From the NCBI GenBank assembly GCA_947034885.2, contig OZ019759.1, positions 16,060,501 to 16,124,500 of the forward strand: a DNA stretch of 64,000 bases, written 5' to 3'. The position numbers were made by a program, and so were the translations under genes. Every line of letters starts with the position of its first letter. The stretch's first letter is position 1. This DNA comes from Thuidium tamariscinum. Its lineage: Eukaryota; Streptophyta; Bryopsida; Hypnales; Thuidiaceae. This document shows positions 1 through 64,000 of this stretch, in pieces. The notes under the pieces were generated by a model, which was not told the DNA's origin, did no database searches, and saw only the letters and a program-made list of their open reading frames with translations.

Positions 1-2583
1 AGAAAGTACCCGAAGGTGTCAATCGGGAAGACGAAGTTCGTCTACGAAGAGAATGTCTCCCACGCCGATTGGGTTGAGCATCGAAAGCGTAAGAAGGTTA
101 TTGTCGAGGAATTCATGGCCCTCGACTTGACCTTGAAACTGAAGGACATCAATAGAGATGTTGATGATGAAGTGTGGAGGGCTTGGAAACAGAAACACTT
201 TTTCACAACCGCCTCCTGGGATTTTTTGTTGAACGCCCTGCCAAACCTTTTCTTTGTGAAGCGCCTAACAAACGAGGGGAAGAAGAAAAGAGCTTTCGAC
301 TACAGGGAGAAACCATTCCCCACGGTATATCCTTTGTTGAAGAGGTTTCTAAAAATGAAGGATTCAGTGGATCAGCCAGAAGGGGAAGTACACATCCGGG
401 GCCACGAATGCTATCCCCAAGCATTTGTGAAGAGTCATGTCTGGCCTTACCACAAAAGGGGACTTCCTCTAGGAGTGATAGACTTCTGGCAACTTCCGAG
501 GCTAGACGCTGGGTTAGGCGAGAATTCGCCGATGTTGCCGTTGCTGAAATTCCTTGCGAACCACATGAAGCCCACTCTTTCAGGTCCAAAGATATGGTTG
601 TGGATTCCCGGGAATTCTTTTGAAGCTCAGGAGGCCGCTTCATATGCGGAGAGGCATATGAAGAAGTATGTGTTGAAGACCTCCACTTACGTTCAGTGTA
701 AGGCGAAGAAATTGAATAACGCCACCTCTCGGGCGGTAATACCTCTTCTCAAGCTTCTCTTCCTAATTTGTAAGGGAGAAGATGGCGCTCCAAGGGAACA
801 TAAAGCTATCAAGAAAGTGTACGACACTTCGGAGAACACTTTCTACACAGGAATTCGCTTCAATACCGAAGCGAAGCATAGAACCCATCCGAGCGAGCTC
901 AGAATGGAGTTCAACATTGATATTCTGCAGAATATTGCAGCACAGGGGGAGAACGTCCTCAGTGTCTACGGAGGCTCGAAGTTTCTACTCGCTGCCAAGG
1001 TAATTCGCTTGAGAATTTCTATCATTATCCTCGATTCGAGGATAATGTCTTTTGCTTGCCTTGTATCCTCGACTCGAAGATAGTGTCATCTGATTGCATT
1101 TCAGAATTTGCATGTACAAATCCTGCCATGTATATTTCTATTACTCTTATCCTCGACGCGAAGATAATTTGTTTTCACGGGTATTAATCTTTTTTGTTTT
1201 GTATCGCAGATGTTTGGTTTGTATTGCTATGGCATTGCAACTAGACACAAGCGAGACAAACAGCTCGAGGTGGTTGAATTTGGCAATAGGGCAGACATGA
1301 ATGATTTTCTACACGACAATTCGCCATACCAGGTTAACTACATTCGTCCACATATGTTGCATTTGCCAGACTTGAGCTCTAATTCTTCATCAGGAGAGGA
1401 AGATGGACTCGATACTGCAGGGGCAGAGGCTGAGGATTTGCACGTTCACGGTGAGTTTGACCTGAACATAGACAAGTTCGGGTCTAATGCTAACATCGTC
1501 CGCAGTGGTGAACTTGAAGTTCATCTTGATGACTTCACACTAGTACCCCGAGCACCTCAAGCACTGTCAGGTGCTAATGTAGAGTCACAAGCGGATGTGA
1601 GGGCGGCTGACAAAGGAAAAAGACCTGCAGAGGAGGTGGAGGGCAAGGAGGAAGGAAAGCAGCAACCCGGGGAGAATATCATTGACCAAAGCGATGTGGA
1701 CTCATACTCTGACCTAGAGGGTTTTGATTACTCTGGGCCAGAGATTGATAATGCTACAACCTTTGGTGTAGGAGAAACTTCTAATCCAAGGGGAGAGTTT
1801 GACGCAACTCGGGGTGAAGAAGGTGGGTGTCCTTCAAACACTATCGCTACGGATGTCGTGGTGGTAAAAATGGAGTGCAGAGATTTCTGGAAAGAGCGCG
1901 ATGAAAAAAAGGCAAAGAAGAGAGAGGAAGAAGCCCAGAAGAGGGAGAAAGAGTGTCTTGGAAGAGAAGCTCTTATGGAGGAGAACAGGATCCTCAAGGA
2001 AAGGCTGTGACAGCAATAGACTCCTCATCTTCCTCCAGCATCACAACAGAGTCACGGTGATACCAGGGTAGATGTTGGTTCTTCACAAGCCTCTGAACAA
2101 ATGCACTCGGTGGCTAGAGCCCAGAGTTATCCTCGTGTCGAGGATAACATTGTACCGAAGCGTGCATCACCTGTCCGCGAATTCCCTGGTCCTGTCCATC
2201 TTGACTCTGAGGATCTCTTCCTACCCTTCCATGACAAAGAGCCCAGTCTTGCAGCGGAAGTTCATGGTCATGGTAGTAGACCTGCGGATGTTGCCAATGT
2301 TGTTGACTATCCTTGAGTCGAGGATAGCCTTAACACTGAGTCTGGCAAGTCTCTCAACTCAGAGGCCTTCCTTGAGACTGAAAGGGATGTTGAAGCCTTG
2401 GGACGATCTCCATCGCCGAGGACGTCCCCTAATCGGGAGTTCATGGTGGAGTCACAGAATCCACCCGATGACGATGACAAAGAACTCGTGGACTTCGGTG
2501 GTGCTTCCAGCAACGAAGTAGAGCATCCGGCATTCGGACAGGTACCTTCTCCTCAAAAATCTGATCCCTATAGAATGACATGA
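1..2583 (+). pseudogene. Degenerate N4/N6 DNA-methyltransferase-like gene of element L (5'-partial)
   Basis: The frame is open from the left window edge, so the start lies outside. Exon 1 runs to 999 (AAG|GTAATT); the next exon starts at 1210 (ATCGCAG|ATG); both junctions are phase 0. Across the junction the protein reads like the C-terminal half of a beta-class DNA methylase: HPSELRMEF, then about 20 residues later GENVLSVYGGSKFLLAAK and MFGLYCYGI. These occupy the place of the usual HP...VLD.F.GSGT...A.R..IGI block. The motif I glycines and the DPPY-like motif are degenerate, so catalysis is doubtful. A long acidic tail and a Lys/Glu-rich coiled coil (about 1870-2005) follow. In-frame stops interrupt the tail: TGA 2008-2010, TAG 2017-2019, TGA 2314-2316; the final TGA is 2581-2583. 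Palindromes sit in the intron and in the tail-coding exon. An alternative donor at 2541 (CAG|GTACCT) is phase-compatible with the next gene's exon at 3080. The methylase relationship is inferred from pattern and from the better-preserved gene at 11.4-17.7 kb. Confidence 0.6.
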
Positions 2584-4544
2584 GTCTATCTAGTGTTATG
2601 TGATGGATGTTTGTTTATGGTTGCCATCGTATTTTCGTGTTTGTAGTGTTAGACTCTTATACCAGTTCTTCCTGTTGACAGGAGGGAGTGGAGAGTCAGT
2701 GATTGGATGGCGTCAACAACCCTCCTAACCGTAAATCGTCCATTGTAGTATAGACGATAATTAAGTGCAAATTGTAGTTTGCAGTTGTACAGAGTCGATA
2801 GCGATGAGGAAGAAATACGGGAAATGTATCATGAATTATTCTGAAATAAATATCGTATGCGCCATTTAGTTCAACTGATATATGGTGAACTGATTTCGTA
2901 CATGTTTTGTCCAGCAAGAAAGACGTAAAGTCCACCATCCACTAGCACGCATACAATGTTTTAATGGACGGATTCTGCAATCACTTAGTGGGGGTCAGTG
3001 GGGTTCGCCGTTGTATGGGTCACCTGGTTCTGCGTTTAAACAGGTAACACCATCTCTCTCGTGTTTCTGATTTCATCAGGTAGTATCGGGGAGGCGCGGA
3101 GAGAGTGTGCCACGGAGTGTGCCCCCGATAGTTCCGAAACCACGGAAGAATTGGTTGAACTTTGTGTTCGACTTGAACGGAGTTCTTTGTCATTGCGACG
3201 CTAGGTCCTTATTTAAAGGAAAAATCTCGTACCGACCCGAGGACTTCGTGTTCTTGGATCGTGATCCCACACTCATTGGGAAGAAGGCTGTCTATGTTCG
3301 TCCCAATCTCTGGGAATTCTTGAGAGAGGTCAACAAGATCTCGAATCGCGTTGTTTTTTGGAGCTCTATGCTTAAGCAGACAGTTGAGCCAATCGTCACG
3401 TTTCTGTGCAAGCACAACAGGCAGCCTTTTGACGTTTTAGGTCAAGAAAATTGTAAAAAGGTTGAGCTGTGTCCCGGGAAATTCCTTGTGCAAAATGGAA
3501 ACCCTTTTAAGCCCTTGTTCTTGAAAGTGCTCAACGAGCATTTGTTCACATATCCGGAGGACCCCAAGTTTTTTAACATGGACAATACCATTCTGATAGA
3601 TGATTCCCCGCAAAAGGGTGTTCTCAATGAGAATGGCAACGGGATTTTTTTAGAGAAATGGGATCGTCATGAACAAGGTGACAATGTACTCATGGGAACC
3701 TTGGCCCCTTGGCTTAAGCGGCTGCACGATGATTGCCAGCTCGGGCACCTACGTGAGTATGTAGACGCGAACCGAATCGGTCAATCCCCCGTCACACCTA
3801 CCTCCTATAGGGCCGACGTGCTTCTGGACGGATTTAGACAGTCGGCGAAGAATTTCGGTTCTAGTTTTGTATTGCCAGGGATGAATTTAGTGATTGGGCC
3901 TAAGGGGCAGAAGAAGTAGACATCATGTCGTGCCTACTCGGTTGCAGATGTCATTGTACATATTACATTATGAGAATGTGAACAAATTTGTAAATGTTAT
4001 TCATTTGTAATATAAGGTGTTTCGATCTTCGGTTTTCATCGGTGCATTCTATAATTTCCTTGTGGCAATGATTTTTTCTATGGCTTGGTTATCTTTGAGT
4101 CGAGGATAATGTAGGAAGCTTGTTTGCATTCTTCTATTTTCCAGGTTGGAGGATCTGTTATGCATCTTCTTTGTCGGTCCCAGCCGCTAACAAGGAGTTT
4201 GTTGTCTGGATCTGACGCGACACTTTCCGTGAGGTCTGAATCCGATGGAGGCAGTTTTTTGCCGTCTGCTTATTTGAAGCCTTTTATTTTGTGCTCCGCC
4301 ACGGGTGCGGCTTCGGCAGCCATCGATTTTTCGAAGGGGAATGTGGAAGAAGGTGTGGTAAATAGTCCTCCTAGTAGGGGTTCGCTCAAGACTCCCGTGT
4401 GCTCACCATCACCCTTGAAGCGGACTGCGTCGATACCTAGTCGACTGCGTTCACAGTCGACAACTCCTCATACAGAGATGATTGTGCATAGAAAACTATA
4501 TGCAGGCTTCGAAAGAGATTCTGACGATCCTCGACACAAGGATA
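1026..4544. repeat. Palindrome family of element L: TATCYTCGANTCGARGATA
   Basis: Nineteen-base near-perfect palindromes occur at 1026-1044, 1064-1082 and 1148-1166 (all in one intron), at 2128-2146 and 2308-2326 (inside coding sequence), at 4090-4108 (presumed intron), and as a degenerate copy at 4526-4544 (coding). The centre is TCGANTCGA; the arms vary between CCTC and CTTC. The same family reappears at 61290-62250 next to a DUF7869-type transposase gene. Confidence 0.85.
3080..3919 (+). CDS. FCP1/NIF-type HAD phosphatase-like protein
   Basis: An open frame follows a good splice acceptor (TTTCATCAG|GTAGTATCG) at 3079/3080; no clear ATG precedes the domain, so at least one 5' exon is missing. 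The domain opens with NFVFDLNGVLCHC, the position of the DxDxT catalytic motif of CTD/SCP-like phosphatases; the second Asp is Asn here. It continues with a VRPNLWEFL segment, VVFWSSM (the Thr/Ser motif region) and ILIDDSPQKG, the conserved DDSP motif near the end of the fold. About 280 codons end at TAG 3917-3919. DLN variants are known in plant NIF-domain proteins, so the fold call is firm but phosphatase activity is not. It lies between palindromes of element L (2308-2326 and 4090-4108) and its exon is phase-compatible with a donor at 2541, so it may be the 3' part of the upstream methyltransferase-like gene. Confidence 0.7.
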   Translation, partial: VVSGRRGESVPRSVPPIVPKPRKNWLNFVFDLNGVLCHCDARSLFKGKISYRPEDFVFLDRDPTLIGKKAVYVRPNLWEFLREVNKISNRVVFWSSMLKQTVEPIVTFLCKHNRQPFDVLGQENCKKVELCPGKFLVQNGNPFKPLFLKVLNEHLFTYPEDPKFFNMDNTILIDDSPQKGVLNENGNGIFLEKWDRHEQGDNVLMGTLAPWLKRLHDDCQLGHLREYVDANRIGQSPVTPTSYRADVLLDGFRQSAKNFGSSFVLPGMNLVIGPKGQKK

Positions 4545-5062
4545 TGGTTCAGGGTGCAACTGAAGCTGTTGGTCTTAACAGCGATCTTGGCGATGATTCT
4601 ACTGGAGGGGGACGTAAGAAGAAGGTCGCGTTTGTTACAAGGAGTGCAGCTCAAAGCCCGCAAATTGAAGGCATTATTGGAACTCCTCTATCAAAGTTTG
4701 TGAGAGGTGGATCTTCACCTTCTCTTGTATCTCTATCTCGGACAACAATTATCGAAGACTGTCGTCCATCAAAGGACGTACGGTCAATTACTACTGCAGA
4801 TCCCTACATAAACAGTCTCAACAGATCGCTACTGAAGTCGCCTCTTCGGAGTTCTCGATCTCTTTTAAGCTCTGATATTCTACGAAGTGAACGCAAGCGG
4901 AGGAAAGAGGCTAGCGAACTACTTAAGATGGGGATGTGGGGTGTTCCTTGTGCATCCGAACAACCCAGGCCTTCCCGTCGCGAGGATATCTTTAGAGGGT
5001 TGGCCAAGCTCAAAGCTTTAGAGGCCACAAATAGTAGTTCTCCAAACAAGTACATTGGTTAA
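4145..5062 (+). CDS. Ser/Arg-rich protein of unknown function, element L
   Basis: An exon-like open frame of about 305 codons begins at a strong acceptor (TATTTTCCAG|GTTGGAGG) and ends at TAA 5060-5062. The first internal ATG is at 4160. The composition is Ser/Arg/Lys-rich and looks disordered, with basic patches (GRKKKVAFVTR, SERKRRKEASELL) that could act as nuclear localisation signals. I recognise no domain. A copy of the element L palindrome lies just upstream in the presumed intron (4090-4108), and a degenerate copy (4526-4544) is part of the coding sequence. It may be a separate gene or the last exon of a longer one; no upstream donor could be fixed. Confidence 0.45.
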   Translation, partial: VGGSVMHLLCRSQPLTRSLLSGSDATLSVRSESDGGSFLPSAYLKPFILCSATGAASAAIDFSKGNVEEGVVNSPPSRGSLKTPVCSPSPLKRTASIPSRLRSQSTTPHTEMIVHRKLYAGFERDSDDPRHKDMVQGATEAVGLNSDLGDDSTGGGRKKKVAFVTRSAAQSPQIEGIIGTPLSKFVRGGSSPSLVSLSRTTIIEDCRPSKDVRSITTADPYINSLNRSLLKSPLRSSRSLLSSDILRSERKRRKEASELLKMGMWGVPCASEQPRPSRREDIFRGLAKLKALEATNSSSPNKYIG

Positions 5063-7550
5063 TGGATTAATTCATGTCACAACCTGGGGCTTCCCAAAAA
5101 CTTTGCGTCTATTAATAGAAATGAGTTTAGATACGCAAATCACTTTTATTTTTGCAGAGCATAAGCGCATGTCTCTACATTCCTACACAAATACATCAAT
5201 CAATCATTAGAATTATCGGTATAATTCATTTCTTAGGAAGTGAAGTATATAGACATGTGAGATAAATTGCTTCATTTGTACATGGGTTCCCAAGGAAATT
5301 CATGCCCTTCAATGCAAATTGACCATTTATAAATGTTAAATACTTTTTGACCTCCCAAATGGATTTTACTTCATATGGTTTTCATCTCTTATCGTTGTAG
5401 TCTTCTCTTGTTCTAGGGTGTTTTCACATGATACATGGTTTGTAGACATAGGCTCCATTGCATTTATCTTTGCCTTCAACAACTTATCTTTGAAGTGAAG
5501 GGGACTTAAGGTCTTAATATAACCATTTTTTCTCAATTTAACGAATACGGCCTTATTTATAAATAAATCACACATACAAGTTCTACTATTTTTTTAAAAC
5601 CCACATCAATTTCTTTGTACATTTCTTTACGTATTAGAGTACTAATCAAGTCCATGAAATTTTACTGAAAATAATTGTTGCATTTAAGAGCATTTAATTT
5701 TACTTTTGAGCACTTTGGCTACTTTTATTGAAAACTAGATGACCCCCACAAGGTCTACGATTCTTTTTAAATTGACGTCAATTTTTTCATACCCTTTTAC
5801 ACTTATTTGAATGTTAATCAATCTCATGGAATTTTCATCAAATTCTCTGCTGAAATGTCATACATATTGTACCTAGGGGTCTAAGAGAACACCAACCACA
5901 ACTTCGAAATATTTCAAATGCTTTGAATAAGTCAAAGAATTTCTTCCATGCAAGTGTTTGTTATTCCTAAAACATCTTCAAAAGACAAAGTGCAGCGTTT
6001 GTTGTATTTAAACAAACCATGATGAGAAATGTCATGGAAATTGTGTCTAGAGATTCAAGAAAACACCTCCAACAAGTTGGAAATATATGAAATTCTTCAA
6101 AAAAATAAAATAATGTCTTACATGCAAATGTTCATGATTTGGTCAAAAGACAAAGGTCAACTACTACCCTATTTAATAAAACCACATGAACAAATGTCAT
6201 AGAAATCGTATTTGCTAATCATTCCAAAAGAATACCTCTAATTAGTTGGATACATAGATAATATTATTTTGTACATATTTGATTAATGTAGGGTATACAC
6301 CCCCACTCCAACTCCACCTCTACTAAAACCTCAACTTCAACCTCCAAGCTAATTTAGTTCACCTAAATCCAAATATGAATTTTAGACTTCCAAAGCTCTA
6401 AATCGTAGTCAATTTAAACAACTACATCAACATTTGGGGGAGGAACTTGAACCCCTAATCCTTGAGCCTCTATCTTTTTTCAAATTCAGCATTTTTCAAG
6501 GATTAAGAATTGGAGCTTAAATCATGGCTCCAAACATTCACTGATTATAGAAGACCTTTTTTGCTAAATTTGAATAAAATTTCAGCGTTTGGGTGAAGGA
6601 CTGCAATGGAGGACGAGTAGAAAGTAAAAAATTCAAGGGGATTCAAAAGTAAAAGGCCTGCCCTAATTCTTTTTAAATCAGCATTCATACAGGGAAGGCC
6701 AAAAATAAAAAATTTCAGCCAAATTTAATAGCCAACAAGCCTGGTAAGAAAATGAATATTCCCACGTGGTCTTCAATGCTACTGAACTTTTATTTTATTT
6801 TTTATTAATACTTTTTAAATATTAAAAAAAATTCAATGTTATCGAGGGTCCGCATTTACAATGACCAGAATATTGAATGTATTCCCTTTTATTTTGGTTA
6901 ATTAAAATAATTAAAATAATTAGAATTAATAAATGAATAATAAATAAATGAAGCCAATAAGATATTAGGGGACCTTAAGCTAAAGGATGCAGGGCTTAAT
7001 GAACATTACATCATAAGTATGTGATACTTTAAAACATGAAGGCCAAGGAATAGATGTCTAAAGGGTTGTATGAAAACAAATAAATCTACAATTTCAAAAT
7101 ATATTCAACACACCAAACATGTGAAATCCTTCACTCCAAACAAGGGTTACTCTAATTCCTAACATCCAAGTGAACTAAAATTAATTCAGAGTTTATTGTA
7201 CTTCAAACTATTCAATTCATGAAGGTGGAGTTAATACTTGAATGCGCTCCAGAGGATTATGAATAAGTTCTCATCATTTCAATTACACGAAATGCTTTAA
7301 AATTGGAGGTTCATGCAATGGATGGTACAATTTTTGACGTCTCCAAAATATAAAGTACAACATTCCTTGTACTTGAATGAACTACAAGCATCCTTGAAAG
7401 TCATGATGTTTGTATTCTGAACAATTCATAGAAAAAAGTGAACAACAACTTGGTCAAAACATTTGAATTCCATTAACTGTATACTCCAATTTTTGATTCA
7501 TAAATGTTTTGGTTTAATTTTTAAAATTAAAAAAACTTTAAAAAAAAACG
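5063..7550. other. AT-rich non-coding stretch
   Basis: No gene-like frame, no tRNA and no recognisable transposase remnant was found here. The sequence is AT-rich with scattered short ORFs that show no domain or codon structure. Confidence 0.6.
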
Positions 7551-7559
7551 TATGCTATA

Positions 7560-8640
7560 GTTTATTGAAGGTCTATGACATTCCAACTTTCCTATTGATT
7601 TTTTCTCCCCCCTTCACGTTGATTTCCAACACTTTTTGACGAATTTTTAAAAAAAAACAGGAAATGGCAGGGTAATTCTTTTTTCCAAATGGAACAAAAG
7701 GTATACAATTTCAAATTTGGAATGGAAATTTGTCGTAGAAGATTAATGTTCTATAACATTCCAACTTCCCTATTGATTTTTTTGTCCCCCCTTCACGTTG
7801 ATTTTCAATTCTTCAGGTCATTTTAAAGAAAATCTCAAAAATGGCAAGGTAGCCTTTTTTACCGAATCCAACAAAAGGTGGACAATTTCATGTTAGTAAT
7901 GGAAATTTGTCATAGAACATGAATGTTCTATGACATTCCAACTTCCCTATCGATTTTTTTGTCACCCCTTCACATTGATTTTCAATTCTTTAGGTCATTT
8001 TAAAGAAAACCTCAAAAATGGCAAGGTAGCCATTTTTACCGAATCCAACAAAAGGTGGACAATTTCATATTAGTAATGGAAATTTGTCGTAGAAGATGAA
8101 TGTTCTATGACATTCCAACTTCCCAATCAATTTTTTTGTCCCCCCTTCACGTTGATTTTCAATTCTTTAGGTCATTTTAAAAGAAAACCTCAAAAATGGC
8201 AGAATAGCCATTTTTACCGAATCCAACAAAAGGTGGACAATTTCATATTAGTAATGGAAATTTGTCGTAGAAGATTCATATTCTATGACATTCCAACTTC
8301 CCTATTGATTTTTTTGTCCCACCTTCACAGTGATTTTGAACTCTTTAGGCCATTTAGAAAGAAACTCAATAAATCTCAAGGTAACAATTTTCTTAAATTG
8401 AAAACAAATAGACAATTGCATGTTAGGAATGGAAATTTGTCATAGAACATGAATCTTCTATGGCATTTCAACTGCCCCATACTCTTTAGGTCCGTCGTTC
8501 ACGTTAATTATGAATTGTGTAGGCCATTTTTGAGAAATCTTAAAAATTCACAAGAGAGCCTTTTTCCCAATTTATAAAAAAAGTAGACAATTTTCAAGTT
8601 CATAATGAAAATTTGTCATAGAACTTGAATGTTACAATAA
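7560..8640. repeat. Tandem satellite, ~177 bp unit, about six copies
   Basis: The landmark TCTATGACATTCCAACTTCC recurs (with variants) at about 7572, 7750, 7927, 8104, 8282 and 8457, giving spacings of 175-178 bp. Each unit also contains a 'ccccttcacgttgattttcaa' type stretch (slightly varied), a GTCATTTTAAAGAAA stretch and a 'ggaaatttgtcgtagaa' stretch. The last units are more diverged. The 112-codon ORF across two units at 8107-8445 is a by-product of the repeat. Confidence 0.85.
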
Positions 8641-10408
8641 AAGCAAGTATGTCGGTGCTGGCTAACTATGCTAGAAGAAACATTATTCCAACTATGGACC
8701 CTGTGACATCCAAAGATTAAATTATTCTGCATTGTAAAATAGAAAATAAGATAGCGGGCATATCTAGAGCATCAAATTGAATTTCAAGGAAGGTGAATCA
8801 TGTTGTAGGCTATTTCAACTTCTACCCATTTTTTTGGTTCTTAATAACTATGCAAAATCTAATTGCATTAAAGACTTAGACTTATGTCTTATAATTTGCA
8901 TACAACTTCATTGTTTGTAAAAATTTATGGAGCAAACAATTTTAGAGAGTGCTATTTGTTTTCAGCGAAGAACACTTCTGTTCTATGCTATTGTAATTTG
9001 TACCCATTTCTTTGGGCTTTTCTATACGTGGAATCGAATAGGATTGCGGCGATGTTTTTTTTTTCCCATTTTTGTAAACAAATAAGGGACCAAGCATTTC
9101 TAGAGCATTGAATTGAATTCCAAGGAAATTCAAATCATGTTGTAGGCTATTCTAGCTTATACCAAGTTTTTTTTGCTTTTCGAGACGTGAGGTTGATTAG
9201 AAGAGCATTAAGGCATTTCACTTTCGTGTAAGAAATAATAAGGCTTGACATTGTTTTCAAAAACTATAGAAAGGGCTATTGTACATTAGGATATTCAATT
9301 TGAACATTAGAGTATTCAATTTGAACAATAGGCTATTCAATTTGAACTTTAGGCTATTCAATGATGGAAGATATTGGATATTTAATGGGGCCCTTGGAAT
9401 TTGAATGCATAAAATCATTGTACTTAATATGCCTATCTAGAAATATCTCATGCATTTCGTACCAAATTCAAAAACATAATGAATCCACAACTTGAGAATG
9501 TTTTAACAAAATAAAATCATTGTCCCTTTTCAATGATGAAAGATTTTGGATATTTGATGGGGCCTCTAACATTGTAATTCAATGAATTGCTGTATTTCAT
9601 AGGTCTAAATGCAGATATCTCATGCAATTTTTACCAAATCTAAGAACAAAAGCAACCCACAACTTCTACTTTATATTACAAATTTGCCACAATTTTAGCA
9701 TCAAAATAATGTTGAACAAAGAAACTCACATACATGACTTCCATGTTATATGGTCTTCATTATAATCATTTTTAATGGATTTTAATCTACATTGAAAGTA
9801 TTTAATGTATTTTTAGGTAGAACATTGTAGTTACTCTTTTAAGAACGAATCCCAAAATGTAACTATGCATATGAAATAAATATTCCTTGAGGACAATTAA
9901 AGCATTAAAATCCTAATTATGTAAAATTGTTTAAAACATGTATCATAGGTTGAAGTTCCCAACTTCGGGTGCTTTCAAATCAAGATTGAATTTTAATTAG
10001 AGAGAACTTTGTACATAGATTTCGAAGGACCATATATAAAAGTTTCAATTCTTCATATATGTTTTAAGTCTATTTGTATTGTATATATAGTGCAACAATT
10101 TTTGAATGTAGGTTCTTTTTAATTTGACCTTGAACTACCTATTTGGTCTTCTTAATTTGATATAATATTAACAGAAGTCACCCATTAAACCTTTGAATGT
10201 CGATGTCCACTATATGTAATTCAGGAGTTGCATACTTGGGCATGAAGTGAACATGTACTATGACATTGTAACTTACTTTTTTTTTGTGGCTATTTTGGAT
10301 GTGGAATAGAATACATTTAGAGCTTTCCACTTTTTTTCTTAAAAAATGTAGAGTTCCTTAATTTTAAGTTTTATTTAGGGAGGGGGCAATTACAGAGGAT
10401 GAAAGTAG
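8641..10408. other. AT-rich non-coding stretch with a short tandem repeat
   Basis: No gene is visible. At about 9289-9363 a roughly 21-22 bp unit containing TATTCAATTTGAAC is repeated about four times. Two related GATGGGGCC-type blocks occur at about 9385 and 9560, suggesting an older, diverged duplication. Confidence 0.5.
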
Positions 10409-10418
10409 TGTTGAACAT
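10409..10418 (+). repeat. 10-bp target-site duplication, left of element B
   Basis: TGTTGAACAT, identical to 24425-24434 on the other side of the element. Confidence 0.9.
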
Positions 10419-11426
10419 CAGGGTTGCTATTCTGTGAGCCTGCGAGCGTGAGCTTGTGAGCTTGTGAGCTTGTGAGCCTGTGAGCCTGTGAGCATACATT
10501 TTTCTGGGATGAAATCTAGAGTTAGACCTATGACCGTGGGTTGGGGATAATACTAAAGCGGGTTTAAATATTGAAATTTTTTTTCCCATTTTGTACATCC
10601 AAAGTGTGACTTATCCTTAAATGATATTTTATGTGTAATCATTTTTGGATTCCATTATATTTAAACCAATCGAAACATGTTCTTAGAATTTTTTTATTTA
10701 TATATAGTAATATACGTGTACAATTCAGGCTCACTATCTTCAAGATTTAGAAACATTCATTTGAATTCGTTATTATATCATACATAAATTCGTTTCACTA
10801 AATTATAATAATTGAGAAAATTTTGAAAGTAGGAAAATATGATGAATAAAATAAGTAATGGAAGATATACCAATGAATTTGATATAACGTAATCATTCAA
10901 TTTGAAATCCTCAGAAATTCAATAGAAAGAGATGGAATGTGCATTGTATTTTGGTATGGGGACAGAATCTTCAATGTATAAAAAATAATAATTAAAATAG
11001 TTCCGAACACAATTTGAAGGAACTGAAATTTTTAATGTTTAATGTCATTTAATGGATTCAGGGTTTAGGGTCCTGATCAGTGGAACTGGAGATCATAATG
11101 CCAGTGGGGCATTCCTCCTCTCGGCCACGAGAGGTATTACATGTCAAGAGAACATTGATCAATACCAAAATGAACCACTGTGGAAAACTATCTTGATTTT
11201 AAAGTAGTCTTTCAGAACTAAGAGACCTTCACCAACACAAAATACTAGAGATTTGATAGTATACAGCATACATATCATCTTTTACCTGATAACAAAATAA
11301 CAATACAAATGAGAAGCTCAAAAAAATAATGTAACAACTGTATTGCTTACTACAAGAGGGGCAAAAAACAAATGAATAGAAAATGAAGAATGTGATACAA
11401 AAAGAGTAATACACCTAGAAGTAGGA

Positions 11427-14400
11427 TCACATAGATGAAGAAGACATTGACTGACAGTCGTCACTACTATCAGTGCAGGAAGGCACCTCATCTACTTCCA
11501 CGGTTGTCACATCCAAAAACTGCAAAACTCTAGGATTTAAAGTGGCAGTCTTATCCTGTATAGGGATAAAACTCTGGGATGCATAATCCATTGCTAAAGC
11601 CTCAGCATATGGGGGTAGTATATAAGGTTTATCTGGGCTTGGAAAAAAGCCAGGAAGTGAATAGAACGGTCGGTGTGTAGCCTCGGTAGACATCATGCTG
11701 TAGAAAAAACATGGAGAGTTAGAAATGATAATGCTCTGTGGCAACACTTCACAATGAAGAAGGAAAATAAATTAAGTGAAAACTTACTTACTGAATCGAG
11801 ATTTCTTCACAACCTGTGGAATAAGAACATCCACAGCGTCTGGGTCATCTGATACCAATGGCATAGTAGCCGGTGTGACCGGAACAATGTCAATCTTACG
11901 AATAAGAGGGGCAAGGAGTGCATCGAAGATTGCCTTGTCTTCTTCCAAGGCAATGATGTGCATGTCTAGAAGCCTACACGCATGGATGGCGGCACCTGCA
12001 TCATGCAAAGAGACTTTACATTTGAATACTAATAGAACGGGTAGAAGTAATTAAAAGCTTCAATGGCATTACAATATCAAAGAAAGGTTGTGGAAGTTAC
12101 CAGTTGAAGCTGTACAATCCACAACCACGTCACCCGGGAGAGATGATGCTTCAATGAACATCTGCATAAATCGAGGATCTTTCTCACGTGCCCCTCTCCA
12201 AGGAGTACCGTTGTCCATGGCCCTCGTCTCCGCCTTTGTGTAATTCTGTAGAATGTCATCGCGGGCAACGTCTACTCCAAGTGCCTTCAACTTTGAGCAT
12301 TCCTGGAATGTGAACTTCGAAGGTCCAACCTCCGGCAAATTCCTCACCCACAATGAGATTCCAAAACGCAAAGTCTGCACAATAAGGCAGGTCAATCTCC
12401 AAAAAATATTGTAGGGATTACAAGAGCATTCAAAAATATCTTTGAAAGTGGATGTGAAGACAAAACATACCGTAGAGGAACGATCCAAAGGTGAAGTAAG
12501 GTGTAAGCGGTTCATCCCCCACCATTCTTTGCGTAATTTGAAGGAATATGGGTTTGCATACCCAACGATATCGGCTTTGGCCTAAGCCCTATAAGGATGA
12601 ATAATAATAAGAGCCCCATCATCCTGCAAATGGCCATCTGAAAATTCAAAAAGAAATTGCAGCCAAGTGTCGGGTCGCTCATTCCACTTTGGGACCACAT
12701 GAGAAGGCTTTGACACATCAGGTACAGGTAAGCCTTCGGGCATGTCGGCGATGATCAGATCAACGCGTGGTTTGTCAGTACGAACACCCTTAAAGAATCG
12801 TTCTTTATCCGCCGTGTGCTGCCAAATATACAAAAGTCAGATTCAAGTCCGCAATTGAAAAATAGGTGAAAGTGCAAACAATTCAAAATGAAGTGAAAGG
12901 CCTCACCTTGCCCATGAATTTGACAATGTCATGGTACAACTGAGGGAGAGGGTCAGCAAGGACCGCCTCCAGAGATGAGTTGCAAATGAACTCGTCTATA
13001 GATATCTCGTTGTCATTTATCACGTCAATGACTGGGGGTCCATGTACTAAACCGTCTTCCGTCAATGGTAAATGCTGCTCTGCAGATGACACCGGAACCG
13101 GTTTCCTCGATGAGCTCCCTGAATTCTTCTCCTTAGGCACTTCCTTTTCCTTCTCAACTATTTTCAAGTTCCTCTTCTTAACTCTCTGAAGCGCCTTCTC
13201 CACAGCCTCCGAATTTCGACTTGCAATCTTCCTTTCTGCTTCCTCCTTCTTCTTCACAACCATGGCCCGAGTCTCCTCATCCAAGCTAGCCAACTCCTGG
13301 TCCTCCTGGACAAGAGGTTGGGAATTGATCAAGCGCTTCAACCGGTCTTCAGGAAGAGGGGTAAATTCTGGAGAGCAGTCAAGGTACCAAGCTCCAGTCT
13401 TCAAGTGTGCAGTAGTCCACCACTTCAACTGGGAAGGAGAAAACATGGAACTCTCGGTAGACACGTCCAACCATGTTGCAAGAAAGGGTGGTAGATTTTT
13501 CTTTGCAATCGCTGCCTTCGGAAGCAGCTCATATTTGAAATACCTGGAAAATGGTACAAATGTCTCAAGCCTCCATCCACGATGAAAAAGGTAAGGAAAC
13601 AAATGTAACATAGTAAATGACTATGAACGCACCAAATACAATAATACCTGAAAATGACACACTTTACAACGAGGTCCGAGTCTTTATGCTTCACAAAGGA
13701 ATCTGACTTTTTGAAGTTGTCATGCCCCCTAAAGTTCGGAAGGAATGCATAATCCCAGACTCTGCATCTCCAGTCTTCTATGTAATCCGCTAAGTCATCT
13801 GGCTCCTGGGGCGACTCCATATTCATGACAAGGTTATCTTTCTTCACAATAGTCTCGAACATCTCTGTAGCTACATCTTCAATCTACACGTTCATGAAAT
13901 ACAAGCAGTTAGTTGAATTCATTGAAAAGAAACACTGTCCATGAAGAAAGTGTGTACACAGTCAAGTGAAATGTTTCCACAGGAAGCTAAATTTTGAAAA
14001 TAGGAAAGGATTAACTCACCCCTACATACCAACAAGCCTTAACCAAGAAGGACTTCAAATCTGATTCTCCAACGGGCTTCACTGGAAATCGACGTGCCTC
14101 CCTAGTTTGAATGGACGAGTTCCACCACCGCAACCACTTTACTTTATGCTGAGGCTTCACGTTGCATGTGGCAATCATTTGTAACTTGTCCAGAGTCATC
14201 TCGGGAATAGAATTCAAACTCCAATGACGCTCAATCTGTGAATACGTAAATTAATGATTAAAATGAAAAACAAAATAGTTAGCCATTGGACGTTGAATCA
14301 ATTAATCCAGAAATGCATACCTCATCAAGCCACTCTGTTCCAAGGTTTGGATTAGCCACGGCAGTAAGCTTCCCTAACTTCTTCATAAGGACAGCAGTCT

Positions 14401-17400
14401 TCTCCTTAGTGCCATGTCGCATGGCAGCCAAGATGCCCTCTTCCGTCTGCTCTTCTTCCACAGTGTCTTCCTTGTAGAACCGCACAGCAGTATCCGCAGC
14501 AGCCGCAATCTCATACTATAGTAATAAATAGATACAAAGGTGTGAGATACATAAAAAAAGCTTACAAGAATCGTGAAGGCCCAACAGAACGTAAATGATA
14601 ATTGGGAGAACTTACACGATATATGAATGCCGTGAAAACCTCTGTCGACATGTTGTACTAAGACTTTCTTAAATTCTGAGTGCATTGAGTCATCTCTGAG
14701 GGACTGAGATGCTCAGAAAACTTGTCCAAAGACATGACTCCATATTTGCGCACCCGATATAACGTGTGAACCAAGCTGGTCTTTATGAATGAACTCTCTG
14801 TATGTCTGCAATAATCGAAATACAGATTCAGCAGACAATACGAAATCTGTAGAGAAAACAAAAAAAGACAAGTATTGTTGAGGATTTAGACAAACTTACT
14901 TATTAATGTCATGCATAACATGCATGACAGCTCCAATACGACCCTTGGTCTCCAGTATAATGGAATCCACCGAAACATGCCATTGTCGATCATTGGAATG
15001 GTGTTTCGAAATGTAGGATGTCCATGCCAGCAGTCGGTGGTTGCCATCACAGACGAAGAATTTCGAATTCTGCAGATGCTGCAACGCAGGGGTAGCAGCC
15101 AAATACGAATTGAAGATGTCGTTCTCCTCATTCCAATGTGGTCCCCAGGAAACTTTATCACCTGCAGTCACAGACTCTTCAAGGCCCTGCTCATTAGTAA
15201 CGGAGACATATAACGCAGCCCGCCCTTCAATATAACCGTGTACGTAATCTTGCTGCAGCCTGATCAAGTCACATTGTAATGCTGGTCTGATCATTGGCAT
15301 CTGCACAAGACGACATAGAGGTATTCGGAGACGAGAATCTGCATGGGGTTTCATTCTCAGTTCGGAGATGGTAGCCACGGAGTTAACTTTCTGGGACCTG
15401 CGAAGGGCATCCTCGGAGGTGAAATTCTCTCTAGGCTCCTCAACATCGCACGCATCATCTTCGATGTCATCCCTTGTCCCGATTGCAGGTTGTTCAGTCG
15501 TATGGGATTCAACCACAGACGATTGGACGCCAGCCTCTGCAATTGGACCTACTTCATGAGGCTGAACCTGCAAAATCGAGAACATGAAACACTACATCAG
15601 CATCAAATACAGGAGATCACATCGTACTGATTTAATGAACTATGTTCTCACATAGATGAACGAACAATGCAAGGGAGGAAAGTGACGACCTATAATTTGG
15701 GCATTTGAATCAAAACTGTGTCCTCCCCCTAAAACCTAAAATCAAAGCGATAAATCTTTGTTTCGCTCTCGGCGCCGAGAAGACAGACAGCGAGACTTAG
15801 AAGTGATTATACAACAACAACAACCCTGCACGCAATGAAAATTCAAGGTCACCTTACTCTATTCGTAGTCAATCTACCCGCAACCAAATGGGAAACTTCT
15901 CTCTAGGTCAATTCTTGTTGGTCATACATGCAACCAATTATAACTCACCTCGGCGCCGAGAGCAAGACTACTTTGCTGCTATCGAATAAAATATTAATGA
16001 TAATCTTAATTTCGTTATCAAATGTCCATAACCAGTCTTATCTCTCGGCCCCGAGAGGTAGCCGTATTGCAACACAATGAATCCGATGACTATCAAAAAT
16101 CCGTATTGAACGACACCTCTCGGCGCCGACAGGTAGAATATCGAACATGACCCTAAACCAGACACATCAATTACTTCTGAAATTTCTTAGCATTATTACA
16201 GTATTGCGGTCACCCCTCGGCGCCGAGAGCGGAGTGCATCCAAACAAGTGTTGATGTTAACTCTAGAATTTTATATTCTTCAAGAACTAAAGGCGTCTTG
16301 TACAAGATTCCTGAAGGAATGCGCATGGAATTGATCGGATTTAAATGGGTGGGCTTCCCCTCGGCGCCGAGAGGACTACCGGGTACTCAGTCAGGTGATG
16401 GTAAGTCTCAGTGATTCCTCGATGGATCAGGGAGCACCTGGCCAGGGTAGGAAACTGGCCTCCACCTCGGCGCCGAGAGGATCATCGGGGAGTGACACTT
16501 CTGCAATTTAACATCAAGAAATTCTTCCCTGTCCCAGCACTAGTCCTCTCATTCCCATCCGAGACTACGGTCTTCTCGGGCCGCTCCAATTTTCTGATCC
16601 TATCTCTCGGCGCCGAGAGGACTGCCCCGGACTGCTGGGTCTGATTTCAAAGGTCTGAAAATTCTGTCCGATTGACAGACAGAGGTTCCCAACTCGAAAA
16701 TCATTCTCGCCCTCGGCGCCGAGAGGACTGGGGGATTAGGGTGTTGATGATCCAGAACTCATGAAGAACCAGGAGAGAGTAGGAATGCGGCCACTCATCA
16801 AAGAGAGTAGATTGGACCCTTGGCGCCGGCAGAACCAGCTGGGACGATAAAGCTGATTCGAAAAAGGACTGGGGTTACGAAGGCAGATTGTTGCGGTACG
16901 TTGAAGCTGATTCAAACTAGGAATTTCGTGGCAGGATATTGCGATATGGCTCTGAATTCGGCTTCTTATCGGAATGGAAATCTACACCCTCGGCGCCGAG
17001 AAGAATGCTAGCGAGTGCTGGATTTGATTCCAGCCTAAATCCCAAAAAAATTCAGATCAAACAGCTCTGAGTGCACTGCCGGTTTTTGATGATGTTGATT
17101 CTCAGAATCAGACCAATCTCTCTGCATAGACACGGCCCCTCCTGAGCCCTAATTATAATCGGTTTGAAACTCAATCAATCTAACCAGTCTAGCATACCGA
17201 TCAATGTAGACAGCCGTGCTCCGTGGATAATTGTGAAAGCCGATACCGCCGTCCTTGAACCCACATTCTCAGCTAATCTCACCGAATACCCTAACCTCTT
17301 TGGACTCTCACTCTCTGAAAAGCAATGCCGCTCTCGGTGTTGGGAGGATTACCTCAGAGATGGTAAGCATTTCGTTCGGGAGCCGGCCAATTCACTTCGG

Positions 17401-17654
17401 CGGCCTACAAAATTAAGAAAGTCAGCCTCTATCTATTCCTACTGGCCTCCTACACATTTCAAAAGAACATGTGTAACCTGAGGTGAAATACGTACCCCGG
17501 AGCCCAAGTCTGCTGGAGTTGACGAAATGGCGCTGCGCTGGTCCCCTTCATCACAGCTCTCCTCACTCGCACTCGGGTCATCCTCTACTCCCGCTCCGGT
17601 GGCGGTAGCTTGTCGGGTCGCTGGTCTCCTCGCCATCTCTGCCGCACTCTGCAT
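11427..17654 (-). CDS. ParB-like domain plus N4/N6-type DNA methyltransferase, 11 exons, two in-frame TAG codons
   Basis: All junctions are GT-AG and phases match throughout. Exons: 17654-17478, 15567-14900, 14805-14616, 14515-14321, 14235-14020, 13883-13648, 13543-12907, 12818-12471, 12374-12101, 11995-11788, 11697-11427 (TGA). They total 3420 nt, 1140 codons including the stop. Near residue 232 is CDGNHRLLAW, the core motif of ParB/sulfiredoxin-like domains. Near 798 is DLIIADMPEG in the place of the catalytic DPPY motif, followed by GALIIIHPYR. Near 972 is DVVVDCTASTG, then AAIHACRLLDMHIIALEED, which is the AdoMet-binding motif I. The motif IV-before-I order is that of beta-class N4-cytosine/N6-adenine methylases, and ParB-methylase fusions are familiar in phages and bacteria. 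A Lys/Glu-rich coiled coil lies near residues 650-700. Stops TAG 14658-14660 and TAG 12582-12584 interrupt otherwise continuous, conserved-looking sequence. Intron 1 (1.9 kb) holds most of the palindromes. The target base is unknown. Confidence 0.8.
15760..17350. repeat. Palindrome array of element B: CTCTCGGCGCCGAGAG
   Basis: About twelve copies lie within intron 1 of the methyltransferase gene, near 15766, 15951, 16041, 16117, 16217, 16359, 16465, 16603, 16711, 16818 (degenerate), 16989 and 17332 (degenerate), spaced mostly 75-190 bp. Further copies lie near 11119, and near 22239, 22350 and 22458 in the transposase intron (variant centre GGAGCC). Core CTCGGCGCCGAG is a perfect palindrome. 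None was noticed outside the element. Confidence 0.9.
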
Positions 17655-19934
17655 CCACGCGCGGAGAGAACCTTAGCCCCTCCCAAAATGTAGTGCAATG
17701 TCGCTTTAGGGTATGGAGTTGATGAATGTCGAAAGACGGAAGGGCCTAAAAACATGGGCGGAAGCAACCGCGTTACACAGAAGAGAAAGCGGTGCGATTT
17801 AGGGTGAGGGTTGCGGAACAGCGGGAGGCTGGTTGACAGCAGAAGGTACAGAAGCGAATCATCACGGGAGGACGGTGTGTGAACAGGTCACGAATACCAG
17901 GTCCGACTATTAGAACGTTGCTTCGGGGGGAAGAAAAGTGAATTTATGTATTTCATTCATACATATAAACAAGGCATAATAGTATGTGGATGGTCATCCA
18001 GAGTCCATACACGTTATCTTAAAGCCTAGGCAATACAACAATCGCTAGAACAAAGCTTTTTAAAATGAAGAAAGTTTAGTACCCCTCCTTAAGCGTACAT
18101 TGCTGTTACATGGAAGATATCTACCAGATGGTTGAAAAAATGTTTTATAGGTGTCTTGATTCTCCTTAGACTAATCCCCCGTAATCAATAAATTAATACA
18201 TCATGGAGGCCGCGTGCCCTACTTGAAGGTTAAAAAAATGTATCATGTGTTTCTTAGATCTCGTTGGTGTTAACCCCACCAACCAATACATGAATAGAAT
18301 ATGGAGACCGCGGGTCCGATAAGAAGATGAAAAAAACGTATCATGTGTCTGTCAATTCTCCTTGGCCTAACACCACCCAGCAATAAATGAAGCTAATATG
18401 TCATAGTCCCTAACCAAAGGTGAAAACAGCAATAGGGCTTTTGTTCATGGATTGCTATACTGTTCTATATTTTCCTAGGGCTTCGCTTCTTATTTATTGA
18501 ATTCAAGTCGAGGATTTAATACTCACAACAAAATGGTTATTCAGAAAAAGATCTACTTACAGAAGAGTAGAACGTTCCTCCTAGGCTGCAAACTCTATGT
18601 GTTTCCTGCAGAAAACATTGCGACTTCTGAGGACTCCGTTCGTTGACCTCCTTCCCTTCTTTATCTTCAATTTCCTGCAGACCGGAAGCAAGTCCTACTG
18701 AAAAGCCACCATTGTTCGATGATATTATCAATGCTCTTCTTCGAGAGTGCAGTAACTGCTTACGCGAAGAAAAAAGAAGTTTTCCCCTCTTCTTCCTTCT
18801 CTTCTTCCTCTCCGTAAATTCAAAACTACCTTCACAAGTCTCATTTTCCGTCAGCATTAGTCTCCCGCTACATATTGCAATATGGCTCAGAAAATAGCAA
18901 AACTTAGTATCGCTTCCACTGCTACTCAGATCATACTAAAGTTTCTTTTACTAGCTCAATCTAAGACCCACTATATTCACTAGCACTACCACAATAAAGC
19001 CTTACCACTCACTACTCGCGCTCTTAAAATGATGATGTTTTACTTGATGACTTTATACTATACTAACAAATCACACAGTGGCAAGAGCCTTCCTTTTGGG
19101 TGAAGAGGCAATTCTTTTATACACAATTCAGAATTTAATTTTATATGAGTAAGTGAAGATATCACGATTTACTTTAAATTTCAATCACAAGTTCGAAGAA
19201 TTTTCTAGATGGTCTTCAGCAAATGTTCCTAGAAGGTTCATTTCTAAAAACAATTATTGAAATGGCCTAACTTTACGGTTTAGGAAGTGCAATTACTGTT
19301 TATATCTTCGAGAAGCGAATAACGGATATCTTGACAGAATCAAATTGAATCAGTAGTTCTAGGTATTGAGAGTTCAATTCAAATGGACTGCGTTATTTAT
19401 TGCCAAATGGAACATGATATCAGTCCCAAAACATATTTGTGACAGTGTTGTAACAGGCTGTGGCGAAATTGGGGGCACCTTAATATATGTGTCAGATTTA
19501 TTTAAGTTGAAATATAGATGATTAAATGGGTTGGTTTGTATTTGCATAGGTGTCCTATTACAATTTTGAATAAAAAGCTAGCGAGGCACGTACTTCATTT
19601 TGGGTATTAAATTACCCACATTTATTATGTTTTTTGAATTCTAAAGTACTTGGCCTCATTAGTTAGGTTCTTCATCAGACACTTCAAGAGCAATGTACCG
19701 AAACCTACATTTTGGCGGTCATTTCAAAAATCAACTTTTTCCAGTACTAGAAATATTGCATTCTATCGGCTATTGACGATCCCATAGTCTAGTGTCCCCT
19801 GCTTCCATTTATAACACTATCTTATGCCCTTATATACTGTACTTTTGAACCCTTGAAGTCATTTGCTTCCTATTGTTTGATGTCTGCTGTTTCATATTTC
19901 TTTAGTTCTGCAGTGAAAGCAAAATTCTTTGGCA
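17655..19934. promoter_or_regulatory. Divergent promoter region between the two genes of element B
   Basis: About 2.3 kb separates the start codons of the oppositely oriented methyltransferase and transposase genes, so both promoters must lie here. The part next to the methyltransferase start (to about 17920) is relatively GC-rich. From about 18130 to 18420 a roughly 107-bp unit containing TGTATCATGTGT-like and ATGGAGGCCGCG-like stretches is present in about three degenerate copies. No exact TATA box or start site can be assigned by eye. Confidence 0.5.
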
Positions 19935-22900
19935 ATGGCCTCCATTCGAGCAGATGGACATGAAATTCCGCTAGTACTTCCTCTTGATGAAGAAGGGTTT
20001 GCTGTCGTGTCTTCACACCTTCTTCATGTTCGATTTGGATTTGTCCAGTCTAGTATTTACGTTGAGGAGGAGGTCATGTCCGACTCTGGCCACTTGAAGG
20101 AATCTGTCCATATGTTGAAGGTAGCAATTGACGATGGTCATGTCTGGAAACTTTGTCATGGGCGCTATAGAGCTTATGGTTTGTGCTCTATCGTCATGGG
20201 TGGCTCCAATGATGTCTTACCTCGCACGTCAGATTATTCTACAGTGAATATGCCGTCTTTGCGTCAGGATATTAGTAGTTCTGTGGAAACTGATCACATT
20301 AGGCTTAATGGTACTCCTGTTCAACTTGTTCGAGTGAAGCAAGAAGTTCTAGACCCAATCATCGATATATCGAGTGAGTCTGAGGGAGAGTCTCCCAGCC
20401 AACCCAGCTTACAGGCAACACTTCATCATATACTTCCCCAGAAAGTCATGAAGCCAGCTTCCACTCCGTTTAGCACACCTTCTAGTAGTCCTACTTTTTC
20501 CACTCATTCTCGTCCTCCAACTTATCCAAATGGTACAACTAGTACCATTAGTATTGTCGATTGTCTTCGCACACTAGGAGGTATTCGTGGATCCAGGAAC
20601 GAAGTTGCTGCTTTAGACTATGATTCAATTGTACATCACAAAGTGCAGTACCTGCCCCCGGACTTTGATGGAAATGTGATATTCGAGTTGCCACATCTTC
20701 ATGCTTCATCTTCAGCAACTGTTGATAGGAACTTGCATGGTATGGATAAACGTTATGATGGTCATGCATGGTGTCGAACCATGACATCCAATATCAATAA
20801 CGAAAATGGTCTCAAGTTTAGAAAATCTTCTTGTGCAGGCCATCTAGTATGTAACAACCCCAACTGTGAGTACTTGAAACGATCATCAAAGCGCAACGAA
20901 ACTGAGTGGTGCGGTTATACTGCTATACCATTTTCTGTTGGCCTAGCCCCTCCAAAAGACTCCACTCTTCTTTGCAAGATTTGAAAAATTCCTCCTCATT
21001 GCGTTAGTGCCTGTGATGCTAGAGTGTATTATGTTTTTAGCAATGTTGCAGTTATGACCAGAGCATGCATTCATTTAGGTTGCCATATGCATCCTGTTGC
21101 TTCCGGAACATGTAGGGAGTCTTTGGACACTATCAGTGAACTTATAGCAGATGAGGTTTCCAAAACCCCTAGTGCAACTAATTCTGCCATAGCCCTTGCA
21201 GCTAGTAAGCAGTTTTTAGACAATCACCTCATACACGTCGGGGATGGACCTAAAGAGATGTTGGAGGGAAAATCACTTGAGGATGTGATGGATAGGTTCC
21301 AAATATTGAGTTCCTCTAATATCCGTAATACCATATCTTCATTTCGTAGTACTGGCAAAGGTGGGGTCATAGATAGCATCATGAATATGAAACGGAATTT
21401 GAAGTTCGAATACATCCATGACAATGTTTTCCCTGGACAAGGAAAGGAAAAAGTATACTTGTTTAAGATGTTGGTAGATGGACCTGGTAGTGGAGTGGAC
21501 TTAGTCAAACGCATGCAAGTTGGTGGAGATTTGGAGAATGCGTGGATAATGTTTGACCATGTAAAACGTGTAAGAGATTGGACGACCATGGCCTGCCATG
21601 TGTACGACACAGGATGCAGGAAAGTCATGACAATTGCTGTCTGTGACATGCAATCAGAAGATACCGAAATCCAATGTATCATGTGGAGATTACTTAATGA
21701 TGTTATGAGACGCAATGGTGTGGAGAATCCAAATTTCAAAGGCTTCATGGCAGACAGCGCACAAGCTAATTGGAATGCCGTTTGCATTGTATATGGTACG
21801 GGGAATCCGAAGGAAATGATGGAGAACCGCGAACGAACATGTCTCCTGCATTGGATTACTTCGCTGCATCGACATACACAGAAGCTCATTAAACCAGATC
21901 TGCAACACCAGCATATTCGACTATGCAAGCAATATAAAGACTCAAAGACCATGGAGGAAGCGGAGACAAGATACTTGGCCATTCGATCATGGTGGTTATC
22001 ATCAGGGGCAGCCTCAGAAGATGCTATGCGGGAACTAGAGTTGTGGCTTTGCTTTTGGCACTTCCGATATCGTCAATGGGGAGGCTTCATGGAAATGGTA
22101 ACTTCACCTATCATCTTTCTATTTCCATGATTTAATCTTATTCCGAATTCAATTATGAATAATATTTTTGTATTAAGTAAATATTAGAATAACCACTTGA
22201 AGGTCCAATTTGATCAACGTAGTGAACGAGTGAGTTCCCTCTCGGAGCCGAGAGGTCACTTCTCTGGCCACTGAGATGATGAAGAACATCAACGCTTCGC
22301 TATGGTTAGGCATTTGTACAAATCAAACTGGTTAAGTGGAAGCTTACCTCTCGGAGCCGAGAGTTAACTTCACAACCTACTATGCCGATTAGAAATTGTA
22401 GCACTCTGCCTTGTTTAAAGACGTTTTTTAATCAAACTTGGATATATGTGAAACACCTCTCGGAGAAGAGAGGTAACTTGAGGCCCTACTGAACAGATTA
22501 GAAATACAACTCATGAGTCACTATTATTTTAAGGATTATCAGAAATGGCTTTGTAGGATTCATCATATTTTTTCAATTGCAGGGACTTAGTATTGAAGAG
22601 ATGGCAGACATGCCATCATGCAACTTGTCCGAGACAATCCATAACAAATGGTTGCAGCAGTCTGGTAATCGAGGAAATGATTTATTTGCCGCAACTTGTG
22701 ATGACTGCATTCGTGCTTTCATGCAAATGACAAATTACCGAGCATTCTTGAAGGGTAAGACATCTAGGTCAGGGCCATCTAAAGAGGAGTTGAAGTTAAG
22801 AGGTGCTAGGCGTAGCGGCGACCCAAAGAAGATCGCAGAGGCATTGAATGTGCTTCCCGGAGCAGCTGATGTTACAACACGTGTTCCACACTTGGAGGGC

Positions 22901-23989
22901 GAAGAGGTGTTCGGTAGTGGGAAGCGCAAGCTTGACCTTCCAATTGGGTCGGATGGTGACTCCCATCGACCTGACAAGGTCAATTTCTCTCAGCCACGGG
23001 TCCTTACCCGATCTACCCGCGAACCAATGGAACCTTCAAATAATGCCGACACTCCCCGCGACTCTGAGCATGTACCGCATGTCACAACAGCATTGGAGAG
23101 TGATTGTGACACTTCACAATGGCATATTGCGAGATTATCACACAAGTCTAGCTGCAAATGTCACGCCCAGCAGCGTGGATCCAACATCCGCTGTGTCGCA
23201 AAAATTGCAAGGGGATGTAAGGGCACTCCGGCTCCAACGTATCGTGGTAGAAAGAAACAATGGGGTGGAAACAAGGAGGTCGTGACCGATTTTTGGTTCT
23301 GCCCAGATGATATTGACCGATGTGTTCGAGGCTCTAAACGTGCTTGGGTAATTGACTGGCCTCAAGTACCAGACGTGTGGCCTATAATGACGGGCACTAG
23401 TTTGACTCGCCAGGAAACACTTATGTTACAAGAGGGTGGTTTCCTTCTCCAGGAGCGCCCACCAATGTCACCTCGAAGATTATTTACCATGTCCAATGTT
23501 TTTGAGGCGGTCCTTCATGATGAACGGAGCCCTCTGCATACAGACACCTACCCAACAACTCGAAGGAGCAAGCCCATTAGGCGACTTGCCAATGCTCCTA
23601 GTACAGAGCATCGCAATAAGTGGGAGAGTGCTGCGAATGTGAAAGGAACGATTTTGGGAGTTACGATGTTCCCGTATCCCGGACTGGGAGCTATAATCTC
23701 CCTTCAATCTGGAACAGAGCTTGCGCACAAAGTTTATCAAATCACACTTGGAATGTATCCAGATTGCACTTGTCCTGATTTTGTTTACATGGCTGTCTCA
23801 GCGATTGGTGGACGACATCAATATGTCAATTGTAAACATCTATATTACTTATTTCGTTACTTCTGCAAAATGAACCTACTAGAAGACAAGTTCATACATT
23901 CTCCAAGCTTTAGTTTCAATGAAGTGAAGCATCTCCTCATTAAAGCTGGTATCATGGAGGTTCCAAGCAAGGGTCTTCAACATACCTAG
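19935..23989 (+). CDS. Mutator-like (MULE) transposase with C-terminal SWIM zinc finger, one in-frame TGA
   Basis: Two coding exons, 19935-22097 (ATG|GTAACT) and 22583-23989 (TTGCAG|GGACTT), joined in phase 0, give 1190 codons including the TAG stop. A Cys/His-containing N-terminal segment (HLVCNNPNCEYL, later MTRACIHLGCHMHPV) precedes an RNase H-like transposase region: CDMQSEDTE (Asp near 571) and FKGFMADSAQANWNAV (Asp near 607), followed by NRERTCLLHWITSLHRHT. The C-terminus has a SWIM finger: CTCPDF near 1116 and NCKHLYYLF near 1138 (CxC...CxH). It would cut and paste element B by its terminal repeats; the 10-bp duplication agrees with this superfamily. TGA at 20982-20984 interrupts LLCKI/KIPPHC where homologous-looking sequence continues on both sides, so the copy is probably inactive. 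The intron carries three element B palindromes. Confidence 0.82.
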
Positions 23990-24424
23990 AGCTCCAAAAA
24001 TGTTTCAGTGCCTTCATATCTTAGGCTGTAAGGCAACATCTATAGCTATAGAAGTATCATTTTGTCTTTGGACAAATACTGTATTTCGATGCTATTTTTT
24101 ATCCACGCTTATTTCCATCCTTCTAAAACTAGTGCCATCAATTGAGTTCTTTGTCTTCACAATGTTTTGTTCTAATATTAAACCCTATTAAAAATCTAAA
24201 ACTCTTATTTAATTTGTACATTTCCACGGTAATAGGTCCATGCTAATAAGGGCAAAAAATTACTAAGAATATTAAAATTTGACCATTTTTTTCTTTTCTA
24301 ATACATTTTCTGTAATATTATTGAGTTTTCTAATGATATTCCTTAGTTCTATGCTCCCCGCTCACAGAATCCCTGCTCAGTGCTCATAGGCTCACGCTCG
24401 CACGCTCACAGAATAGCACCGCTG

Positions 24425-24434
24425 TGTTGAACAT
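24425..24434 (+). repeat. 10-bp target-site duplication, right of element B
   Basis: TGTTGAACAT, identical to 10409-10418. Confidence 0.9.
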
Positions 24435-25300
24435 GAAACAATAATGTTCAATACAGTTCCAACATTTATTGCTTTTTGGGGCCTTCTTGTATAGAGCACC
24501 AAATTGAAAACATTTGATGCTTTCTAATTGTTTCCTAAAGAATGGAAGCGTTGCATATTTTGTAGTTTCAATGAGAAAGTATGTGATAGGGAATCATGTT
24601 AAAAACTTCCTATACGAAACTTGTTTGTTCTATGAAATTTCACTCTTTTTACGAGGTATTTAATTCAGTTGAAGTTTAGGATATCTTTTCCAAAAAATGG
24701 AGGGGTTTCCAATTTTGGGTTTAGGATTTAGGGAATGGGCTATTATGGAGCATGAAATTAATTTACAATATAGCATGTTCTAGTTATATGGCATCCCAAC
24801 ATGTATTCAATTTTTTTCACTTTTTTTACATGGAATTACATGCATTTGAGGCTTTAGACTAATTAGACAACATTCCTAGGATTTTGTATTTTTTGATATT
24901 AATTAGAGAGTGGAAAATTGTAGACCATGGAAATAAATGAACCCTCTGAATCCCTTTCACTTGAAACCCTAAATCGTAAACACTTAGTTCTCAATCCTAA
25001 ATCATGAACTGTAAGGTATGAGAACCTTGATGTTTAAAAGAGTTAAATGCATGCCAAGTTCGGACAAGGTAATTAATTTCATTTTGGGTAATTCTAACTG
25101 TAAAGAATTTGCAAATAAAGAGGCATAATGCGTTTGAGAAATATGTATTTTTTGAGAAAGAAAGAGCAATTTTCTATAAGCAAAGCAATGTCTTTGTTGG
25201 AGCATTCAATAAAAAATCACTGATAATTTTCGATATTATTACTAAGTAGCTTTTGAATTATTAGTTGGAAAGAACCGGTTAATTAAAATCTTATAATTAA
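24435..25300. other. AT-rich spacer between elements B and C
   Basis: No gene or RNA is visible. Scattered TTTAGGGTT-like words occur. The left end of element C is somewhere near its right edge but no terminal repeat could be fixed. Confidence 0.5.
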
Positions 25301-25399
25301 GATTGGGTTTAGGGTTCGTTGAAGAATGACGTCGCCAATGTCATACAACGACAATAGTATACAGAAGTCAACGTTATTAATGAATGGAATCTATGGTTG

Positions 25400-25650
25400 C
25401 AGAAAGCCCTAAAATTGGCGGGGCCTTTTACTGAAATAAAAATCAGCGGAACTGCGGCGGGTCCCCTTTTTCGGTGTACAGCGAAGATGGCTTTCGGGAT
25501 TCCTGGGCCGTTTCAAATTGAAAGGGTCGACTTCAGAAGCGCGAAAAGAGTTGGCGCTTTTTTTGCCCGCGCAAGGAGACGGGTGATCGACGCCATCGCA
25601 ATTGCGAACTTGTTATTCAACCTCTCTACTTGGCCGCATTGATGTTGGTG
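25400..25650 (+). promoter_or_regulatory. GC-richer candidate promoter/leader of element C
   Basis: A locally GC-rich stretch with a clear compositional step lies about 0.5-0.7 kb upstream of the palindrome array. A TGACGTC word sits at about 25327. Element A has the same order from its outer side inward: GC-rich block, palindromes, transposase. This is positional inference; no start site is visible. Confidence 0.35.
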
Positions 25651-26094
25651 TACATTGAGATCTTGCGTTTTGTTGTTCACTTCTGTTGTTACGACTTGCG
25701 AAGTATACACACGGTCGCTTGCGGAGTCTTAGCTTGCTTTCATTGTAAGTTGTTGAGAAGGCTGTTGGTAGCAAGTCAGTTGCGGTTAGCATTTGCACCT
25801 CTTCTATAACCTCGTTGTTAGATTGCCGTGTATATGTTTTTGGTTGTCATTTCAGTGCTGAGGACAGTGTTTTTGTGTTGTTATGATTTATGCGCAGCAA
25901 GTTTGGTAGCGTTTCGTTGTTAGTCGATCATCTATATATCTCGGAGCCTCAAACGACAAGGGCAGCAAAGTCATTAGTGGGATTTGCTCTAAGAAGAGTC
26001 CGTGATTTTTGGTTGTCTATTTATAAAAAGTTTTTTATTGTAGAAATGTCGATCCTTTCCGGGAATTCCGGAATATTGTGTTTAGTTACGAATT

Positions 26095-26830
26095 TCAGCT
26101 CGACTCGAGCTGAATAGACATCAAAGTTTAGCTAATATTTGACCTGTTGACCATGTCCTAGTGCACGCAGTACTGTAGGAGTAGCAAATTAGCTCGAGTC
26201 GAGCTAAATCTCCAAATTTGTCTATTGCATTTATACAACAAAGACATAATTGAGAGTCATAACAAATCATTTTAATTCTTGTAATCCTTATTGATGTTGA
26301 TGTTGGAGATGTCTTTGCCCAGCACTTCAAGTCGACTCCACTTGAATTGCTTTGAGAAGATATGCGTTGATAATATTCTCACCCATTATTTCACCTTGAT
26401 TCGAGTTGAAGTTCAGTATTGGTTTCAATCTTTTAAGTCTACGAAGACCTCAGCATTTCAGCTCGATTCGAGCTGAAGTTCAGGATTAGTTCACACCTTT
26501 TCAGTCTACTAAAACTGTAGTATCTCATCTCGATTGGAGATGAACGTTTTTGTTTATTAGAACCTGTTTCCTGTCTATAGGATATATATCCAGAAATAAC
26601 CGCATACTGCATTTCAGCTCGATACGAGCTGAAGTGATTTCTAGTATTCTTAAAGAATACTATGTCTTTATGTTGTAGATGTCCTTCTTGGTCAAGGGAA
26701 TTTCCATGAATTTTCGGCGAGTACTATGTCTTTTAGAGTGATATGAAGTACACTTCTTAACCTGTATTTTTCCTCATCTTGAAGTATTCTGTCATGATTA
26801 AGTGGTAACATTCAGCTCGAGTCGAGCTGA
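26095..26830. repeat. Palindrome array of element C: TCAGCTCGANTCGAGCTGA
   Basis: Near-perfect copies at 26095-26113, 26189-26207, 26458-26476, 26614-26632 and 26812-26830. Altered copies lie at about 26326-26346, 26392-26409 and 26525-26543, the last keeping symmetry through paired changes (TCATCTCG...). All lie upstream of the transposase start and its likely 5' intron acceptor (TTGTCCAG at about 26889). The centre TCGANTCGA is shared with the palindromes of elements L and A, while the arms differ. Confidence 0.88.
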
Positions 26831-26894
26831 ATTTCTGGTCAGTACAACTATGCTGCTTCTTATTCTCTGCGTTGGCATGTCTTGTCCAGGGACA

Positions 26895-29731
26895 ATGTCT
26901 GATCCGAACCTTTCAATGGATATGGCCTTCTCTTCGTAAGATGAATTCCTGGATATTGAAACAATGAATGTTGGTGTCCCTGAGTGCGAAGGTCTTCCTC
27001 GACGACTATGGGTTACAAAATGCGTGACTCTTTACAACGACAACGGCATCCATGTTGGAGATGGGACTTGCCACAGCGTCAATTCAGACTTAGTACTTGG
27101 TGCCAAAGGTCCTCTTGGAGACACACATGTTGCTGTCCACATTTCGAAGACTCATTCTGCAGAAGACATTCCTCGTGAGCAAGTGTACTCGCTTTTAGCG
27201 TGGCCCATCAAACTAGTTCACTGCCGTGGGGCTAGTCTGTTGGATCATGATGCTCGAGACAATTTCAACCGCATACAGGTTGCTCTTCTGAACCCACCGT
27301 CTTCTACATCTGCACAACTATATTCAAGTGTAATAAGAAATCCATCTCGCGAGACTGGTTTCAAAGCAAAGGAATTGCTGACACAAGAATCTATCAACTT
27401 GGTCTCCAGCAGAGTGTGTTGTGGCAAGAATTGCGTGCAACCTTTTCCGAGAGAGAAGATTCGGGCCTTCCGTGAAAGAATGTATCAACGCTCTACATTC
27501 AAGTTCAGAGCCCACCTCAAAACTGAAGTTTACAGGACGGTTCATCATGGTCCAGACAGGAGAAAGATGGTGACGGTTGAAGGCATTAGTGTGTGCATGC
27601 GAGCGTGGATGCTTATTTCTAGAGTTCCAGAAGCAATTTTCTACCGATACCAGACGTATGCGAAGGATCAACGTGAAGCGAGAGATCATGGTAATACAAG
27701 ATTGGTGAAGCGAAGAAAGCACACTGAACAAGCCTCTACGACGTTGAAGTGCATTCTAGAGAAGGAGGCTGATCACATGCCTCACAAGACTAGGACCTTG
27801 AAGTCAGGAGACAAGGTCGTTTCGATGATTCTTCCGGCCACATTTCAGTGGAAGGACCAGATTCCAAAAATTAACGAGGCAAATGTTGCTTTTGGGCTGA
27901 AGGGGGTCTCCCCCTTAAGCTTGATCAAGATTAGATCCACCAAGTTCTCTGAATTCGATGTGAAGAAGCCAGGAGATAATTTTGCTCGGTGCGGAACTTG
28001 TGACAAATTGCAAGAACTGAGGAAGAGTGCTCTGGCTGGCTCCGAGAGTGCATTGAAGTGGTCAAGAAGGCTTGACAAACATCTTGCAATTGCTCGCGCA
28101 CACAAGGAGTTATACTACGCTAACTAATATATGTCTCATACTTCTCCACACGAGTGCCTCACAATTATGCATGACAAAATGGACCATGCGAAGACCGCTT
28201 CTCCAGTTTTCTCTCACAAGAGCAAGGAAACAGATGGCCTAGTAAAATTGCCCGTTTCTGTTACTGGCATGATTGCTCATGGTCATGGAGATGTTCGTTA
28301 TGCGCATTACGAATTGAATATCTTTCCTCACGATTCCAATTACACCATTGGTTCCATGGCAAAATTGTTGCGAGATTTGGAGAAGGTACCAAAGACATCC
28401 TCGCGATTGTTGTTTGAAGGTGCAGGCTCGTCCACGTTATTTCAGAGAGTTATTAAGGGTGTAGAGATTTGCGAAGCCTCTCTACCACCTGCACCGCAAC
28501 TCTTAGTTCCAGTGGCGCCATTACCACCCATTCTCAATGTGCAAATGGACAATGCCACTGGAGACAACAAGAATCGATATGTTTTTTGCTTTTGGTCTTT
28601 GCTTGTGGCAAACAAGATCTTTCGTGAAGTGTTTGTGAACTTCATGATTGTGGGTCACACTCATGACGACATTGATGCGTTGTTTGGGAGATGGAGTATG
28701 CTTTTGAAGAAGGAGAATTTCCCAACAATCCCAGTGCTTATGAAGTCGTTTATGGATGTTGAATCCATTCCTACTATCCCTCATCTTATTGAGGAGGTTT
28801 CGGACTTCAAAGGATTTATTGCAAGGACTTTCTTGGATGGTAATGAAGCCCTTGTTGGACATACAAAGCCGCAACAAGTAAAATTTTACTTGGATTCAAA
28901 TGGAATTCCTGTCATCAAATACAAATTGTTGTGTACGGATATGGAATGGTTAGGGGAAGGTGGTCGTGGTATAAAATTGTGGAAGGAGGATTTTGAGGGG
29001 CGTAGTTTGTGGCCCCGTGGAGTGCCTTTGCCCGTTCCTCCAAAACCAATGAGGGGCGTGGAGGATATTGAGAAAGGCATAGCTGGGTTCGTGAAGTATT
29101 GGGAAAACTTGTGCAATGCAGATGTTACTGGAGAGTGTCGGCGACGTTATGAACATTTGGTTTACTATTGGCGTGATGTGAAGGATGCTTTGCAAGAACC
29201 AATTACTACCTCAAATGTGCTGAAGGACGGGTTTTGGCCCTCTACTCGAGTTCAAGCGAATCCTGTAGATCAATTGGGAGAAGATGGTGAGGATCGTGAG
29301 GAGTTTAGAGAAGATGATGCCTATGTTGGACCTTTGTAAGGTCGTCCACAACCATCCTTAGGATTGGTCGAGATGTCTACGAAGGTTATTTCGTCGCAGT
29401 TCATCTTGCAGATGGTAATTCACAACCGATTTGGATTGCACGAGCGTTGTCTGATCCGAATTGTAATCCTGAAAGGCCAAACTGCATCCTCATCCAATAC
29501 TTTCGCCCAACTTCTAGAAGCCAAAATGTGCAAGACTTCTACACTAGATGAGATAGTGAAAGAGGTTTACGTTGGAAGGTTGATGTTACTGATCTACCAA
29601 TTTGGGAGGCAACAAATGCTTTAATGACGGCGTGGAAGTCTCAGATCAAGAAAGATACTCAACAATGCTTGCTGAAGATCCCGACCGCGCAAATTGAAAT
29701 CATCAAGGAAAGCCTTGCTTCATTTGATTGA
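26895..29731 (+). pseudogene. DUF7869-type transposase gene of element C, decayed
   Basis: This aligns along its full length with the gene at 58406-61252. The likely start is ATG 26895 just after an acceptor (TCCAG|GGACA). In-frame stops are TAA 26937-26939, TAA 28125-28127, TAA 29337-29339 and TGA 29549-29551, plus a one-base frameshift at about 29355; the natural end is TGA 29729-29731. The first half has paired-Cys motifs (VCCGKNC, FARCGTCDKL). The second half has an RNase H-like pattern: IMHDKMDH, then VQMDNATGDNKNRYVF, then VGHTHDDIDALFGRWS, supplying candidate catalytic acidic residues. I recall this C-terminal signature as DUF7869, a family of transposase-like proteins in plants, oomycetes and animals. 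The lesions show this copy is dead. Confidence 0.78.
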
Positions 29732-30600
29732 TGTGGTTCAATGAGACCAACTCATGTAGTGTAGTCTTTAACTTCAATTAGAAGTAATATTTTTATGTGT
29801 TGTTTGTAAGAGTTTGCATTACAAATGATTTAAGTACAATTTGTATTACATTCTATTTCAAATGAGAGCTACTTATATATTTTAGTTCTTAAACTTTGAA
29901 TAGAAGTCACTTTAGTATTTTTATGTATTGTTTGTAATACATTGTATTACAAATGATTATTTTATAGACAGTGTTTGATTTATGTGATTTTGTAGTTTAC
30001 TTTTAGATACAATATTTGGATTGTACTTTTGTTTTAATAAAATGAGTGTGCCTCTATATATTTTTAATATATTGACTAATATTTTTGGGCGTGTTACTTT
30101 GATTTTGACTGTAATAGTTGTATTTCTTTATTCTTAGTAAGAAAAACATTTGAAAATAAAAATTTTGTTGTGTGAATTCAAGAGTACAATCTCAGTCTAG
30201 CTCAATATCAGGATAGCGCCTACAACTTCATAAGATGGAGGTCAACAGGAATCGAACCCGGGCCTCCAATCACACAACTATCAGTCTCTTGCACCGCTTC
30301 TCGCAATAAACCCTAACTTAATGGGGTGACAAACTAATGAAAATATTCATATATTAATCGATAACGGAACAGTATAGACTTGATAAAAATTGAAGTCAGA
30401 GTTTGTAGGTGTAAAAAGTGATACCAAATAGAGACTATAATCATATTCTCTTTTGTACTTCAAACTATCATTTTAATGGAAATTATAAGTTGTGACTTAT
30501 AAAATGAGATTACTGAACTTTAATTTAACACAACTATATGTGATTTTCTGCTTGCATAAATGGACGGGTTTAATTTGAGAGGTTCTTCACCTCCCAATTT
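29732..30600. other. 3' flank of element C, with a tRNA-derived element
   Basis: AT-rich sequence after the transposase stop. The right end of element C is probably here, but no inverted repeat matching the left side could be read. The only structured feature is the tRNA-like block at about 30212-30305. Confidence 0.45.
30212..30305 (-). repeat. tRNA-derived SINE-like remnant
   Basis: Read on the minus strand, this contains GGTTCGATTCC, a perfect RNA polymerase III B box, preceded by a plausible A box (GCGGTGCAAGAG) about 30 bases upstream. The acceptor and anticodon stems do not pair properly, so it is not a functional tRNA gene. A SINE head or degenerate tRNA is the best reading. Confidence 0.5.
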
Positions 30601-30603
30601 AAT

Positions 30604-33465
30604 GAATATGATGTTATGGTTCTTTTTCCCGATTTTCTTATGTATTTGAAGATAGTAAAGAATCTTGCCTTTTTTTGCAAATGAATTCAAGGCCTATTTT
30701 CTCTTAAGTTTCACTTAAAGGAAAGCAAAAACAAAAAATGGGTACAAGTTGGAATCAATAGGACCTTGAATGTTGTATGTTTAATATAATGTTGATGGTT
30801 CTTTTTCCCAATTTTCTTATGTATTTGAAGATAGTAAAGAATCCTGCCATTTTTTGCAAATGAATTCAAAGATTCTTTTCTCTTATATTTCACGTAAAAG
30901 AGAGCAACAAATAATGGGTACAACTTGGAATAAGTAGGACCTTGAATGTTGTATGTTTAATATAATGTTCATGGTTCATTTTTCCGATTTTCTTATGTAT
31001 TTGAAGATAGTAAAGAATCCTGCCATTTTTTGCAAATGAATTCAAGGCCTTTTTGCTCTTTTATTTCACGTAAAGGGGAGCAAAAAAAAAAAGTGTACAA
31101 GTTGGAATAAGTAGGACATTGAATGTTTTATGTTTAATATAATGTTGATAATTCCTTTTCCCGATTTTCTTATGTATTTGAAGATAGTAAAGAATCCTGC
31201 CATTTTTTGCAAATGAATTCAAGGCCTCTTTTCTTTTAACTTTCATGTAAAGGAAAGCCGAAAAAAATGGGTACAAGTTCAAATAAGTAGGACCTTGAAT
31301 GTTGTATGTTTAATATAATGTTCATGGTTATTTTTTCCGATTTTCTTATGTATTTGAAGATAGTAAAGGATCCTGCCAATTTTGCAAATGAATTCAAGGC
31401 CTTTTTGTTCTTTAATTTCACGTAAAGGAAAGGAAAAAAAATAGGTACAAGTTGGAATAAGTAGGACCTTGAATGTTGTATGTTTAATATAATGTCCATG
31501 GTTCTTTTTCCCGATTTTTTTATGTATTTGAAGATAGTAAAGAATCTTGCCATTTTTTGCAAATGAATTCAAGGCCTCTTTTCTCTTTAATTTCACATAA
31601 AGGAGAGCAAAAAATAATGGGTACAAGTTAGAATAAGTAGGACCTTGAATGTTCTATATTTATTGTAATGTTCATGGTTCATTTTTTCCGATTTTCTTAT
31701 GGATTTGAAGATAGTAAAGAATCCTGCTTTTTTTTGCAAATGAATTAAAGGCCTCTTTTGTCTTTAATTTCACTTTAGGGAAAGCAAAAAAAAATGAGAG
31801 AAGTTGGAATAAGTAGGACCTTGAATGTTGTATGTTTAATATAATGTTCATGGTTATTTTTTTCGATTTTCTTATGTATTTGAAGATAGTAAAGGATCCT
31901 GCCAATTTTGCAAATGAATTCAAGGCCTTTTTGTTCTTTAATTTCACGTAAAGGAAAGGAAAAAAAATGGGTACAAGTTGGAATAAGTAGGACCTTGAAT
32001 GTTGTATGTTTAATATAATGTCCATGGTTCTTTTTCCCGATTTTCTTATGTATTTGAAGATAGTAAAGAATCCTGCCATTTTTTGCAAATGAATTCAAAG
32101 ATTCTTTTCTCTTATATTTCACGTAAAGGAGAGCAAAAAAAATGGGTACAAGTTGGAATAAGTAGGACCTTAAATATTGTATGTTTAATATAATGTTCAT
32201 GGTTCTTTTCTCCGATTTTCTTAGGTATTTGAAGATAGTAAAGAATCCTGCCAATTTTGCAAATGAATTCAAGGCCTTTTTGTTCTTTAATTTCACGTAA
32301 AGGAAAGGAAAAAAAATGGGTACAAGTTGGAATAAGTAGGACCTTGAATGTTGTATGTTTAATATAATGTTCATGGTTCTTTTTCCCGATTTTCTTATGT
32401 ATTTGAAGATAGTAAAGAATCTTGCCATTTTTTGCAAATGAATTCAAAGCCTCTTTGCTCTTTAATTTCACGTCAAGAAAAGCAAAAAGAAATGGGTACA
32501 AGTTGGAATAAGTAGGACCTTGAATGTTCTATGTTTATTGTAATGTTCATAGTTCATTTTTTCCAATTTTCTTATATATTTGAAGATAGTAAAGAATCCT
32601 GCGTTCTTTTGCAAATGAATTCAAGGCCTCTTTTGTCTTTAATTTCACTTTAGGGAAAGCAAAAAAAAATGGGTACAAATTCGACTAAGTAGGACCTTGA
32701 ATGTTGTATGTTTTATATAATGTTCATGGTTCTTTTTCCCGATTTTTTTATGTATTTGAAGATAGTAAAGAATCCTGCCATTTTTTGCAAATGAATTCAA
32801 GGCCTCTTTTCTCTTTAATTTCACGTAAAGGAAAGCAAAAAATAATGGGTACAAGTTCAAATAAGTAGGACCTTGAATGTTGTATGTTTAATATAATATT
32901 CATGGTTCTTTTTTCTGATTTTCTTATGTATTTGAAGATAGTAAAGAATCCTTCCATTTTTCGCAAATGAATTCAAGGCCTATTTTCTCTTAAGTTTCAC
33001 GTAAAGGAAAGCAAAAACAAAAAATGGGTTCTAGTTGGAATAAGTAGGACCTTGAATGTTGTATGTTTAATGTAATGTTGATGGGTTTTTTTCTTGATTT
33101 TCTTATGTATTTGAAGATAGTAAAGAATTCTGCCAATTTTGCAAATGAATTCAAGTCCTTTTTGCTCGTTAATTTCACGTAAAGGAAAACAAACAAAAAA
33201 TGGGTACAAGTTGGAATAAGTAGGACCTTGAATGTTCTATGTTTAGTATAATGTTCATGGTTCTTTTTCCCGATTTTCTTATGTATTTGAAGATAGTAAA
33301 GAATCCTGCCATTTTTTGCAAATGAATTCAAGGCCTCTTTTCTCTTAAATTTCACGTCAAGGAAAACAAACAAAAAATGGGTAGAAGTTGGAATTAGTAG
33401 GACCTTGAATGTTGTATGTATAATATAATGTTGATGGTTCTTTTTGCCGATTTTCTTATGTATTT
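30604..33465. repeat. Tandem satellite, ~176 bp unit, about 17 copies
   Basis: The landmark TTATGTATTTGAAGATAGTA recurs at about 30641, 30820, 30996, 31173, 31349, 31523, 31700, 31875, 32049, 32224, 32399, 32575, 32751, 32927, 33106, 33282 and 33459. Spacings are 174-179 bp, all in one orientation, with moderate divergence. Unit length is near that of many plant centromeric satellites. Repetitive ORFs on the minus strand (for example 31775-32437) arise because the unit lacks stops in one frame; they are not genes. The array is cut at 33465 by element D and resumes at 57407. Confidence 0.93.
33462..33465 (+). repeat. 4-bp target duplication ATTT, left of element D
   Basis: Matches 57407-57410. 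Together they reconstruct an unbroken satellite unit. Confidence 0.85.
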
Positions 33466-33481
33466 GGGTGAAAGTTGACTA

Positions 33482-35096
33482 CACTAGGTACTTTTTTGGC
33501 AAAATTTGAGAGTACCTAAATTACACTTGGTGTGTACTTTGTACTAAGTGTGCATTTATCATTGAATATTAGCCGTCGATTAAGGTTGTTGCGCGCCATT
33601 CGTTGAGATCCAGATGGACCAATGATGGCGAAGATGACCGCCAGTACATAGTCTCCCAGTCGTTGAAACCGATTGTAGCCGGTCATCTTCGTCTCTCTCC
33701 TTTTTTTCCGTTCACCACCCGTTCACTTTCCTTGGCGTGCAAGTTTGGGGGTTAGTTTGCGCTTGATTTTAGTTTCTTTTGCTTGTTCTGCATTGTGACT
33801 GCCGCACCATACTTTCAGCTTAGGGTTTAGAAGGCTTTGTTGATGTTAGAGAACATTGTGTTTGTAGGTTATTACTTTGGTTATGAAAACAGCGACTTTC
33901 TGTTGTGAGATAGCTCTGCCTCGGGTTTTTTCAATCTTACTTGGAAGGATGTAGAGTGTTTTTGATTTGCGTGGTTCACAATTCTCTCAACTAGCTTGGA
34001 AAGCGTGCCCTAAAGTCGGCAAATGGTTTCATTTTAGCATACAGAAGAAGGTACGCAACGAAACTTGTGTCTTTGCATGTGGTACCACTTTCTTTGTGTA
34101 TTACATGTTTTCTTATTGCATTGGTCATTGTTCATTAGATACATTGCGAAGTTCTAAATTTCTTGCTTTGTTGGTATTGCAGATTTGCAAAGGAGATATG
34201 AACAAAGGTTGACGGCGTTGTCAAGAAACCCTGATTTCTCTGGTATAATCTGCTTCTACGCTTGGTTAGTTTGCAAACTCCTCATGATTTCCTGCATAAC
34301 TAAACATGATAATGCTTATTGAGTTTAGCGTATGGTTTTGGGTCTTCCAGCGCGCGCCCTGTCTTTTCTATTTCGTTAGGGTTTAGGGTTTATTCCGAAG
34401 ATCCACTTGTTTTACCACTCGGTGGGGTGTTACGGTACCTTAAGTGAGCAGGAAGTTTAAGAAATCACTTATTAGGATTTGGGTTTAGGTTTTAGGGAGA
34501 CTTAAAGGCAGAGGCGAAGGCAAGACAGGGTGTGCGTTACCCGAAGCTTAGAAGCATCAGCCCAAGTTCCACAAGTAGTTGAGTACTTGAGATTTTTTTC
34601 TTCAAATTCTTTCAAAACGCAACCCCTGGGGATGGGTATGTTGTTTAAAGAGGTAATCCCAGTTGCAAAGATTGATCTGTTACAACATCGCAGCAAGCCA
34701 CATTGTTGGAATCCGTCCTTGGTTCTCCAATAGCTCCAACATGTGTGGTTTTTTCTGGCAAAATTTTAGGATTTATAGTAATTCTATTGTTTACTGTATT
34801 TCTTTGGGAGAATCTCTATCACGTCCCGATGGCTAGAGAGATGGTTGCTACAAAAGTTGTGTCCAGATCAAATACTCACTTAACTGTTTACCATGTCATT
34901 TGGACGGTTTAGGGTTCAATGGGGCACTACTTAAATAGGAGTACAACCCCAAAGTATGGGACGTTATTCTACGTTAGAATTCTGTTGTTTTGATTTTTCA
35001 AGAAACTTTCTTATACTGTAGGCCCCCCTTTAGGTTGGTGATTAAGTTAAGGATTTCTCATATTGTTGTTATTTCCTTGATTTTGTATAGGGTACA
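33482..35096 (+). promoter_or_regulatory. 5' region of the element D SET gene
   Basis: Between the left terminal repeat and the first ATG (35097). It holds GTACTTT/AGTACC motifs next to the terminus (about 33487, 33509, 33530) and TTTAGGGTTT telo-box-like words at about 33820 and 34380. The sequence just before the ATG ends in TGTATAG|GGTACA, a plausible acceptor, so a 5' UTR intron is likely. No start site can be fixed. Confidence 0.45.
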
Positions 35097-38000
35097 ATGA
35101 AGAAGAAGGTGACTGAGTCTGGAGGAAGATCAAAATCTGGACTGTCCTCTGCAACCATGGGTGAAAATAGCAAAGGGGATGGTCCAGTACTCACTGTTTC
35201 TGAGCTTGAAGGGCTCCTACATAGGCTTAAGCAACCTCCTGCCATTATGCAGTGGCAGGATTTCAAAGGAGCCTACCAACTTGAAGATGATGGGATGAAT
35301 CCCCACAGACTGAGGAAGGGGAAAGACGTCCCAGAAGAGATGATGATTGAATTATTTGGTAAGGGTCAAGGGGCTGGAGGGAGATCAGGATACGCTTGGG
35401 CGGATTGCAAAGACACTGAGGTGAGGTCGAGGATCCAGTACTTGCACCCTCTTGTGTATCAAACAGTTGATTTGGAGATTCCACGGGTTGTGAGTTGCCA
35501 ATTCGCTCGGGGTATTGTGTTTGAGCACAAAAAGAAGGAAAAAGTGAATTGGTGCAAATTTGGGGAGGAGACCAATTTGCACCAACGTATAAGATATGCT
35601 CAAGACAAAGCACAATTGGAATTTGCAATTCAAGAAGGGCTTCAGGTTACAAAAACGAGTTGGAGGAAAGTCAAGGTCCTTGTGCCCATTGTCAAGATGG
35701 AGGTGAAGGTCGAAATTGGAGAAGGCTCCTCTCGTGGTCAATCTGACGTTGGAACGGTTTGTTTTTCATATTATATTCTTTGATTGAAATTACTTGATTT
35801 TCAAATTGTTCAGCATTTCCTGTTCATGAACATTGGATCTAAATTCGATGGATATCAACCTTTGAGTGTGCAGTGTCTCACTTGTTTTAACTCCAGGGCT
35901 AGAAGTCTTTTGGTAGACATTAACTTTTTGATTTCAGTTCTTCTAAGTTATTAAATTCAATACCTCAAAAATGATGGATAGGTTTGCATTATAAGCATGA
36001 ATTACTAAAATGTTTAGAATTGAAGGTTTACGGTTTTGGCTTGGGTGTTTTGCAGTCACAATCTGCCCAACTTCGGCATTTCAATCCTGGGAGTGCTTTT
36101 CAAAGAGAAGCAGGCATAGGGAGCCCGACTACTGTGGAATATATGGAAAACCTATTTTGCATCTTGAATATGGAGTTGGAAGCACTATAGACAAGCTTCA
36201 ACACTGCAGTAACCAAAAAGAGTGAAGTTGGAGGTGAAGTAAGGGTTCTAGAGCTGGTTTGTGATTCATTCAGTGCCAAATTGAAAACGCTAATGAAAGG
36301 TGATTGTGATGTCCTTAATGAGGTGATACGTAAGAGCAATGAGGGAAAAAGAGCATTCATGGAAGAGATAATGGAGGAGAAATAGCAGGAGCTGAACGCC
36401 AAGAAGATGGAAGCAGCAAAGGTTGAATAAGAAGCTGAAGAATGTGAGAGAGTACTGCGTCTGAAAAAAATTATGCTTGCTAGTGTCAAGGCCGAGTGTG
36501 AACTTTTGAAGATTGGAAGACCAACCCTTGGTTTCCATCCTACACCTATTATCTATCCAAGCTTTGAAGTTGATGAAGATGATTTAGAGATGGACATGTT
36601 CCTCAAAATCATAACTTGTTCCCTTTGTGGTTTTGCATTTCCTAAAAGTGATATCATTGTGAGTAGTTGTAAACACATGTATCATCCATTCTGTGCCAAA
36701 ATTGTGTATCAAAGTAGGAATCGGTGTGTTGACCTAAAGTGCGCCCAAGCCTTTGTAGATCCTGATTGGTTTAGGAGCTTGGGAGTTGGAAAGGTCAACG
36801 TCGAATTACAAGAGAGGGCAGCGACTTTAGGGTGTGTTGAAGAAGATGCCAAGCTCCTGGCAAAATGTTACGAGGTTGCAAGGCTGAACTGCCCAGATAC
36901 AGGTATACTCACTTTTTTTATTTGCATTCTGTTTTTGTATGTCAAAAGTACTATTGCACTGGTAGATTGGTTCACAACATACATTTAAAAGAACTTACAG
37001 TATGTATTGGAATAAATTAGATAGTTTGTGAGTTCGCGTGTATTCTCACTTCTCATATGACAATCAAAAGTAGTCTGCAAATACTATTAGTAGTTCGAGG
37101 GTGTAGTTTATTGTACTCTTCTATAGTATTTAGTTAGTATTTTCAATACTAGTAGTTTTAGGGTAGTAATCACATGGACTCTATGTAGTTCTAGTATGTG
37201 AAGTTCTTAAACTTCTTGTCTTCAGACTACTGTAATTACTTTAAGTATTAGAGGATGTACATTCTTCAATACTAATAGTATTTTAGAAGTAATCGCATTG
37301 AATCTGTATAGTTTTGGTACATGAACTTCTTGAACATGTTGCCTTTAGACTACTGTAATTACTTTAAATATATTTAGGGGAAGTACATTCAACCAAAAAA
37401 GTATTTTTTTTTTTGGAGGTATGACCTGTATACTTACATGTATTCAGAGTACGATTTAGGACTACAAGTACTTAATGTCCTCTCACTTCTACAAATATTC
37501 AATTTTGAACTTTTTAACCTTACAGTACTATTTCCTGATTAGTACTTGAAGTTATTGGTTTCTTCTACAACAACTGTAATTGTGGTATTTGTAACTTTCT
37601 TTTCAATATATTATTGAATTTTGGAATTAATTATTATTTTTTTGTATGAACTACAGCTTCATCCTTGAAGGCCTTCTCTTCCATATTCACTCCTAAGGCT
37701 ACTTTCGGAGATAATAACAGTGAAGCCATTTTCCCTCCGGAGGAAAAAGGCCCTACCCCAATTACAAAGGGAGATTGGAAGAATATGCCTAATAGGCCTA
37801 TTCTAACACTAGAAGCCCAGGGATCCGTAGGAGGTGGATCCAAATCTGAAATCTCTCACAGACTTCCAAGAACTCCGATACCTCTAAGTTTTCAAGTAAG
37901 CAAGAGAGCAGATGAGCTCTTTGAGTATTTTGATGACGGGGGGAGGGGTCGTAAGAAAGCAGCCGTGAAAGAGGCTGAACTCATACAGGACAGCAGCTCG

Positions 38001-40858
38001 GATAGTGAAGAAGGTATTTCTCTATTTCCCATAATCCTATTCCAATTAAATTGATGTATTTTTTTTCATTGGTTCAAGGAGTAGGGTGAATGCATGTCTT
38101 TATTGTCTACAATCTTAATTTTACAGTCTAAGTTGGAATCTTTTGTGGGGTTTTTTACAACTGCTAAAGATTGCATGCATGCTTTATTCTTATAAAAAAA
38201 AAATTTGTTGTCTTGGATTCAGAACTCGTTCCACGTTTGCGCTCATCTTTTGGCACATCTATTAGCGATCCAGAGAATGACAATGCAGATCATACTGGAT
38301 CTGACCATACTTCAATCAAAAGACATGGACTAGAATATGAAGATGAAGGAGTGTAAGTTCAAAGTAAAGAGGGCAGTATAGAAATGGTGGAGATGGAGAT
38401 TGAGACTGTTTCAGAGACTGCAACATTACCACTTCCATCCAAGATTGCAACATCACCAACTACTAATTTATCCCAGGCGAAAGATGCTGAGAAGAGTACA
38501 GTGTTGAATGAAGTGGTGACCACAACTACAGCCCAGCCCAATATTCCAGCACCCTTGCCTTCGACAATGGAGCCTATTTCAGAGGACGTGGCCCCAGTAA
38601 ATGTAGATATAAGTCCGGAGTCTGGGAAGACAGTGAACGAGATCCAACTTCGGTCCAGTTCTAGGAATAAGAAGGTCACAAAAAGCTCAATCCAGAAGGT
38701 GAAGATTCCAAGAGGAGAAACAAAGAAAGCAAAGGGTCAAGCCGCCAAAGACTCTGAGGCAACAGACGGTGCAACGAAGAAGTGTAAACTCCCAACAGGC
38801 AACAGGGTTGGGAGAAGGGGTAAACGGTTTGCACCAGGAGAAGACAGTTTGGTGTAGAAACAGAGGAAGGTTGATGACCTACAATAGATGTAGTATAACA
38901 TTCCTTTGAAGGACCATGGAGTGTCATGTGCTCCTATGGTTTGTTTGTTTCTTAAGTTATTGCTCCATTTAATTTATTGTCAATGTGTTTTGTTGATTTG
39001 GAATTAGGATAGGAGATTCTGATTTTTGTTGCTTGACGTTTGAACCAGGACTCTCTCTACATAATAGAGGATTTGTCACGGGGCCTTGAATGCCATGCAG
39101 TTCCAGTGCTACGGTCTTCAAAAGGGGCCTCTCCACCTAGAGATTTCCAATATCTAATTCATAGTATAGTTTCCAAATCCGCTTTTTTGAATTCAAGTTT
39201 GGATCAAATTGGAGGTGGTTGTAGTGACTGCCAAGGTTGTTGTCTGTCTCTTCCAAAGTCATGCTCATGCAGAAACAAACTAAAGGGGTTTACCTACTTG
39301 CCTGGAGGATTGCTAAAGCCAAAATATATCAAACAGGTAAATCTTAGCACTGACTTTGTTGCAAGGTTGTTATTCATCTTCAATTTGTATTTTTGGATTT
39401 AGGGGAGTTCCTTTATATATTCAAACATTGGTGTGGACATGTTGTGCAGGCCAATCAAAATAAAGATTTGTTTTGTAGTGAGGGAGAGGGATGCTATTTT
39501 CTACTGGAAGGGGAAAAAGAATCCCAGGAATTCAAATGTCCTGGGCATTTTTCAATGGCCTTCATTGAAGAATGTAATGTTAAATGCAAGTGCCATGCCA
39601 GATGTAGGAATCGCGTGGTTCAGCAAGGCATGCAATGCCAAGTTCAGGTGCATTTTCTGACTTTTTAGCTCTTGTCATTACATAAATTTCAAGGGGTTTT
39701 GCAATTTGATTTTAGAACTACCTTAGTTACAGTTAGTGAGTTACTTTCACATGTCCCCCCACAACAATTAGATCAAGAAGAAAAGACTGTTGAAGTTCAC
39801 ATTGGGCAACTGCTGTACATTTATTACAAACAATTCCAATATTTTTTTTCATACATTAAAATAAATAAATGTTTTTTCTGTTGGAAGTAAAAAGCAATGC
39901 TTACTTTGTGCTTCATAGTCTACAATTTTGATTTTCTTTTGAATATACAATGCCCAATCTTTGTCTACAGGTCTTTCACACTAGAAATCGGGGCTAGGGT
40001 GTAAAGACAATGGTGGATTTAGAAGCTGGGAGGTTCATATTTGAACTAGCAGGGGAGATACTAACAAATTATGAAATGATGCAGCGAAACAAGAAGTGGC
40101 ATCACGAAATGGGATTCACACAATCTTACTCCTTGCATTTGGATGTAGATTGGCCAACAGAAAGCAAGGCTACAGATAACATTGCCTTGTGTATAGATAC
40201 TACAATGTTTGGCAACGTTGCAAGGTTTATGAATCATAGGTAAGATTCTTGTTGCTCTTTCAGTCTTTGTGGCACAAGTTTAGTTCCCTCTACAATTTCA
40301 TTGAAGTTTTTTTAATCAAACGACAAGTAATCAAAACATTGAAATGTTCCATGCAGATGTGAAGATGCTAATGTTATAGACATGCCAATAAAAGTCAATG
40401 AAGGAGACAATCGATTTTACCACATTGCTTTCTTTGCCAAAAAGAAAATCATGGTTGGGGAGGAGTTGACATGGGTACGTTTCGATCTGGGTTTTTTTTC
40501 CACCTTAAAACACATGGGTAGCTTAGGTGCATGGGAGAATTTGCATAACTATAGAATTTCACTCTTTACCTAAAGTTTTTATGTTCATGTGACTACTTGC
40601 AAACTAATTTATCTTATGGCAATGACCTACAAGCACATCAACTAGTACTTTTTATTTTCAGTTTACTAAGTAGAGGTATACAGATTATGTTTCATTCAAC
40701 ATTAATTTCTTTTCATTTTTAGTTATCTTTAGATAAAGTTTTGTGTTCATTTACTTGCAATGCAGGATTACGGTGAGGACTTTAAAACAAGTTCTGGTGA
40801 CCTACCTTCTTTTGAGTGTTTCTGTGGAAGTGCTCATTGCCGTGACAAATCCAAATAA
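35097..40858 (+). pseudogene. RING-like plus pre-SET/SET/post-SET histone lysine methyltransferase (SUV39/SUVR-like), 9 exons, 8 in-frame UAR stops
   Basis: Exons (all GT-AG, phases matching): 35097-35756, 36056-36902, 37657-38013, 38223-38938, 39049-39336, 39450-39647, 39971-40239, 40357-40474, 40766-40858. They sum to 3546 nt, 1182 codons. Order: unknown N-terminal region; Lys/Glu-rich coiled coil; RING-like finger (CSLCGF...SCKHMYHPFC...CVDLKC); Ser/Lys-rich linker; pre-SET Cys cluster (CSDCQGCCL, CSCRNKL, ECNVKCKCHARC); SET with FELAGEIL, VARFMNHRCEDANV and GEELTWDYG; post-SET CFCGSAHCRDK, with TAA three residues later. Canonical NHSC and the LTYDY tyrosine are NHRC and LTWDY here. Stops: TAG 36188, TAG 36383, TAA 36428, TAA 38354, TAG 38855, TAG 38885, TAG 38891, TAG 39995 (first base of each); the last replaces the usual Trp of RGWGV. 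There are no frameshifts. Expected role: H3K9-type methylation. Confidence 0.85.
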
Positions 40859-43800
40859 ATGGATTTTAATAGATAAATTCAGCTGTACAGTACACTATAC
40901 AACCTTAGGAACTAGGTTCACAAATACCTTACATTGCCAATTTCATTAATTGTTATCATACCCTTTACTACACATTGATAGTTAAAAAAAGATGATCTCT
41001 AGGAGCTTTGAACATTTTATTTGAAGCCCTAGTTTAGGGATATGATGCCATTTCATTTTCTGAAAATATTGCATTCCATAGCTTCTGGTTGCTTAGAATT
41101 TATGTTTCAGCAGTTGTGTTTAGAATTCATCATTCAAGGAAATGCCTAACTCATCTTTGTGTGATTGAGGTTGAACCAAGTGACGATTTTAAGTTCCATT
41201 AAGTGATTCAATTTAGGATTTCATTGCAGGTTGAAGCAAGAAATAATCAGTATTCAAAATGTAAGCTGCCATCTATGTTAGTAGCAGCACTTGAATGGAT
41301 TGCAACATCGCCAATGATAATGGCACTTGAATGGTTCATAGTAATGCTGAAAAGAGGTAATCATCATTTTCTTTGAGTCTTACCTATGATTTACTATATG
41401 CAGGCTCTAGATAGTGTAAATCAATGCTTCAAAACAGTTGTTAATACTAGCCAATGATGGATGTCATATACACCTCTTCCATATTTAATGGGCAAGGAAA
41501 TAAATACATTTCATGATATGCTGCATTTATTGGATGTGATTTATAATCCTGGATGATTTCAGTGTCAGGGTTACACGGCAAGAGCAAGAGACTTCACTTG
41601 CAAGTAGCTGCGATGATAACAGCATCCTCTACCCTAATGGTCCAATCTAGGCAACTCACAGGTAATAATTTTTCTTCTTCATCCTTACCTCATCATTAGA
41701 AGTAGGCTCTTAAATATTGTTTTAGCTTTGATGTGATTTCAGAAGTAACAATTCGGGTTTGAACAATTGTAAATTTTGCTTGGTTTAGGGTGAAATCTTT
41801 GGATGCCTTCCTCATAACATAGAAACACATTTCTTTTTCAATGGTCACGGTTTGGGTTTCCAGGTAGAATTAAAGTTCACTTGGGGTTAGAGAATGCATT
41901 CAAAGTTCACTATCAAGCTTGAATGCACTCCTCAGTCATTACTCACAAGGATAATGAAGCGATTATCTGGAATCGCAGTGGTCCCTTCCCCTGCCGATTT
42001 CTTTAAACTTTCGTTATTGATTTTGTTTTGCACTTCATTCTCTTCATTGTCCAGCCGTCTCGGCTTGGTTGTTTTGTTCCCGGGTTTTTGGTAATGCAAT
42101 GGCTCGCCCATTTGTTCAAGGAAAAAAAAGCTTGAATGCACTAAATGCAAGAACCTATCAATTACTCTTTCATTGCAGGTGTAGGCTTCATAATGTAGAC
42201 AAATTTAGTTGCATATGTTTTCATTTTATTATAGAGAGATTCAATGCAAGCTGCAGTTGCTAAATCAGAGCTCAAGTGACTATTACTTAGGGTTTTTTCT
42301 AAATATATCTTTCCAGGTTCCATGTTCCAGATTTGGAGCCATTCAATGTGGTGTGCAATGATTGTGCCTCTGAAGATATGTGTACCTATTTTTAAATAAT
42401 TTGTGAACTTCTTTTGAATTGCACCTTGGAATGGACGGTGACTCAGTGTTTTTTTATTAGATTTTGTTTTTTTATAGGAGCTTCAGGGATGAGATTAGTA
42501 CAACCTTGGAAAACTGTGATTCATTGTTACCCAAAAAAACAATGAGTCTATTCTTAGAAGGGAAGATGAAGGCTGGAAATTGAGTGTGGGAGGCATTTAC
42601 TTTCGGCTTCACTTTGTTTCTCCTGCTGCCTGTTTACTATTTCTCACTTTATAGATACCGCCATGAGTCTAGAATTTCATGGTTATATTTAACTTTGGCA
42701 TCAAGAAGTGAATTGGTCTCCCATTTTAGTCGCCCTTCTATTTCTATCTAGTCGTCCTAATGCTCAAAATAAACTACAGAGGAGAATGTTTAAAAAAAAC
42801 CTCATTGACATTGGGCTAGTAGGTTGTCCCATTTAGTCATTCCGAAAGGAGCAGGAAACTTTTGTGGAATATGAAGTATTCAACTCATTTGGTTTTAAGG
42901 TTATAGGGTCAAGGTTTAGGGCTTAGGGTTTAGGGTTTAGGGTTTAGGGTATGGTTTGATAAGAATTAATTAATTTAAATAATGTTATTGTATTCATGGA
43001 TGGAAATGAAGGATGCACTGTGTATCCTTTATGGAGATTCTCATTCAACTAAATGAAACTTGACAAAATTAATCTCTCGCTATTCAATGTTCAATTCTAT
43101 ATTCGATATATTTTTCAGCACTTTATAAATTTGTAGGGTATTTGTGTGGTGGCTAAATAATGCATTCTAAGATAATCTTGAAATCGCCTATTGAATTTTA
43201 AGAAGGTTTCCTCAAAAGAAGGTTAAAAATAATAACAAGAATTATTATAAATTGCACATTTTTCTTATTCAAGGCATAGTTACCTTATCAATATGGAAAA
43301 GAATTTTTGGACCACTAATTCACTTTCATGGCTTGGATCAAAGATGGTTGACCACATAAGTTCATATTCTTTATCCTTGTAGAAAACATTGAATATTTTT
43401 AATTTGCCACATATGATAAATTTAGGAATTGCAAAATTCATATTTAGAATGAGAGACCCTATATTAGCTATGGGTTGTGAATAAGCACAACATTTCACTA
43501 GCACAAAATATGAAACTTGTTTTTACATTTATCTTTTAATGAAGTAATATAAGGTAGTACTTTTTGAAGAGCAAACATTTAAGGGTTGCTTTGCCATTCT
43601 CCATAGGTTTGCATGAATACAAATATTTTTAAGAGAAAGAAAAATAAATGTCAATTGTAGTACAAGTGGTTTCATGTCTTTGGTTACCATTTTTAATTAG
43701 CTATAAATTTTGGTAAGGGTTTAGGGTGTAGGCACTGATTTGGTGACAAAATATTATTTTCATTTAGAGAAGAATAGATACTTATTTGAAATGGTGCCCT

Positions 43801-46800
43801 CATAGTAGCCCCAAAAAAGTTTTGCTAGAAAACCCAAAATTATCAAGCAATCTTCATAATTATATTAGAAATTATTTTAAGGTCATTCTTCCCTACATTT
43901 TCACAAATGATTTAAATACATCAAATATCTCTTTACACTAGAGGTGAGAATTGAGAAGTTGTGGGGATCAAGATCTTGGCCAATGACACCTTCCAAAATT
44001 GAAAGGATTCAAGATCGTAATTTCACTCTTTATTATAATTCAAACTTTTCTTTCCAAAAAATGCCATGTCATTCAAAAAGAAATTTAGTTTGAGGATGTG
44101 AACAAAGTTTTTGTGGCCCCAAAAAGGGGCATGAGTTTTAGGCCCCTTGAAATTGTAGGTTGGCCTACATCGAGGCTTAAATTATAAGGGATTTGCACCT
44201 CTAAAGTCTCATATACATAGAATGGCCCAATCAATAATGGTGAATTTCATAATATATATTACTTAGAACATGCGTATGTGAATCACTTTTGTAATAGAAA
44301 TTGATGGATTTTAACTCATATTAAAAGAATTCATACTTGTGAACGTACATGGTGAAAGATCAAATATATGAATTTGATTGATTACTTAATGTTTTTCATT
44401 TGAAATACATATAATGTTTACAAAATCACTTGTCAAAATAGGGGAAGTTTAAAAAAAAAAAAATAGGTACTTATTAGAATAGGGGAAGATTTATTTTTTT
44501 AGAAAATAGGTACTTGTTAGAATAGGGGAATATTTTTGTAAATAGATTAGAATATGCCTAAACCTTCATAAATAGAATTTCAATAGGCCACTCCATGTAA
44601 TTCTCTAACAATTAGTGAAATTGTTTACCAAAAGTAGAAGAAAATAAATGAAAAGCTAAAAATAAAATATGAGCATCATTCCTTTATTTTTGAAGTACAA
44701 AAAATAGGAAGAGTAAGAATAAACTCTAACATAAACAAGACAATGGAACCCGCTTCATTTTTTAAAACAAAAAAATTTGTAATAAAAAATAAAAAATGAT
44801 TATTTTGGGTTCATGAATTTGAACATTAATAGAATCCAAGAGCATTGTTTCATTGGAACATAGTCTCCAAGTAAAAAATCAAGATGTTGAAGAGATGTAG
44901 ATGTAAATATGATTTAAATTTTAGTAAATAATCTTAGATAGAGACAAAAATATAAAATGCAAGTAATGCTAGCTTTATTATATAAGACCACATTTGGAAG
45001 AAAAAGATTCTTTATTGAGAGAAGAATCACTCAATGCTTCAATGCTTTTGAAGCATATTTATACTTTTATTTTTGCTTGAAGGAGATTCCTAGTGGCACT
45101 TTTTATAAGAATAGGAATAATCATGAACCTCGCAATTTTTAATCAACATTCCTATCTATTTCATTCAATTTTGAAATATTAGAAGAATTCATTGATTTGG
45201 GTACACTGTAGGTAATTTGGGACAAATTGTATCACAATGCATCTAAGATACAAATTAAGAAAAAAGTTATAACTTCCCCCCTTCTTCAAGTTCTAAAAAT
45301 ATTTAATTAATTTGAGATGATAAATTATCTTGTCCCTGTTTAGAAGAATATTTTGGATTAGACATCTATACATTAAATTAGCATGGTATATTCTTTTGCT
45401 TTTGGGGGAATGGATTCAAAATGGGATTCTTTTCATATGGTGATTTTTTGAACTTTTCGTGTTCTTGAAATCTATGACCTCGTTTTTGCAAACCCAGTTT
45501 TAAACTAAAATTTGTGCAATTTTTGACTTAACAAACTTCCACATCTGTTATTCTAGAAAAATAGAAACTCTCATAACACCTAATCGAACCATTAGATAGG
45601 CCGGCAACTTGATAAAAAATCACCAAAAATTAGATGACTTTCATCCAAGCAGTACTGAGAAAGAGAGTTCAGTTTCAATAAGTACATCGTCCAAAATTAG
45701 TTATAAATTTTTGAAGTAAAAGGATACACTATAGAATTAAAAAACAACTTTGGCAATCCTATTTTATATAAGAAAAAATGGTCTAGAAATGAACAAAAAA
45801 AATCCTAAAAATAGTTTTTCTATTCTAATCTCATTTTGAATTGAATATTGATGAAAAACTCATCTAAATGTATTTTCTTTAAATAATTGAGAAAAAAACA
45901 TGCCATTTTGGTTCATTTCCAACCTCTTCTAAAATCATTTCATATCTTATTTGAATTGTAAATTTTGGCAATAGAAACCTATAGTCATTATTAAAAAATG
46001 TTCAAAATTTTAGGTTGACATTATTTTTTTTTCTAAACCACTTGATCGTACGTGATTTGTTAAAGTAGACCTAAATGCACTAGCTCTTTCTTTGCTGCAA
46101 ACATCATAATATGGCTAGAGTTCATGATGTTTCATAGAATAATAACCAAAATCCAAGAGCTAATTGAGGATTTAGAGATTTACAACTCAATTTAGGTATG
46201 TTATAGACTTCTACTATTTGCAACCCATTAAGGTTGAATGAAAATGTCGAACTAAAAACAAAAGTACCAACCATTTATTGGCATTTGATAGGACGCAATA
46301 GTACATATTTAATTTATTAATTTTTTTAAGGCACATGTCAACCTTTCCTTGTAAACGTGATTCATTTGGTGAGGGTGCACAAATAATGTAAGTACCATGT
46401 CCTTTTTATGTGTGAATTGCTAGAATACCTTATAAAAATGAAACTTTGTCTATTTTGAAATAGTTTAGCTTTAAAGAATAGTTTAGGGTTTAGTTCTAGA
46501 GCGTATATATGATGGTATTTCTAAATATTTTATAAAATTGTTAGTAGTTTAAACAAAATACTTCTTATTTGTTTCTAAGAAATGCATTGTAATACACTAA
46601 AGTAGGGTGTACAATCTAGTACACTAACCTTATTGTTGTACACTTCCATTTACACTAGAATTTGTCCATACAATATTGTGGAATGCAAAAAGAATACAAT
46701 CTATTTTATATCGATTGTTGGTTTGTGCTTGGTCCCATACAAATGTCATTGATGCAAATGACCCTTCCAAAGCTAATAAAGTCAGCTATTGTTGACCCTA

Positions 46801-48439
46801 TTAATTTTCAACCTTTTATATTGTAAACTTGCTCCTTGTTTTTTTTTTCCTTTCTTTCATGTATGGATAGGCCAACTTTGAAGCGTGTATATTGAAGTAT
46901 CCATGATTTTCAATTGCCCAAGGATAAAAATCCCCAATTCTTGGTTGACTAGAGCAATTGAATTGAAATCTAGGCTGCAGCTCAAGTCTGGAACAATTTG
47001 TAGGTTGTCAGTCTAGAGATTCCTCTTCCAGTTTCGGTAGCGCCACTGCCTCACCTAAAAATACTCGTCTTCTCCTTATCAACAAATCTCTCTCTGAGCT
47101 AAATCCAGGCATCCATAGACTTTGGCTTTTGTCCTTCATGCCAAGAGCATCGAAGCATCCAAGTTGTGCGCGACTAAAATAGCGTGAGAAAAAAGTGTGG
47201 ATGGAAAGTAATATGCCTTTGTTCTCACTTTCCTGGCACAAGAACATTTGCGGAGCACTACATGGTTCAACTGAATCTACTTTATCCTCGAAGCAAGCGA
47301 TCAATTGTGGCTTTCACTCTCAACAACGCCCCATGACTGCTCCATTATGGCTCCTACATTTTCTATATAAGATGCATTGTATTTTTAGTTTTGGACATGA
47401 AAGTGCTCTATCACCTGCAAAACGTGCACCCAAGCACTAGCTCTCATCTTAGAGTGACTTTCATTTGGTGAGTTCTAAATGTTCAATTCGCAGTTGGTTC
47501 CATGCTTTTTGGAAAGGGCATTGTGCTTTGCTATGGGTCTCTTCTATGTTGATTATGTTATGCTAATTATGTGGATCTCCAGAAAGAAAAATGTATTTTC
47601 TTAGCACTAGTTTCCACTTGTTTTTACCCATTAAACATACTACATTACGTACAAAATTGGCACAAATCAGGAGTACTTTGAGTGTACAACTTCCTCCTCT
47701 AAGTACTTAAAGTACTTTAGCTGAAATCCCATTAGGACATGAGGTAACTTTGAACCAATCATTTTGGAATATGAACTTTAAAAATTAATATACCATAAGT
47801 ATCTTTACAAACAAAGGGATAAAAAAGTAGTTTAGGGATGTATTTTGTAGAGGGAGGTGCTATGCTTCTTCTATATCATATGCATGGAATGTTAGTCTTT
47901 GGATCAAAAACAACAATGCAAACATAATTAGACAACTTGGGAATCTCTCATACACTCTAGTAGGATAGATGAACTAAAGGTCCAATTAGAGCCTGTATTT
48001 TTCCCCAAGAATGTTGATGAAATCTACTTTTCTAATATATGGACTCACTTTAACTCACATGTTTGGCTTCAGACACCTCTCCTTGCATACTGGTGGATGA
48101 ATTACTTGATGTCTGCTTATTGGCCTCTATGGATGTTTAGAAAAGCAATGAATGAATATCACCATATCTGAGGAAGACAATGAAAGCAAAAGGGTGAAGA
48201 AAACAGGCTTCCAGATTAATTAAAATGGTAGAGGTATACAAAGAGTAATTTTGGCAATGTGAACTCAAAATACTCAAGAAATACATAAGAGAACCTAAAC
48301 CTAAACAGAAGAAGCCACATGTATGATAATGAGGAAATTGAACTACAAACCTAAACTCTATAAATGGTAATGACAGTCAACATGAAACTAGTACAGTGAT
48401 GAAAATCACCAAAAACAAGTGCACTATTAAAAATCACCT
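40859..48439. other. Long non-coding interior of element D
   Basis: About 7.6 kb between the two convergent genes. I see no further coding exon with a recognisable domain; short ORFs (for example 47008-47304 minus) lack support. It holds a short TTTAGGG tandem (about 42919-42950), very AT-rich tracts (43.0-46.9 kb), and element D's AGTACT motif clusters at about 47670-47730. Older nested insertions are possible but no ends were found. Confidence 0.5.
42916..42950 (+). repeat. Interstitial telomere-type repeat (TTTAGGG)
   Basis: About four consecutive or near-consecutive TTTAGGG units, the Arabidopsis-type plant telomere repeat, inside the non-coding interior of element D. Too short to be a telomere. 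Confidence 0.75.
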
Positions 48440-51400
48440 CTAGGCTTCATTTTGTTCCAACCACTCCCTCAATGACTGATGTATGACTTCAATTACTTCA
48501 GATGAAATCTTGTAAACTGTATCTCCTCCTTTCACTCGGTAGGCAGCTTGCTTCATGGTGAATTTGCAGGCACAAACTAGGTGTGCACCCACATAAGCAG
48601 TGACAGACTTGTCCAAGTACTTGTATGTCTCCTCTCCACGCCCAAACTTCTTGTAATATGTTCCTTCGATGACATATTCACCTGCATCAAATTCTCCACC
48701 CCACGAGCACTGAAGTGGACTTGTTAGTTGGTACTTCCGTCTCTGGCATTGGAGTATGTAAAACTCCACATTGTCGTCATTGTTGTCCTCTGTAGGGACT
48801 ACAAAATTGTCTCCTACGTCCACAAGGTCACCTAAATCCCCGTCAACACCTTCAAAACCTGCATATCAACATGGACCACAATGAAAGAAATTTTGCAACT
48901 GTATAAATTTCATACAAGGAAATAATTCACATGAGTCTAAGTAGAATTAGTTGCACAAGTATACATATGACAATGTCACACTAATTCAGTGAATTGGAAT
49001 GCCAAGTCACTGTAGATGGTCCATCACAGAGCAACAAGTTACTTTGTTTAACAACATGATTTTTAATTTGGTCCCTAAATCACAAACTCTTAGAACTACA
49101 TGTATGGAAATAATTGCCACTAGCTACAATATAGAATTAAGGTCAAAAACTCATTGCCTTGAATGTAATTAAAAATTAAATCAACATGAACGATCCATGC
49201 AAAGGGTGAAAGTATACTACCTAAGGTATAAAATGAACACAAATCAAGAGTACTTGGAGTCTGCATTTACTCCTCTAAGTACTTGAAGTAATTATGAGGA
49301 AATACCACTTGCACATGATGAAACTATAAATATGCCAATATGCTCTACTTCATATATTTATTTGAATGGTAATAAACCTAGCAATTTATGTACATTGAAT
49401 CAATGGGAGTAGACTAGGATGGAATGAATTTCATAGTAGGGCAATTGAATCACACTTATGAATTCGAACTCATCTAGTTCTTCATGATCTTCAGGTGCAG
49501 CATTAGTAGTTTTGGGTTGCAACTTCCTAACACGCCAAGGTTGTACATGAGCCTTCTGCTCACAATTCTCCCAATCTTCCTCTACACAAGGAAGACAAAA
49601 ACAAGAGAGCTTCCTCACCAACAAGCGAGTATTGTCAGAAGAAGAATTTCCCATCACTGAATGTAGTGAACGAGAACCCGATAAGGTGGCGCATGCAAAG
49701 CTGTGCCTCTTGTCAACATCATTCTCTCCAATGTGCCAGAATGTCCTCACAATAGAATTCGTAGTAGAGCAGGTGTATGAACTACGGGGCCTGGTAGAAA
49801 ATCCTTCTTCTAAAAAATCAACACACTGGGAGGCACACTGCAAAGGGCGCTCAGGGTTCCTAATTTGCTCTTGCCGAAGAACGCGCTTTACAACAGCTCC
49901 AGCGCCATCCCATTCTCCTTCATCAATAAACAAAAGTTGTGTACATGGTGATGTTAGCTTCAAAGCCCAGCAAATTAAACCATGTAGTGAATGTACAAGT
50001 GATTACAACATGAAAAACATATCAATATAGAAGTGGAATTCACATACCTTTCCCGTGGCCGGAGGCAAAGAAGTTCCACATCATGGTGCAACCACCGGTG
50101 AGACTAGGATATCGAGCTCAAAATAGAGAGCTGTAGCCCCCTTAAATTGTGCAGCACATCCATCGCTAAACACCCAATGATCAAATGGCCTATCCTCATT
50201 ATTCAAAACCCATTCCCAATGTAGGAGCAGACAATGTTGAACAAACAAGGAGTCATGCTTCTTATCATCTGAGAGATAGAAATGAGTGTGCTTCTGGATC
50301 ACAAGTTCACCTTCAGTAGATCGCACCTTCCTGAAGGTAAGGTGAACAAGCAAAGTCATGGTTTGAGACATGTAGTACATTGACTGTACCTCATTTTGAA
50401 TTTGGAAGTTGTAGTTTTCTGCAAAGTCAATGTGTGAAATGAAGACCCCTTCTGGAACATTGTCCATCATGTCTTTGCACTGTTGGTCTTGCCAATTTGC
50501 AATGATGTTGTCCTTAATAAAAGCAGCTACTTTGGGCTTCAAATATGCAATGAATTCCCTAGGGCTTGTTTCCTTGAAAACTTCATTGAGCCTCTTTTTT
50601 TCCTTTCCGGTCTCAGACTAAGTTCCAAGTGTGATGTACTCAAAACATTTCCAACGTACCTTCAAAAAAGTATAATAGCAAAATTAGAAATGAGTGAGCT
50701 TGTTTTAACAATGAATGCAAACTTCAAACTAAAGATGAATCAAAACAAAAAATTAAAATCAACCTCCTTCATGAAAACTGAAAATAAATATAAATTGAAA
50801 GTGAATGGAAACTAAAAATGAACCAAAAATGAACCAAACATGAAAGAAAACTATAAGTGAATTGTAGTGCAAAGCTAGAAATTAAAAGTACTTAGAAATT
50901 AAAACCGAAGTACCACAAGAAAATTGAAAATGAATCAAAACAAAAAACCAAAAATATTTTTAAAATGAAAAGAAATGAATAAAAAACAGAAATTAAGCAA
51001 AACTCAAAAATGAATTAAAAGAAGTAGAGTGAGAAATGAATCAAATAGGAATCTAAACTCAAAATGAATGAAAACCAGAAATGAATAAAAACTAAATCAA
51101 ACATTAATGAAAATTGAAAATGAGTCTAGAATTTGAAAATTGTTTTAAAACTAAAAATGAAAATGAAGCTCCCACAGTAAAACTTAAGATGAATGAAAAC
51201 TTAAAATGAGTGTATTCCACACTAAAACGAATCAGTTATAAAACTAAGCATGTTTCATAATTTAAATGATAATTAATTTTCAAGACAATGTTTTCTATAA
51301 ACCATCATCATACCTTATATTCCCCAGAAGTACAGAGCTCATGAGGACAGAATTTCAGCTTCTTGACACCACAGTCATGGCATGTTCCCATAACACACTC

Positions 51401-52967
51401 TAGCTAATGCCATTGATCCAATTCCCCTTTGGGACACACGCAATCTAGCCACAACAAAGTAATTCGTTTGTAGCCAACAGAATGAGCGCCACGTGTTGAT
51501 TGCACTTCATCTCCTGTAGACTCCATACAAAGTGGGCAAGAGCAGGAGCACTGCAAGTATACATGTAGCCTCGCACTAAATCTCTCATTACATTCAGTCC
51601 AACTCGCATAAAGTCCATTTCGACATGGTAAATGCAACAACAGACATTGCGATCCTTCAATGGCCGAATGTACCAAGGCTTCATCCTCTCAAAAGTGCGT
51701 TGGGCAATTTGACACTCTAGGTGGGTCTCCCTGAACTCCAAGAAGAATGCAGTCTGATTGCACATGCATAAAAAATGAAGTGTTAGTGTGACTTACAAAG
51801 TAGATCAGTAGTCAATTGCAAAGTGTAAGAAAAAAATCAGAGAAGTGACAAGTACAAATATGACTCCTACTTGTACCATATACCACACGAAGTATAGTTT
51901 TGGAAAGCATAAGTGATTTTGAAAGTTATAAATAATTTATTTAGTATTGCAAATGACTTCAAACAATACCTTCAATGATATTTGTACTAGTTTAAACTAC
52001 ACTAAGTACATCTATGAATACAATACTTAGGGTATATATTGGGAATACAATAGAGTACAACAAAAATATTTTGTAGTATACACATATGTTATTTTAGAGC
52101 ACTTTTAAATTACATCTCATATACCTCAGTGAATGAATAATAAAATGAAAACAAAAGGTGGTATAGGAGAATAACCTGTGTAATAGTAAGGTAATGTGTA
52201 GCGTGGGTTAATCCTCCCTTCTTCTCACCTCCATCCTTATTGACTACATCCTTCCTATTTGAACTGACCCTAGTCTTCTCATGCCACTACAGTTTCACCA
52301 TTTCTGCTGTATATGTAGTTGTACCATCTTTCCTTTTCTGCCTTTGGAGAAGAGTGAATCTTGATGTTCCTTCATTCATTTCAGATTTTCTGTCCAAAGC
52401 TGCCATGATGTTGTCAGGCTTGGTTCCAAGTACCCTAGCCAACGCCCTCACACCACCGACTCCTTCACTCACTGTTGCATCAAGCAATGCACCCTTCCTG
52501 GATAGCATATGGTTAGAGAAAGGGATGCTAAGGGCTTCTAACTCACCCTTAAAACTTTGAATGAACCTGTGGATACTTAGAGCCTCTGAAGGATGGGGGT
52601 AATAGGAGGGCAATAGGGGCCAAATCGTGTTGTGCCTGAGGACCTTTTCGAGTACATCTTTCCAACTTTGAGGATCTGGACAACTTAACAATTGTTCAAG
52701 AGTGTAGTTTCTGATTTTTTGTGCAACTCTGCAGGATTCCCTAGAAGAAAGGACATCTACCTGTCCTGCCACAGTCACTGTAGCTAGAGAGGCAACCTCC
52801 TCAGCTTGAATCCGCACTTTCTCTCTACGGGTTTTTTTATAGATCCGGTTGCACTCTAGTGTCTCCTGCCTCTGTACCTCAAGCAATTGCTCTTGTAAGG
52901 CTCTCTCAGCAGGTCCAGGCCGGGTGAGGCCTTCTCTAGCTCTCCTTCGCTTAGCAGAATTACCCAT
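48440..52967 (-). pseudogene. DDE-like transposase gene of element D, five exons, three TAG stops and two frameshifts
   Basis: Exons: 52967-52176, 51753-51314, 50659-50048, 49917-49456, 48858-48440. The protein starts MGNSAKRRRAREGL and has a helix-rich N-terminal part; a Cys-rich segment (RNVCCCIYHVEMD, CSCSCPLC, CVMGTCHDCG) suggests zinc binding. The RNase H-like core reads HIDFAENYNFQIQNEVQSMY, then VFSDGCAAQFKG, then across a perfect phase-1 junction GHGKGEWDGAGAVVKR, giving candidate catalytic D, D and E/D. I recognise this as a transposase-like family known mainly as uncharacterised proteins of animals, but have no firm name. TAG stops at 52287-52289, 51404-51406 and 50618-50620; one-base deletions are implied near 51550 and 50090 by the exon lengths. 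The stop is TAG 48440-48442 with TGA two codons later. Confidence 0.75.
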
Positions 52968-53140
52968 CCTGCATAAAAATGACAACAATTGCATACATAA
53001 AATATTATTTGTCATAGTACAGGATGATTCAGGTATACTTCACAAAACTTCAATGGCCATGGGTGAATAGTTTAGATGAATGCTAAAGGTGTATAAAAAA
53101 TTTAATGAAAACTAAATTTCAAAAGTGATATAATAAAAAA

Positions 53141-53575
53141 CTATCCTAAATAATAATAAGTCAATCTGTTCAGATAGAGTAAGAGACTTATGGAGTTGGA
53201 GTTTGAAGAATCTACCCGAGATTGGATAGATTCTTCTAGTACATCAGGTAGTATGACACCAAACAAAGAATCAGGACCTTTAGCCAACCGTTTGCGTGAA
53301 TTTGCCTCAATCTTTGAATAGTGCATGTACCATGCAAGGTTCCCAACTTCTGAGACCGGAGTACCTGAGATGTGAGTATCTTGGACAATTGAATGACTTC
53401 CACGTAAGCTACTAGACTGAGCTTGTGGACTCAATGCAATAATGGAGTTGGTACAATGTGGATAATAATTTGTTATCAATTGTTGCACTAGTTGAGGAGG
53501 CTGCTTCTCAGAGTAATAATCGGTAATCACAGTTTGAACAAAAGGAGAATCCAGGGACTTCCTTTCTCTAGACAT
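53141..53575 (-). CDS. Unassigned ORF upstream of the element D transposase
   Basis: A 144-codon frame starting at ATG 53575 with ordinary amino-acid composition (Gln, Ser and Tyr rich). It lies about 0.17 kb upstream of the acceptor preceding the transposase ATG at 52967. It may be a first exon or a separate small gene; no donor joins it in frame to 52968. No domain recognised. Confidence 0.35.
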   Translation of the reverse strand: MSRERKSLDSPFVQTVITDYYSEKQPPQLVQQLITNYYPHCTNSIIALSPQAQSSSLRGSHSIVQDTHISGTPVSEVGNLAWYMHYSKIEANSRKRLAKGPDSLFGVILPDVLEESIQSRVDSSNSNSISLLLYLNRLTYYYLG

Positions 53576-55140
53576 TGATCCCTAATTGTAGAAAACATAC
53601 AAGGAATTTAAGAAACAACACTGTGCCCTTGCATCTTACGTTACCTGTAACAAGCGATGGCAAATGGATTAAAAAACATTGAAACCCTATATTATAAAAT
53701 TACTAATCAATTACTAATAAATAAAAATATGAAAACACAATTATCAATGACTGAATGTTGCAAGGAAGATGACTTGGAAACATACAAGTGCAGGAAATGG
53801 AAATACCATCAGCATCCAAGCTCACAGCAAAGAGTATACAAGATGCACGTTGATATATAAGACGTTGTCAAATTCAGTAGGTAGCTCTTTCACCCAGATT
53901 TGCCATCGCCAAATCCCCTGTGAAAATAAGATAACTTAAGGTTAAAAAATAAGAGTGCAAATCAATTATTATTTATGCTTAAGCTTAAGAAACTCCAAGT
54001 TAAAGAAAAATATGTCGCTAATCACAAGCGTCTTCACCCCAACACAAACATATAGTTTTTTAATGTATAAAACTGTGTATACTGAATTAAATATAATCCT
54101 CACGTAAATAACCCTATTCCAAAGTCTTGCAATGCGACTATTCCTGTAAGCAAATGTCACAATTTGGCCATGAGGTTCACATTGTCACTGTATTAGTTAT
54201 ACTGGTTACAAGTGACATCACTAGTTCTACTATACACAATTGTCCTTCAAAGCACATATGAAAGTAAATTAGTCAATGGGATTGCAATATCTCCCCTAGA
54301 AATATATGTAATTGTTCATATCTAACATTCTAAAAGAGAACAAGTTTTATAAATTTAACAAGTACAATTAAAATGGCAACTGCCCAGTGTAGTTGTATTA
54401 TGAAACTGAACTCCTAAGACCTCTTCTATGTTTTCCTATTTATGAGAAGGAAAATTTTTCAGTTTGTTTTTGGTAATCAAAACCATGACAATTCAAATGG
54501 AAATGAAATCACATTGTCCTAGGTACTAAAATGGTAGAATTCAGGAGTACTTTGAGCTTTCCTTTACTCCTCTAAGTACTCCTCGGAATACATTTACTAC
54601 TGTAAGAATTCCTAAGTACTCCTTCATATACATTTACTTCCCTAAGTACTTCTCTAAGTACTCCACATTATACATTTACTCTTCAAAGTAATAATAGAAA
54701 TACATTTATTTCTCAAAAAACTCCTCGAAATACATTTACTCGTACATGTACTTCTCTAAGTACTCTTGAAAATACTCTACAAAATGCATTTACTCTTTCA
54801 GTACTACTCAAAATACATTTACTCCTCAAAGTACTCCTTAAAATACATTTACTACTCTAAATACTTATCAGAATACATTTACTCCTCTACAAACTCTTCT
54901 AAGTATTCCTTAAAATTGATTTTCTCCCCAAAGTGTTCTTATAAGTACTTCTCAAAAATACAATAATTTCTTGAAGTACTCCTAGAAATACTCCCCATAA
55001 TACATTTATGCTTCTAAGTACTACTGATTGTATTCCTCAGAGTACATGTACAAATTTCTCCTCGAGGAGTAATTAGAGGAGCAAATAGAAGAGTGAATGT
55101 ACATATTTCTACCAATAGCTGCTTAAAGTACTCTTGATTT
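53576..55140. repeat. AAGTACTT motif cluster in element D
   Basis: From about 54540 to 55130 the sequence is an irregular array built from CTCTAAGTACTCCT and ATACATTTACT words, giving some twenty AGTACT or near matches. The same words recur singly at 47670-47730 and 49245-49290. The first part, 53.6-54.5 kb, is AT-rich with nothing recognisable. Confidence 0.7.
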
Positions 55141-55339
55141 TTTCAATTCTTAATAAATATTATATATATACCATTGCCTAAACCATTGGGACCGTATTTG
55201 GGATTATTCAACAGAAATGGAGACATCTTTTAGCTCTTAAGTCTTTAGTTTTGTAATGCAAGCTACATACTTAGTCAATTGTTGGTATTCTGCTGTTGTT
55301 TCTACTTTAAAAAATAGTGCTCAAAACAACTCTAAGTGC

Positions 55340-56600
55340 TGCCTGAACTGAAGACATAGTGAAGGTGGAACCCATAGAACTTGAGAGATAGATTTGCACA
55401 TTTCAAACACTTAAGTGATTCCTAAGACTTGGGTGTTGCCCTGCCTCCGCAATGTAGCTCCTTCCACCTACAAAGTCGGGCACACCAACACAAATATTTG
55501 GATTCGATGAACATCATATCTTGTTACAGTTGTTTTTCTAAACCCTGAACTTCAGCAAACTGTAAACTACAAGTGACCACCACAGATTTGAGGCGCTAAA
55601 CAGGCAATGGAAACAACTGTGACCAAAATCTCAAAATATTGGCAAGTCAAACCCGTAGGTTGAGAAAACGGTGGCGTAGTGTGCTTCTACAGCTTTATAA
55701 AACCGCACGCATAAAATATGTTGATTGAAAGTACAATTGGGATCGTACTCTGGATTATTGAACACAAATGAAAACGTCTTTCTGCTCTAACATCTTCAGT
55801 TCTGTCATGCACGCTACATACTTAGTCAATTACTGGTATGCTAGGGCTGTTTCTATTTAAAAAAGGGAGTCAATGCTTAAAAGTATTGTAAGTGTTCCAT
55901 AAACTAAAGTGAAGGTGAAACCAATTGAACCTGAGAGACGGTTGCGTACATTCCAAACACTTGGGCATTGCCTTCCCTTCGCAACTCAACTCTTTCCACC
56001 AACAAAGTAAAATACAACAGCTCAAATACTTGGATTCAACATCGTATCCTGTTACAGAGGTTTTGGCAACCGTGAACTTGAGCAGCAAACCGTAAACTAC
56101 AAGTGACCACCATAGATCCGAGGCACTAGATAGGCAATAAATAAAGTTCTCACACTAAATCACGAAATCATGCAGGTTCAAATCCATTGTTGAGAGACTC
56201 AACACAGTGTGCACGCAATGAATTACTAATATGCTAGGGCTGTTTCTATTAAAATAAAGGAGTGCTTAAAAGTATTGTAAGTGCTCCATGAACTAAAGTG
56301 AAGGTGAAACCAATTGAACCTGAGAGATGGCTGCATACATTCCAAACACTTGGGCATTGCCTTCCTTCCGCAACTCAGCTCTTTCTACCAACAAAGTAAA
56401 ATACAACAGCACAAATACTTGGATTCAACATCATATCCTATTACAGAGGTTTTGGCAACCCTGAACTTGAGCAACAAACTGTAAACTACAATTGACCAGT
56501 GCCAAAGATCCGAGGCGCTAGATAGGCAATAAATAAAGTTCTGACCCTAAATCGCAAAATAATGCAGATTCAAATCCATTGTTGAGAGACTCAACATAGT
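55340..56600. repeat. Diverged direct repeats, three copies of a ~400-bp block
   Basis: Blocks starting with a GTGAAGGTGRAACC stretch at about 55362, 55910 and 56299 share further landmarks in the same order: CTTGGGYRTTGCC, CCAACAAAGTAAAATACAACA (or near), TTGGATTCRA, GTAAACTACAA and GAGGCRCTA. The first copy is the most diverged. No coding capacity is evident. Confidence 0.7.
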
Positions 56601-56639
56601 GTGCACACAATGAAACTCAAATCGTCACGGAATTGTCTC

Positions 56640-57389
56640 TGTTGCAGTGCTCAAACAACAAGAACGGTGCATGGAGGGTGCATGCTACAAAACGAAGGGA
56701 TGACAGAAGAGAGATTCTCTCCATGAAAATAGGATCTCATCCGCAAGTGTAGGAAAATGTACGGTCAAGATGTGAGTGTACTTTTTAACGAACGGTACAG
56801 ATTACACTACAAATGTACTTTACATACTCGTAATACTTTTTCTACATTTGAGTACTTTTTGCAACTGTCGGCGGAGAATTTCATGCACCACAAAATACAT
56901 GTATTTTAGGGGATCTAACCATTAGCCATCCTAGAAGACACATATATAAACATTCCAGAACCGCAATATCAGCCAGAAAATTCCATTCCTTATCCGCTTT
57001 TGGCTGCAGAAAAGAATGCCACATCAGCTCCAGATTTCGAGAAATCTCTACAAATAAGCCCCGTTTATCTTCAAGAAACCCTGGCATATGAATATATCTC
57101 GTAGTTTATTATAAACCTACGTCAATCTAAACCGTCAATTTTCCTTCACAAAGTACTTTCCACTTTTTTAGCAAATCTGATGTACTTTGGATTCTTACAA
57201 AAGTACTTTTTACAACTAGTATAAAACATTTCTACAGTTTGATGGCAATCGAAAACAAACTAATAGCAGGTTACTCACCTACTTCTTCTCATTAGGAATC
57301 AAAAAGATTTGGTTAAGCATTTCAAAAAAGTACCTTCACCAGAGTACATTCCATAAAAGTACTTTTCTGACGTACTTTTTAGGGAGGGC
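56640..57389. repeat. Right subterminal region of element D with GTACTTT motifs
   Basis: GTACTTT/AGTACTTT words occur at about 56772, 56815, 56853, 57150, 57183, 57202, 57325 (GTACCTT), 57341 (GTACATT), 57357 and 57372, in both orientations because the core AAGTACTT is palindromic. The left end of the element has the same words. Such subterminal repeats are typical transposase or regulator binding regions. Confidence 0.7.
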
Positions 57390-57406
57390 GTAGTCGACTT
57401 TCACCC

Positions 57407-57410
57407 ATTT
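57407..57410 (+). repeat. 4-bp target duplication ATTT, right of element D
   Basis: Matches 33462-33465. Confidence 0.85.
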
Positions 57411-57778
57411 GAAGATTGTAAAGAATCCTGCCATTTTTTGCAATTGAATTCAAAGCCTCTTTTCTCTTTAATTTCACTTAAAGGAAAGTAGAAAAAAATG
57501 GGTACAAGTTGGAATAAGTAGGACCTTGAATGTTGTATGTATAATATAATGTTGATGGTTCTTTTTCCCGACTTTCTTATGTATTTGATGATAGTAAAGA
57601 ATCCTGCCATTTTTCGCAAATGAATTCAAGGCCTCTTTTCTCTTTAGTTTCACGTAAAGGAAAGCAAACAAAAAAGGGGTACAAGTTAGAATTAGTAGGA
57701 CCTTGAATGTTGTATATTTAATATAATGTTGATGGTTCTTTTTCCCGATTTTCTTATGTATTTGAAGATAGAAGGCCA
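57411..57778. repeat. Continuation of the ~176 bp satellite, about two units
   Basis: Resumes exactly after element D and its ATTT duplication, in the same orientation as 30604-33465; landmarks lie at about 57580 and 57757. It stops abruptly at about 57771 within GAAGATAG, where unrelated AT-rich sequence begins. Confidence 0.9.
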
Positions 57779-58405
57779 TATTCATTAAATTGAGAAAATC
57801 AGGAGTCTCTTTTTAATTACGATTCTAAATTTAGTAAAGAAAAGGTTTATTAAATTAAGACAATTCAATAAATTGAGACTACAAAGAACCAGAAATGATA
57901 AGGAGAAATGCAAAAGGAGAATAATTTCAACAATAAAGCAAGTCCAATACAAAGTAATTACATTAACTTTAGAACCATTTAACATAGAATACATAAATAC
58001 ATTTTTTTCAAAATAAAGAAGTTTGGACAACAAAAATGCAATCAACAAAAAGCAAAATGCACAATACAATATAGACAAAAAGAATTTGGATTTATTACAT
58101 TGAGCTCCATCCATGACATTCATGTCTAAATATAGATGAATACAAAAACTAAAGAAACCAATACAAAAAGCGAAATATTTTTTTGAATGTAATCTATTTT
58201 TTTGGCATTTCCCCCCCCCCCCCTCTTTTTTCCCTTAAAAAGAATACAAAAATAATATATAAACTAGAAATTATACTAACAAACTAATTTTTTTTTTCAT
58301 TTTTCATTTTTTTTCATTTTTAATCAATTTTAGAATAATAGAGGAACTAACCTATAAACATCAAACTATAACTATTTAGTTTAGGATCCTACAAACAAAA
58401 CATCT
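57779..58405. other. AT-rich 3' flank of the element A transposase
   Basis: No gene is seen. Contains a poly-C/poly-T tract at about 58209-58240. The inner end of element A may lie here, near the abrupt satellite edge at 57771. Confidence 0.45.
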
Positions 58406-61252
58406 TTATGTCAAAGATGCATTATTGCCTTCACTTGAATTGTACGCATCTACCGATGCTTTGATGATAGCAATTTGTATCTTCGGAATTTTGACCTTGG
58501 GATCTGCAGTTCCAGTTCTCACACGTGGCTTCCAAGCAGTCATGATACAGTCTGTGTGTGTCCAACTTGAAGAGATGGCCTTGTCCTCGCACCACACATT
58601 CCCTTGTTTTGTATCCCATCCTACATAGATCTCTTCATCAGTGTGTTGAAAAGATGTAGGCGTCCAATATTGTAGCTGAATTGAATTGATATGCGCAGGG
58701 TCTGGGTTTGGATTTGTAAGTGCTCGAGCAAGCCAAAATGGACGGAGATCGCCATCAGCGGGTCGCACCACAACAAAGTAACTTGCATATACATCACAAC
58801 CAACACGGAATGAAGGAGGTGGACGATCGCGCCTGCGCCCAACAAATGGTGCATCCTCTGCAAATTCTTCACGCATTGTCCCATCATCCAAGTATTGGTC
58901 TACCTCATCATTGGAGGTAATAGAATGTGGCCAAAATCCATCTCTTAAAGTCTCACGTCTCACAAGTGGCTCAAGCAATGTATTTGCCACACCTTCCCAA
59001 TATTTTTTTACCGGCTCAATCTTCCTCCGAAACTCTCCAGACAAGTCTTGATTAGCCATTGCACCCCATAAATCAATGTAGCCATCTAAACCCTTACGGA
59101 CCTCATCAAAGCAACGCATAAGTTTAGGAGCCAAAGGTTTAGGACTGCCTCTTGGAACTTTAGGGCGCCCATCTGTTGTCTCCTTCCACAAACGAATCCC
59201 TCCACCTTCCTTTGGCAACCAATCACCATCAATACAAAGAATTTTGTACTGCATCATAGGCCATCCATTTGAGTCCTTATAAAATTTGAATTGTTGAGCT
59301 TGAGAATGACCTTGTAGAGAATCATCACCCGTATGTAAGTATCCCTCTACATATCCTTTAAAATCAGGAACCTCTTCAATGAAATGCGGAATTACAGGAT
59401 GCGTTTCGCAATCCATGAACGACTTCATTAGCCTGGGAATAGTGAGGTAGTCATTTGTCTTTAATTTGTTGCTCCATCGACCAAAGAGGGCATCAATGTC
59501 TTCATGAGTGTGCCCAACAATGAGGAAATTGATGTATACTTCACGAAATATAGCTCTGTACACAAGGAGAGAGCAAAATGCAAAAACCCAACGGTTTTTG
59601 TTGTCACCAGACGCATTGTCAAGTTGCAGAGTCAATGTTGGAGGAAGACTTTGAGCCGGAATGACCTCCTCTGGACAAGGAGGAAGGGAGTCTTCACAAA
59701 TTTGTGACCCCTCCAAAATTGCAACCGATAAAGGATGAATAGGATCATCCTTCTCGAACACTTTTCGAGATGAAACCTTTAGTTCGGACTCCAAATCACG
59801 CAACAACTTTGCAATGGATCCAACCGTATGATTCGAATCTGTGGGGAAGATATCCAATCCATAATGAGCATATCGAACATCTCCATGTCCATGAGCTATC
59901 ATGCCAGTAACAGCAACTGGCAACTTCATAAAAGAATCGGTCCCCTTGTTCTTGTGAGAATAATGTGGAGAAGCTGTCTTGGAGTGATCCATTTTGTCAT
60001 GGATGATAGTCAACATCTTCTCAGGGCACTTCTCAGACAAGATGCGATTTGCATAGTACAACTCCCTATGGGCTTATTGTCCTGCAAGGTGAACCTTCAG
60101 TTTCTTAGTCCACACTTCTTGAGCATGCGAACGTGGTGTACAAGCGTTTCTGAGCTGCTTCAATCTATCACATTGTCCACAACGAGCGAAACTGTCACCC
60201 CGAGCTTTGGGAGCATACTCTAGAAAAGAAACACGACGAATGTTGCTCAATCCACTTGAAGAAACAGGTAGTAGCCGGAATGAGGAATTAACACTATTGA
60301 TCTTGGGCAACGTCTCTCTCCACTTGAATGCTGAAGGGAGAACCATGGAAGGAACTTTCTCTCCTGACTGAAGGGTCCTCGATTTGTGAGGCATTTGGTC
60401 TGCATTACTTTCAAGAAGCATTCGTAGCGTGGCAGTTGCCTGTACTGTATGCGTCCTTGGCTTCTTCAAGCCAACATTACCATGGTGTTCAGGTTGCTTA
60501 TCATTCCTTGCCTGCTCTCTGTACCTATAGTAAGTAGACTTATGCACTCCATGTATGGCGCACCAGGCAGTAGGGCAAACTTCACGAGATGCCAAGGTGA
60601 TCATCTCCCTTCCGTTCGAGTCATGATGGATTTGTTTGTGCACACCCAACAAACATGACTGACGGTGGTAAACACCACCATGGACATATAATTGTGACCG
60701 TATGGCTTGAATCTCCCCACGAGGGAATGGTTGCAGATAGTTCTTACGACAACAAACCATAGTAGAGACTTCAGTGATTGCCCGCGTTGTAAGAGCTGTT
60801 TCTTTCTTGGAAGGATGATTCGAATCTTTTCTCTCACGAGAACTTTCATAGGTACGCACGCCTGTCCGAACACGCCGTGCGGACACACTTGTGGCAGTCT
60901 TAAAGATATGCGTCTGATCATGATCATACAGACTAACACCTCTGAGAAGAACCCTCGAAATCGGCCAAGAGTGCATCGACCACATCCAAGCAGAGGGAAC
61001 ATCAACCTCACTCAGAGATTCTGCAATTTGAACTGCAACGCGGTCGTCACCAAGGCATTTTCCGTCCATATCAATGACAAGATGTGCATCGACACTGTGA
61101 CAAATTGCTTTCGCAACCTCCACTCCTAAGTCATTTGTCAGGGTTACAGCTTTGGTAGTCCATAGACTACGGGGAATACCCTCACACGGTGCAACACCGG
61201 CTGGTAAGGTTGGCAACGGAAGAGAGAACTCATTCGAACCAGGTACGTCCAT
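58406..61252 (-). CDS. DUF7869-type transposase of element A, one in-frame TAA
   Basis: A single continuous frame of 949 codons from ATG 61252 to TAA 58406-58408, interrupted only by TAA 60074-60076 (LAGQ/AHRELYYANR). The ATG directly follows a strong acceptor (TTTTTGCAG|A), so the leader is spliced. N-terminal half: WTTKAVTLTND, Cys motif VCCRKNYLQPFPRGE, FARCGQCDRLK. C-terminal half: HDKMDHSKT (Asp near 419 and 422), LQLDNASGDNKNRW (Asp near 545) and GHTHEDIDALFGRWS (near 583-590), a DDE/RNase H-like set of acidic residues. It aligns throughout with the decayed gene at 26895-29731, whose corresponding region reads through at this stop (but has its own stop nine codons later). Likely role: DNA strand transfer for its own element. 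The single nonsense codon could mean recent inactivation. Confidence 0.8.
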
Positions 61253-61289
61253 TCTGCAAAAACAAGATCACTTCATTCAGAACCGAATA

Positions 61290-62250
61290 CATCCTCGACT
61301 CAAGGATAACATATTTGTGTTATACAAGGATACCAACAGATGGACACTTCATTCTGAGAGATGTTGCCTACAAAGAAGAACTACCTGCGACACAGGAAAT
61401 TGTTTAAAGACATTATTACAAAAGTACATTCGACTTCCGTAATTACAGTGACTTCCGTAATTCCATGAAGGACACATTGATCAAACTGAAGATCCACTAC
61501 TATCTTCGACTCGAGGATGACAATGAAGATGAACTCATTATGCAATCCAGGCATTAATGATTAAAATCGAACAAAGATGATGAGGACACTTACTATTTCT
61601 AAGATAAATATTTCCTAGTAGTAGTTTCTTAAATACCATTGAACAAAAGAAGGATATTTTCTAGAGGACAAACATTTGCATATCCTGTAATGAAATCCTT
61701 TGGTCGGGCCCTCAAAATTCTTCTTATGTGGTCTCTATTTGATTGTTCTTGATGCCTGATCAATGAGTCAGAAGAGCTCCATTTTATCTTCGACTCGAAG
61801 ATGAAATACTTATGATCGACTAGGACAATATCAGTCTAGTCATAAAAGACCAAAGATACTATCTACCAAACGAATTTACAAATTTATCAAAAGTTGAAAC
61901 TGTCTTGCATAGTACAAAAATGTAAGGCTTTATTGATTGATATAATATGTTTATTTAAGTTCTGACTATCTTGAACTCAATTGATAGTCTCCAACTATCT
62001 TCGAGTCGAAGATAGAGAAGCTGCAACACTCCAAGTTAATGATTTTCATGAAATTCAATAAGATATTAGCCTTCACATTGGTAGTTATATTCACATACTT
62101 ACTAGGTCAAGTAGAAATGTTAAAATTATCTTCGAATCGAAGATATATTTTGGTGTAATAATCTTAGTCTTGGTGGTAATGTTTATAAGTATTTTGGTTA
62201 ATTTGAAGTCGGAGATAGTCTGCAGCTTCTTTATCCTCGAGTCGAAGATA
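61290..62250. repeat. Palindrome array of element A: TATCYTCGANTCGARGATA
   Basis: Copies at 61290-61308, 61501-61519, 61785-61803, 61996-62014, 62127-62145 and 62232-62250, with a half-degenerate one at about 62199. They sit in the presumed spliced leader of the transposase gene. Same consensus as the array in element L (1.0-4.5 kb). Confidence 0.88.
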
Positions 62251-62259
62251 AATTATGGG

Positions 62260-63010
62260 CTACTCCTACTTCAGCAAGGAACTGCTTAGTGACACTGCTC
62301 AAGTACAACGCCCGAGAATTACGGCGTAATTATCGCTGGTACTATGTCCGACACTCTCATCAAGCAGGAAGACTACTCCCTTTCGTCAACGACTCACACC
62401 GATTGCAAACTCATTGAAATTGTTAGCATTGATTAAAACCATTGATTCTCTTGCGCTACGGCAAACCAGAAGCATACGCAATGTAAATCAGTGAGTGCAT
62501 TGAGTGAAGATCGTAAATTACAACAGAACATACGCACTAGAAAAACAATGAGGGCATCAAATCAAAATCGTGGAATGCAACAATGCAAACAAGAGCTACT
62601 TCAACGTACGGGAATGTGAATGCAACGAAGCTGGGGAGATGCTAAAACGTCCGCCAAAACCAAAAGAAATCGCAATGCAAAACTAGGCGGAGGCGTCGGA
62701 GCAACGCGAGGCGGCAAGTGTTTGAGAAAATGAAGCGAATGTGATGGTCAGGGGAGAGACGACCCAAACAAGAAAGCGGGAACAAACGAGCGGGAAGGTA
62801 ACGGCATTTCAAAAAGTCAAGCTATTTCGGAATTAGGGGAGAAGTATCTCCTGGGTTTGTGGGCTTCTGACATTCTTTCAAACCTGTAAATGGTATTATC
62901 TCTAAATACGCGACGACTTTTTATTCTTTGGGGTGGAATCATTCAAGTCACTGACGTCATGGACTTATAATTAGGTAGGGGAATTTTACTTTACGGCCTT
63001 CTCTCCAGCC
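62260..63010 (-). promoter_or_regulatory. Candidate promoter/leader of the element A transposase
   Basis: A GC-richer block (about 62610-62770) lies outside the palindrome array, in the same relative position as at 25400-25650 in element C. A TGACGTCA word occurs at about 62952. No start site is assignable. Confidence 0.35.
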
Positions 63011-64000
63011 GCCATTTTTTGCGCTTCGTGGATTTCATGATGAGTGCACTTCTGGATTTGGATTCAGTCATCCTCTTGAATTGTCGCGTTCTGCATTTTA
63101 TCTATGCCTGTGATTCGATTTTCTAAACTGTAATCGGGCAATGGTTCATGCATGTGGCAGCGTGTAATTTTGAGGCCCAATTATGAGATCAAGTCTCCAA
63201 TTTATAGGGCTCGTGAATATTAATAGGAACTTTCTGTGAAGGATATGAGATATCGCTCGGCCAATCAGGTAAAATGCTGAATTTTTTTTTCCCCACACAC
63301 ATTTTTTTGGGCAAATTCTTAATTCATTTTTGTGATCAGACATTGCATATTAGCTTGGGGGTGAAGGAAGTAGGGGTGATTTCGGCCCAAACTAGGGTAT
63401 TTTTTGTTTTCATTACACCTCTGGTAAAACATGGTAAAGCCAAGCGATGGGGCCAATCCACCTGCATCATTTAAGACTTACTACAATTTGGTAGTGCCAT
63501 AGTCAAAATAAAGAAAAAGAAATATTTTAATTCCCTAAACCCTAGGAACTTTAGAAGTAAATAAATTTCACTTCATTGTCGCAAACATTACAAAACCAAG
63601 TGTGATAGAAAATCTTTTTTATTTGTAAATGTCTACTACTAGTTCACTTTTAGTGTGTGTTTACTATACTACATATTTAACAAATGTGGTTTAAATCGCT
63701 CTTCAATTTTCAATTAGAGATAGGTTCTATCTGAATTTTAGCAATCATCCACTATCTTATCTTTGTTGTATATTTTTAAATTCTTTTTTAATCTTTGTCT
63801 TTTATTTAAGATGAATGTGATGCAAGAATTTTTATTAGTTATTGACTTAAATTATTGGCTTCAATTATGATTTCGATGTACACTCTTCTACAAATCAAAA
63901 ACTACGGAAATTTATAGAAACTTTCAAGAATTTCCTAGCTTTCAAGAGGTGCCTTGTATTTACAAAGGTTATTTGGAAGTAAACCTACAAGTTCAAATTT
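63011..64000. other. AT-rich sequence at the right edge
   Basis: No gene, RNA or element end was recognised in the last kilobase. Confidence 0.5.

Follow-up and report, generated by a model that had tools for sequence, protein, structure and literature searches.

A SUVR4-type SET gene is common in a clade of large DNA transposons of the moss Thuidium tamariscinum

Among transposons relevant to the elements described here, HarbingerS has a 3-bp duplication and a Harbinger transposase, and VANDAL encodes the VANC protein, which is not known to be a methyltransferase. In Phytophthora, SET methyltransferases are encoded by HarbingerS and MuDR families (Kojima and Jurka 2014, cited in PMC12730594), and as far as that citation describes them these are, like the present elements, DNA transposons carrying a SET-domain methyltransferase gene. 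They differ in host and transposase, being oomycete elements of Harbinger or MuDR type, whereas the elements here occupy a plant genome and have a DDD transposase of another type and 4-bp duplications. The SET of the present elements is SUVR4-type and is accompanied by a RING-like module. MuDR/Mutator duplications are summarized as 7-12 bp (PMC10741241); ours are 4 bp, which fits neither this group nor HarbingerS, and Pfam found no transposase domain. The Sola superfamily, as described in PMC10741241, has a DDD transposase, 4-bp duplications and ends from 11 bp up, with some elements >15 kb and a report from the moss Physcomitrella. In all these features the moss elements resemble Sola at the level of description; the part of that description available leaves a SET gene unmentioned, whereas the elements here carry one. 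VANDAL transposons are named as anti-silencing in PMC12730594; as outlined there, they likewise have a transposon gene acting on host silencing, an activity that would be predicted for the present elements. SETMAR/Metnase, which also came up as a structure hit, likewise joins a SET methyltransferase to a DNA transposon in the accounts available, but does so as a host fusion gene that includes a domesticated transposase and, unlike these elements, is not mobile. A literature search, with Repbase Reports outside its scope, found no plant DNA transposon with a SET gene. The gene content, called unusual from the sequence alone, is without a plant example that we found in print, but SET proves common within the clade and, in the sources seen, SET-bearing DNA transposons are already published for oomycetes.

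The window is a 64,000-nucleotide stretch of the T. tamariscinum genome. Its positions 33466-57406 are a transposon of 23.9 kb whose inverted ends measure 17 bp. Two genes inside it face each other, a SUVR4-type SET gene on the plus strand and a DDD transposase gene on the minus strand. The features are as follows.

30605..33465, no strand: 176-bp satellite array, the interrupted target, resuming at 57407-57771
33462..33465, no strand: target-site duplication ATTT, left copy, directly before the left end
33466..33482, plus: left terminal inverted repeat GGGTGAAAGTTGACTAC
35091..35780, plus: first coding exon/ORF of the RING-SET gene block
36431..36985, plus: RING-H2-like module, conserved in other families
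37650..38051, plus: low-complexity linker ORF, probable exon between RING and SET (gene model inferred)
38357..38854, plus: low-complexity linker ORF, probable exon between RING and SET (gene model inferred)
39047..39336, plus: pre-SET exon, bounds approximate
39450..39647, plus: pre-SET exon, ...CRNRVVQQG...
39971..40240, plus: SET exon (Pfam SET), its GWG motif interrupted by an in-frame TAG (39995-39997)
40358..40474, plus: SET exon CEDANVIDMPIKV...EELTW
40766..40858, plus: post-SET exon DYGEDF...CFCGSAHCRDKSK
48443..48865, minus: transposase C-terminal exon, conserved beyond 49204
49204..49220, plus: internal terminus-like sequence that departs from the pattern at two positions and sits in a transposase intron
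49403..50002, minus: transposase exon after the catalytic core
50084..50617, minus: transposase core (IDFAENY...SDGCAAQFK), frame broken just after, before HGKG
51448..51792, minus: transposase N-terminal exon
52290..53039, minus: ORF MGNSAKR..., second on the transposase side and also conserved in other families
53144..53581, minus: ORF MSRERKSL..., third on the transposase side
57390..57406, minus: right terminal inverted repeat GGGTGAAAGTCGACTAC
57407..57410, no strand: target-site duplication ATTT, right copy, directly after the right end

The terminal repeats and ATTT duplication proposed by the sequence-only reading are both present, at 33466 (plus) and 57390-57406 (minus), and the 4-bp duplication is exact on both flanks. 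With ≤3 mismatches allowed, the terminus pattern has 3 matches in the window versus 0.21 expected, which rules out chance matches as an explanation of the ends. The surrounding satellite array (30605-33466) has a period of 176 with 88% matches, and rebuilding the interrupted unit, as had been claimed, succeeds: the joined flanks (120 + 120 bp, single ATTT) match satellite units over their full length at 86.6-91.6% with 0-4 gaps. As this is the usual unit-to-unit divergence of the satellite, the empty-site reconstruction fits.

The minus-strand gene is made up of six ORF pieces, for five of which a Pfam scan at E 0.1 gave no match; the core has no Pfam or NCBIfam match over cut-off, a profile of the protein found no match among PDB sequences, and no relation to a neighbouring DUF7869 protein was detected. 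Its assignment as a transposase, made without a Pfam match, follows from its relatives and from the modelled fold of one relative. The model has RNase H-like fold matches, the integrase rows coming from VIA-align, while Foldseek alone returned low-probability NurA and Argonaute rows. Residues D174, D257 and D299, kept in 48/49, 50/51 and 46/48 alignment rows, respectively, are the putative catalytic DDD triad. The element is a DNA transposon of the cut-and-paste kind, having a transposase of DDD type, 17- to 21-bp ends starting GGGT and 4-bp duplications.

The profile search proposed for the other gene recovered SET (Pfam E 7e-7 for one window exon) but not RING, as the RING-like stretch, at E 0.003, falls under the curated cut-off; in the C10 family, an ORF matches both pre-SET (E 6e-13) and SET (E 1e-9). 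The RING-H2 ubiquitin ligase domain has C3H2C3 zinc ligands with a final C-x2-C. Read by eye, the module has the spacing C-x2-C-x12-C-x1-H-x2-H-x2-C, then C and C-x3-C, which fits C3H2C3 except for the final C-x3-C. The upstream ORF at 35091..35780 has 42-46% identity to families at C10:18.4 Mb and C2:8.87 Mb, and the RING-like module and SET probably belong to one protein. As in plant SUVR4, the SET carries the NHRC..NL and TWDYG motifs together with pre-SET and post-SET. It differs in its transposon location and in the RING-like module upstream. The N-terminal ubiquitin-binding WIYLD domain was not seen in the ORFs scanned, where short exons may escape detection.

The same 363-Mb plant genome was searched for relatives. 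By their ends alone, three close relatives of the window copy were found, the C11:12.67-Mb, 15.13-Mb and 4.28-Mb copies, all with SET and transposase matches; a search for further copies with the same terminus had been proposed. The main SET exon is open in only one of these four close copies, that at 4.28 Mb; the TAG in the GWG motif is common to the window and 15.13-Mb copies, and the 12.67-Mb copy has a different stop. Values of dN/dS for this exon among the four, based on few changes, range from 0.23 to 1.53, a spread expected of decaying copies. The window copy is a decayed family member, with a SET stop and a broken transposase frame, which corrects the sequence-only reading on this point. 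Between the window and 12.67-Mb copies, dS is 0.07-0.17 in the RING/SET half versus 0.87-1.1 in the transposase half. From this discrepancy, one copy is a mosaic in which the SET half was exchanged between transposase lineages.

Fifteen elements enclosing SET and transposase matches had their ends checked: the window copy, its three close relatives, the C10 element and ten of a third family. Fourteen are 15-27 kb, and one, with inserts, is 67 kb. Exact 4-bp duplications flank 13/15 of these large elements, with no common sequence seen by eye among the 13, as well as 2/2 short elements checked; the AAAA duplication of the 67-kb copy sits within a run of A, and the inexact flanks are TCTA/TCTG (C2:8872555-8889099) and ATGA/TCCA (C6:4903819-4919819). 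That independent copies bear their own duplications upholds the view of a single mobile unit with SET and transposase. Whether full-length copies without SET exist had also been asked: all 15 delimited elements enclose both, though for 11 of these, namely the C10 element and the ten third-family elements, the SET and transposase matches were the route to them or the reason for choosing them. Among the roughly half of 210 end matches that were listed, a separate interval, C1:51889249-51904386, has facing ends (1 and 2 mismatches), flanks ATAT/TTTT that form no matching duplication, and no listed SET or transposase inside; it is counted neither for nor against.

At least 89 SET loci were detected, and of the 89 listed, 74 lie no more than 30 kb from a transposase match, with convergent orientation in 73, compared to about 4 under random placement; 64 of the 89 show a RING-H2-like module upstream of SET. 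An added Pfam SET scan raised the convergent loci to at least 95 in this one genome, and lowered the transposase matches for which no SET is listed within 30 kb from 72/150 in the first lists to 51/150 among the matches listed. SET is therefore common in this transposon clade, not a one-off capture, and the usual gene set is a RING-like module followed by a SUVR4-type SET, converging on a transposase. SET gene counts in such plant genomes can accordingly be inflated by transposons.

To place the SET gene, a tree was built that includes one host gene only and in which long branches are flagged. Those transposon SETs that were examined group in a single clade (98/98) adjoining this host SUVR4-like gene, so the SUVR-type identity first read from the sequence is supported and narrows to SUVR4-type; SUVR4-named matches P0099, P0106 and P0120 have 39-49% identity. 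Between two families, SET dN/dS is 0.16-0.18, indicating purifying selection, with dS at 1.1-2.6 where computable, near saturation. Co-location, tree and dN/dS together make a single capture from a host SUVR4-like gene the most likely origin of SET, and they support its being kept by selection across families.

Transposons are usually viewed as targets of H3K9 methylation, and here a large, diverse set brings its own SUVR4-type writer. We consider likely the account as a whole, namely a DDD-transposon clade with a SET captured once and selected as an H3K9 writer acting on the elements, of which the window copy is a decayed member. The SET protein would be an active H3K9 methyltransferase working in trans on element chromatin, where it probably rewrites H3K9 methylation and would change the state by which the host silences elements. 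With at least 95 convergent loci, it becomes directly testable whether an element can alter the silencing mark aimed at it. SUVR4-type enzymes respond to a ubiquitin signal, which the RING-like module may supply. A tentative extension, which we regard as doubtful, is that the clade as a whole specifies a RING-SUVR4 fusion in which a chromatin writer is coupled to a ubiquitin ligase of its own and turns H3K9me1 on element nucleosomes into H3K9me3, drawing them away from the H3K9me2/DNA-methylation silencing loop; if true, it would be an anti-silencing device built from silencing machinery.

DNA transposons often capture host genes, and the main SET exon has a stop in the window copy and two of its three close relatives, as expected if SET were a passenger, caught once and carried without benefit to the element. 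This is quite improbable given the purifying selection between two families, the many listed matches whose SET exons are free of stops, and an order and orientation that stay the same across loci with listed SET identity to the window down to 41%. The methyltransferase could instead limit its own element or steer it into heterochromatin, marking its copies or target sites with H3K9 methylation and lessening damage to the host. The window copy did insert in a satellite array, C11 holds 27/89 of the SET loci listed in 17.5 Mb, and Arabidopsis SUVR4, to judge from a title cited in PMC7218100, works on the chromatin of transposons; we give this possibility limited credence, as a single satellite insertion was seen and the 13 exact duplications lack a common sequence by eye.

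That the SET side spreads between transposons as its own module, like TET/JBP genes among fungal transposons, with only loose transposase pairing, would accommodate the cassette exchange between the window and 12.67-Mb copies. It is unlikely, since SET and transposase similarity scores run together (Spearman 0.74 over 70 pairs; 0.62 minus the closest) and the linked SETs placed in the tree form one clade. Virtually no probability attaches to the 24-kb unit being a chance composite, in which an 8.2-kb transposon (49204-57406), marked by the correctly oriented terminus-like sequence at 49204, took in the SET segment through one-time use of an outer terminus. The composite is ruled out by the transposase gene, which spans 49204 and whose exon at 48443-48865 is conserved beyond it, and by the 12.67-Mb copy, which lacks the 49204 sequence with its layout unchanged; the layout is moreover common to other families. 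The 49204..49220 sequence looks like a nested end fragment. This third terminus, missing from the sequence-only reading, also occurs in the 15.13-Mb and 4.28-Mb copies.

The window lies within contig C11 (17.5 Mb) of a genome of 363 Mb in 19 contigs. The sequence-only reading had placed at 33466-57406 a single mobile unit carrying both a SET-domain gene and a transposase, and this element is borne out, with inverted ends of 17 bp, an ATTT duplication, and a 176-bp satellite split by the insertion. Its genes are arranged as follows.

35091, plus strand: ORF, upstream part of the SET side
36431, plus strand: RING-H2-like module, followed by linker ORFs
39047-40858, plus strand: pre-SET, SET, and post-SET exons, after the linker ORFs
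Minus strand: transposase side in six pieces, convergent to the SET gene

As the linker exons have open frames and splice-like borders, RING and SET likely belong to a single predicted protein. The SET exon of the window copy has a TAG inside the GWG motif, also present in the closest copy, and the transposase frame is broken ahead of HGKG; this copy is therefore decayed, and the lesions vary among close copies. Also inside the element are a degenerate TTTAGGG tandem of plant telomere type (42894-42950) and diverged direct repeats (~67 to 90% identity) near the right end (54563-56614). Taken with a SUVR4-type host gene, the telomere-type tandem suggests that the genome is that of a land plant. 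The hexamers GTACTT/AAGTAC are concentrated at 54.5-55 kb and 56.5-57.4 kb of the window.

A genome search with the end motif reached three close copies on C11, listed here with representatives of two further families.

C11:15130053-15155162: close copy, duplication TGCA, ~98% identity to the window copy over aligned parts
C11:12665737-12691812: close copy, duplication TCCA
C11:4282015-4349118: close copy, 67 kb, interrupted by inserts, duplication AAAA within an A run
C10:18433462-18450233: second family, 16.8 kb, perfect 21-bp ends GGGTTGAAGTACACTAGACCC, duplication CCAA
C2:8872555-8889099: third family, ends GGGTGTAAGTAYGCTA, flanks TCTA/TCTG (inexact duplication)

The right end region of the C10 family has 13 more matches, all breaking off at an identical position or a few bases from it. 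Among the end matches listed, nine more third-family pairs (one a close variant) were picked for the SET and transposase matches that they enclose; eight have exact 4-bp duplications (AGTT, ATCA, TGGT, TCTA, AGCA, TCAC, ATAT, and TTTT), and the ninth is inexact (ATGA/TCCA). Counting the window copy, exact duplications flank 13 of 15 elements, and all 15 contain SET and transposase matches by match coordinates. The unit is mobile, and its gene set is repeated across families. One facing end pair (C1:51889249-51904386) encloses no SET or transposase among the matches listed and lacks a flanking duplication, and short elements of ~0.8 kb carry the clade's ends, with exact duplications in both of those checked.

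The window SET query gave 169 matches, the best 150 of which merge into 89 loci, and the transposase core query gave at least 150. Among the matches listed, a transposase lies within 30 kb of 74 of the 89 SET loci (73 convergent, 1 divergent, none co-directional), against a mean of 3.8 and a maximum of 10 in 200 random placements, some contig sizes being approximate. With the 123 matches of a Pfam SET scan included, the set grows to at least 134 loci: 95 convergent, 1 divergent, and 38 without a listed transposase, the last probably including host genes. Of the 150 transposase matches listed, 97 are convergent with a SET, 2 are accompanied by a SET oriented otherwise, and 51 have no listed SET. 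The RING-like module was found at 150 or more places; of the 150 listed, 101 are convergent with a transposase (~5 pairings expected at random), 2 are divergent, and 47 have no listed transposase. At 64/89 SET loci the module precedes SET by at most 15 kb in the same orientation, it is downstream at none, and at 25 it is absent among the matches listed. C11 carries 27 of the 89 SET loci among the matches listed, or 1.54 per Mb versus 0 to 0.28 on the ten other contigs counted (some sizes approximate), and is possibly a repeat-rich or sex-linked chromosome.

Similarity to the window copy is correlated between SET and transposase (Spearman 0.74 over 70 of the 74 pairs, falling to 0.62 with the closest excluded). 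Between the 12.67-Mb copy (C11:12665737-12691812) and the window copy, dS is 0.07 to 0.17 in the RING/SET half and 0.87 to 1.1 in the transposase half. This copy is a mosaic, its SET half near the window copy and its transposase half from a distant lineage, which argues against strict co-inheritance of SET and transposase. As database transposase P0044 and SET protein P0107 share a source and both lie on contigs of 5,267 bases, and P0067 (transposase) and P0113 (SET) likewise on contigs of 213,937 bases, the equal contig sizes suggest linkage in other assemblies.

A SET tree of 39 rows was built with seven transposon SETs of this genome and a single host gene. These seven group with unnamed database relatives in a single clade (support 98/98), closest to C1:41482090, a SUVR4-like gene from this genome (95/82), then to Closterium and angiosperm SUVR4, with long branches flagged by the programme. 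None of the transposase matches listed falls within 30 kb of C1:41482090. The database relatives named as this kind of enzyme are plant SUVR4 proteins. Between the C10 and C2 families, dN/dS is 0.16 to 0.18 for SET (dS 1.3 to 1.5), 0.16 to 0.26 for pre-SET, and 0.20 for the second transposase-side ORF, with dS saturated in the transposase core; constraint on SET is supported.

The solved structures nearest the SET are EHMT1/2, SUV39H2, SETMAR, and Clr4, and we infer an H3K9 methyltransferase. Arabidopsis SUVR4 converts H3K9me1 to me2/me3 and binds ubiquitin, according to a review (PMC7218100), where two statements on the ubiquitin-requiring product contradict each other. Since that enzyme binds ubiquitin and a RING-like module adjoins the SUVR4-type SET here, the analogy suggests a ubiquitin-coupled writer. 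Most likely, the enzyme would alter H3K9 methylation on the element's own chromatin, for softer silencing or less damage. SET-bearing DNA transposons are known: Phytophthora HarbingerS and MuDR elements likewise carry SET genes, and TET/JBP genes occur in many fungal transposons (both published; PMC12730594). Our literature search found no plant clade in which this transposase is accompanied by a RING-like module and an enzyme of SUVR4 type.

The element is flanked by mutually related coding stretches at 26940-29339 (plus strand) and 58406-61267 (minus strand), with ~68 to 69% DNA identity. The latter matches DUF7869 (E 2e-46), and its comparison with the element's transposase detected no relation. 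At 3071-3919 (plus strand), an NLI-interacting-factor-like phosphatase domain (Pfam NIF, E 1e-16) probably marks a host gene.
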